Assembly: GCA_028280515.1 (NCBI GenBank)
Contig: JANQLP010000170.1
Span: 1-40,982, forward strand
From: Hyphomicrobiales bacterium
Lineage (GTDB): Bacteria > Pseudomonadota > Alphaproteobacteria > Rhizobiales > Methyloligellaceae
Reading direction: 5' to 3'
Length of the DNA: 40,982 bases
Positions 1 to 40,982 of the stretch are shown here, piece after piece. The notes under the pieces were generated by a model. That model worked only from the letters and a program-made list of their open reading frames with translations, did no database searches and was not told where the DNA came from. The translations under genes were made by a program, and so were the position numbers. The first letter of the stretch is position 1, and each line of letters begins with the position of its first letter.

Positions 1-1
1 C

Positions 2-202
2 CGTCTGCTGGGCTCGGAAGGCAATCTCGGCGGCATGCTCGGTCTGGAGAAGGACTGGGCCGCGAAGGCGATCAAGGCCGTGGGCAACTATGGCGAGATT
101 TTCGACCGCAACATCGGACCCAAAACGCCGATCGGACTGGAGCGTGGCCTGAACGCGCTGTGGACCGACGGCGGCCTGCAATACACGCCGCCGTTCCGGT
201 AG
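2..202 (+). CDS. aapJ: General L-amino acid ABC transporter substrate-binding protein, C-terminal fragment
   Basis: This is the last 66 codons of a gene that begins before the window, ending in TAG. The peptide contains the stretches LGLEKDWAAKAIKAVGNYGE and NIGPKTPIGLERGLNALW, which I recognise as the C-terminus of AapJ, the periplasmic binding protein of the AapJQMP general L-amino acid transporter of rhizobia. The family protein is about 340 residues, so roughly four fifths is missing here by truncation at the window edge. No aapQ follows. The next gene is convergent, so if aapQMP exist they are not directly downstream. The family call is good, while the substrate range is inferred from the family. 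Confidence 0.8.
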   Translation, partial: RLLGSEGNLGGMLGLEKDWAAKAIKAVGNYGEIFDRNIGPKTPIGLERGLNALWTDGGLQYTPPFR

Positions 203-301
203 GCCGACCTCCTTCGGTGATGAAAATCCGCTTGCCGCGATGCCGCCGGGACTTAGCACTCCAGGCAAACAAAACGCATTTGGATTTGCCGGCGGCGACT
301 T

Positions 302-3300
302 CTAAAATCGGACAGTGAGTCCGCCGGTCACACTGTGATCATCGTTCGATGAAGAGAAACGGCTATCGTAGCGGACATGCGTCGTGACATTATCGGATAC
401 TTCCAGTGCCGCCCCCAGACCGATCGCCACGCGGTCACGTGCCTGAGCGGCGGAGGTTGCCTGGAAACTGGCAAGGGCAACGGGTATCTCGGATTCCGTC
501 GACACGGAAGTGTCGCCGAACACATGCTCCCATGTCACCCGCGCATCGACAGCCAGCCGCCGTGCATCGAAAGTGCGGTCTGCCCCGAAAGCGATACCCA
601 GTCCGGTTACAGTCTGACTGGCATCGCTGTCGGAAACAGTGAGATTGAGAATACCGGCGCCGGTTTCCGTGAAACCATCCTGTCTGACGCGGCCGGCATC
701 TATTGTCGCAAGCGGACCGAAGCGCCATCCCTCAACCGGCGCAAAGCCTGACCAGCGCACGGCGTCGAGAAAGGCCTCCGCCGAAGCGGCCAATGCATAT
801 CCCGTCGTTTCACCGGCGGCCGTCGCAACTCCGACCGAACGCAGATAATCGTATTCCTGAAAAGCGGCCGTGATTGCTGCTGCCACCGTCAGCGGCCCGG
901 AGACGGTGGCGCCATAAACGCCCGCATGCCAACTCGTGGTGTCGGCATCCGAACCGCCGCTGTTGACGTCACCGGACACGAAGCCTGCCGCCAGCCCGAT
1001 AATCCCCTTCGTGCGCGAACCTTCAAACCCGCGCTCCGCTCCCGCGACAAAACCACCATATTTGGAAGTCCAGCCGGGAACCGCCCCAGAACCATCAACA
1101 TCCACCCGACCGCCAAGGGCGCTGCCCCAGCCCACCCACTGCGCCGATGGCAGCGCGGTACTTGTCCCGTCATCAACGATAGCAATGTACGATGGCCCGG
1201 TAGCCGTCGATGGCGCATATCCAAGACTGAGATCGCCCAGAGGACCCGCCGAGGTGATGCCGCCGGCTGAAACGCCCCCACGGCGGCGCAGTGTTGCTGA
1301 AAAATCCAAACCGGTATCGAGCGCCGCCGCCGTCGCGGCAGGATGAATGTCCTTCGGCGAAAGGTCGGATGCCGCCCTGTGGTAGAACAGCTGCACATTG
1401 TCGGTGTTGTAGATGGCTTTGAAGTCAATGTCGGGCAGATTGTCGGTGACCGCCGCGAACTGACCTGTCACGCCACCGTCTGCCGTCAGGACGGTGTATG
1501 TCACGGTATCCGGAAACGTGCCTGCAAGGGCCACAATATCCAGCGTTGTACCGGCAGCCGATATGATCGCCTGGCCCGTTGCAGCAAGACGATCAGAGTT
1601 GCCCAGGGCATCAACTTCCACCTGGAAAGTGGAGCCCGCGTTGAAACGCACGTCGCCGGACGCGTCGAGTGTGCCAAACGAATTGCCGGGAGCGATCGTT
1701 CCAAAGGCGTCTATTGCGCCAACCGTACCCGATCCGCCAAGCACTCCGCCCTGCAGGAGCGTCACTGCGCCGATCCCGCCGTTAACGATCAGCCGGCCGG
1801 CCTGTATGGTCGTGCCGCCGGAATAGGTGTTGGTGCCCGTGAGAATCAACGTGCCCGCACCGGTCTTGGTCACGCCAAAGCCGCCTCCCGTCTCGCCGAT
1901 CACGCCGGACTGGGTGGCACTTTCACCGTCTCGAACCTCAAGATCGACGTTGGCCTGAAGATCAATCGGGTTCGTTTCGTCGACGGCGTCGGCATAACTG
2001 ATCGTGGAGCCCAGTACGGTCAGTGTTCCGCTGCCTGTGGCGCCGCTGGCACCGATGCGCAACGTGCCTCCGTTTATCGTTGTGCCGCCGCTGTAGTCGT
2101 TGCCACCATTGGTGAGTTCGAGCGTCCCCGAGCCCTGCTTGTCGACCACGCCGCCGCCCGTGATGAGGTTGTCGACCGCAAACGTGTCGCTGCGATTGAA
2201 AGTCAACACGCCGTTGTTGACGACATTGCCCGTGCCGAGCGTGCCCGTCGTGCCACCGGCGCCGATCTGCAACGTGCCGGCATTGATCGTCGTGGTGCCG
2301 CTGTAGCTGTTGTCGCCGCTCAGAATCAGCGTTCCCGCCGTATCCTTGACAAGGGCGACCTCGGCCGTCGGTGACGGCCCATCGTCTATGTCGCCGCTGA
2401 ACGCACCCTGGTGGACCGTGAGTGTGAACAGCGATCCGAAAAGACCGCCGCCGCCGCGAATCCGCCCGCCGCCCTGCAGATTGCCAATTGTCTCCGCGGT
2501 GCTGAATTCAGCATCGAGCTGACCGTTGACAATGACGGTCACGCCGTTTGCAATCTGATTGTTGTTTAGAAGGGAGACCTCACCGCCGGCGTCGATCGTC
2601 AAGTCGCCCGCGATTGCCGTGACATCGTTGGCCTTCTGCAGCCGGAGATCAACGCCCTCTCCGACCGTGGTCAGCCCGGTGTAGGTATTGGCGAAACTGT
2701 CGAATTGGCCGTAGACGACCTCCGCGCCATTGTCGTCGGTGACGAATGTGATGCCAGTCCCGGGTTCGCCGACAATGGCATTACCGAAGATCAGACTATT
2801 GCCGAATATGCCGCCAGTTTCCCTGGTTACGGCAACCGTTCGGCTGGTGCTGCCGAGGTCGACCTGCCCCACAAATTGCACTGATGTTGAGGAGCCCAGG
2901 ATATCGACTGCGAAGTCGTTATTAACCTGGACGTCGTTGTCCAAAGTCAGACTGAACACGGTCGGGAGACCCGGGAGCGGGCCTGCATTTCCCAGCGTGC
3001 CGCCGTTTATGATCAGCGTGCCGGTACCGAACGGGCTGTTGGGCGAAAAGCTCAACGCGCGCAGAGTGCCTGAAGTGAGGGTGGTATCGCCGGTATAGTT
3101 TGCTTCTCGTACTGCAAGCGTTAACGTGCCGGTGCCGTTTTGGACGATGCCGCCGGTGCCACTTAGCTCAGCACCAAAGCCAAAGCCAAAAATCGTTTGA
3201 TCGGCGCCGGAATTGTTGAAGATGCCACCTGACAAACTGAAGGTGTCAGTGATTTCGATCTCATAACTTGTGGCGCCATTGAAGACCAGTCCATCAACTG

Positions 3301-3577
3301 AGCCGCCGAGAGCCTGCACCGACGTGTTGGCAGCGCCGACATCATTGAAGATCGCATTATCGCCTGTACCCGGAGGGCCGCCGCCTGGGGCCCAGTTTGT
3401 TGCCGTGCCGAAAGAAGTCCCGTTGCCGTTCCATGTGAAGTCGGCGGCGTGCGCCGAACCGGCCAGACCCAAACCGGCTGCGAGCAGAAAAGCGAGAGAC
3501 CAATTAAGGAAAACCGTTCCGCACAAAAACGCACGCGCGATATGCACGCGAGAGTAGTATCCAACCGACAACTTCAA
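302..3577 (-). CDS. Autotransporter with beta-strand passenger repeats (type Va secretion)
   Basis: A 1091-residue protein with a hydrophobic N-terminal signal segment (about residues 13-44, ending SAHA). A long low-complexity passenger (about 45-800) is rich in Gly, Thr, Asn and Val. At least five passenger units resemble NTYSGGTTIQAGRL or NDYSGGTTINGGTLRIG, the autotransporter-associated beta-strand repeat. The last ~270 residues form the translocator barrel and end in VRF with a terminal Phe, as outer-membrane barrels do. It should be secreted through its own barrel and displayed at the surface, perhaps in adhesion, but the ligand is unknown. The start is uncertain: the longest frame uses TTG at 3577 with a GGGGAG almost touching it, and an in-frame GTG at 3547 would still keep a signal peptide. 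The upstream 200 bases are AT-rich and probably hold the promoter. It is a single-gene unit convergent with aapJ. Confidence 0.9.
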   Translation of the reverse strand: MKLSVGYYSRVHIARAFLCGTVFLNWSLAFLLAAGLGLAGSAHAADFTWNGNGTSFGTATNWAPGGGPPGTGDNAIFNDVGAANTSVQALGGSVDGLVFNGATSYEIEITDTFSLSGGIFNNSGADQTIFGFGFGAELSGTGGIVQNGTGTLTLAVREANYTGDTTLTSGTLRALSFSPNSPFGTGTLIINGGTLGNAGPLPGLPTVFSLTLDNDVQVNNDFAVDILGSSTSVQFVGQVDLGSTSRTVAVTRETGGIFGNSLIFGNAIVGEPGTGITFVTDDNGAEVVYGQFDSFANTYTGLTTVGEGVDLRLQKANDVTAIAGDLTIDAGGEVSLLNNNQIANGVTVIVNGQLDAEFSTAETIGNLQGGGRIRGGGGLFGSLFTLTVHQGAFSGDIDDGPSPTAEVALVKDTAGTLILSGDNSYSGTTTINAGTLQIGAGGTTGTLGTGNVVNNGVLTFNRSDTFAVDNLITGGGVVDKQGSGTLELTNGGNDYSGGTTINGGTLRIGASGATGSGTLTVLGSTISYADAVDETNPIDLQANVDLEVRDGESATQSGVIGETGGGFGVTKTGAGTLILTGTNTYSGGTTIQAGRLIVNGGIGAVTLLQGGVLGGSGTVGAIDAFGTIAPGNSFGTLDASGDVRFNAGSTFQVEVDALGNSDRLAATGQAIISAAGTTLDIVALAGTFPDTVTYTVLTADGGVTGQFAAVTDNLPDIDFKAIYNTDNVQLFYHRAASDLSPKDIHPAATAAALDTGLDFSATLRRRGGVSAGGITSAGPLGDLSLGYAPSTATGPSYIAIVDDGTSTALPSAQWVGWGSALGGRVDVDGSGAVPGWTSKYGGFVAGAERGFEGSRTKGIIGLAAGFVSGDVNSGGSDADTTSWHAGVYGATVSGPLTVAAAITAAFQEYDYLRSVGVATAAGETTGYALAASAEAFLDAVRWSGFAPVEGWRFGPLATIDAGRVRQDGFTETGAGILNLTVSDSDASQTVTGLGIAFGADRTFDARRLAVDARVTWEHVFGDTSVSTESEIPVALASFQATSAAQARDRVAIGLGAALEVSDNVTTHVRYDSRFSSSNDDHSVTGGLTVRF

Positions 3578-3775
3578 CTCCCCGCAACCGCTTTTACTTA
3601 TTAAGACTTAAATTGCATGTATCGGAGAATTGGTGTCAAACAAAACCGGCTTTATATCCAAATATTTCTGATCGCCAGTGACAGGACTTGATTTGAGTGC
3701 CCAAGAGCGTTCGAATCTGTCCCGTCCGACCGCCTTCAGCGATAAGAAATCACTTGCCGGAGTTCCCCCATTCCT

Positions 3776-3859
3776 AGAGCAAAATCCGATTAGGTTGATT
3801 CACCCTGTTTCAACCTGATCGGATAAATTTGCTCTATATCTTCAAGTGTTAGAGCATCT
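3776..3859 (-). repeat. Dispersed palindromic intergenic repeat, copy 1
   Basis: About 84 bp that match, on the opposite strand, the block at 40900-40982 with only about four substitutions. It contains a long hairpin, whose arms are ATCCGATcAGGTTGA and TCAACCTAATCGGAT around an AACAGGGTGAA loop, inside outer GAGCAAA/TTTTGCTC arms. A short AT-rich link (CACTTGAAGATATA) joins this to a GATGCTCTA edge. Read on the minus strand it begins immediately at the stop codon of the HEAT-repeat gene, so it lies in that gene's 3' untranslated region. It resembles the families of mosaic palindromic repeats found between genes in rhizobia. It may act as a terminator or mRNA-stabilising structure, which is inference. 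Confidence 0.85.
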
Positions 3860-6209
3860 AGGCGCCGACGGCGTGCAGTGGCCTGACCGCGTTGAGCTCT
3901 CCGAGCACCTCGATGGCGATACGCCGGTCGACTGCGTTTTCGGACGACTGCAGCCGCGCGATGACCTCGGCGTTGGCCGCATCCGGATCGGTGTCGCGCA
4001 AATACCGCGCGGCCACCAGCCGGTCGGTTCCGCCGTGGCCGAACGCCAGTTCGATCAGCGCGTCGCGGGCACCGGCGCCATGACGCTCCACCAGGGCCTT
4101 GCCGGCGCACTGCCTGACCGTCATGTCATCGTCCTGGAGATAAGACTCGATCTGGAAGTCCGGATCGAGGCGGGATAGTCCCAGAATCGCTTCCGCACGC
4201 ACGGTCGACTCCTCATCGTCCACGCGCGCGCGCAATGCCTCGACAAGTACCGGACTGCGCGCGGCACTCGCCGCGCGGGTCAGCCAGAGCCGCAGCGTCG
4301 GTGAACGGTCGGCGAGGTGGCGCGCTAGCGCACGTCCGGCCTCCTCGCTCAGGATCTCCGGCGTCTCAAGCAAATCGGCAAGCGAGACGCCGGCCGCGAA
4401 CCGCAATTCCTCATTGCTCTCTTCCAGAACCGAAACGAGGCTGTCGACGACGTCCGGACGTTTCAGATCCGCCAGAACGCGCGCCGCCAGAACGCGCACG
4501 TCCGTGTGCGCCGGCGCACGCTGCTCCGGAGACAAGACGCGTTTGCCTTGCCGCCCCTGGGCGAGCTCCAGAAAGCTCAGATCTTCCGAGGTGAGTTTGA
4601 TCTCGCCGCTGGCAGCCTCGTCCGTCGGGCTCGCGAAACCATCCTGCAGCGAATCCAGGGTCGATATGGGAAAGGCGTCTTCCGGTTCCGCGATGTCCTC
4701 TGCGCCCGGTTCATCTGCCGTCTCGGGCGCGTTCTCAACCGTATCGGGCTCGGGGCGCTCCTCGATGATATTGCCCTCGCGATCGATGCGAATGCGATTG
4801 ACCTGATCGGCCCTGTCTTCCTTGGCCGCGTGCCGGCCATGCCGTTCCGCGGGTCTGTCCTCATCCTCTTCGGCGGCCGCGTCCGCCTTGTCGGTTTCCG
4901 CCTCGTCCGGGGGTGTATCAAGAGAACCGGAAAGCGCCGCCAGAAGGACGTCACCCGCCTTGCGCCGATCCTCGTCCTCGCCGTCCGCGGCGATCCGCGC
5001 GATACCGCCGATCGCCTCGAGGCGTATCGGGCGCACGGGATCGCGGGCAACCTCGATCAGAGTCTCGACGGCCGTGCCGGGGCTCACCTTCGCCAGTCCG
5101 GAGACCGCCGCCCTGCGGATTTCACCGGCCGCGCCCCGGCGCAGGGCCGCGCGGCGCAATGGCTCGACGCTTGCTTTGGCATCGATCATCGGCAGCAGCT
5201 CGGCAGACGCGCAGGCGAGCTTGGGTGTCCCCTTGTCCAGCCAGTCGAGCAGCAGGTTCGTGACATCGTCGACCGCCGGCGGTTCGGACAGGCCCGCGAA
5301 GGCTCCGAGCACCGCAATCCGGACGGCTTCGCTCTCATCGTCCAGAAAGGTGCGCAGCCGCGCGGGCTGCAGCCGCACCAGACGCGCCGCCGCTTCCGAC
5401 CGGACCGTCTCATCGGCATCGTCCAGGCAGTCCACCAGCCGGGGGTCGCCTGCCTGCAACGCCGCCAGCGCGATCAGCCGAACCGACGCATCCGCGTCGG
5501 CCAGGAGTTCATCCAACAGACCCGACAACCGGTCCGGCGCGCATTGGCGCAAGGCATCGACTGCGATCTTCCGCGCCCGCGCCGTGCCCGACCGCAGATA
5601 GTCCAACACGATCTCAAGGCCCGCATCGCCCATCTGCGCAAGAGCTACGAGCCCGGGGCGCAACAGGTCCTGTCCGAATTCGTCCTCCATTGCGGCGCGA
5701 ATGTCATCGGCCGCCTCGCTCGCGCCAAGTTGACCCAACGCCTCGACGGCAGCCAGCTGAACTTCGAGCCAGTCGTCGGACTCCGACTGGGCGATATCCT
5801 CATCGTCCCATGCGATTTCGTCCTCGGCCATGCCGCCGACGAGCAGCCGAAGGACCGGCACGGCCGCCTCTGCGCGGAAATGCGCGACCGCCCTGGCATA
5901 GGCGATCTTCGCATCCACGCACGGGTCCTGGGCTATGTTCTCGATGATGGTCGGGACGGCGTCCTCAATCGACAGTGCCATGATGGCGGTCGCCGCATCG
6001 ACGCGCACGTCCTCATCGGGATCGCGCAGCGCCGCAATCAGGACGTCTGCGGCGGAGGCATCGCCAATGCGCCCGAGGGCCTGTGCCGCAAGGCACTGCT
6101 CAAGATCGTTGCCGGAGGTCACAATCCTTGCCAGCGCGGCCGCAGCTTCATTTCGGCTCGCCATGCGCTCCGCCTCAAACTCAACCCGTGAAACGTTCGT
6201 GCCATTCAT
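3858..6209 (-). CDS. HEAT-repeat protein, last gene of the iodate-reductase-like operon
   Basis: A 783-residue protein without signal peptide or membrane segment, hence cytoplasmic. Residues 1 to about 400 and about 560 to 783 consist of alpha-helical HEAT/PBS-lyase-type repeats (for example AAQALGRIGDASAADVLIAA and LRDPDEDVRVDAATAI). Between them, at about 400-560, lies an acidic, probably disordered linker rich in Glu, Asp and Ala. No catalytic motif is visible. It lies 145 bp downstream of the molybdopterin subunit on the same strand, so it is probably co-transcribed. A scaffold or chaperone role in cofactor insertion or Tat-export checking of the oxidoreductase would fit, but this is inference from position only. 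The ATG at 6209 has a weak AGG ahead of it. The in-frame ATG at 6164, preceded by GGCGGAG, is a real alternative. The stop codon TAG overlaps the start of the palindromic repeat. Confidence 0.85.
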   Translation of the reverse strand: MNGTNVSRVEFEAERMASRNEAAAALARIVTSGNDLEQCLAAQALGRIGDASAADVLIAALRDPDEDVRVDAATAIMALSIEDAVPTIIENIAQDPCVDAKIAYARAVAHFRAEAAVPVLRLLVGGMAEDEIAWDDEDIAQSESDDWLEVQLAAVEALGQLGASEAADDIRAAMEDEFGQDLLRPGLVALAQMGDAGLEIVLDYLRSGTARARKIAVDALRQCAPDRLSGLLDELLADADASVRLIALAALQAGDPRLVDCLDDADETVRSEAAARLVRLQPARLRTFLDDESEAVRIAVLGAFAGLSEPPAVDDVTNLLLDWLDKGTPKLACASAELLPMIDAKASVEPLRRAALRRGAAGEIRRAAVSGLAKVSPGTAVETLIEVARDPVRPIRLEAIGGIARIAADGEDEDRRKAGDVLLAALSGSLDTPPDEAETDKADAAAEEDEDRPAERHGRHAAKEDRADQVNRIRIDREGNIIEERPEPDTVENAPETADEPGAEDIAEPEDAFPISTLDSLQDGFASPTDEAASGEIKLTSEDLSFLELAQGRQGKRVLSPEQRAPAHTDVRVLAARVLADLKRPDVVDSLVSVLEESNEELRFAAGVSLADLLETPEILSEEAGRALARHLADRSPTLRLWLTRAASAARSPVLVEALRARVDDEESTVRAEAILGLSRLDPDFQIESYLQDDDMTVRQCAGKALVERHGAGARDALIELAFGHGGTDRLVAARYLRDTDPDAANAEVIARLQSSENAVDRRIAIEVLGELNAVRPLHAVGA

Positions 6210-6275
6210 TGCCTAATGCGCCACTCCACGCAACATATCGAAAGGGAAACTGTCGGACGTCACCTTGCCGGCAAG

Positions 6276-6300
6276 CCTGCGCGCCCGTGGGGCGCGCAGG
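6276..6300 (-). other. Perfect 11-bp stem-loop between idrA and the HEAT-repeat gene
   Basis: CCTGCGCGCCC, a GTG loop (CAC on the coding strand), then GGGCGCGCAGG: a very stable hairpin in the 145-bp spacer. No U-run follows on the minus strand, so it is not a classical intrinsic terminator. It could attenuate read-through into the HEAT gene or protect the 3' end of the upstream message. Confidence 0.5.
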
Positions 6301-6354
6301 AGACATGCGGTGAGGCCGCAGTGTGAAACCGGACCGGTTTTGACGGCGCAACGA

Positions 6355-9027
6355 TCAAGCAATGTCGCGCCGGACGAAGCTCATCGACCTGAAGTCCTTC
6401 TTGTAAGGCGACACGCCGATCTTCTTCACCATGCCGACGCCCATCTTGTAGTTGTAGTTGCCGCTGATCCAGTCGACCACGCGGCCCGACAGGGCGTTCG
6501 CCGGTTGCGCCGTGTGGAGGAAGTCCATATAGGCGACCCCCTTCTTGACCGCCGGTGTGACGATCGCCACCGCCGTGATCGCGGCACGGGTCAGCCGGAT
6601 ATGGCCGTTCTCCAGCAATTTGGTGAACTGGAAGTCGTCGCCTTCCACGCCAACGATTGTGTCGACCTGCTCCGGAATGCGGTCGGAGAAGAGCATGACG
6701 TAGTCGCCCGACTCGATCCCGCGTGCTTTCGCGTCGTCGGGATGCAACTCGACCCAGTTTTCCGGCCAGCGCTGGACGATGTAGGGCCGGCGCCGGTCGT
6801 CATATCCGGACTGCCAACGCTCGTTGATCCGGCCGGACGTGCACCAGAGTTCGCCCTCGCGCGGCTTGAGCCACTCCCAATAATCGGAGAACAGGGACCA
6901 GGGCGCTTTCTGGATGTTGCACTTGCCCGTCTGCGACTTGAACCGCGTCAGGTTCTTGGAGAAGGTGTTGGCCCCGGACGGACCTTCCGCCGGCAAACTC
7001 GCGGTCGTGTCATGCAGCCGCTTCCAGCCGGTCAGCGAACCGTCATCCTGCATGAAGACGGGCCCCTGAATGCCGTTGGTGCCGAACTCCGCGAACTTCT
7101 CGTGCAACGTCTTGCCTTCGCGCTTTGCCGCGACCTTGACCATGAAGAAGTCCTTGCGGCTGCCACGCGAGCGGCGGGCGGCTTCCTCCAGGACCTCGTT
7201 GGAGTCCTTCCAGTCGAAACCGTCAAAGCCCATGCGCTTGCCGAGTTCGGCCATGATCCACCAGTCCGGCTTGGCCTCGCCCGGTGCATCGTAGAACTTC
7301 GGATAGAGCCGGAGCCGGCGTTCGCCGTTGGCACGGGTGAACGTATCCTCGCCCCAGCCGGCGGCCGGGAAGACAATGTCGGCAAAACGCGCGCCGATCG
7401 GATCCACCAGATAGATGTCCTGGTTTATGACCACCATCCCGCCGGAGTCGGCCCGCTTCTTGAGCGTATCGATGATGTCGTCCTTGTTGAACGACATGAT
7501 CTGGTGCGGGTTCTGCACGGTCAGTTCGTTGAACCGCCGTGAGAGCCCCTGGCTACCGCACATGGACTGGATCCAGGTGTTACCGATGACGTGAGCGAGC
7601 CGGGTATGGCCCGAGATCAGGTAACGGTCCGTGTCCATTGCGCGGCGGCGACGGCCAGGGAGCTTCTCAGGCGACTTGTTGCGCGGGTATTTGCCGCCAC
7701 GCAGACCGCCGCGCTGATGGCCCCCGGCGCGACCGATCATCTGACCGGGACGCCCGCCCGCGCCGCACACGATCCCCAGAGCGGAAATCGCCTGGGTATT
7801 GCCGGTGTTGTTCGACCAGTAGAACCCTTTCTCGATCATGATCGAGGTTTTCGGGCGCTTGCCGCCCTTGGGTTTCCCCATCCATTCCGCGGCCGTGTAG
7901 ATCTTCTGCACGTCGATGTCGGCGATCCTGGCGGCCTCTTCCGGCTTGGCGTAATCCTGGGCCAGGAGCCACTTCTTCCAGTCGTCAAAGCCCTTGGTCT
8001 GGAATTTGCCCCAGGTCGTGCGCCATTGCCACGGGGTGTTGCGCGTGCCCTGGCCGAAGCCGGAGGACGAGCCCCACTTGTCGTTGACCCACTTCTTGAT
8101 CCATTCCTTGTCTTCCCACCCGTTCTCGACGATGACCCGGGCAATCGCCAGAACCACCGGCAGATCAGTGCCGGGCTGGATGTCGATCCACAGGCCGCCG
8201 TTCTTCTCGGCATAGGCAACGCCGGCAGTCCGGCGCGGTACCAGGAAGATCGCCTTCTGCCCGTCCTGGATGCCGGGCATGATCCAGTCGGTAAAGAGGA
8301 TCGTCTTCGTCTCATACGGATCGGTGCCGCAAATCAGCAGCGTTTCCGCGTCCCGCCAGTCTTCGTAGGCCGCACCGAAATTGTCGAACCCGGCATCACG
8401 GAAGCCCGGCGTCGACGTCACGTCGGACGGCGTATCGTGGAAGGTGAAATTGGCGGTGTTGATGTGCCGCAGGGCAAACTTGGAGATCGCGTAGGTGTTC
8501 TCCATGTATCCGTACGAGAACGTCTTCATGCCATAGGCATTGGTTCCGTGCACGTCGACCACGTGCTTGATCGTCTCGGCGGCGATATCGAGCGCAAAAT
8601 CCCAGGGAACCGGCATGAGCACGCCGAACATGCGCACATGCGGGGACTTGAGACGGTCACGCGTCGGCGTCTGCGGGTTGTACACCTTCTGGGCGATCGC
8701 ACCGCCGCGAATCGAAGAATTGCCTTTCGGATTGACGAACTCGGCATCCTTGTCGGGCATGATGATGACGTGATGCGGTTCGTTGTTGTGAAGCACGATG
8801 TTGTACTGGTTCGGCGCCACCCAGGGACCGAGCGGATCGACCGGGAAATCGACGCCGAATGCGTTCTCGGACGCTTTCGGCCCGCCGATCTTTCCGCCCC
8901 GGACCGGCCAGCGGTAGACCTTGTAGCCGCAGGCAACGATGCAATAGTCGCAGGCGGTTGAAATCACGTCCGCGTCCTTCGGCGGAAGCGGCACATTGGT
9001 TCGCGGAATGTAATACGGCGTGGCCAT
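6355..9027 (-). CDS. idrA: Iodate reductase-type molybdopterin oxidoreductase, large subunit (AioA/IdrA family)
   Basis: An 890-residue member of the DMSO reductase superfamily binding bis-MGD molybdenum and a [3Fe-4S] cluster. The N-terminus shows Cys26-x2-Cys29-x3-Cys33 and then Ser104, 70 residues on, in place of a fourth Cys. This C-x2-C-x3-C-x70-S pattern is typical of arsenite oxidase and iodate reductase large subunits. In arsenite oxidases a conserved NRPAYNSE motif precedes the active-site His. Here the co-linear stretch, flanked by the same His and Arg-Asp, reads DTPSDVTS and the His position is Pro, arguing against arsenite oxidation. Its neighbours, a Rieske subunit and two di-haem peroxidases, are the idrABP1P2 set known from iodate-respiring bacteria. 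It has no signal peptide and is presumably exported bound to the Tat-targeted IdrB. The ATG is preceded by GGAGAGGG. The expected reaction is periplasmic iodate reduction, and the exact substrate remains inference. Confidence 0.87.
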   Translation of the reverse strand: MATPYYIPRTNVPLPPKDADVISTACDYCIVACGYKVYRWPVRGGKIGGPKASENAFGVDFPVDPLGPWVAPNQYNIVLHNNEPHHVIIMPDKDAEFVNPKGNSSIRGGAIAQKVYNPQTPTRDRLKSPHVRMFGVLMPVPWDFALDIAAETIKHVVDVHGTNAYGMKTFSYGYMENTYAISKFALRHINTANFTFHDTPSDVTSTPGFRDAGFDNFGAAYEDWRDAETLLICGTDPYETKTILFTDWIMPGIQDGQKAIFLVPRRTAGVAYAEKNGGLWIDIQPGTDLPVVLAIARVIVENGWEDKEWIKKWVNDKWGSSSGFGQGTRNTPWQWRTTWGKFQTKGFDDWKKWLLAQDYAKPEEAARIADIDVQKIYTAAEWMGKPKGGKRPKTSIMIEKGFYWSNNTGNTQAISALGIVCGAGGRPGQMIGRAGGHQRGGLRGGKYPRNKSPEKLPGRRRRAMDTDRYLISGHTRLAHVIGNTWIQSMCGSQGLSRRFNELTVQNPHQIMSFNKDDIIDTLKKRADSGGMVVINQDIYLVDPIGARFADIVFPAAGWGEDTFTRANGERRLRLYPKFYDAPGEAKPDWWIMAELGKRMGFDGFDWKDSNEVLEEAARRSRGSRKDFFMVKVAAKREGKTLHEKFAEFGTNGIQGPVFMQDDGSLTGWKRLHDTTASLPAEGPSGANTFSKNLTRFKSQTGKCNIQKAPWSLFSDYWEWLKPREGELWCTSGRINERWQSGYDDRRRPYIVQRWPENWVELHPDDAKARGIESGDYVMLFSDRIPEQVDTIVGVEGDDFQFTKLLENGHIRLTRAAITAVAIVTPAVKKGVAYMDFLHTAQPANALSGRVVDWISGNYNYKMGVGMVKKIGVSPYKKDFRSMSFVRRDIA

Positions 9028-9038
9028 GATGCCCTCTC

Positions 9039-9626
9039 CTATGCCTGCAGATTGTCGAAACGGCCGTAAATCAGGCCGAACATGCCCACGGCGTAGATAT
9101 TGTCACCGTCAAGCTCGAGCAGCACCTGCGGCAGGCTCTGATAGGCCTGCCCGGAAATGAAGATGCCGTACCGGGTCAGATCGAAGGTGGTGAGATGCAG
9201 CGGGCAGGGCCCGAGCGCCTTGTCGGCCGCCTGGTAGGTGCCCTGCAGCGGGCCGCCCTGATGCGTACAGGTGTAGTTGAAGGCCACCACATCCTTCTCC
9301 GGGCCGATGCCGCCTCCGGCTTCAGTTCCGAGCTTGATGAGGATCGATTCCGAATAGGTTTCCTCGTCGGGGTAGCTGAAGTCGACGGGTTCATCGACCT
9401 TAAGCTCCGACAGCTTGCCGATCAGCTTGCGCGGATATGTGGACACAACCGCCGGCACGCCCAATGCCGGGCCGCCCTTCAAAGCCACCATTATGGTGAA
9501 AGTGGCTATGCCCGAGGTGAGCAGGAAATCGCGCCGGTTCATCAGGCACGATGCCCCGTGTCCCTGCCCGGTGCCGTTCTTCGGCGTCGGCGTCTCGGCT
9601 GTAGACCTTGGTTCCGTTGTCGTCAT
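9039..9626 (-). CDS. idrB: Rieske [2Fe-2S] small subunit of the iodate reductase-like enzyme
   Basis: A 195-residue protein with an N-terminal Tat signal: NRRDFLLT at residues 30-37 followed by a hydrophobic stretch (about 38-58). The Rieske ligands are visible as Cys120-Thr-His122 and Cys141-Pro-Leu-His144. The two extra cysteines that form a disulfide in bc1-type Rieske proteins are absent: after CTH comes QGGP, and after the second ligand pair LTTFD. This occurs in some AioB proteins and should lower the redox potential. It would be the electron-transfer subunit passing electrons between a periplasmic carrier and the Mo subunit, and the export signal carrier for both. I chose ATG 9626, preceded by GGGAG, rather than the longer open frame that overlaps the upstream gene. 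The stop TAG lies 11 bp before idrA. Confidence 0.87.
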   Translation of the reverse strand: MTTTEPRSTAETPTPKNGTGQGHGASCLMNRRDFLLTSGIATFTIMVALKGGPALGVPAVVSTYPRKLIGKLSELKVDEPVDFSYPDEETYSESILIKLGTEAGGGIGPEKDVVAFNYTCTHQGGPLQGTYQAADKALGPCPLHLTTFDLTRYGIFISGQAYQSLPQVLLELDGDNIYAVGMFGLIYGRFDNLQA

Positions 9627-9639
9627 GATTGAGGTCTCC

Positions 9640-10788
9640 CTAGTTGCTCGCCGGCGCGGGCAGCGGTGCATACTCCGGCAGCTCGGGTTCTTCGATGGTG
9701 ATCCTCGGACCGCTCAGCGAATCCAGGAATGCGAGCAGGTCTGCCTTCTCTTTCTTGGTGAGCTTCAGCGGCTTGAGCAGCTTGGTCTTGGTGGCCGCCC
9801 AGTCGTTGGTGCCGCCGCCCTTGTTGTAGAACTCGACCACGTCCTCAAGCGTCGCGATCATGCCGTTGTGCATATACGGCGCGGTATATTTGGTATAGCG
9901 CAGGCTCGGCACCCGGAATTTCCCGAGATCAGCGTCCTGCTTGGTGCGGAAATAGAGACCCGGATCGTCCTTCCACTTGCGGTACTTCTCCTGGGTCACG
10001 CCTTTTGCGTAGAGCTCGAAACGGAAGGTGATTTGCGCCAGCGCATCCGTTTCCCAGCCGTCATAGGGCGGCACGCCGGTGTTGTAGTACTTCTCGTTGC
10101 TCAGCAGCGCGCCATTGTGACACTCGGCGCATCCCGCCTTGCCGGTGAAGAGCTTCAGCCCACGCTTCTGGGCCGCGTCGAGGGCGTTGTCGTCACCGCG
10201 CATATATTTGTCGAACGGGGTGTCCGTCTGCACCAGCGTCCGCTGGAAGGCGGCCATGGCCATGTACGCGTTGCGAATGCGCGGCCACCGGTCGCCGAAC
10301 ACCTCGCGGAAACGCTTTCGGTATTCCGGCACGAAGGCGAGCCGGGCCTCCATCATGTCGTCTTCGCCGTTCCCGGCGACACCGCCACGCGCCGCCGAGC
10401 GCGCCTGACCCTCGAGCGACTTCGACGCACCGGCCCAGAACAGCTTGCCGTAATAGGCGCTGTTCACGACCGTCTGGCTGTTGCGCCAGTGGGTGGTGCC
10501 GGGATAGCCGAGCGAGATCTTGTCGGGAAAATCCCATCCCGCGTCCGGAAGGTGGCACGCCGAGCACGGCATGGCCCCGTTGCCGGAAAGGCGCGGATCG
10601 AAGAACAACATCTTTCCAAGTTCGATCTTCGCCGGCGTGCCTTTATTGTCGGCAGGTTCCGACGGTTTTTCCAGAGCCGCCAGTGACTTCGGTCGATCGC
10701 TCGGCTTTGAACCGGCACTCTGGGAAACGACGCCCACGGCCGCAAGAGCCAGCACCAGGGCGGCGGGAATGAGAATTTTGCGCTCCAT
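9640..10788 (-). CDS. Di-haem cytochrome c peroxidase family protein of the idr operon (IdrP-type, second in order)
   Basis: A 382-residue secreted protein with an N-terminal hydrophobic signal (about residues 5-23). It has two c-type haem motifs, CSACH at 75-79 and CAECH at 220-224. The conserved YTAPYMHNGM...TLEDVVEFYNKGGG block near the C-terminus is typical of bacterial di-haem peroxidases and MauG relatives. Iodate reductase operons carry two such proteins, IdrP1 and IdrP2, thought to remove hydrogen peroxide or reactive iodine intermediates in the periplasm. I do not assign P1 or P2 because I cannot align them. It starts at ATG 10788, 12 bp after the stop of the first peroxidase, with GGGGAG upstream. 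An in-frame GTG at 10791 is less likely. It ends 13 bp before idrB, so tight co-transcription is expected. Confidence 0.85.
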   Translation of the reverse strand: MERKILIPAALVLALAAVGVVSQSAGSKPSDRPKSLAALEKPSEPADNKGTPAKIELGKMLFFDPRLSGNGAMPCSACHLPDAGWDFPDKISLGYPGTTHWRNSQTVVNSAYYGKLFWAGASKSLEGQARSAARGGVAGNGEDDMMEARLAFVPEYRKRFREVFGDRWPRIRNAYMAMAAFQRTLVQTDTPFDKYMRGDDNALDAAQKRGLKLFTGKAGCAECHNGALLSNEKYYNTGVPPYDGWETDALAQITFRFELYAKGVTQEKYRKWKDDPGLYFRTKQDADLGKFRVPSLRYTKYTAPYMHNGMIATLEDVVEFYNKGGGTNDWAATKTKLLKPLKLTKKEKADLLAFLDSLSGPRITIEEPELPEYAPLPAPASN

Positions 10789-10800
10789 CACTTGGCTCCC

Positions 10801-11922
10801 CTAGTTCTTGGTTTTGCGCCAGTTCTTGATCACCGGATATTCGGTGTCGATTTCCTCTCGCCAGACATATTTGTCATCGTCGAAGCTCTTGCCCGACAGC
10901 GACTTGAGGAACTCGACCAGATCCTTCTTCTCGCTGGCAATCAGATTGAGCGGCTTCAGCCGGCTGTCCTTGTTCGGATCGTCGCCGCCACCGCGGTTGT
11001 AGAACTCGACCACCTCCTCAAGCGTCGCGAACACGCCGTTGTGCATGTACGGCGCGGTGTAGGTGAGCTCACGAAGGGTGGGAGTCATGAACGACCGCTC
11101 GGTACCGCCGCGGCGGGTGCGGATGTAGGCACCGAGATCGCGCCGCACATTCATGTAGTTCTCAACGCCCTGGAACTTGGCGAAGGTGACGAACGTGATG
11201 TGCCGCAGCGGATCGGCCCAGATGTCCGGATTGTCCGGCACGCCGATATTGTGGGGCTTGTCGTCGGTGAAGCGGTTGCCGGAATGGCACGCCGCACAGT
11301 TTGCCTTGCCCTTGAACAGCCCCCAGCCGCGCTTGGCCGAGGCGGACATCTTGCCGGTGTCGAACGGAGCGTCCGAGGAGGTGATGGTCTTCAGGAAATT
11401 CTGGATCGCCTTGCGCGCGCCGCCGTTGGACGGCTCCCCGAGGCCGGCGGCCTCGAACATCTTGACATAGACCGGGTCCTGCTTGAGCCGCTCCTGCATG
11501 ATGCGCATGTCCATGTTCATCATGTAGGTCTCTGTGATCATCTCGCGGGTGACGTCGTTCAGGTTCGTTCCCACGCGCCCGTCATGGAACCAGGCCGCAC
11601 GATGACCCACATTGGCAAGGGTCGGCGTGTTACGGAAATGCTTGGCACCGGAATAGGCGTCCGACAGCGCGTTGCCGTCGGTGAAGGCCTTTTCCGGCAG
11701 ATGGCAGGACGAGCAGGAAAGTGTCGTGTCGCCGGAGAGGCGGACATCGTAGAACAGCCGCTTGCCGAGATCGGCAAGCTCCGGCTTGACTTCGATCGGC
11801 TTGACGGCGCCGACCTCCTGGGCGTTCGCAGCAGGCGAGAATTGCGCCATAACGGACAACGAAATGGCAGCTATCGCCAAACGCAGTGTTCCTGGCTGCC
11901 AGCGAAACTGTCTTTGCACCAT
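10801..11922 (-). CDS. Di-haem cytochrome c peroxidase family protein of the idr operon (IdrP-type, first in order)
   Basis: A 373-residue periplasmic protein. The signal peptide covers about residues 10-35 (ending AANA). Haem motifs are CSSCH at 70-74 and CAACH at 209-213. The C-terminal part again carries YTAPYMHNGVFATLEEVVEFYNRGGG-like family features. It is paralogous to the next gene. I chose ATG 11922 because GGGAGGG lies eight bases upstream and because it places the signal peptide at the N-terminus. The longer open frame to 12069 adds 49 residues lacking such features and crosses the presumed promoter. It is the first gene of the operon that runs through the second peroxidase, idrB and idrA to the HEAT-repeat gene. 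The 204 bp upstream hold the candidate operator described separately. Confidence 0.85.
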   Translation of the reverse strand: MVQRQFRWQPGTLRLAIAAISLSVMAQFSPAANAQEVGAVKPIEVKPELADLGKRLFYDVRLSGDTTLSCSSCHLPEKAFTDGNALSDAYSGAKHFRNTPTLANVGHRAAWFHDGRVGTNLNDVTREMITETYMMNMDMRIMQERLKQDPVYVKMFEAAGLGEPSNGGARKAIQNFLKTITSSDAPFDTGKMSASAKRGWGLFKGKANCAACHSGNRFTDDKPHNIGVPDNPDIWADPLRHITFVTFAKFQGVENYMNVRRDLGAYIRTRRGGTERSFMTPTLRELTYTAPYMHNGVFATLEEVVEFYNRGGGDDPNKDSRLKPLNLIASEKKDLVEFLKSLSGKSFDDDKYVWREEIDTEYPVIKNWRKTKN

Positions 11923-12041
11923 AGATTTCCCTCCCGACCGCTCTCTCGATGACCTCGGGCCACTTGCGGACAACGTCGCGTTCTCAGGCTCCGCAGGGAT
12001 GTGATTGCACATCCTGCATGAACCGAACCTATCGAAGCTCT

Positions 12042-12111
12042 GTAACGCCAGCATTTCCCGGGTACGCAAAGTTATGAAGATTTGTAACGAGATGTATCGG
12101 AGCCGTAACGA
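12042..12111 (-). promoter_or_regulatory. Cluster of GTAACGA-like direct repeats upstream of the idr operon
   Basis: On the plus strand GTAACGA occurs at 12084 and 12105 with GTATCGG between them at 12094, giving 10- and 11-bp spacing. Further copies are GTAACGC at 12042 and a shortened GTACGC at 12062, again about two helical turns apart. OmpR-type regulators bind direct repeats with this one-turn spacing. The cluster lies 120-190 bp before the first idr ORF and just past the stop of the sensor kinase gene. It is therefore a candidate binding site for the regulator at 14486-15241. This is pattern recognition only. Confidence 0.45.
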
Positions 12112-12126
12112 GCTCTTGCAGCCGGT

Positions 12127-14349
12127 CTATTCGGCCGCATCCTGGTGCTCTTGCGCATCCAGCATCGAACGGACGATCCGCGCCAGTTGGACCGGATCGA
12201 CCGGCTTGTCGAGCACGCGGATCGGGGCCAGTGCCTCCGGGTCGAGCGTCCCCGGCTGATAGGCCGTACAAATGATGATGGGGCAGGTTTCCCGCTGCGC
12301 GCGGATGGCACGCGCCAACTGCTCGCCGTTCATCTCCGGCATGACAAAATCCGTCATCACCAGGTCGAAGGCCTCCGGATTGGCCTCGAACGCCTCGACC
12401 GCGGCCAGGGGTTCGGTAAAGGCCTCGACCGTGTATCCGATCCGCTCAAGCAGCTTGCGGCAGGTGGCGACGACCTCCGGCTCGTCATCACACAGCAGGA
12501 TACGGTCGCTGCCACCTACGGCACGCTTCTGGCTGACGGGCGCCTGGGGGGCAAGATCGCATTCCGGCAACAGAATCTCAAAACATGTGCCTGACGGCGA
12601 ACTCTCGACGATGGCAATGCGCCCGCCCATTTCCCCCACCATGTTGGCAACAACGGACAGGCCGAGTCCCGTGCCACGTCCCGGCGGTTTGGTAGTGAAG
12701 AACGGCTCAAATACACGCGCGCGGTGTTCCTCGGAAATGCCGGAACCGGTGTCATCGACCAGCAGACGGACCTGCGCCTGTGCGCTTCCCGGTGGATGAT
12801 GGCGCGCGACGCGCAGACGAAGCGTGCCGGGCTCCGCCCCGATCGCCTCGGCCGCGTTGGAGCACAGGTTCATGATGACCTGATGCAGCCGCGTGGGATC
12901 GGCGAGCACGGTGAGGTTCTCGTCCTCGACGTCGACCTCTATCGACACATTTGTGGGGATGGACGCCTTCATCAGCCGGCAGACTTCCTCGACCGCGTCT
13001 GAAATCCGCAGCGGCACCGGATCTCCGGGCTGGCGCCGCGCGAAGGCAAGCACCTGCCCGACCAGGGAGCCCGCGCGTTTTGCGGCGATCTGGATCTGCT
13101 CGAGTTCCTCGCGAATGTGGCCGCGTTCGGGCGCGTCCATCAGCGCGAGATGGGCGTTGCCGACGATTGTCGTCAGGATGTTGTTGAAGTCATGCGCCAC
13201 GCCGCTCGCAAGCAGACCCACGGCCTCCATCTTCTGCGCCCGCTGGATTTGAGCCCGTGCGCGGCGGCGTTCGGTGATGTCCTCGCCGATACCGATGTAA
13301 TTCGTGATCTGCCCCTCTTCATCGCGCAAGGGCAGGATGATCGACTGCGCCCAGTAGAATCCGCCATCCTTCTTGCGGTTTCGGAAGATGCCGCGCCATT
13401 CGTCGCCGCGCGCAATCCGCTGGCTGAGGTCGCGATACGCTTCGGGAGGCGTTTCGTCCGATTGCAGAAAACGCGGCGTGCGCCCGATCACTTCGGACGG
13501 CTCGTAACCGGTCACCTCGCAGAACTTGCGGTTGACATATTCGATCAGACGGTCCGTGCCGGTTATCACGATCGTCGCCGGACTTTGCTCGACCGCACGA
13601 CCGAACTTCTTCGCCGCGTGCTCCGCGGCCTTGCGCTCGGCAAGCTCGCTGGACAGTCGCCCGACCGTCTGCCGCAACTCCGCCTGCAGGATGTAAAACA
13701 GGCCGTAGATCACAAGCGCCACCAGCATCAGCCCCGTCAAAAAGCGAAAGCCGGTCCCGACCAGTTCCTGCCCCTCTCTCACCGAGGCCGCAATCGCCTG
13801 CGTGGTGACGCGGCGCTTGTCACGCCAGGCGGCATCGATCGCTGCAAGGGCCTTGAGCGCGGCTCGGTCATCCACCTTGACGAGCCGATCCGTCTCCAGA
13901 GGCGTCCAGTTTTCCTCCGCGGCCCTGATCGCAATGGGGAGCTTCGAGTCATAGCGGGCCATGGTCTGCTCGACCGCCATGAGCGCCTCGATCTCCTCAG
14001 GCGATGGATTGTCCTGCCGGTACTCCGCGATTGCCTCCTTGAAGTCCTCCAGCTGCGCCCGGACCCGGTCCAGATATTCCGCATCCTGCCGCAGCACGTA
14101 GTTCTTGAAATTGTGAATGATGCCGCCATAGCCGATCAGGCCGCGAATGCGGCTCAGCAACTCACCGCGCCGGTCGGTCTCGGCCGCGTAGGTGCGCCAG
14201 CTCGCGTCGATGCTCTGGAACCGGTCGCGGGTCTCGATGCCGAGATAAAGGCCGGTGAGAACCGTCGCGGCCAGGAGGATGGCGGCGCCGATGCCGGCCA
14301 GCAACAGGCGCAGGGGCATCGCGCGGCCCGAGAGAAGTTGTGTGCTCAT
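12127..14349 (-). CDS. Membrane hybrid sensor histidine kinase (PAS, HisKA, HATPase, receiver)
   Basis: A 740-residue kinase. TM1 is at about 12-37 and TM2 at about 200-222, flanking a helical periplasmic region (about 38-199). Next come a PAS domain (about 245-357), then HisKA with phospho-acceptor His386 in ASGVAHDFNN. The HATPase domain has N, G1 and G2 boxes (NLCSNAAEA, DDTGSGI, GRGTGLGLS). A C-terminal receiver (about 615-735) carries Asp667 in MTDFVMPEMNG. The periplasmic section includes IHNFKNYVLR, a motif I associate with four-helix-bundle sensor domains. The signal is unknown; position suggests an iodine oxyanion or a redox condition. It lies immediately upstream of the idr operon on the same strand and divergent from the response regulator. 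The ATG is preceded by AGGAG. The C-terminal receiver implies either a phosphorelay, for which no Hpt protein is seen here, or self-regulation. Confidence 0.9.
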   Translation of the reverse strand: MSTQLLSGRAMPLRLLLAGIGAAILLAATVLTGLYLGIETRDRFQSIDASWRTYAAETDRRGELLSRIRGLIGYGGIIHNFKNYVLRQDAEYLDRVRAQLEDFKEAIAEYRQDNPSPEEIEALMAVEQTMARYDSKLPIAIRAAEENWTPLETDRLVKVDDRAALKALAAIDAAWRDKRRVTTQAIAASVREGQELVGTGFRFLTGLMLVALVIYGLFYILQAELRQTVGRLSSELAERKAAEHAAKKFGRAVEQSPATIVITGTDRLIEYVNRKFCEVTGYEPSEVIGRTPRFLQSDETPPEAYRDLSQRIARGDEWRGIFRNRKKDGGFYWAQSIILPLRDEEGQITNYIGIGEDITERRRARAQIQRAQKMEAVGLLASGVAHDFNNILTTIVGNAHLALMDAPERGHIREELEQIQIAAKRAGSLVGQVLAFARRQPGDPVPLRISDAVEEVCRLMKASIPTNVSIEVDVEDENLTVLADPTRLHQVIMNLCSNAAEAIGAEPGTLRLRVARHHPPGSAQAQVRLLVDDTGSGISEEHRARVFEPFFTTKPPGRGTGLGLSVVANMVGEMGGRIAIVESSPSGTCFEILLPECDLAPQAPVSQKRAVGGSDRILLCDDEPEVVATCRKLLERIGYTVEAFTEPLAAVEAFEANPEAFDLVMTDFVMPEMNGEQLARAIRAQRETCPIIICTAYQPGTLDPEALAPIRVLDKPVDPVQLARIVRSMLDAQEHQDAAE

Positions 14350-14392
14350 GCGCTCGGACTCCTTTGACTGTATAGTAAAAGCGCAAATGCCG

Positions 14393-14408
14393 GATGTTGA
14401 TCAACATC
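14393..14408. promoter_or_regulatory. 16-bp perfect palindrome in the kinase/regulator intergenic region
   Basis: GATGTTGA followed by TCAACATC, a perfect dyad in the 136-bp divergent gap between the kinase and the response regulator. It lies about 20 bp from a TATACA hexamer oriented toward the kinase. A second, looser inverted repeat (TGCCAGC at 14419, GCTGGCA at 14436) lies within the regulator's leader. A dimeric transcription factor site is plausible, but I cannot name the factor. Confidence 0.4.
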
Positions 14409-14485
14409 ATGGTGCAATTGCCAGCAGGCTGCTTGGCTGGCATGAAGTGCCCCCAAGGCGTTGCAACAAGGTATGAAGACACTTC

Positions 14486-15241
14486 ATGAGCGACCGCATT
14501 CTGATTGTCGATGACGATCAACAGATCACGTCATTTCTGGCCCGCTATCTCGAAAAGCAGGGCTACGAAGTGCTGTGCGCGGCGACCGGCAAGGAGACCC
14601 GCGCAACGTTGGAGCAGAACCGCATCGATCTGTGCGTGCTCGATATCGGCCTGCCGGACATCGACGGATTCCAGCTGATGCGCGAAATCCGTCAGACCTC
14701 GAACCTGCCCATTGTCGTGCTGTCCGTGCGCGACGAGACCTTTGACCGCATCTTTGGCCTCGAGTTCGGCGCCGACGATTATGTCTGCAAGCCGTTCGAA
14801 CCGCGCGAGCTGGTAGCCCGCATCCGCGCCGTTCTGCGGCGCGCGAAGGTCGAGCAACTGGCGCGCCAGCAGGTCAAGCCGGGGCAGACGTTGCTGCAGT
14901 TCGGGACATGGATTCTCAATACCGGTGCACGCACGCTCGTTCATGCAGATTCGGCGGAAGACGCCAGGTTGACGACATCGGAGTTTGAAATCCTGAGAGC
15001 GTTCGTCGAACAGCCGCGTACGGTGCTGTCGCGCGAGCAACTGCTCGACCTCGTGCGCGGGCCGTCGATCTATGTCGGCGACCGGACAATCGACGTCCAT
15101 ATCATGCGGCTGCGCAAGAAGATCGAACCCGATCCATCCGATCCGACGCTGATCAAGACCGTCCACGGCATCGGTTACTGCCTCGCCGAAGATGTGATCC
15201 GCTTCGAAAAGCCGAGTGAAACCGACGCCATGTCGGGTTGA
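14486..15241 (+). CDS. OmpR-family response regulator
   Basis: A 251-residue protein. The N-terminal receiver has the acidic triad Asp9-Asp10-Asp11, phospho-acceptor Asp53 in CVLDIGLPD, and a conserved Lys in CKPFEP. The C-terminal winged helix (about 145-235) has the family ending DVHIMRLRKKIE...IKTVHGIGYCL. It is most likely the partner of the divergent hybrid kinase. Such regulators bind tandem direct repeats, which makes the GTAACGA cluster before the idr operon a natural target. No strong Shine-Dalgarno sequence precedes the ATG (only GAAG), so translation may be weak. No terminator is evident downstream. Target genes are inferred from proximity alone. Confidence 0.9.
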   Translation: MSDRILIVDDDQQITSFLARYLEKQGYEVLCAATGKETRATLEQNRIDLCVLDIGLPDIDGFQLMREIRQTSNLPIVVLSVRDETFDRIFGLEFGADDYVCKPFEPRELVARIRAVLRRAKVEQLARQQVKPGQTLLQFGTWILNTGARTLVHADSAEDARLTTSEFEILRAFVEQPRTVLSREQLLDLVRGPSIYVGDRTIDVHIMRLRKKIEPDPSDPTLIKTVHGIGYCLAEDVIRFEKPSETDAMSG

Positions 15242-15643
15242 AGCCCCCGATTGGTGTCATCCACGTTGCACAATCTACAAACGCCCGGCGAAGGTGCACG
15301 CAGCATTGCGGTCCGGAAACGGGACGTTGCGACAGTTCGACGCGAGACCCCTCTTGCATCGAAAGCGCGGCGCAACGCGGCAGGGGCTTCCCTTTGCATT
15401 GCACGCCGAGCTAAACCCCTGATTTGCCGGACAATCCGCACCGGCGCCGCACCGCGAGAGCGGGGATAAACGACCTAAATCGTTGAATTTACGCTATTTA
15501 ATATGGTTCTAAACTGTTGCCTGCCGATTGACACCCGGACCGGGACCGCATTCAGTGCGATCGACGCCGTGCGTCCGCTGCAGTTGCAGCGGGCAAGTCC
15601 GCGGCATCGAACGCGGCCCATTGGAGACGTGTCGGAGAGCTGA
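15242..15643. other. 402-bp intergenic region with cupredoxin promoter candidates
   Basis: I find no convincing gene here. The downstream half contains an AT-rich patch at about 15480-15515 (TTGAATTTACGC then TTTAATATGG) and a TTGACA at about 15527, either of which could belong to the promoter of the cupredoxin gene. CCGCTGCA/TGCAGCGG forms a short dyad at about 15575-15592. The upstream half is GC-rich and featureless. Confidence 0.4.
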
Positions 15644-16186
15644 ATGATCGTTCGATTGGCTTCCCCAAAGATCGCCATACGCGGCCGAAGCGTGCTGTCC
15701 CTTCTGAAGGCCGGCCCACTGTGTCTCGCCATCGCACTTTCCCTCTCCGCATCTCGGGCAACGCTTGCTGACCCGGCCGACGGCAGCCCAGTCATCGAGG
15801 TCGACCAGGTGATCGATGTGCGGGCGGCGAGCGCTTTTGACATGTTCCGGTTCAAGCCGGGGTTGCTGCGCGTGCCGGTCGGCAAACGCATTCGCTTCCT
15901 GAACATGCGCGGACAGCATACGGTGGTGTCCTTGCGCAAGATGTGGCCCAAGGATGTCCCCACAATCCATCTCGACAACATGTCGGACTCCATCATCCGG
16001 TTTAACAAGCCGGGTGTTTACCCCCTGACATGCAAGGTCCACGGACGCCACGGCATGGTCATGCTTGTTGCCGTCGGAGACACGTTTCCCAACCTGGAAG
16101 AAGCCAAGGCGGGGATACCCGGCGGTATGGCAGGGAAGCGCATGCGCATGCTCATTGACGAACTTGAGGGCAAGACCAGCCAATGA
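15644..16186 (+). CDS. Secreted pseudoazurin-like blue copper protein
   Basis: A 180-residue protein with a signal peptide over about residues 1-42. The four type 1 copper ligands fit pseudoazurin spacing: His92 in GQHTV, Cys130, His133 and Met138 in CKVHGRHGM (C-x2-H-x4-M). It would be a soluble periplasmic one-electron carrier. The start follows GGAGAG at a good distance. The C-terminal extension (about 150-180), which is helical and charged, resembles the C-terminal helices of pseudoazurins. It sits next to the regulator of the idr operon, so it may deliver electrons to the Rieske subunit or to the peroxidases. That is inference, since c-type cytochromes encoded elsewhere could do the same. 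Confidence 0.8.
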   Translation: MIVRLASPKIAIRGRSVLSLLKAGPLCLAIALSLSASRATLADPADGSPVIEVDQVIDVRAASAFDMFRFKPGLLRVPVGKRIRFLNMRGQHTVVSLRKMWPKDVPTIHLDNMSDSIIRFNKPGVYPLTCKVHGRHGMVMLVAVGDTFPNLEEAKAGIPGGMAGKRMRMLIDELEGKTSQ

Positions 16187-16270
16187 CGCGTCCGGTGTCG
16201 TTGACCGGTTTTCCGACGCCTTGCATCTCTCGCTGGGCACTTCATGTGATGCGCCTGCGTTCCGGAGATT

Positions 16271-16744
16271 ATGGACATGGATGACGCCACCCTCGCCCGC
16301 GCGATCCATGTGTTCGGCGTCGTCCTGTGGATCGGTGGCGTCGGCTTCGTCACGACAGTTCTGCTCCCGGCAGTCCGCCGTCTCAAGACGCCCGAGGAAC
16401 GCGTGGCCTTCTTTGAGGCCGTCGAGCAGAGGTTCGCCTGGCAGGCGCGCGTGACCACGCTCCTGGTCGGAATCTCCGGCTTCTATCTGGTCCAAACGTG
16501 GAACCTGTGGGACCGGTTCGCCGAAATCGAGTTCTGGTGGATGCACGCCATGGTGTTGGTGTGGGCGGTCTTCACCATGATGCTGTTCGTTGCCGAACCG
16601 CTGGTCCTGCATCGCTGGTTCCTGAAGCGGGCTGCGGAGAAACCCGACGAGACGTTTCGGCTCATCCAGCGCATGCACTGGGTCTTGCTCACCGTCAGCC
16701 TTGTCACCGTCATCGGCGCGACCATCGGCAGCCACGGCGGATAG
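16271..16744 (+). CDS. Four-helix integral membrane protein (CopD-like), possible haem or copper binder
   Basis: A 157-residue protein with four predicted transmembrane helices (about 10-32, 60-76, 90-112, 135-155). Histidines near helix ends at 13, 92, 114 and 136 resemble those of small membrane haem b or copper proteins of the CopD/DUF2269 type. GGAG lies four bases before the ATG; a second in-frame ATG is two codons later. It follows the cupredoxin by 84 bp on the same strand, so the two may form a redox pair in which the membrane protein passes electrons to the cupredoxin. No biochemical function can be stated from sequence alone. Confidence 0.65.
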   Translation: MDMDDATLARAIHVFGVVLWIGGVGFVTTVLLPAVRRLKTPEERVAFFEAVEQRFAWQARVTTLLVGISGFYLVQTWNLWDRFAEIEFWWMHAMVLVWAVFTMMLFVAEPLVLHRWFLKRAAEKPDETFRLIQRMHWVLLTVSLVTVIGATIGSHGG

Positions 16745-16902
16745 GGTCGCCGAGAACAGCCCGGTCCGACCCCCGATCGACGCTCTTGCCCCTTGAATCA
16801 GCCCCAAAAAAAATCCGGCACCTCTACTCGCGTTCTGCGATGAAACCGATTAGTAGGGTCGCAACTTGAGAACAGATAATCCGCCGGAACCGGAGGGAAC
16901 GC

Positions 16903-17883
16903 GTGGAAGGCTTTTTCGACCTGGCAATCGACAATCTCGGTTCGCCGCTGATTCTGAGCTTCATCCTTGGCCTTGCCGCGTCGCTGGCGCGCTCGGACCT
17001 GTCCTTCCCAGAAGCTGTGGCCAAGGCGCTCTCGATCTATCTCCTGTTTGCGATTGGCTTCAAAGGCGGCGTGAGCGTCTCGGGCTACGGCATTGAGTGG
17101 GGCCTGTTCAGCGCGTTGGCCGCAGGGGTCGTGCTTTCCGCCGTCCTGCCGTTTATTGCATTCGGGCTGCTTAATGTGATGACCCGGCTCAACAGGACGG
17201 ATGCCGCCGCCGTGGCCGCGCACTACGGGTCCATTTCAATCGTCACGTTCGTCGCCGGCACGTCGGTGCTGCAATCCCAGGGGATCGTATCGGAGGGCTA
17301 CATGGTCGCCGTCGCGGCGGCAATGGAGGCGCCCGCCATTCTGTCGGCACTATGGCTCGTCAGCGGCGGCGGGCGGGAGCGGATGGATCCGGGTTTGTGG
17401 CGCGAAATCCTTCTGAACGGCTCGATCGTGCTTCTGGTCGGGTCGTTCGCGATCGGCATCGCGACCGGCGAGAAAGGAATGGCGCAAATCGAAGAGTTCT
17501 TCGTCACTCCCTTCAAGGGCGTGCTGTGCCTGTTCCTGCTCGATATGGGGCTGATCGCCGGCCGCGGCATCCGGAACAGCCGCGGCGTGATCACGCCCGG
17601 CCTGTTCGCGTTCGGCATCCTGATGCCGATGATCGGCGCCACCCTCGGGCTCGTGACCGGGCTCGTCATCGGACTGTCGCCGGGCGGCGTGTTTTTGCTG
17701 GCGGTGCTGTCCGCGTCGGCGTCCTACATCGCCGTGCCGGCCGCGATGCGCGTCGCGCTTCCCGAAGCCGATCCCGGAATATATCTTACGCTCTCGCTTG
17801 CGATCACGTTCCCGTTTAATCTCACTCTCGGACTGCCGCTGTATTTGTTCCTCGCATCGGCCATCACGGGAGGTCCGGCATGA
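16903..17883 (+). CDS. sbtA: Sodium-dependent bicarbonate transporter, SbtA family
   Basis: A 326-residue, highly hydrophobic protein with about ten membrane segments in two homologous halves. Family features include the FAIGFKGGV segment near residue 50, HYGSISIVTFVAG near residue 107, and the second-half counterpart SASASYIAVPAAMR near residue 270. The SbtA family imports bicarbonate with sodium. The start is GTG at 16903 with GGAGGG five bases upstream. Its stop overlaps the start of the next gene by four bases (ATGA). That gene is the PII-like regulator usually paired with SbtA. In an organism of this kind it may feed carboxylation reactions or autotrophic growth; which one cannot be read from this window. 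Confidence 0.88.
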   Translation: MEGFFDLAIDNLGSPLILSFILGLAASLARSDLSFPEAVAKALSIYLLFAIGFKGGVSVSGYGIEWGLFSALAAGVVLSAVLPFIAFGLLNVMTRLNRTDAAAVAAHYGSISIVTFVAGTSVLQSQGIVSEGYMVAVAAAMEAPAILSALWLVSGGGRERMDPGLWREILLNGSIVLLVGSFAIGIATGEKGMAQIEEFFVTPFKGVLCLFLLDMGLIAGRGIRNSRGVITPGLFAFGILMPMIGATLGLVTGLVIGLSPGGVFLLAVLSASASYIAVPAAMRVALPEADPGIYLTLSLAITFPFNLTLGLPLYLFLASAITGGPA

Positions 17884-18191
17884 AACTGCATGACGCCAAG
17901 CGGGTCGCCATCATCATCGAGGCACCAATGCAGCGCCGCCTGACCGAAGCGATGGAGCGCGCCGGCGTCACGGGATACTCGGTCCTGAAGGTGCAGGCCG
18001 GGTCGGGGCAATCGGGGCGATGGTCGGCGGATGCGGCGGTGGGCAAGGCGGGCGGCCTGGTACAGGTGGTGTGCGTCGTTCGCCAGGACGGACTCGACGA
18101 GTTGATCGAACACGCCTTTCCGCTGGTGCAGCGTCATATCGGAATCATCACGGTGACCGACTGCCAGGTCCTGCGGCCCGAGCGTTTCTGA
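17880..18191 (+). CDS. sbtB: PII-like regulator of the bicarbonate transporter (SbtB type)
   Basis: A 103-residue protein with the beta-alpha-beta pattern of PII signalling proteins: a core strand KRVAIIIEAPM, a T-loop-like segment around residues 40-58 (AGSGQSGRWSAD), and a second ferredoxin-like half ending ITVTDCQVLRPERF. SbtB proteins bind adenine nucleotides and gate SbtA. The C-terminal CGPxGC redox loop found in many cyanobacterial SbtB proteins is absent, so this version ends soon after the last strand. It is translationally coupled to sbtA by an ATGA overlap. Function is assigned from family and pairing. Confidence 0.82.
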   Translation: MKLHDAKRVAIIIEAPMQRRLTEAMERAGVTGYSVLKVQAGSGQSGRWSADAAVGKAGGLVQVVCVVRQDGLDELIEHAFPLVQRHIGIITVTDCQVLRPERF

Positions 18192-18236
18192 TATCGGAGG
18201 GGCCGGCGGCCGAAGACGTTTAGGGGCATTTAGCGC

Positions 18237-19571
18237 ATGGCCCGCGGCCCTCGACACACACATCGCAGTGTTCCACGCCGACCAACTGGCCTGAGGTGCG
18301 ATTTGCGAAACGACGAGCGTGCCCACATTCTGCAGATCCTCGTTGCGCCCGCGCGCCCGGAGTCACTCCGGTCCCGCGCCGCACTGGCGAGTTGGCTTGG
18401 CCTTCTTGCGCTCTCCGTGCTGCTGCTTTCCTCCCCGGCTCTGGCCGGCGCCAGGGAGAAGATCGCAAAGCTGGCGCCCTCGGGCCTGGTGCTGGTGATG
18501 GACGCCGACGGCAACGAACTGGTGGCGCAGAATGCCGACCGGCCGTTCGTTCCGGCCTCCGTCACAAAGATCGTGACCGCGTGGCTGGCGATGGAGGTCC
18601 TCGGCGGCGAATACCGCTTCAAGACGCGCTTTTACCTGGATGCCGATCGGGTGCTGTATGTGCGCGGGGGCGGAGATCCCTTCCTCATCTCCGAGGAGCT
18701 GGCTCTTCTCGCGCCCCGGCTGGTCGCCGCGGTCGGCAAGGAGCCGCTCACCGGCCTCGTGCTCGACGCGAGCTACTACCCGTCCGACCTTCGCATCCCG
18801 GGCGTCGAGCGATCCAGCCGGGCCTACGACGCCCTGAACTCCGCCCTGGCGGTGAACTTCAACACGATCCACGCCGTACGCCGCGGCAAGAAGGTCCGCT
18901 CCGCCGAAAAACAGACGCCGATCACACCGCTGGCGATCAGCCAGTTCCGCGCACGCGGGCCCAATGGCCGCGGCCGCATCAGCCTGGCCCAGGATCCGGC
19001 TGTCAGCCTGCAATATGCCGGTGAGCTGATCGCCGCATTCATCAGGCGGGCCGGCGGGACCCTGAACGGCGAGATTACCACCGGCACCGTGCCCGAAGGC
19101 CTTGCGCCGGTCTACGTGCACCGCCAGTCGCACCCGCTCTCGGAAATCCTCACCGAGATACTGCGCTATTCAAACAACTATATTGCCAACCAGATCTTCC
19201 TGGAGATCGGCGGCCACCGCCATGGCGGTCCTGTCAGCCTTGAGAAGTCGCGCAATGTCGCGCAGGAAATTCTCGCCGCGCACGGCCTCGCCGAGGCCAT
19301 CCGGCTTGAGGAGGGCTCAGGGCTCAGCCGCGGCAATCGTTTCACGGCACGTGGTCTCGCCCGGCTGCTCGACCTCTTCGCACCCCACGCCGGCCTGCTT
19401 TACGGTCAGGACGGCGCCCCGCACAAGACCGGCACGCTATCCGGCGTCAGCACGCTGGCGGGCTACGCCAAGACCGCCCGGCATGGGCAGGTACGCTTCG
19501 TGATCGCTCTGCGGAGCAACAATGGCGGCCTGCGCTTCCGCCTGCTTCGGGCCATTGAGACCGGGTTGTAG
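18237..19571 (+). CDS. D-alanyl-D-alanine carboxypeptidase/endopeptidase, PBP4 (peptidase S13) family
   Basis: Up to 444 residues, exported to the periplasm to trim or open peptidoglycan cross-links. The three penicillin-binding motifs are present: SVTK (Ser-x-x-Lys) after FVPA, SNN (Ser-x-Asn) in RYSNNYIANQ, and KTG in HKTGTLSG. The domain inserted between SxxK and SxN, typical of PBP4, is shorter than in E. coli DacB. A hydrophobic signal segment (LASWLGLLALSVLLLSSPALAG) lies at about residues 49-71 of the longest frame. The true start is therefore probably later than 18237. An in-frame TTG at 18303, preceded by GAGG, gives a more normal signal peptide. It does not belong functionally to the neighbouring carbon or respiration genes. 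Confidence 0.85.
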   Translation: MARGPRHTHRSVPRRPTGLRCDLRNDERAHILQILVAPARPESLRSRAALASWLGLLALSVLLLSSPALAGAREKIAKLAPSGLVLVMDADGNELVAQNADRPFVPASVTKIVTAWLAMEVLGGEYRFKTRFYLDADRVLYVRGGGDPFLISEELALLAPRLVAAVGKEPLTGLVLDASYYPSDLRIPGVERSSRAYDALNSALAVNFNTIHAVRRGKKVRSAEKQTPITPLAISQFRARGPNGRGRISLAQDPAVSLQYAGELIAAFIRRAGGTLNGEITTGTVPEGLAPVYVHRQSHPLSEILTEILRYSNNYIANQIFLEIGGHRHGGPVSLEKSRNVAQEILAAHGLAEAIRLEEGSGLSRGNRFTARGLARLLDLFAPHAGLLYGQDGAPHKTGTLSGVSTLAGYAKTARHGQVRFVIALRSNNGGLRFRLLRAIETGL

Positions 19572-19984
19572 GCATCTTGCAATAGCCGGGCGAAGCATGC
19601 TGCGAGTTCCTCTTTGACTTGCGGCGTGGCCACCGCCAATACCCCGCGGCCGCCGGGTCAGGCGGGATCGCAGACTTTCACGGTAATTGCGCAATCAAAG
19701 CGTTCCGCGATCTGCCGTGAACACCCGGATTGACCATGCACAGCGAAACGCGCGGCCAAGTCATCGAGACATTTCGCGCCCGATGTTCACCGAACGCTGA
19801 TGCAAACGTGATTAGCAACAGGGATAGTGCAGGCCACACCGGATTTTTGGCGGCAGGCTGCGTGTCCAGCCTGAAAAACGAACTGACCGAACGACACACT
19901 GCAGGCTCCACAGGTGAACAATCTCGGAAGCTTATGCATCTGAGAATCAGGCTTGTACGTCTGAGAGGTAAAACATGCACGTGA
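19572..19984. other. 413-bp intergenic region
   Basis: No convincing gene or RNA is seen. A small open frame at 19730-19984 has no recognisable features. The last part contains GAGAGG and then an ATG at 19975 opening a 14-codon frame that overlaps the next gene. The region presumably holds the promoter of the DUF3179 gene. Confidence 0.35.
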
Positions 19985-21382
19985 ATGGGTCCCGCTATGA
20001 CATCGTCGATCGGCTTTAAACCGCGCATCTTCTTTTTTGTGTCGCTGGTGACGCTATCTGTGTTCTGGCTCGGTGCGCTGCGGGCCCAGGAAGCTGCGCC
20101 GCTGCCGGACTATGTGATTGAGAAATTCGGCAAACCGCCGGCCGTGCCGAAAGGCCCGCTGTCCAAGGAGTTGCAGTCCGCTGTGAAGGCGGCGTTTGTC
20201 GACAGCGTGACGAGTTCGACATGGGGGCGAGACCAGACGATCGCTCTGGGCGAAATCGCCGCATCGAAAGATCCTCGGATTGCCTGGCTGATCAGCGACT
20301 TGATGCGCTTCGCCCCCAGACGCCAGATGAATGCGGAACTTGCCGAGGCCGCTGCCAGGCTGCTGGGCATCAAGCCGCCGACCTCAAATCACTGGGGGGT
20401 CGTAACCGACCAGCTCATTGCATGGGATATTCCGGCGCCCCCTGATTATTTGCGGGTGAAGCGCGCCATTTTTACGAATCTTGTGCCCGGTTGGGAGAAG
20501 ATCTTTGTTGATGGAGACATCGACTGGAGGCACGTCTCATGGGGTGGCGTGCTGATCGACGATCGCAAGTACGATACGACAGACGAACCGTGCAATTGCA
20601 TTCCCGCAGCCGACAATCCCAAAGTGAGCAGCGCGAAAGACGCGACATGGCTCAAGGACGAGGATATCGTTTTTGGCATCGGGGTAAACGGTGAGTACCG
20701 GGCATATCCGCGACGCATTATGGAAGTGCGCGAGATGGTCAACGATACGTTGGGCGGAAGACATCTCGGAATTCCATATTGCACCTTGTGCGGCGCAGCG
20801 CAGGCTTATTTCACGGATCAGCTGCCCGAGGGGATCGACCGACCGATTCTGCGCACGTCGGGACTGCTGATCCGGTCCAACAAAGTGATGTACGACGTCA
20901 ATACATATTCGGTGTTCGATACATTTCTGGGCAAAGCGGTGACGGGGGCCCTGGCGGAGAAGAAACTGCAACTGAAGCAAGCCAGTGTCGTCACCACCGA
21001 CTGGGGTACCTGGAAGAAGGCTCACCCCGAGACGACCGTGCTGGTCGAAGAGCTGGCGCTTGGACGCGATTTTGATTTTCGCAATGGCCGCGACGCCAAT
21101 GGACCGATATTCCCGGTCGGTGATGTCGATCCGCGTTTGCCGGTTCACGAGGACATCATTGGCGTTGTCACAGCGTCGGGCAAGCCGGTGGCGTTTCAGC
21201 GAAGCAAAGCATTTGTGGCCCTGAAAAAAGGCGATGTGATTGCTTACGAAAACGTCCGTCTGAAACTTGAGGCCGGCGGTATAAGAGCCGTGGATGCAGA
21301 TGGTTCCGATCTTGGGAGCCATCAGGCGTTTTGGTTTGCCTGGTCGCAATTCCATCCTCAGACCGCACTCTGGCCCGGGTAA
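19985..21382 (+). CDS. DUF3179 domain-containing secreted protein
   Basis: A 465-residue protein with an N-terminal signal or anchor segment (about residues 14-36, ending LRAQ). The body has DUF3179 family features: KDEDIVFGIGVNGEYRAYP, then a cysteine-bearing IPYCTLCGAAQAY segment. Another segment, SGLLIRSNKVMYD, is followed by a C-terminal FWFAWSQFHPQT stretch. The function of the family is unknown to me. The two cysteines in YCTLCG could bind metal or form a disulfide in the periplasm. Residues about 60-130 form a helical HEAT-like N-terminal part. The start is uncertain: ATG 19985 and ATG 19997 both lack a good ribosome site, and the best site belongs to the small overlapping frame at 19975. 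Confidence 0.8.
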   Translation: MGPAMTSSIGFKPRIFFFVSLVTLSVFWLGALRAQEAAPLPDYVIEKFGKPPAVPKGPLSKELQSAVKAAFVDSVTSSTWGRDQTIALGEIAASKDPRIAWLISDLMRFAPRRQMNAELAEAAARLLGIKPPTSNHWGVVTDQLIAWDIPAPPDYLRVKRAIFTNLVPGWEKIFVDGDIDWRHVSWGGVLIDDRKYDTTDEPCNCIPAADNPKVSSAKDATWLKDEDIVFGIGVNGEYRAYPRRIMEVREMVNDTLGGRHLGIPYCTLCGAAQAYFTDQLPEGIDRPILRTSGLLIRSNKVMYDVNTYSVFDTFLGKAVTGALAEKKLQLKQASVVTTDWGTWKKAHPETTVLVEELALGRDFDFRNGRDANGPIFPVGDVDPRLPVHEDIIGVVTASGKPVAFQRSKAFVALKKGDVIAYENVRLKLEAGGIRAVDADGSDLGSHQAFWFAWSQFHPQTALWPG

Positions 21383-21560
21383 CCTTGGCGGCCGTTCTGA
21401 TCGGACATACTGGACAGTCGCTCCATACCCTGACGCCAATGCGCAGACTGGCCATCGCTTCGAAAGACCTGAGTTGCAGGATTGCGGACATTCCGAAAGC
21501 GCCTAACGAGCGTCCTCCGGTTGGCAAGAGCGGACGTCGCGCACGACTTGTGCTAAGCGG

Positions 21561-22574
21561 GTGTTCCAGGTTCTTTACAAGGGGATTCGCCCGTTGCCGT
21601 TGAGTGCGCTCTTTCTGACGATTGCAGTCATGATCATTGTCCCCTTGCCGGGCTCGCCGCGAGCGTTGGCGGCCGAGCAGCCTTCCGGCATTCCGGCATG
21701 GCTGCGGGCCCATGTTGGCACCGGAGAGGGTCGGATCGCATCGGTGGTTCTGGAAAGGGCGCGCGCGTTCTACCGGCAAAAGGTCAGCGAAGGCGCGGTC
21801 AACAATCCCTGCTATTTCGCCATGGACGCGACGCGCCCCAGCACGTTGCGCAGTGGTCGGCTCGGGCGCCGGTTCTACATCATCTGCGAAGCAGACCAGT
21901 CGTTCCGCGCGATCTATTCCGGCTATGGCAACGGGCGGAAACTGCGGCGTGCGAATTTCTCGAACGGCCGGCAATGCGCGAAGAACTTCAGCAATGCGGA
22001 GGGGTCGAATCTGACCACGGGCGGCGCCTATGTGACGGCCGAAACGAGGGAATCGTTCAAAGGGTATTACCGTGCCTCGGGCAAGAAGACGCCTTTCCTT
22101 CGCATCTTCCTGCTGTTTGACGGGGAAGGCGACACCGCTAACGCCAGAGAGCGGGACATCGGCGGGCACCAGGCGGTCATGTTGAGGTGGCGGTGCCGCT
22201 ACAAGAATCCGCAAAGCCCCCATGCGGATGAAGAGGGCTACGTTCCTTTCGGAAAACTGGTGAACTACACCGGCGGCCGCAGCAACGGCTGCACAACCTG
22301 GTCGCCATCAGAATCCAATCGCATTCTCGCGATGGTACGAGACAACCCGACGACGCTCTACATCTATCCTGAGTCCGGCGACATCGACGCGGTCGCGGAG
22401 GTAGTGAAGCGCCAAAAATCCCTGGCGCGCGCGGGACTGTATTGGAACGCGGCCTGCCTGCGCGCGATTGGCGCGCCCAGATTCTGGCCGAAGGAAACCC
22501 TCCAACCGGTCATCGACGACTGGCGGGCGTCCCTTCCGAAGCGGCCGCCGCGGAAGTTGCCGATCTGCAAGTGA
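21561..22574 (+). CDS. Secreted L,D-transpeptidase-like protein (YkuD_2-like)
   Basis: Up to 337 residues, with a hydrophobic signal segment at about residues 12-37 ending ALAAEQ. The C-terminal half contains GGHQAVMLRW and GGRSNGCTTW, where SNGC fits the Ser-x-Gly-Cys catalytic motif of L,D-transpeptidases and the upstream His is in the expected order. It would act on peptidoglycan stem peptides in the periplasm. Overall resemblance to the family is modest, so the call is tentative. The listed start is GTG at 21561. TTG at 21594, with AAGGGG about eight bases upstream, has the better ribosome site and gives a more typical signal peptide. A second Cys pair (NNPCYFAMD and FYIICEAD) may form a disulfide. 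Confidence 0.55.
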   Translation: MFQVLYKGIRPLPLSALFLTIAVMIIVPLPGSPRALAAEQPSGIPAWLRAHVGTGEGRIASVVLERARAFYRQKVSEGAVNNPCYFAMDATRPSTLRSGRLGRRFYIICEADQSFRAIYSGYGNGRKLRRANFSNGRQCAKNFSNAEGSNLTTGGAYVTAETRESFKGYYRASGKKTPFLRIFLLFDGEGDTANARERDIGGHQAVMLRWRCRYKNPQSPHADEEGYVPFGKLVNYTGGRSNGCTTWSPSESNRILAMVRDNPTTLYIYPESGDIDAVAEVVKRQKSLARAGLYWNAACLRAIGAPRFWPKETLQPVIDDWRASLPKRPPRKLPICK

Positions 22575-22847
22575 CGGCGATGTATCGTCTCCTTCCCGCG
22601 TATCCAGATCCAGGGAAACAGCTGTCGAAGATCAAGCGCGTCAGAACGTTCGCGCTGTACCGGGAGCTGCCGAAGCGGACGACTGCTTCTGGCGCGAAGC
22701 GGGTACGTCAAACCGGCTGTCGCCGTGTCGGCCCCCTGTCCGAAGCGGACGTCGGGCGACGACAGCCGAGTGGTCGGTCAGAATCATGCTTCCCTCACGG
22801 ACATACACGGCTATTGTCGTGGAACATCGCCGTGAGTGGGAGGGCAA

Positions 22848-23357
22848 ATGGCCGATCGCAAGAAGCGCCGCGCTTTGGAACCTGGGCACCACCGGAAGTT
22901 TCTGGTGGTCGTCGACGACTCGCCCGAATTCGAGGTTGCGCTGTTCTTTGCCGCACGTGTCGCAATGCGCACGAAGGGCCGCCTTGTCATGCTTTACGTC
23001 GAAGAACCTTTGAAACTCGGCGGCTGGATGCACATCAAAGTGGATGCGCCCGATTTCCCGCAAAAACAGGCCGAGGCCAAAATTGCAGAATTCACCCGAA
23101 ACCTCGAGAAGCTCGGCCTCAAGGGTTTGCGCACCGAGACGGTATTCCGTTCCGGCGACAAGGCCGAAGAAATCCTCAAGTCGATCAGGAACGACGAAGA
23201 TATCGCCGTGCTTGTGCTTGGCGCCTCGGTCAGCAGCGCAGGACCCGGACCCCTGGTATCTTCATTGGTCGGAGGTGACCGTGCCGGCACCTTTCCGATT
23301 CCAATCTATGTTGTTCCGGGCGGCTTGACCCACGAGGAGATTGCCGGCCTGGCGTAA
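22848..23357 (+). CDS. Universal stress protein, UspA family
   Basis: A 169-residue cytoplasmic protein of the Rossmann-like UspA fold: a first strand KFLVVVDDSPEFEVAL, a second GRLVMLYVEEP, and the nucleotide-loop region VLVLGASVSSAGPGPLVSSL near the C-terminus. The loop departs from the classical GxxGx9GS pattern, so ATP binding is uncertain. I chose ATG 22848 because GGGAGGG lies five bases upstream; the open frame extends four codons further. It appears to be a single-gene unit with 273 bp of non-coding sequence ahead, in which I see no feature. Confidence 0.83.
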   Translation: MADRKKRRALEPGHHRKFLVVVDDSPEFEVALFFAARVAMRTKGRLVMLYVEEPLKLGGWMHIKVDAPDFPQKQAEAKIAEFTRNLEKLGLKGLRTETVFRSGDKAEEILKSIRNDEDIAVLVLGASVSSAGPGPLVSSLVGGDRAGTFPIPIYVVPGGLTHEEIAGLA

Positions 23358-23484
23358 GGGTCCGCACCTTCGGAAACCGGCGACAATCACAAAGTCTCTG
23401 ATCGTCCGTATTGAGCTTCGGGCCACCCGCTCCTATCTAACTGGGAGACGAGAAACGGTATTTCTGCATTATGGGAGGACCAGA

Positions 23485-24003
23485 ATGACCGCCTTTCGCA
23501 GTCTCAAGACCGCCACCTTCGCCACACTCACTGGCGCCGCACTTATGGCGCTTGTGCCTTCGGCACCGGCCGAGGCCTTCAGCGGCGTGTATTACGACCA
23601 CTCCGGACGAAGCGCGATCAAGGTGAACCCCTGCGGTGCCGGCTTGTGCGGGCGTATTGTCTGGCTGAAGAATCCGTCTCACAGCAAGGCGTGCGGCACT
23701 GCCGTCATCGGCGGCGGGAAGCGCGTTGGAAAATCCTATGACACCGGCTGGATCTACAATCCGGAAAACGGCAAGAAATATAGTGTCGAGGTCACCCAGA
23801 TCAGCGCGTCCCAGCTCAAGGTGATGGGCTACGCCGGTTCCAAGATGTTGTCGAAGACGATGGTATGGCGCCGGGCGCCTTCCAACCTCAAGCTTTGCAG
23901 CCGGACTCGGAGTATTTCGATCGACAAGGGCAAACCGGAACTCGTGGAATTGAATTGGGGCGATTTCACTCAACTCGACGAAAACCAAAAGAAAACGAAC
24001 TGA
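23485..24003 (+). CDS. DUF2147 family secreted protein
   Basis: A 172-residue protein with a clear signal peptide (about residues 7-31, ending PAEAF). The mature part begins SGVYYDHSGRSAIKVNPCGAGLCGRIVW, matching the DUF2147 fold: a small beta-barrel with a conserved pair of cysteines and a GWIYNPENGKKYSVE segment. The family is widespread in Proteobacteria and of unknown function, probably periplasmic. The ATG at 23485 follows GGGAGG at a good distance. The longer open frame from 23341 overlaps the end of the stress protein gene and is not believable. Confidence 0.83.
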   Translation: MTAFRSLKTATFATLTGAALMALVPSAPAEAFSGVYYDHSGRSAIKVNPCGAGLCGRIVWLKNPSHSKACGTAVIGGGKRVGKSYDTGWIYNPENGKKYSVEVTQISASQLKVMGYAGSKMLSKTMVWRRAPSNLKLCSRTRSISIDKGKPELVELNWGDFTQLDENQKKTN

Positions 24004-24243
24004 AGTCCATCGCCGAGACGCCGGTGTGATCCGGCGCGATCGACGTGCGGGTTATTCCAAGTGTCACGGCGCTGACCGGGCCGAAGGACCGCTCGGGGTC
24101 TGAAACGGACCTGAAACGTTGCGGCTTGGAACACCTGCAACGTGCCACCAGTCGACATCCGGACGGTCCTGGGTTCAGAAACGGAGGCTCTTGGACGGAG
24201 GAATAATTGGACCCTTCCTATCCAGTCCCACGACGAACACGCC

Positions 24244-25020
24244 TCACCGTATCGCCGCGACGATCGCATCGAGGCCGTCCGTCAGCGCCGCGGGGCCCGG
24301 TTGCAGGATCAGCGGCGACTTGATCTCGACGATCCGGTCATCGCGCACCGCTGGGATCGCGTCCCACCCCGGCCGCTGCCTGATCCGATCCGGCGCGACC
24401 TTCTTGCCGCACCATGACGCAAGGATGATGTCAGGCGCCGCCTGGATCACGTCCTCAGGCGAGACAATGCGGTCCTTCGCCGCCTTCTGCTTCCCGAGAG
24501 CAAGGAACACGTCCTCACCGCCAGCTATACCGACCAGTTCGGACACCCAGCCAATACCGCTGATAAGCGGTTTGTCCCACTCCTCGAAATATACCCTTGG
24601 TCTCCACCTGCCGTTTGCCGAAGACGCCACCTCCTCGAGCCGGGCCTCATATTCCCGCGCCAGCGCCTCTGCCCTGTCAGCCGCACCAACCAGGGCGCCC
24701 AAAGTGCGGATCATGGCGAGGATGCCCGCAACATCGCGATGGTTGAAGGCATGCACGGCGACACCCGCTCTTATCAACTCGGCGGCGATTTCGGCCTGGA
24801 GATCGGAGAAGGTGAGAACGAGGTCGGGCTCAAGCTCCAGGATTTTCGGGATGTCGGCGGATGTGAACGCCGAAACACGCGGCTTCTCCCGCCGCACTTT
24901 TGGCGGGCGCACGGCATATCCGGACACGCCGACAATGCGGTCTTCCTCGCCGAGAAGATACAGCGTCTCGACAGTCTCCTCGGTCAGGCAGATAATCCTT
25001 GATGGCGGAAACCCGCGCAT
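24244..25020 (-). CDS. Cobalamin-binding protein, BtuF/TroA-like, without a signal peptide
   Basis: A 258-residue protein of the ABC-transporter substrate-binding fold for corrinoids and iron chelates. It opens RIICLTEETVETLYLLGEEDRIVGVSGY, includes KILELEPDLVLTFSDLQ, and has the C-terminal segment APDIILASWCGKKV. Unlike BtuF it begins directly at the fold, so it is probably cytoplasmic and not part of a periplasmic uptake system. It starts one base after the stop of cobF, indicating translational coupling and a link to corrinoid synthesis or handling. Its precise function is not known. Confidence 0.75.
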   Translation of the reverse strand: MRGFPPSRIICLTEETVETLYLLGEEDRIVGVSGYAVRPPKVRREKPRVSAFTSADIPKILELEPDLVLTFSDLQAEIAAELIRAGVAVHAFNHRDVAGILAMIRTLGALVGAADRAEALAREYEARLEEVASSANGRWRPRVYFEEWDKPLISGIGWVSELVGIAGGEDVFLALGKQKAAKDRIVSPEDVIQAAPDIILASWCGKKVAPDRIRQRPGWDAIPAVRDDRIVEIKSPLILQPGPAALTDGLDAIVAAIR

Positions 25021-25021
25021 A

Positions 25022-25798
25022 TCAGTCTTCCTTGGACTCAGGCCGGGTCAGCAAATACGTGTCCATTATCCAGCCGTGGTTCTTTTGCGCCGCCTCTTTC
25101 AGGCGCTCGATCTCTCCCGCGACGTCTTCCAGATTGCCCGAGACAAGAATCTCGTCCGGGGTTCCGACATAGGCACCCCAGTGGATGTAGATGTCGTCCT
25201 CCACCTTCGTAAAGGCCGCATTGCCGTCGAGCATGACCACGACGCTTCCGGCATCTTCGGGGAATCCCTGCGACAGCCTGCGCCCGGTCGTGATGGTGAC
25301 GGCCTCCCCGATGCGGTTGAGCGGAACCTTGTGCCGGGCGGCGAGCGCCTGAACGCTGGTGATGCCCGGCACCACGTCGTACTCCAGCTCCATCCTGCCC
25401 TTCGCGCGAATGCTTTCGAGGATGCGCAGCGTGCCGTCGTAGAGCGACGGGTCGCCCCATACCAGGAACGCGCCGTACTCGTCCTCGCCCAACTCGTCCG
25501 CAAGGAGCCGCTCATAGACCCGCTCAACCTCGCCGCGCCATGCCTTTATGCCCTTGCGGTAATCACCCCCGGGCTTCGGGCGCACGGGACTGTCGAACGT
25601 CACCATGCGGTAATCCCGATTCTCGATGAAGCGTTCGCAGATGTCCCGCCGCAGCCGGGCCAGCTGCTCCTTGCCGCCGCCCTTGTCGGGTATGAAGAAC
25701 ACCGATGCCAGGTTGAGCGCTTTAACGGCCTGGATCGTGACATAGTCGGGATTGCCCGCTCCCATCCCGATGACGATGACGTTCCGTCTCACACGCAC
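25022..25798 (-). CDS. cobF: Precorrin-6A synthase (deacetylating)
   Basis: A 258-residue SAM-dependent methyltransferase of the tetrapyrrole methylase family. It shows the N-terminal VIVIGMGAGNPDYVTIQAV motif, the FLVWGDPSLYD loop, and VVPGITSVQALAARH, all typical of CobF. CobF methylates C-1 and removes the acetyl group in the aerobic cobalamin pathway. The start is GTG at 25798 with GGGAGCGG upstream. The gene lies 27 bp downstream of the broken nrdB, with the corrinoid-binding-protein gene directly after it. No other cob gene is near, so cobF is separated from the main pathway operon. Confidence 0.9.
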   Translation of the reverse strand: MRVRRNVIVIGMGAGNPDYVTIQAVKALNLASVFFIPDKGGGKEQLARLRRDICERFIENRDYRMVTFDSPVRPKPGGDYRKGIKAWRGEVERVYERLLADELGEDEYGAFLVWGDPSLYDGTLRILESIRAKGRMELEYDVVPGITSVQALAARHKVPLNRIGEAVTITTGRRLSQGFPEDAGSVVVMLDGNAAFTKVEDDIYIHWGAYVGTPDEILVSGNLEDVAGEIERLKEAAQKNHGWIMDTYLLTRPESKED

Positions 25799-25825
25799 GA
25801 TCCGCTCCCTGCATCGGCGGCCTAC

Positions 25826-26962
25826 TCATTCCCAGCTGAGCGCGCCGCCGTTCTGGTATTCGATGACGCGGGTCTCGAAGAAGTTCTTTTCCTTCTTCAG
25901 GTCCATCGCCTCCGACATCCATGGGAAGGGATTGTCCGCCGCCGCGAAGACGGGCGCAAGGCCAAGCTGCGCGCAACGGCGGTTGGCGATGAAATGCATG
26001 TACTGCTCGCACAGGCCGGCATTGAGCCCGAGGAAGCCGCGCGGCATGGTATCGCGTCCATAGGCGGCTTCCAGCTCCGCCGCATCCTTCAGCACGCCGC
26101 GGACCTCCTCCTGAAACGCATTCGTCCACAGGTCCGGGCTCTCGATCTTGATCTGATTGATGACGTCGATGCCGAAGTTCAGGTGGATGCTCTCGTCGCG
26201 CAGGATGTACTGGTACTGCTCGGCGATACCGACCATCTTGTTGCGCCGTCCGAGCGAGAGAATCTGCGCGAAGCCGGTGTAGAACCACATCCCCTCGAAG
26301 ATGACATAGAAGGCGACGAGGTCGCGCAGGAACGCGCGGTCGCGATCCGGGGTTCCGGTTCGGAAGTCTGGGTCGTCCAGATGCTTCGTATAGTCCAGCG
26401 CCCAGGCCGCCTTGTCGGTGATCGAGAGCACCTCGCGATACATGTTGAACAGCTCGCCCTCGTCCAGCCCGAGGCTGTCGACGATATACTGGAAGGTGTG
26501 AGTGTGGACCGCTTCCTCGAACGCCTAGCGCAGAAGGTATTGGCGGTATTCGGGGTTGGTCAGGTGGCGATAGATCGCCAGCACGATATTGTTGGCCACG
26601 AGCGACTCCGATGCGGCGAAGAAGCCGAGGTTGCTCTTGATCATCAGTCGCTCGTCGTCCGTTAGGCCGTCTCGCGATCTCCACAGCGCGATATCCGCCT
26701 GCATGGAGACTTCCGTCGGCGTCCAGTAATTGTTGCACCCGGCGAGATACTTCTCCCAAGCCCAGCGGTATTTGAGCGGCAGCAGCTGGTTCACGTCCGC
26801 GCGGACGTTGATCATCCGCTTGTCGTCCACAGAGACGCGAGCCGCGCCGCGCTCAATGTCTCCGAGGCCGGTCGCGTCGGCGGGCGGGGTGTCATGGGTC
26901 TGTTCATCTTGCGGTTTGCGGGCTGGCGTTGGGGTCGGTTCGGACCAGTCGAGCATCGTCAT
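25826..26962 (-). pseudogene. nrdB: Ribonucleotide reductase class Ic-like small subunit, interrupted by an amber codon
   Basis: The reading frame spans 378 codons with one in-frame TAG (codon 146, plus-strand 26525-26527), in YLLR[13 protein letters not shown], where relatives have Gln (CAG to TAG). The frame is otherwise intact on both sides. Diagnostic residues: Glu119 in ASES where class Ia has Asp, metal ligands Glu150 and His153 in FEEAVH, and Phe157 at the radical-Tyr site. These match the class Ic subunit of Chlamydia (Glu89, Glu120, His123, Phe127), which uses a Mn/Fe centre instead of a tyrosyl radical. The later metal ligands in FEGMW and ILRDESIH are kept. ATG 26962 follows AAGGAAAC. 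TAG is an ordinary stop in neighbouring genes, so read-through by recoding is unlikely. With nrdA mostly missing upstream, the gene is probably dead. Confidence 0.88.
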
Positions 26963-26993
26963 CGTTCTTGTTTCCTTGCTTTTGGAGTTGCCG

Positions 26994-27080
26994 TTACTGG
27001 CAGGCTTCGCATTCGGGATCGTCGAGCGCGCGCCCGCTCGGATTCGCCATGTAAAGGTTGAGCAATTGCGACAATGATCG
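26994..27080 (-). pseudogene. nrdA: Remnant of the nrdA 3' end
   Basis: On the minus strand, 31 bp ahead of nrdB, a frame ends [21 protein letters not shown] then TAA. This is the C-terminal tail of a class I ribonucleotide reductase large subunit with its redox-active CxxC pair (CEAC). Upstream of about 27080 the similarity stops and the remaining ~90% of nrdA is absent. The normal operon order nrdA-nrdB is therefore still visible, with nearly all of nrdA deleted. A functional reductase must be encoded elsewhere in the genome. Confidence 0.75.
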
Positions 27081-27219
27081 AAAACCAGAGCTGACCGAGA
27101 ACCATCCCGCCCCGCCAAGCCAGGGAGCGGCAGCGGAAATGTCCGGTGCTACCAAGAGCAGACACCAAAACCGCGACAGACACCGACTAAATCAGCAAAA
27201 TCTGCCAGGAGCGGACTTC

Positions 27220-27446
27220 TCACCCACGCAACTGAAGCGCAGCGATCACGTCTGCTGTTTTCACGACGGTCGCGACATTCTGCATCGCGTAACTTATCGA
27301 CGCGTTGTGCCATTCGGCATTCATAGTCGAACATCCGTCTTCCGGAATGACCATTCGGTAGCCTTGTCTGCGCCGGTGCGGGCGGTGTGCTCGATGGACA
27401 TGTTGGTCCACGCACCGGATTCGATGACCGTCGTGCGGCCGGTGGC
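27220..27446 (-). pseudogene. Isochorismatase-family hydrolase, C-terminal fragment with a frameshift
   Basis: Two adjacent minus-strand frames together give the C-terminal part of a cysteine hydrolase. One frame reads TGRTTVIESGAWTNMSIEHT and continues to GADK. The other continues GYRMVIPEDGCSTMNAEWHN to VVKTADVIAALQ. A single missing base in a G run at about 27361-27364 accounts for the switch. The N-terminal half, with the catalytic Asp and Lys, is not found. It lies between the nrdA remnant and the PuuE-like gene on the same strand, and may once have formed an amide-degrading pair with that gene. Confidence 0.65.
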
Positions 27447-27527
27447 CTCGCGTCGGCTGTACAGCCACAAGCGACATCGAATCCTCAAGCGTTTGTTTCA
27501 CAAGTAATCGGCATATCCGGAGTATTT

Positions 27528-28433
27528 CTAAAACGGATGCCGTTCGATCCAATGCCGCGCGATATCAGCGCGCCGGCACACCCATACGTCGTCGAACCCG
27601 GCGATGTAACTCAGCAGACGCTTCAGTCCCGCAGCCCTCGCGGGGTGTCCCATGATACGCATATGCAGCCCGACTGACATCATCTTCGGCGCCGTTCCGC
27701 CTTCTTCGTAGAGCATGTCAAACCCATCCTTGATAAACTGGAAATAGTCGTCTGCCGTGGCAATGGAACCGCGCATGAACAGAACGTCGTTGTTGGTTAG
27801 GGTATACGGCACGATGAGGTGGGGCTTGCTATCGACTTCGGTCCAAAAAGGCAGGTCATCAGCGTACGAGTCAGAGTCGTAGATGAACCCACCTTCCTCA
27901 ACCAACAGCCGCCGCGTGTTTTCGCTTGGCGCGTAGCGACAGTACCAGCCGAGCGGCCGTTCGCCTATGGTGCGCTCAAGCGATGCGACAGCACGCTGGA
28001 TGTGCTCCCGTTCGGTTGCCTCATCGAGCTCATAGTGCTTGAACCAGCGCCAGCCGTGACAGCACACATCATACCCGGCCTCTTTGATCGCTTCGGTCGC
28101 ATCGGGATTGCGTTCCAGCGCCAAGGCGCAACCGAAGATTGTTACCGGCATGTTGTGCGCCGAGAATAGTCGCAACAAGCGCCAAAATCCCGCCCGGCTG
28201 CCATATTCGAACATCGACTCAGCACCAAGATTTCGCGCACCGGGCGCAAATACCACGCCGTCATTCTCGGTCAGGCCGGTTTCCGTCTGGTCCTCTCCAT
28301 CGAAAATCGACCCTTCGGAGCCTTCTTCAAAATTGATCACAAAATTAACCGCCAGACGCGCCTTGCCCGGCCATTGCGGATCAGGTGGATTGGCGCCATA
28401 TCCGATTAGGTCTCGGGGACACTTCGAAGCCAT
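27528..28433 (-). CDS. Polysaccharide-deacetylase-fold hydrolase, PuuE allantoinase-like
   Basis: A 301-residue cytoplasmic protein of the NodB/polysaccharide deacetylase superfamily, closest by eye to PuuE, the cofactor-free allantoinase. It has LAVNFVINFEEGSEGS near the start, EAGYDVCCHGWRWFKHYELD in the middle, and the GWYCRYAPSENTRRLLVEEGGFIYDSDSYADDLPFW segment. I chose ATG 28433 because AGGAAAG lies just upstream; the frame extends ten codons further. Loss of the downstream isochorismatase-type gene may have left a possible amide- or purine-degradation pair incomplete. Substrates other than allantoin (for example other cyclic amides) are possible. Confidence 0.75.
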   Translation of the reverse strand: MASKCPRDLIGYGANPPDPQWPGKARLAVNFVINFEEGSEGSIFDGEDQTETGLTENDGVVFAPGARNLGAESMFEYGSRAGFWRLLRLFSAHNMPVTIFGCALALERNPDATEAIKEAGYDVCCHGWRWFKHYELDEATEREHIQRAVASLERTIGERPLGWYCRYAPSENTRRLLVEEGGFIYDSDSYADDLPFWTEVDSKPHLIVPYTLTNNDVLFMRGSIATADDYFQFIKDGFDMLYEEGGTAPKMMSVGLHMRIMGHPARAAGLKRLLSYIAGFDDVWVCRRADIARHWIERHPF

Positions 28434-28710
28434 CGCACTTTCCTTTTGCCCTTTTGCAGACATTCCTATTTTGGAATGCCTTCACACCTTACGCAGTGCG
28501 AGCGCCGCTGCGCCAGTGAAGCTGGTCTGGACATGACCGACCAAGCTTTCAAGTCAGTCAGGATTGACGCTGCAATGTCCGCCTAAGGTCATCTGCGGAC
28601 ACTCACCCGCGTAGCGCCAGATGATCGCTCTGCGACCCAGAGCAGACACACAGACAGACCATTGATGAGTGTTGGACAATCTTTTTCGGGATGCCGAAAA
28701 CACAGGAGGG

Positions 28711-28786
28711 TGGTGCCGCATGGGTGACTCGAACACCCGACCCCATCATTACGAATGATGTGCTCTACCAGCTGAGCTAATGCGGC
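28711..28786 (-). tRNA. tRNA-Thr (anticodon CGT)
   Basis: A complete cloverleaf on the minus strand: acceptor GCCGCAT pairing with ATGCGGC, the D-arm with AGCTGGTA, anticodon stem CATCA/TGATG around TTCGTAA, T-arm GGGTG/CACCC around TTCGAGT, and an encoded CCA end. The anticodon CGT reads the Thr codon ACG. It lies 130 bp downstream of the hemY stop on the same strand. No second copy of its 3' end is visible in the window that would mark an integrated element. Confidence 0.95.
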
Positions 28787-28915
28787 GCCGATTTCCGGCC
28801 GGAGCGCTTTCGGGCGGCGTCCGACCGCGTGCGAACTGGCATAGCTCCAGTGGCAGGCGAAAGCAAGCGCAAGCCGTCATGTCGCAGCCTCGTCGTCGAT
28901 GGCATGGTGCGCGGC

Positions 28916-30424
28916 TCAGCCCGAGGGCGCGGGGTATTTCCGGTCCTGCTCGGCTTCCGCCTCGGTAAAAGTGCCCTCGGGTCCGGGATCGTCCGGCGCG
29001 TGCGGCGGGGCGAAGATTTCCTTCTCGACCTCGTCGGTTTCGGGGTTTTCCGCCACGTCGTCGGCCACATGTTCCGGATTGACGACTTCCTCGGCGGCGC
29101 GCTCCACATCCTCGATGACGAGCTGGTCGTCTGTGTTGGTGATCAGCTCAACCGGCGCCTTCCACTCGAACGCGTCCAGTTCCCCGGTGATCGGCGAGAC
29201 CGGCGCCCACTGGTCGGATACGAACCCGTCCGCCGTCCAGGCCGGATCGCGCGGCGCGCGCACGGCGCGGGCCAGCCATTCGCGGACGCGGCCCTGGTCA
29301 CCCGTCTGGCCGCCCTCGATGCGCGCCATGAGCGTACAGATGCGCGCCGTCGGCCGGTCTTCGATGTAGGGCTCAAGTGCGGCGCGGGCCTCGTCCCACT
29401 CACGCGCCTCGACCGCCGCCGTCGCCACCGCCACGGCGCCCTCAAGCGGGTCGGGAGACCATTGCTGAAGGAACTTCACGCGTTTCAGACGCTCATGCGG
29501 CCCTTCGCCGGGGCGCGTATGGGCATAGGCGAACGCAAGATCGGGATGCGGGTTCACCTCCCACGTCTTGGCGATGACACGCGCCGCGCGCGTCGCATCC
29601 CCCTGAGACGCCATCACGCGCCCGGCGATCTCCGCCGCCGGCACGAGATCCGGGGCAAGCTTGTGTGCCTCCAGCGCCAACTGGCGGGCGCGGTTGAGGT
29701 CGGTTTCCTCCGCGTCCATCGCCTGCGCGGTGAGCAGCACCGCCCGGCGCCGCGCCGCAAGGCTTTTGTCGATCTGCCGCTGCCGCTCCGCCACGCTGAG
29801 AGTACGCAGCGCTCCGGCCCAGTCACTGACCTTGCATTGCAACTCGAACAGCGCATTGACGGACCATGCGAGGTCCGGCTTGCGGTCCATGGCGCGCTCC
29901 GCGAACTGGCGCGCGGCCTCGTTTTCGTTCTCCCGGCGCGCCTCCAGGAAAAGCCCGCGCAGGCCCAGCATCTCCGTTTCCGGCGCGTCGGTCATCTGTT
30001 CGAAGATCTTGCGGGCGGCGGCGCGGTCTCCCTGAAGCTGGGCGGCCTGCGCCCCGAGCAATGCCGACAGAGGCTCATGCGGCAGTAGCTTCTGCGCCTG
30101 GGCCGCGAACTTGCGAGCCTCGGACTTGTCGCCGGATCCCACCGCGACCAGCCCGTGCGTCAGGGCTTCAAGGCCGCGCTTCTCGCGTTTTTTGCGCACC
30201 ATCTCGGCCACGACGGTCGGCCGCGTGATCAGATAGCGCGCCAGCGACCACAGGAAGATGGCGATCAGCACGAATGCCGCAAAGGCAAGGCCGGCGGCGA
30301 GGACCGATGTCGTGATTTCATATCCGAGCCAGGTGACGGTCAGCGTGCCCGGCGTCTCGGCGAGCCACGCCACTGCGAGAGCAGCAGCGACCACCGCGAC
30401 GACGAAGACGGCGATTTTGAACAT
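28916..30424 (-). CDS. hemY: HemY-type membrane TPR protein
   Basis: A 502-residue protein. Two N-terminal membrane helices (about 3-23 and 40-62) are followed by a HemY N-terminal domain segment (WSLARYLITRPT...RGLEALTHGLVAVGSGD). A tetratricopeptide-like helical region then extends to about residue 380, and the tail is acidic. It lies directly after the Mic60 gene in the haem operon, as in many Alphaproteobacteria. The family is thought to support porphyrin metabolism in the membrane but its biochemical role is not established; it is not the protoporphyrinogen oxidase also called HemY in Gram-positives. I chose ATG 30424; a TTG two codons earlier is possible. Confidence 0.85.
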   Translation of the reverse strand: MFKIAVFVVAVVAAALAVAWLAETPGTLTVTWLGYEITTSVLAAGLAFAAFVLIAIFLWSLARYLITRPTVVAEMVRKKREKRGLEALTHGLVAVGSGDKSEARKFAAQAQKLLPHEPLSALLGAQAAQLQGDRAAARKIFEQMTDAPETEMLGLRGLFLEARRENENEAARQFAERAMDRKPDLAWSVNALFELQCKVSDWAGALRTLSVAERQRQIDKSLAARRRAVLLTAQAMDAEETDLNRARQLALEAHKLAPDLVPAAEIAGRVMASQGDATRAARVIAKTWEVNPHPDLAFAYAHTRPGEGPHERLKRVKFLQQWSPDPLEGAVAVATAAVEAREWDEARAALEPYIEDRPTARICTLMARIEGGQTGDQGRVREWLARAVRAPRDPAWTADGFVSDQWAPVSPITGELDAFEWKAPVELITNTDDQLVIEDVERAAEEVVNPEHVADDVAENPETDEVEKEIFAPPHAPDDPGPEGTFTEAEAEQDRKYPAPSG

Positions 30425-30430
30425 CGTCAA

Positions 30431-31921
30431 CTACCTTTTCGCCGCTGCATCGGATTTGGGCTCGTCGCGGACAAGCAGGGCGCGCTCCGCCGCATCGACC
30501 GCCGCCACGGCCGCCTCGCGCATCTCCGCCTTTGCCAGCCAGGGTTTCATCACATCGAGCGCCGGCCCCTTGAGGTCTTTCGCCTCGCGCAAGACGCCCG
30601 CCAGATCGGACGCGCGCATATCGGCGTCCATGCGGGAAAGAACCGCGGATGTCGCATCTCCCTCCGCCGGACCGATGCGGCGTATGCGCACGATGGACTG
30701 CGCATTCGAGACCACACGATCGAGAAACGTTTCGTCGTCTGCCTTCGCCGCCGCTTCGTTCGCTTTTTCCAGAACCGCCGGAAGCTCCTGCAGCAGGTCC
30801 CGGCTCCGCGGCACGCCGGTCTTGGCATACGCGGAAACAGCTGAAAGATCGAGCCCTTCAGGCGCATATGTGCGCAGCAGGTCGAGCTCGTCGGAATAGG
30901 CATCGCCACCGGCGACGGCACGCCGCAAGGCCTCGAACGCCAGCGCGAGCCCCGCGCCCTGCTCACCGCCGCCGGTCGCGTCGGGCGCGGAGCCGGATGC
31001 GCGCATTTCACCGGAGAGCTTTGCGACCTCGGTCTCCAGCGCGTCGGTGCGTTGTTTGAGCGTCTGCGCCACGGCGAGCGCCGATGCACTGTCTCCGTCA
31101 GACGCGGCCGAGGTTCTCAACCCGGCGATTTCCGCCTCGAACTTCTCGCCCTGCGTCTTGATCTCGTCGGACAGCGCGGTCAAACGCGACGTAAGCGCTT
31201 CCGCCGCCGCACTGTTGCCGCTGGACGCGGCCGCCGATTGCAGCGCGCTGATCTCCTTGTCCAGCCTGGCGACGCGGTCGGAGAGTTCCGACACGGCACC
31301 GGTTGACGCCGCCGGCGGGGACTTCTCAAGCGTTTCGACGCGTGACGCGAGGGTGCCCAGATCCTCGGACATCGCCGCTGCCCGTGACGATTTCGCCTGC
31401 TCGTCGACCCGCGTCTGCAGGGCGGCAAGGCGTGACTGAAGTTGCGTGATTTCGGCTTGTAAAGGGGCGGAACGATCGGCTTCGCCGGTCGTAAGCTGGC
31501 CGATGCCGATGCCGGCACCGACAACGCCGATCAGCCCGCCAACCAGTCCGGCCGCCAGATGCGTTGCGAAACTGCGCAGTTCGAGCCGGCTGGTCCGCGG
31601 CTGCGCATCCGCCTGTTGTGCGGGTTTGGCGCTCTTGGCGTCCTTCGCGCCGGTCGCCTTTTTCGCGTCGTCCTTCCCGTCGGCCGGCTTTTTCGTGTCA
31701 TCTTTCCTGGTGCTTGCAGCCGCCGACGTTTTGGCGGAGGACTTTGCGTCCCCGGCAGGCTTTGCAGCCTGAGCCGTCGGCGCCTTTTTCCCGGCGTCCG
31801 CCTCGCCGGCCTTCACCTCCTTGGCCTCGAGGTCAATGGTGCGCGCCGGCCGCTTCGGCGTCCGGGATGTCCGCACCGTTCGACCTGAAGTGCCTCCGGT
31901 CTGTTTCTTGTCATCAGCCAT
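30431..31921 (-). CDS. Alphaproteobacterial Mic60/mitofilin-family membrane protein
   Basis: A 496-residue protein. A low-complexity Lys/Ala/Asp/Ser-rich N-terminus (about 1-110) is followed by one membrane helix (about 117-138, LAAGLVGGLIGVVGAGIGIG). A long coiled coil (about 145-320) leads to a C-terminal mitofilin signature region (about 360-480). Bacterial Mic60 homologues shape intracytoplasmic membrane and envelope contact sites and are known to lie in haem-synthesis operons between hemD and hemY, exactly as here. The start at ATG 31921 fits the composition; the frame extends 15 codons further. It ends seven bases before hemY. Confidence 0.82.
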   Translation of the reverse strand: MADDKKQTGGTSGRTVRTSRTPKRPARTIDLEAKEVKAGEADAGKKAPTAQAAKPAGDAKSSAKTSAAASTRKDDTKKPADGKDDAKKATGAKDAKSAKPAQQADAQPRTSRLELRSFATHLAAGLVGGLIGVVGAGIGIGQLTTGEADRSAPLQAEITQLQSRLAALQTRVDEQAKSSRAAAMSEDLGTLASRVETLEKSPPAASTGAVSELSDRVARLDKEISALQSAAASSGNSAAAEALTSRLTALSDEIKTQGEKFEAEIAGLRTSAASDGDSASALAVAQTLKQRTDALETEVAKLSGEMRASGSAPDATGGGEQGAGLALAFEALRRAVAGGDAYSDELDLLRTYAPEGLDLSAVSAYAKTGVPRSRDLLQELPAVLEKANEAAAKADDETFLDRVVSNAQSIVRIRRIGPAEGDATSAVLSRMDADMRASDLAGVLREAKDLKGPALDVMKPWLAKAEMREAAVAAVDAAERALLVRDEPKSDAAAKR

Positions 31922-31996
31922 CTGATTCAATGGTCCCCTTGCCCCGCCGCGCCCTTGCGAACCCATGCCGGTCGAGCGCGCCGAGGGCCTGCGCCG

Positions 31997-32722
31997 TCAG
32001 TTTGCCGCTTCGCGGGCGATCAAGGCAAGTAGATCGTCCTGGTTGGGGCGGCTTGCAATCGCAACATGTGCGTCAAATCGTTCCAAAAGCACATCCGCCA
32101 CGTTGCTGGACAGACAAAGGTGCACAAGCTTCGTGGCCGCATCTTCGAGTTCATGTTCCTTCATCAGCCGTGCGTAGGCCTGGGCCGTCGCCGCCGACAT
32201 CAGGATAACGCCGTCGAGGTTTCCGCCCGCGATGGCGTCGATGGTCTCCGCGTCGAGCTTCTTTACAGGACGCGTGGCGTACACAACCGTCTGGACGACA
32301 TCGAAGCCTTCCGCTGTGAGCGCAGGCTTAAGATCAAACGCCGTCTTTTCGCCCGTCACGTAAAGAAGCGGACCGTTCACCGGGTTGCGCGTCTCCCGTA
32401 TGAGCGGAAGGAGCGAAGGCGCGGCCCCGGCACCGACCGTTACCGACCGGAACCCAAGGTTTTCGGCAAGCCGCGCCGTTGCCTTTCCCACCGCGATCAC
32501 CGGCAGATGCGTCATCGCATCGATCATGCTGAGTTCATCGAGGGCGCGCAGGGCATTGCGGCTGGTCACGATCAGGGCTTGCGCGTCGGTTGCAGGCACG
32601 GGACCGGGGTCGCAAACCTCGACGGCGAGCACCGGCGTAACGATCGCCTCGTGGCCATGTTCGCGAAGAAGAGCCGCCTGCGCGTCCGCGTCCGGTTGCG
32701 GACGGGTCACGAGCAGACGCAT
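31997..32722 (-). CDS. hemD: Uroporphyrinogen-III synthase
   Basis: A 241-residue protein that closes hydroxymethylbilane into uroporphyrinogen III. It has the bilobed family pattern: an opening MRLLVTRPQPDADAQAALL, then the VTSRNALRALDEL segment. GPLLYVTGEKTAFDLKPAL and LMSAATAQAYARLMKEH mark the second lobe. The start ATG overlaps the hemC stop by one base (TGATG), showing translational coupling. It supplies the branch point for haem, sirohaem and corrinoids. Confidence 0.9.
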   Translation of the reverse strand: MRLLVTRPQPDADAQAALLREHGHEAIVTPVLAVEVCDPGPVPATDAQALIVTSRNALRALDELSMIDAMTHLPVIAVGKATARLAENLGFRSVTVGAGAAPSLLPLIRETRNPVNGPLLYVTGEKTAFDLKPALTAEGFDVVQTVVYATRPVKKLDAETIDAIAGGNLDGVILMSAATAQAYARLMKEHELEDAATKLVHLCLSSNVADVLLERFDAHVAIASRPNQDDLLALIAREAAN

Positions 32723-33654
32723 CACTCCAGCGCCTCGAAGAAGCCCTCACCGGCCTCCGACAGGAGTTCCTGCGCGGCATCGACGCCCATCGCATCCGCG
32801 CCGTTGCCCGCCGGACCGCGCCGCTCAGTCTCGTGGCACCTGGTGCCGTCCGGCGTCAGAATCTGGCCGCGGAAACGCAGCGATCCGTTTTCGATTGTCG
32901 CGAGCCCGGCGATCGGCGTGCGGCAGGATCCGTCGAGCTCGGCCAGGAAAGCGCGCTCCACGCCGACACACAGCGCGGTTTCCGCGTCGTGCACGGCTGC
33001 GAGGAGAGCGCGGGTCTTCGCATCGTCGCTCCGAACCTCGATGCAGATCGCGCCCTGCGCGACCGCCGGCAGCATCTCCTCCGTCTCCAGCCTGGCGGTG
33101 ATGTGCTCCTCCTTGCCGAGCCGCTTCAGGCCCGCGACGGCCAGCAGTGTCGCGTCCGCCTGACCTTCGGCCAGCTTCCGCAGACGTGTCTGCACGTTGC
33201 CGCGAAACTCGATCACCTTGAGGTCGGGCCGGATGCGCCGGACCTGCGCCTGACGCCTCAGGGACGAGGTCCCGACCACCGCGCCCTCCGGCAAATCGCG
33301 AAGGGTGGACGCGGTCCCGCTCAAAAAGGCGTCGCGCACATCCTCACGCGGCAGAACGCACGCAATTTGAAGCCCGTCGGGCAGCACCGTCGGCATGTCC
33401 TTGAAGGAGTGCACGGCCATGTGGATTTCGCCCGCAAGCAACGCCTCCTCGATCTCCTTGGTGAAAAGGCCCTTGCCCCCGAATTCGCGCAGCGGCTTGT
33501 CCTGAATACGATCTCCGGACGTTTTGAAGGTGCAGATTTCGATGTCGGCGCCCTTGAGCCCGTGCGCCCGCGCCAGCTGTCCGCGCACCTCCTCCGCCTG
33601 CCACAGGGCGAGCGGGCTGCCGCGGGTTCCGATTTTCAGCGCGCGTGATTGCAA
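32722..33654 (-). CDS. hemC: Hydroxymethylbilane synthase (porphobilinogen deaminase)
   Basis: A 310-residue enzyme that polymerises four porphobilinogens. Family motifs are IGTRGSPLALWQAEEV at the start, KDMPTVLP, VGTSSLRRQAQVRRIRPDL in the middle, and LDGSCRTPIAG, in which the Cys carries the dipyrromethane cofactor. It appears to start with TTG at 33654, with GGAGCG about ten bases upstream; no ATG gives a full N-terminus. It is the first gene of the hemC-hemD-Mic60-hemY operon. The 99-bp gap to the divergent tsaD must hold promoters for both directions. Confidence 0.95.
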   Translation of the reverse strand: MQSRALKIGTRGSPLALWQAEEVRGQLARAHGLKGADIEICTFKTSGDRIQDKPLREFGGKGLFTKEIEEALLAGEIHMAVHSFKDMPTVLPDGLQIACVLPREDVRDAFLSGTASTLRDLPEGAVVGTSSLRRQAQVRRIRPDLKVIEFRGNVQTRLRKLAEGQADATLLAVAGLKRLGKEEHITARLETEEMLPAVAQGAICIEVRSDDAKTRALLAAVHDAETALCVGVERAFLAELDGSCRTPIAGLATIENGSLRFRGQILTPDGTRCHETERRGPAGNGADAMGVDAAQELLSEAGEGFFEALE

Positions 33655-33753
33655 GGACTTCGCTCCAGGTGGTAACTCACAACATCCAGGGGCAGATCGC
33701 AGACGGCATTAATGCCCGGCATCGGGTCATAACGCAATCGAACAGCGAGCGCG

Positions 33754-34848
33754 ATGACAGGAAACGACAACAGGAACTTGCGCGTGCTCGGCATCGAGAC
33801 GAGCTGCGATGAGACCGCCGCCGCCGTGGTGCTGCGCAAGGGGCCCCACCACGGCAAAATCCTGTCGAATGTCGTGCGTGCGCAACTCGACGCGCATGCC
33901 GCGTTCGGCGGCGTCGTGCCGGAAATCGCGGCCCGCGCCCATGTCGAGGTGCTCGACAAGGTGGTCGCCCAGGCCATGCGCGAGGCAGAGGCAACATGGG
34001 ACGATCTCGACGGCATCGCGGCGACCGCGGGTCCAGGGCTGCTCGGCGGTGTCCTCGTCGGCCTGATGACCGCCAAGGCAATTGCGTCGGCTCGACGCCT
34101 GCCCTTTGTGGCCGTCAATCATCTCGAAGCGCATGCGCTCACACCGGGGCTTACCGACGGTCTGGCGCCGCCCTATCTGCTACTGTTGGTATCCGGCGGT
34201 CATACGCAGTTGCTGATCGTGCGCGATCTCGGTGACTACGACCGGCTCGGGACGACCCTCGACGACGCGCTTGGCGAGGCCTTCGACAAGACGGCCAAGC
34301 TGCTGGGTCTGCCTTATCCCGGCGGTCCTGAGGTCGAGGCGTGCGCCGCGACGGGCGACGTCAACCGTTTCGACCTGCCGAGGCCGCTGGCGGGCCGCGC
34401 TGCGCCGGACTTCTCGTTCGCGGGACTGAAGACGGCGCTGCGGCGGCAGGCGGAACAGCTCGGCCCGCTTTCGAAACAGGATATTGCAGACCTGTGCGCA
34501 TCCTTTCAGCAGGCGGTGGGCGATGTGGTCGTCGACCGTACAGGCGTCGCGATGGCGCTGTTTGAAGACCGCGTTCCCGCCGGCAACGGGCGGAACCTGG
34601 TTGTTGCCGGCGGCGTCGCCGCCAACTCCGTTCTGCGCGCCCGGCTTGCGCAGCTGTGCGAAGAGCGGGGGTTTGCCCTGCATGTGCCGCCCGTCGCACT
34701 TTGCACGGATAACGGTGCGATGGTGGCGTGGGCCGGTGCGGAGCGTTTCGCACGCGGTCTGACCGACGGGTTCGATTTTCCGGCACGCGCCCGGTGGCCG
34801 CTTGACCCGGACGCGGCGCCGAAGATCGGCGCGGGCGTCAAGGCATGA
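33754..34848 (+). CDS. tsaD: tRNA N6-threonylcarbamoyladenosine synthase subunit TsaD
   Basis: A 364-residue protein of the ASKHA fold that transfers threonylcarbamoyl to A37 of ANN-decoding tRNAs. It shows [15 protein letters not shown] at the start, the metal-binding NHLEAHAL motif, [12 protein letters not shown], and [13 protein letters not shown]. It is divergent from hemC and followed after 15 bp by gpsA, an arrangement I know from Brucella and other rhizobial relatives. The start is ATG at 33754. Confidence 0.95.
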
Positions 34849-34863
34849 AGCGATGAGGCGAAC

Positions 34864-35865
34864 ATGACCATTCAGACGATCGGGGTCGTCGGAGCCGGAG
34901 CGTGGGGGACCGCGCTCGCGCAGGCTGTTACAAAATCGGGACGGGACGCGCTTCTGTGGGCCCATGAGTCCGAGACGGCCGACGACATCAACTCGGCCCA
35001 TGAGAACCGCACCTTCCTGCCCGGCATCAAGCTCGACCCGGGCTTGCGCGCGACCGGGGACATTGTTGAGGTCGCCGGGCAGGACGCGCTTTTGATGGTG
35101 GTTCCGGCGCAGCACATGCGCGCGATCGCGGCCCAACTCGCACACGCACTGCCGGCGGCCCGACCCGTGATCATATGTTCGAAGGGCATCGAGCAGGCTT
35201 CCGGTGAACTCATGAGCTCGGTCCTCACCGAAACGTTGCCGCAGGCGTCGCTGGCCGTCCTGTCGGGTCCGAGTTTTGCCGCGGAAGTGGCGCGCGGCCT
35301 GCCGGCTGCACTCACCCTCGCCTGCGAGGATGAAGCCCTCGGCCAATCTCTCGCACACGCCATTGGCCACGCCACGTTCCGTCCCTACTGGAGCCAGGAC
35401 GTGCTCGGCGCACAGATCGGCGGCGCGATCAAGAATGTGCTCGCCATCGCTGCCGGTATCGTCGTCGGCAAGAAGCTCGGCGCCAACGCTCATGCCGGGC
35501 TCACCACCCGCGGTTTCAGCGAGATGGTGCGGTTCGGAACCGCGCTTGGCGCGCGGGCGGAAACGCTCACCGGGCTGAGCGGGCTCGGCGATCTGATCCT
35601 AACCTGTGGCAGTCCGCAGTCCCGCAACATGTCCCTCGGCATCGCCCTCGGCGAAGGCAAGACGCTTGACGAGGTCCTCGGCGCCCGCAGGTCCGTGAGC
35701 GAGGGCGTCTACACGGCGTCCGCTGTCGCGGGCATAGCAGACAGCCAGGGCCTCGATCTGCCAATCTGTTCCGCGGTTCATGGCGTCGTCTCCGGTGCGG
35801 TCGGTGTTGATCAGGCCATCGAGGCGCTTCTCGCACGCCCGATCCGCGCCGAGCATGACACCTGA
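34864..35865 (+). CDS. gpsA: Glycerol-3-phosphate dehydrogenase [NAD(P)+]
   Basis: A 333-residue enzyme that reduces dihydroxyacetone phosphate to sn-glycerol 3-phosphate for phospholipid synthesis. It carries the N-terminal nucleotide motif GVVGAGAWGTALA, the VLSGPSFAAEVARGLPAA segment, the catalytic Lys in GGAIKNVLAIAAGI, and LSGLGDLILTC. The ATG follows GAGG. It is in an operon with tsaD. In relatives yciI and the EVE gene come next; here a foreign-looking block intervenes. Confidence 0.95.
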   Translation: MTIQTIGVVGAGAWGTALAQAVTKSGRDALLWAHESETADDINSAHENRTFLPGIKLDPGLRATGDIVEVAGQDALLMVVPAQHMRAIAAQLAHALPAARPVIICSKGIEQASGELMSSVLTETLPQASLAVLSGPSFAAEVARGLPAALTLACEDEALGQSLAHAIGHATFRPYWSQDVLGAQIGGAIKNVLAIAAGIVVGKKLGANAHAGLTTRGFSEMVRFGTALGARAETLTGLSGLGDLILTCGSPQSRNMSLGIALGEGKTLDEVLGARRSVSEGVYTASAVAGIADSQGLDLPICSAVHGVVSGAVGVDQAIEALLARPIRAEHDT

Positions 35866-35939
35866 CGGACTGCGGATTCCGCGCACGCACTGGAAATTCC
35901 TCCGCACACGAACGATAATCGGTGCATGGAGGTGACGTT

Positions 35940-36785
35940 ATGGCAATCAAGGTGGAACCGCTCGACGGGCCGCTGGGCGCGGTGGTGTACGGGCTCGATT
36001 CTTCAAAACCCCTGAGCGAAGAGGACTTTCGGACCGTCGAACAGGCGATGTGCGATCACGTTGCGATCGTCGCGCCGGACCTTGAAGAAAACGTCCCATG
36101 GCTGCGGGATTTCGGCACCCGTTTCGGCCCGCTGGTCCCGCATGTGCTCGACCAGTATCACCACCCGGACGGCTTCGAGGTCTCGATCATCGCCCGCAAC
36201 ACCGGCACAGCAGAATCCCGCGACACGGCGAAGCCGGCCGGTGCGTTCTGGCACTCAGACCTCAGCTACGAAAAAGACCCCTCGGACGCGATCTTCCTTT
36301 ACTCGACGCAGATTCCGAGCCGGGGCGGCGATACGCTGGCGGCAAACATGTACATGGCCTATGAGGGCCTGCCGGAGAAGACCAAGCAGCGCATCGAAGG
36401 CCTGACCGCCACCCACCGCTGGGGCTGGAACACCGGCGGCGCGGCGCCGAAACTCACCAAGACTCAGCAGGACACCCACCCGGACGTCGTACACCCGGTG
36501 GTGCGCATTCATCCGAAGACGGCTCGCAAAATTCTCTACGTCAATCCCGGCTACACCATGTGCATCAACGATGTGGACCGCCACGAGAGTGACGACCTGC
36601 TGGAGGAACTGTATGGGCACGCGTTGAAGCCGGAATACCAGTACAGGCACAAGTGGGAGCTCAACATGCTGCTCGGGCTCGACAATCGCGCCTCGATCCA
36701 TGCCGCGGTCGCCGACTATGACGAGCCGCGCCGCATGCTGCGCATGATCGTCGGCAACACGGAGAGGCTGGGCAAGGCCGCGTGA
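35940..36785 (+). CDS. TauD/TfdA-family Fe(II)/2-oxoglutarate dioxygenase
   Basis: A 281-residue non-haem iron enzyme. The iron triad is His105 and Asp107 in FWHSDLSY, and His254 in NRASIHAAVADY; Arg265 or Arg268 after it should bind 2-oxoglutarate. TauD relatives hydroxylate taurine, alkylsulfates, aryloxyacids or quaternary amines. The ATG follows GGAGGTGA. The gene is convergent with a betaine-type ABC transporter, so an imported quaternary amine or sulfonate is a reasonable substrate guess, though unproven. No sulfonate-specific neighbours are present. Confidence 0.85.
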   Translation: MAIKVEPLDGPLGAVVYGLDSSKPLSEEDFRTVEQAMCDHVAIVAPDLEENVPWLRDFGTRFGPLVPHVLDQYHHPDGFEVSIIARNTGTAESRDTAKPAGAFWHSDLSYEKDPSDAIFLYSTQIPSRGGDTLAANMYMAYEGLPEKTKQRIEGLTATHRWGWNTGGAAPKLTKTQQDTHPDVVHPVVRIHPKTARKILYVNPGYTMCINDVDRHESDDLLEELYGHALKPEYQYRHKWELNMLLGLDNRASIHAAVADYDEPRRMLRMIVGNTERLGKAA

Positions 36786-36819
36786 GGGGTCCGTCCGCGA
36801 CAATTGGAGTCAATCGTCG

Positions 36820-37851
36820 TCAGGCCGCGACCGGCGCCTTCATGGCCTGAACCACGTCCGCCAGCTCGACATAACCCACCCCCTTGCCGGCGGCATTCAC
36901 GACACGTGCGGCACGCGCGCCGTCCTCCGCGAACGTGACCAGCGCGTCCTCAAGCAAGGTGGTGTCCGCCAACTTTGCCTTCGGGCGTGCCCCGTTCGGA
37001 GGCGACATGATCGAGCCGACGGTAATGACCTTGCCGCGGTCGATGTCCTTGACGAACTCGCCGACGAAATCGTTTGAAGGTGCGATCACGATCGACTGCG
37101 GATCGCCATGCTGGACGATTTCCCCGTCGCGCAGGATCGCGATCCGCTCGCCAAGCCGCAACGCCTCGTCGAGGTCGTGGGTGATGAACACGACCGTCCG
37201 TTTCAATTCGGCCTGCAGGCGCAATAGCATGTCCTGCATTTCGGTCCGGATCAGCGGATCGAGGGCACTGAACGGCTCGTCCATGAGCAGGATCTCGGCC
37301 TCCGTCGCCAGCGCCCTGGCGATGCCGATCCGCTGCTGCATTCCGCCCGATAGCTGCGCGGGGAAGTAGTCCTCATAGCCGGACATGTCGACGCGCCGCA
37401 TCCAATCCGCGGCATGGGAGCGCGCTTCGTGCTGCGGCAGGCCCCGAATGCTCAAACCATAGGCGACGTTTTCCAGTGCGGTCCGGTGGGGCATCAGGGC
37501 AACGCGCTGAAACACCATGGAAATACGCGTGCGCCGCAGCGCACGGAGCTCGTTTTCGTCCAGCGCCATGACGTCGCGTCCGTCGATCTCGACACGGCCG
37601 TCGGTCGGCTCGACAATGCGGTTGAAGTGGCGAACCAGGACCGATTTTCCCGATCCCGAAAGCCCCATGACAACGAAGATCCGGTTTGCGGGCACATCGA
37701 GATTGATGTCGTTCAGCGCCAGCACATGGTCGTACTTCGCCATAAGCTCCTGCTTGCCGACGCCCTGGCGAACAAGGTCGAGGTAGCGCGCGGGATGCGG
37801 CCCGAAAATCTTGTAGAGGTTGCGAACGGCGATTTTGACCGCGTCAGTCAT
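36820..37851 (-). CDS. Glycine betaine/proline-type ABC transporter ATP-binding protein
   Basis: A 343-residue ATPase of the ProV/OpuAA family. Walker A is GLSGSGKS, the signature is LSGGMQQRIGIARAL, Walker B is ILLMDEPFSALDPL, and the switch His is in VFITHDLDEAL. The N-terminal KIFGPHP segment is family-typical. The C-terminal ~100 residues form a reduced CBS-like region, which in relatives senses ionic strength. It starts at ATG 37851, overlapping the permease stop by eight bases. The substrate is a quaternary ammonium compound by family. Confidence 0.9.
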   Translation of the reverse strand: MTDAVKIAVRNLYKIFGPHPARYLDLVRQGVGKQELMAKYDHVLALNDINLDVPANRIFVVMGLSGSGKSVLVRHFNRIVEPTDGRVEIDGRDVMALDENELRALRRTRISMVFQRVALMPHRTALENVAYGLSIRGLPQHEARSHAADWMRRVDMSGYEDYFPAQLSGGMQQRIGIARALATEAEILLMDEPFSALDPLIRTEMQDMLLRLQAELKRTVVFITHDLDEALRLGERIAILRDGEIVQHGDPQSIVIAPSNDFVGEFVKDIDRGKVITVGSIMSPPNGARPKAKLADTTLLEDALVTFAEDGARAARVVNAAGKGVGYVELADVVQAMKAPVAA

Positions 37852-38740
37852 TGGCAATCTGCCGGTAGCGCTGCAGGCGGCGGCCATAGGCCTGCGTCAT
37901 CCGGTCGAAGGCAATCGCCAGCGCGACGATCGCAAGGCCGTTGAACAGTCCGAGGGCGAAGTACTGGTTGGTGACGGCCCTGAGCACAGGTTGCCCCAAT
38001 CCCTGGACGCCGATCATGGAGGCAATGACCACCATGGCCAGCGCCATCATGATCGTCTGGTTGATCCCGGCGAGGATGTTCGGAAGCGCTAACGGAATCT
38101 GCACGCCGAACAGGCGCTGCCAGTAATTCGCGCCGAAGGAATCCGCAGCCTCGAGAACCTCCCGGTCGACCAGCCGGATGCCGAGATTGGTCAGCCGGAT
38201 GACCGGCGGAATGGCGTAGACAACCACCGCGATCAGTCCCGGCACGCGGCCGATGCCGAGCAGCATGACGATGGGGATCAGATACACGAAGCTTGGCATG
38301 GTCTGCATGACGTCCAGCACCGGTGTGATAATCGCCTGCGCGCGGTCCGACCGGGCCATCAGGACACCGACGGGCAGACCGATCAGCACCGCAAGCACGG
38401 TGCAGACGGTAATCATCGACATAGTCGACATGGCGTGCTGCCACATGCCGAAATAGCCGATTGCCAGAAAAGCCGCTGTCACGCCGGCAACGAGTTTCCA
38501 GCTTCGGCTCGCGAACCAGGCAAAGCCGGCGAGCAGGGCGATAATCAGCCACCAGGGCGCACCGGTGAACAGATCGTCGAACCAGATGAGGAACTGCAGC
38601 AGGGGATTGAAGAAATTCTCGATGCCCGCCCCGTAAGCACCGGAAAAGTCGGCGTAACCGTCGTCGAACGCACGCTCCAGCGCGCGCAACGAGTCCTCAT
38701 TCATCTGGGGAAACCGGAACCACCAGCTCTCGTCCGCCAT
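37844..38740 (-). CDS. Glycine betaine/proline-type ABC transporter permease
   Basis: A 298-residue inner-membrane protein of the ProW/OpuAB family with about six or seven membrane helices. An N-terminal hydrophilic part (about 1-60) mentions FNPLLQFLIWFDDLFTGAPWW. The permease core shows VLDVMQTMPSFVYLIPIVMLLGIGRVPG, a hallmark of the family, and the EAA-loop-like EAADSFGANYWQRLFGVQIPLALPNILAGI. I chose ATG 38740 because GAGGAG lies six bases upstream. It is translationally coupled to the ATPase gene. Confidence 0.9.
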   Translation of the reverse strand: MADESWWFRFPQMNEDSLRALERAFDDGYADFSGAYGAGIENFFNPLLQFLIWFDDLFTGAPWWLIIALLAGFAWFASRSWKLVAGVTAAFLAIGYFGMWQHAMSTMSMITVCTVLAVLIGLPVGVLMARSDRAQAIITPVLDVMQTMPSFVYLIPIVMLLGIGRVPGLIAVVVYAIPPVIRLTNLGIRLVDREVLEAADSFGANYWQRLFGVQIPLALPNILAGINQTIMMALAMVVIASMIGVQGLGQPVLRAVTNQYFALGLFNGLAIVALAIAFDRMTQAYGRRLQRYRQIAND

Positions 38741-38832
38741 GGCCAACTCCTCAAGTCATGTCTGCGCAGGATGCGCCGGGCACGCCGCTTTCAAAAGAAA
38801 CGGGCTGCGCGCAGGCGATGGCACGCACAGTC

Positions 38833-39840
38833 CTACAGGGCGGCCTTGACGCGGCCTGCAACATCCGCCGGCATCCATTTGGACCACAGCGCCTCGTTTT
38901 CCTTCAGAAACTTCTCGGCGGCTTCCTCGCCGCGGGCGCGTTCCTTGTCCATGAACGCCACGATCTTGTTGACTATCGAGTTTGGCCAGGACCGTTTCGA
39001 CAGATAGGCGAATGCCTCAGGTGATTTTTCGGCGAAGTTGCGCGACGTCAACGTTATGACGACCGATTTGGCCCAGGTGTTCTTCTTGGGGTCGGTACAG
39101 TTCGCCTGCCCGGTGCAGCGGTCCCATTCCGCTTCATTGTAGGGCACGCCCATGTCGAGCTTGACCATCTCGTAACGTCCGAGGATGGGGGTCGGTTCCC
39201 AATAGTAGCCGAACCAGCTCTCCTTGCGCGTGTAGGCCCGCGCAATGGTGCCGGCGAGGCCCGCGGCCGAGCCGGTATCGACGAGATCGAAGCCGGCCTG
39301 CTTCACGCCGAAGGCATCGTAGAGGTTCTTCGTGACGATCTGGCAGGTCCAACCCGGCGGGCAGTTGTACAGTGCGCCGCGGGATGGGTCCTCGGGGTCG
39401 GGAAACAGGTCGGGACGTTTGAGCACGGCTTCGAGCGTGGTCAGTTCGGGATGCTTGTCCAGCATGTATTTCGGGATCCACCACCCCTCGACCCCGCCAT
39501 CACTCAGGATTTCTCCTGCGACCGTAAGTTTGCCGTCCTTGACCGCCTTGTCGATCACCTCGCGTGCCGAGTTCATCCAGATCTCCGGCGCCACATCCGG
39601 CTGCGCCCGCGACGTCATGGACGCAAGTGTCGGATTGGTATCGCCCGGCACGAGCTCGACCGTGCAGCCGTAGCCCTTTTCGAGGATGATCTTGTCGACG
39701 TGTGCCGCAAACTCCGCCGAAGCCCAGTTCATGTCCGCGATGGTGACGCGGCCGCATGCCGCAAGCGCGGCCGGGGTCACATGCGCAGCCATAGCGAGAA
39801 CGGCGGCGCACACCGCCGCAAATGCAAACTTGGTCTTCAT
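38833..39840 (-). CDS. Glycine betaine-type ABC transporter substrate-binding protein
   Basis: A 335-residue periplasmic protein (OpuAC/ProX family). The signal peptide covers about residues 1-28 (ending AALA). Mature features include VTIADMNWASAEFAAHVDKIILEKGYGC, an aromatic-rich middle (GVEGWWIPKYML, SWFGYYWEPTPILGRYEM) that could cage a quaternary ammonium group, and several Cys pairs (NCPPGWTC, CTGQANC). It is the first gene of the three-gene transporter operon. Ligand could be betaine, choline, carnitine or TMAO; sequence alone does not decide. The 266 bp to yciI hold the divergent promoters. Confidence 0.9.
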   Translation of the reverse strand: MKTKFAFAAVCAAVLAMAAHVTPAALAACGRVTIADMNWASAEFAAHVDKIILEKGYGCTVELVPGDTNPTLASMTSRAQPDVAPEIWMNSAREVIDKAVKDGKLTVAGEILSDGGVEGWWIPKYMLDKHPELTTLEAVLKRPDLFPDPEDPSRGALYNCPPGWTCQIVTKNLYDAFGVKQAGFDLVDTGSAAGLAGTIARAYTRKESWFGYYWEPTPILGRYEMVKLDMGVPYNEAEWDRCTGQANCTDPKKNTWAKSVVITLTSRNFAEKSPEAFAYLSKRSWPNSIVNKIVAFMDKERARGEEAAEKFLKENEALWSKWMPADVAGRVKAAL

Positions 39841-40106
39841 CTTCGGCTTTCCGATCCCTTCAAGTGGTGGGCTGCAACGCGATCTGCGCCGGTTCAGAGC
39901 GAGAAAACCCGGCGGATTCCCCGCTTGCCAGCCCCTTCTAACCGTGTGGCGCAGTATAGGGCACCGCCGGAGACCCGCAACATGGGCCGTTTTCGGCGCA
40001 AATCCGCATTCCGGATCGCGAAATTCTGACTACTGCGGATACCGCGCTCGCTGGACAAGCATCGGCGTCGAACATAGATTCCCCGGCGGCAATCAAAGGG
40101 ATCCGC

Positions 40107-40406
40107 ATGTTTTACGTTCTGATTTGCACCGACAAGCCGAAGAGCCTCCAGACGCGGCTGAAGACGCGGCCCGCGCACCTCGAATATCTGGAGGAGCTGG
40201 GCGATGTCCTCAAGCTTGGCGGACCGATGCTGGACGAAGACAGCGGTGAGCCGAATGGCAGCCTGCTCGTGGTCGAAGCCACATCCGAGCAGGAGGCACG
40301 GGCGATTGCCGAGAGCGATCCCTTCAACGAGGCTGGAATTTTCGCATCGATCGACGTGCGCCGGTGGGACTGGCGCCGCGGCAATCCGGATGCGAAACAG
40401 GTTTGA
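40107..40406 (+). CDS. YciI-like protein
   Basis: A 99-residue protein of the YciI fold: MFYVLICTDKPKSLQTRLKT, a RPAHLEYLEEL motif with the conserved Arg-x-x-His, GPMLDEDSGEPNGSLLVVEA, then EARAIAESDPFNEAGIF. Family members resemble dimeric alpha-beta-barrel enzymes; the function is unknown. In rhizobial relatives it directly follows gpsA, but here a 4.2-kb block separates them. It ends 25 bp before the EVE gene. Confidence 0.88.
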   Translation: MFYVLICTDKPKSLQTRLKTRPAHLEYLEELGDVLKLGGPMLDEDSGEPNGSLLVVEATSEQEARAIAESDPFNEAGIFASIDVRRWDWRRGNPDAKQV

Positions 40407-40431
40407 AAACGAGAAACAGAGGCGAAATCAC

Positions 40432-40848
40432 ATGGCGTACTGGCTGTTCAAATCCGAACCCGGAAACTGGTCGTGGGACGACCACAAGAAGACCGGAAAG
40501 AAAGGCCATCCGGTCAAACGGAGCCGGAACTTTCAGGCCAACAACAACATGAAGCAGATGGCCAAGGGCGATAAGGGCTTCTTCTATCACTCGGTGAAGG
40601 AGAAGCGTGTCGTCGGTCTGGTCGAAGTGGTCAAGGAGTTCTACCCGGACGAGACCGACCCGACAGGCCGGTTCGGCGTCGTCGACGTCATCCCGCTCCA
40701 GGACATGCCGCACCCGGTCGAGCTGAAGGAGATCAAGGCGGAACCGGCCTGCAAGGACATGGTGCTGGTCAACAATTCCCGCCTCTCCATTCAGCCTGTT
40801 TCCGAGAAGGAGTGGAAGGCGGTCTGCAAGATGGGTGGACTGAACTAG
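40432..40848 (+). CDS. EVE domain (PUA-like) protein
   Basis: A 138-residue protein, nearly all one EVE domain: MAYWLFKSEPGNWSWDDH at the start, RSRNFQANNNMKQMAKGDKGFFYHS, VVGLVEVVKEFYPDETDP, and LVNNSRLSIQPVSEKEWKAV at the end. EVE domains share the PUA/YTH/ASCH fold and are thought to recognise modified nucleotides; biological role here unknown. The start ATG 40432 follows AGAGGCG. The stop TAG coincides with the first bases of the palindromic repeat. Confidence 0.92.
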   Translation: MAYWLFKSEPGNWSWDDHKKTGKKGHPVKRSRNFQANNNMKQMAKGDKGFFYHSVKEKRVVGLVEVVKEFYPDETDPTGRFGVVDVIPLQDMPHPVELKEIKAEPACKDMVLVNNSRLSIQPVSEKEWKAVCKMGGLN

Positions 40849-40982
40849 AGCATCATGCGTTCAGATTGACGCGTTCCGTCGCGAAATCTGAACGCATAAA
40901 GATGCTCTAGCACTTTAAGATATAGAGCAAATTTATCCGATTAGGTTGAAACAGGGTGAGTCAACCTAATCGGATTTTGCTC
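40847..40982 (+). repeat. Dispersed palindromic intergenic repeat, copy 2 (longer form)
   Basis: Two palindromes in tandem. The first, 40847-40908, pairs AGAGCATC...GCGTTCAGAT with ATCTGAACGC...GATGCTCT. The second, 40925-40982, pairs ATCCGATTAGGTTGA with TCAACCTAATCGGAT inside GAGCAAA/TTTTGCTC. The section 40900-40982 matches copy 1 (3776-3859) in opposite orientation with about four differences; copy 1 lacks the first palindrome. The block starts at the EVE stop codon and reaches the window edge, so its far end may continue. Confidence 0.88.

Follow-up and report, generated by a model that had tools for sequence, protein, structure and literature searches.

The locus at positions 6355–11922 of the window (the whole stretch of 40,982 nucleotides that was analysed, from a Hyphomicrobiales bacterium) raises the question of whether its genes encode an iodate reductase or an arsenite oxidase. 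As claimed in the first-pass annotation, four contiguous genes were found on the minus strand. The genes idrP2 (10801–11922) and idrP1 (9640–10788) each encode a di-haem peroxidase-like protein with a PF03150 match and two CxxCH motifs, and idrB (9039–9626) encodes a Rieske [2Fe-2S] subunit of 195 aa with the Tat motif RRDFL. The fourth gene, idrA (6355–9027), encodes the molybdopterin and [3Fe-4S] catalytic subunit (890 aa, 100.1 kDa), in which no leader peptide was seen; matches to PF00384, PF18465 and PF01568 agree with its description as AioA-like. Family matches reach E-values down to 4.5e-124, and relatives keep these four genes in an unchanged order; the four-gene observation thus exceeds chance. 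Among the named loci with enough flank, idrB adjoins idrA in 78 of 78 cases, and the corresponding counts are 73 of 73 for idrP1 and 69 of 69 for idrP2. The unit is larger than the four genes: downstream it includes a gene for a HEAT-repeat protein, and upstream a two-component pair. Judged from the sequence, we consider it very probable that the locus represents an idrP2-P1-B-A iodate-reductase operon of a marine lineage, with the HEAT gene after it and the two-component pair before it.

The published Idr motifs are matched exactly, with CX2CX3CX70S starting at C26 of IdrA (noted as exact already in the first pass), CXHX18CX2H and the Tat motif in IdrB and two CX2CH motifs in each peroxidase. 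The same motif set is listed for Azoarcus DN11 in the available part of PMC10149662. Gene content, gene order and motifs are shared with the IdrABP1P2 systems of Pseudomonas sp. SCT, Denitromonas IR-12, Azoarcus DN11 and alphaproteobacteria such as Roseovarius azorensis, in which the Tat signal is likewise found on IdrB only; the window differs from these in having the HEAT gene after idrA. IdrP1 has a hydrophobic stretch at residues 2–27, and IdrP2 has none above the threshold, its N-terminus appearing leader-like by eye. Both MoaA and TatC are encoded by the host genome. The order P2-P1-B-A had been taken as unusual, but it is in fact the described order (PMC10989891, PMC8801600). The excerpts at hand give idrP2, P1, B, A for Pseudomonas SCT, Denitromonas IR-12 and Ca. 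M. iodofontis (PMC10989891) and state that the peroxidase genes "always" stand ahead of idrAB (PMC8801600). The operon is thus a new copy of an already known kind, known from many marine bacteria. A chlorite-dismutase step in the host was rejected, as no PF06778 match was found in the host genome; the Denitromonas genome is likewise without chlorite dismutase. IdrP1 and IdrP2 would clear peroxide or other oxidants arising on the way.

One alternative reading is an arsenite oxidase AioBA that gained two peroxidase genes. The NCBIfam models give both subunits arsenite-oxidase-type names above cut-off (TIGR02693, "arsenate reductase (azurin) large subunit", 415.2 bits against 359.05; TIGR02694, 121.5 against 95.65), as had been predicted for annotation pipelines, and an Azonexus relative carries such an annotation. 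The best solved-structure relatives of IdrA are also arsenite oxidases, and AioBA (e.g. of Pseudorhizobium NT-26) shares with the window the superfamily branch, the cofactors and the Rieske partner. However, in the large-subunit tree, which the first pass had proposed as a check, the IdrA of the window falls with Idr-type genes and outside the arsenite oxidases. The 28 Idr rows form one clade with support of 100/99 (100/100 with L017 added), separate from the 11 AioA rows, although the rows include no experimentally tested IdrA; the nearest link to the tested relatives is at the genus level, through an Aliiroseovarius MAG (L071) that is 80% identical. Identity to the AioA rows is just 27–30%, and none of the 11 AioA genes has peroxidase genes beside it. 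The claim that the active site is altered stood in part: DTPSDVTS does replace NRPAYNSE, but the Pro at the "active-site His" position is not diagnostic, since this position varies among the arsenite oxidases themselves (8 of the 11 rows have H, two have W and one has P). We take His195, Glu203, Arg419 and His423 to be the arsenite-binding residues of arsenite oxidase; three of these four are kept in IdrA, which would suit AioBA, and the sole change is Glu to Ser205. This change argues against AioBA, the position being Glu in 11 of 11 AioA rows and Ser both in the window and throughout the 87 alpha-lineage rows. Based on the tree placement, the Glu to Ser change and the lack of peroxidase genes adjacent to AioA genes, arsenite oxidase was rejected as the identity of the enzyme and is, in our judgement, highly improbable. 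The assignment to iodate reductase is well supported by the tree, the motifs, the synteny and the tested relatives.

An enzyme of the Idr type might still have another oxyanion, or a mixed set such as bromate and chlorate, as its main natural substrate, and reduce iodate incidentally. The Ser found at the equivalent of Glu203 could shift the substrate (Azonexus and the rest of the other Idr lineage carry Asp there), and incidental iodate reduction by other enzymes of the superfamily is described in the available text of PMC10746228. Against this, relatives that carry the cluster do reduce iodate, among them three marine alphaproteobacteria, and the R. azorensis idrA responds to 0.1 uM iodate (PMC11445184). 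As far as its available sections go, the same source found that the protein best covered in the active gel band of R. azorensis was one described as an IdrA homologue, and it detected no activity above 0.1 U/mg in crude extract. Others have shown in relatives iodate reduction, IdrA in an active gel band and induction by iodate and low oxygen, and also that idrA is needed in Denitromonas. We regard a main substrate other than iodate as unlikely.

A further alternative concerns the physiology of iodate reduction, which may serve as an electron sink or as protection at low oxygen, not for anaerobic growth. The tested marine alphaproteobacteria reduce iodate under oxygen shortage, and their authors, in the sections available, report no anaerobic growth on iodate (PMC11445184). 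FNR-type boxes, moreover, precede idrP2 in 21 of the 37 loci without a linked two-component pair (including L086, in which the kinase is in two pieces) compared to 0 of 30 others. Both the FNR-box pattern and the GTYAC pattern were picked after the sequences had been viewed, and their tests are therefore exploratory. On the other hand, members of other lineages are described as respiring iodate (excerpts of PMC8692401 and PMC10149662). We think that a role as electron sink or in protection is more likely than true respiration, and would favour it with some reserve; it is compatible with the iodate-reductase reading, from which it differs in physiology alone.

The two-component pair at 12127–15241 is likely to be the switch for the operon. 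It consists of a hybrid sensor kinase on the minus strand (12127–14349; periplasmic helical sensor, PAS, HisKA, HATPase and receiver domains) and a divergent OmpR-type response regulator on the plus strand (14486–15241; PF00072 and PF00486), and together these would turn the operon on. A sensor kinase precedes idrP2 in 27 of the 61 named loci with enough flank. DN11, by contrast, has an upstream AtoS/AtoC (sigma-54) pair, according to the part of PMC10149662 at hand, and an AtoS/AtoC pair is annotated in Azonexus. In the intergenic region before idrP2 (11923–12126, minus), GTTAC half-sites start at 12109, 12088 and 12046. The region is a candidate for binding of the regulator, although the half-sites lie 21 bp apart and fail the strict repeat rule. 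For the sensor part of the kinase, the Foldseek matches were for the most part ligand-binding domains of the helical-bundle kind, including chemoreceptor and NarQ types, with a best E-value of 0.016 and no match below 0.001.

The HEAT-repeat gene (3858–6209, minus) encodes a protein of 783 aa with a PF13646 match. All 75 named alphaproteobacterial loci with enough flank have this gene immediately downstream of idrA. Of the 199 genomes searched in the order, 15 contain strong matches to its family, as do 11 of the 385 searched in the class, and all of these genomes carry idrA. Chance cross-matches between repeat proteins were rejected based on the position after idrA and the gap in E-values, which runs from 2.8e-44 (the weakest first-ranked match in an idr genome) to 4.1e-18 (best other) in the order and, more narrowly, from 6.9e-23 (G680, match beside idrA) to 1.7e-17 in the class. 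The gene lies 13.5 kb from idrA in G827, has an in-frame TGA in G871 and is split in L030. It is lacking in eight Idr-side loci (L011, L012, L013, L016, L017, L117, L118 and L119), and Idr thus does not always need the HEAT protein. Beside idrP2 in the Vibrio locus L011, a HEAT-like gene scored 13.6 bits against the family, reached an hhalign probability of 27% and scored 24.8 bits against HEAT_2 (cut-off 27.7). The HEAT gene is apparently undescribed and travels with the idr set in the marine lineage.

Operons of the Aio/Idr enzyme family are described as having no chaperone gene. The HEAT protein may help to build the iodate-reducing enzyme, and we propose that it is a putative dedicated assembly chaperone for IdrAB. 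That it is specific to idr, represents a solenoid class of molybdoenzyme chaperone with no relation to TorD/NarJ and forms a fifth core component of the iodate-reduction unit in marine bacteria is a tentative reading, to which we give somewhat less than an even chance. The proposed role resembles that of the TorD/NarJ chaperones, which are all-helical cytoplasmic partners encoded beside the enzyme genes, but this is analogy, not membership: Pfam gave HEAT-type families only and no TorD/NarJ domain, the top 50 Foldseek matches were generic helical solenoids, and the model (pLDDT 85.2) is a two-armed solenoid of 783 residues. It is also possible, though less likely than not, that the protein is no chaperone and serves the operon as a regulator or as a partner in the stress response. 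Solenoids of the HEAT type are able to bind very different partners, the fold search gives no specific relative, many loci are without the gene, and the protein evolves fast (mean pairwise difference 0.70 compared to 0.20 for IdrA); its distances follow those of IdrA with r 0.69, compared to 0.87 for IdrB. A regulatory role agrees less well with the position directly after idrA and the co-occurrence with idrA, nor did we find a transmembrane segment or, with Pfam, a DNA-binding domain.

Iodide at the sea surface drives ozone loss and iodine emission, as described in the available text of PMC11445184, and it therefore matters to know which bacteria reduce iodate; pipelines name idr genes arsenite oxidase. 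How IdrAB is assembled, and how bacteria sense iodate and low oxygen, can be approached by testing the HEAT gene linked to idr and the two alternative modes of control.

The four genes of the idr operon are all on the minus strand at the positions given by the first-pass annotation: idrP2 (10801-11922) and idrP1 (9640-10788), which encode peroxidases with two CxxCH motifs each, idrB (9039-9626), which encodes a Rieske protein with a CXHX18CX2H motif and an RRDFL Tat motif, and idrA (6355-9027), which encodes a protein of 890 amino acids (100.1 kDa) with an exact CX2CX3CX70S motif. The same motif types are listed in the text of PMC10149662 for the Idr proteins of Azoarcus DN11. The peroxidase-peroxidase-B-A order, initially regarded as unusual, has already been described, namely as idrP2, P1, B, A in Pseudomonas SCT, Denitromonas IR-12 and Ca. 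Methylomirabilis iodofontis (PMC10989891), and the peroxidase genes are stated to always precede idrAB (PMC8801600). The best solved structural relatives were arsenite oxidases for IdrA, and a di-haem enzyme (6e1c) and cytochrome c peroxidases for IdrP1 and IdrP2. The predicted mislabelling by annotation pipelines was also observed: NCBIfam calls both enzyme subunits arsenate reductase (azurin), with scores above the cut-off.

Of four arsenite-binding residues of arsenite oxidase (His195, Glu203, Arg419 and His423), only Glu differs in the window IdrA (Ser205). In an alignment of 110 rows, from which 20 duplicates and short-contig copies had been left out beforehand, the Glu203-equivalent position is occupied by Glu in all 11 AioA rows and by Ser in all 87 IdrA rows of the alpha lineage. 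The eight Idr rows that are more distant have Asp (5), Ser (2) or Ala (1), and L017 (G038:C228) has Asp. A second proposed active-site replacement, His to Pro, did not hold, the position being His in only 8 of the 11 AioA rows.

In a maximum-likelihood tree of 43 rows, all from outside the experimentally tested IdrA sequences, the window IdrA groups with those of marine alphaproteobacteria. One clade (support 100/99) comprises the 28 Idr rows, and together with L017 these form a larger clade (100/100); 10 of the 11 AioA rows form a separate clade, and L114 fell outside both. L116, L114 and L017 were flagged by the tree program as having long branches. Two Idr lineages were seen, one with the window and the other with Azonexus, Thiothrix and others (IdrA about 49-52% identical to the window's). 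L017, sister to the Idr clade, has idrBA-like genes (5779-9184) without peroxidases or HEAT gene, and may connect Aio with Idr. When genome contigs were scanned (tblastn, E to 1e-3), at least 490 stretches proved to encode some relative; the best 80 of these, biased towards the window's own lineage, are the named loci. Among these 80, where the flank was long enough, idrB adjoined idrA in 78/78, and idrP1 and idrP2 were adjacent in 73/73 and 69/69. No peroxidase genes were found at the 11 AioA loci; for several of these the flank spans just some 2 kb. Of 398 genomes sampled from the phylum, six gave a match at E up to 1e-60, and five of these six reached Idr level. Taken by itself, the window operon is one more copy of an operon type that is known and widespread.

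According to the text of PMC11445184, iodate is reduced by three marine alphaproteobacteria that carry the idr cluster. The active band of R. azorensis contained 24 proteins, among which the IdrA homologue was the best covered, and the idr genes were up with iodate and in static culture. Since crude-extract activity of R. azorensis was below the authors' limit and the tested strains showed no anaerobic growth on iodate (PMC11445184), the term dissimilatory, used in the first-pass annotation, is a tentative label.

With 5.4 Mb in 253 contigs, the host assembly encodes MoaA, TatC and eight PF00384 matches; chlorite dismutase was not found in it. None of six same-family genomes searched had an idrA-level match, a distribution that agrees with the horizontal transfer already published (PMC8692401). 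Upstream of the operon in the window lie genes for an Sbt-type bicarbonate transporter (PF05982) and for a protein with DUF3179 (16903-17883 and 19985-21382).

Upstream of idrP2 lie a hybrid kinase gene (12127-14349, minus), its periplasmic part predicted to be all-helical, and a divergent gene for an OmpR-type regulator (14486-15241, plus). The kinase gene is found 5' of idrP2 in 27 of the 61 named loci with more than 5500 bases upstream (among the best 80 of at least 490), and also in two loci of the other Idr lineage, L016 and L119. A linked two-component system has already been suggested to sense iodate in other idr members (PMC8801600). GTTAC half-sites start at 12109, 12088 and 12046, within the 204 bases before idrP2. 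Of the loci compared (76 in all), 30 have the linked pair and 37 lack it: GTYAC repeats spaced 10-11 bp apart are present in 8 versus 1 of these, and FNR-type boxes (TGATN4ATCA) in 0 versus 21 (Fisher p 0.008 and 1e-7, respectively, neither corrected for kinship). Of the nine loci with too short a flank, none has GTYAC repeats and four have FNR-type boxes; the rates in shuffled sequences were 0.2-0.5% and 0.4-0.7%. Ruegeria accounts for 9 of the 27 named loci with the linked pair, and Pseudovibrio, Roseibium and Labrenzia make up 13 of the 20 named loci with FNR-type boxes. L028, L044, L036 and L050 are among the loci without the linked pair that have such palindromes 5' of idrP2. This apparent motif split is a lead, because the patterns were picked after the sequences had been seen.

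Directly after idrA, on the same minus strand, lies a gene for a 783-residue HEAT-repeat protein (3858-6209). Among the best 80 of at least 490 loci, it follows idrA directly wherever the flank exceeds 1200 bases (75 of 75); in the remaining five, its start is present in L037, L040 and L059 and was detected by profile in L049, and L076 ends 2 bases past the match. The order and class searches were not independent: G000 and a number of same-order genomes were included in both, and the named loci overlap with part of the searched genomes. In the order, 15 of 199 genomes had strong matches (E below 1e-40), the same 15 that have idrA at 56% identity or more; G086 (idrA 53%) and G038 (47%) had no strong match, and the best match in the other order genomes was 4.1e-18. 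Of 385 genomes of the class, 12 had Idr-level matches; HEAT family matches (E to 1e-20) were present in 11 of the 12 and in 0 of the 373 others. The lone exception is G623, whose idrA runs off the contig end. The gene lies 13.5 kb from idrA in G827, has a TGA inside the match in G871 and is split in L030. The family search did not find it in L011, L012, L013, L016, L017, L117, L118 or L119. In L011 (Vibrio sp. THAF190c), where a 1.7 Mb plasmid carries the idr unit, the gene beside idrP2 (3031-5064) is HEAT-like but divergent, with weak similarity to the family. Downstream of the HEAT gene in the window is an autotransporter-type gene (302-3577; PF03797, PATR repeats).

Across 29 HEAT sequences, each 25-36% identical to the window's, 15 columns are invariant. 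Pairwise distances of the HEAT protein correlate with those of IdrA at r 0.69, as compared to 0.87 for IdrB. The AlphaFold2 model (mean pLDDT 85.2) shows two helical arms connected by a linker (about 435-562) that is mostly disordered, and no transmembrane segment was predicted. A literature search of running text found no mention of an idr-linked HEAT gene, nor did the text of PMC11445184 and PMC10746228; "heat" in the iodate papers found referred to heat-killed controls and a reference title. Fig. 5 of PMC8692401 draws gene neighbourhoods and may include the gene. The main rival explanation of the HEAT protein is a regulatory role. From its linkage to idr, its lack of membrane segments and the place of its gene immediately behind idrA, we infer instead that the solenoid may be a dedicated assembly chaperone. 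PMC8692401 infers export together with IdrB for IdrA, which has no signal peptide, and the usual chaperone gene is missing from arsenite oxidase operons according to PMC10609526.
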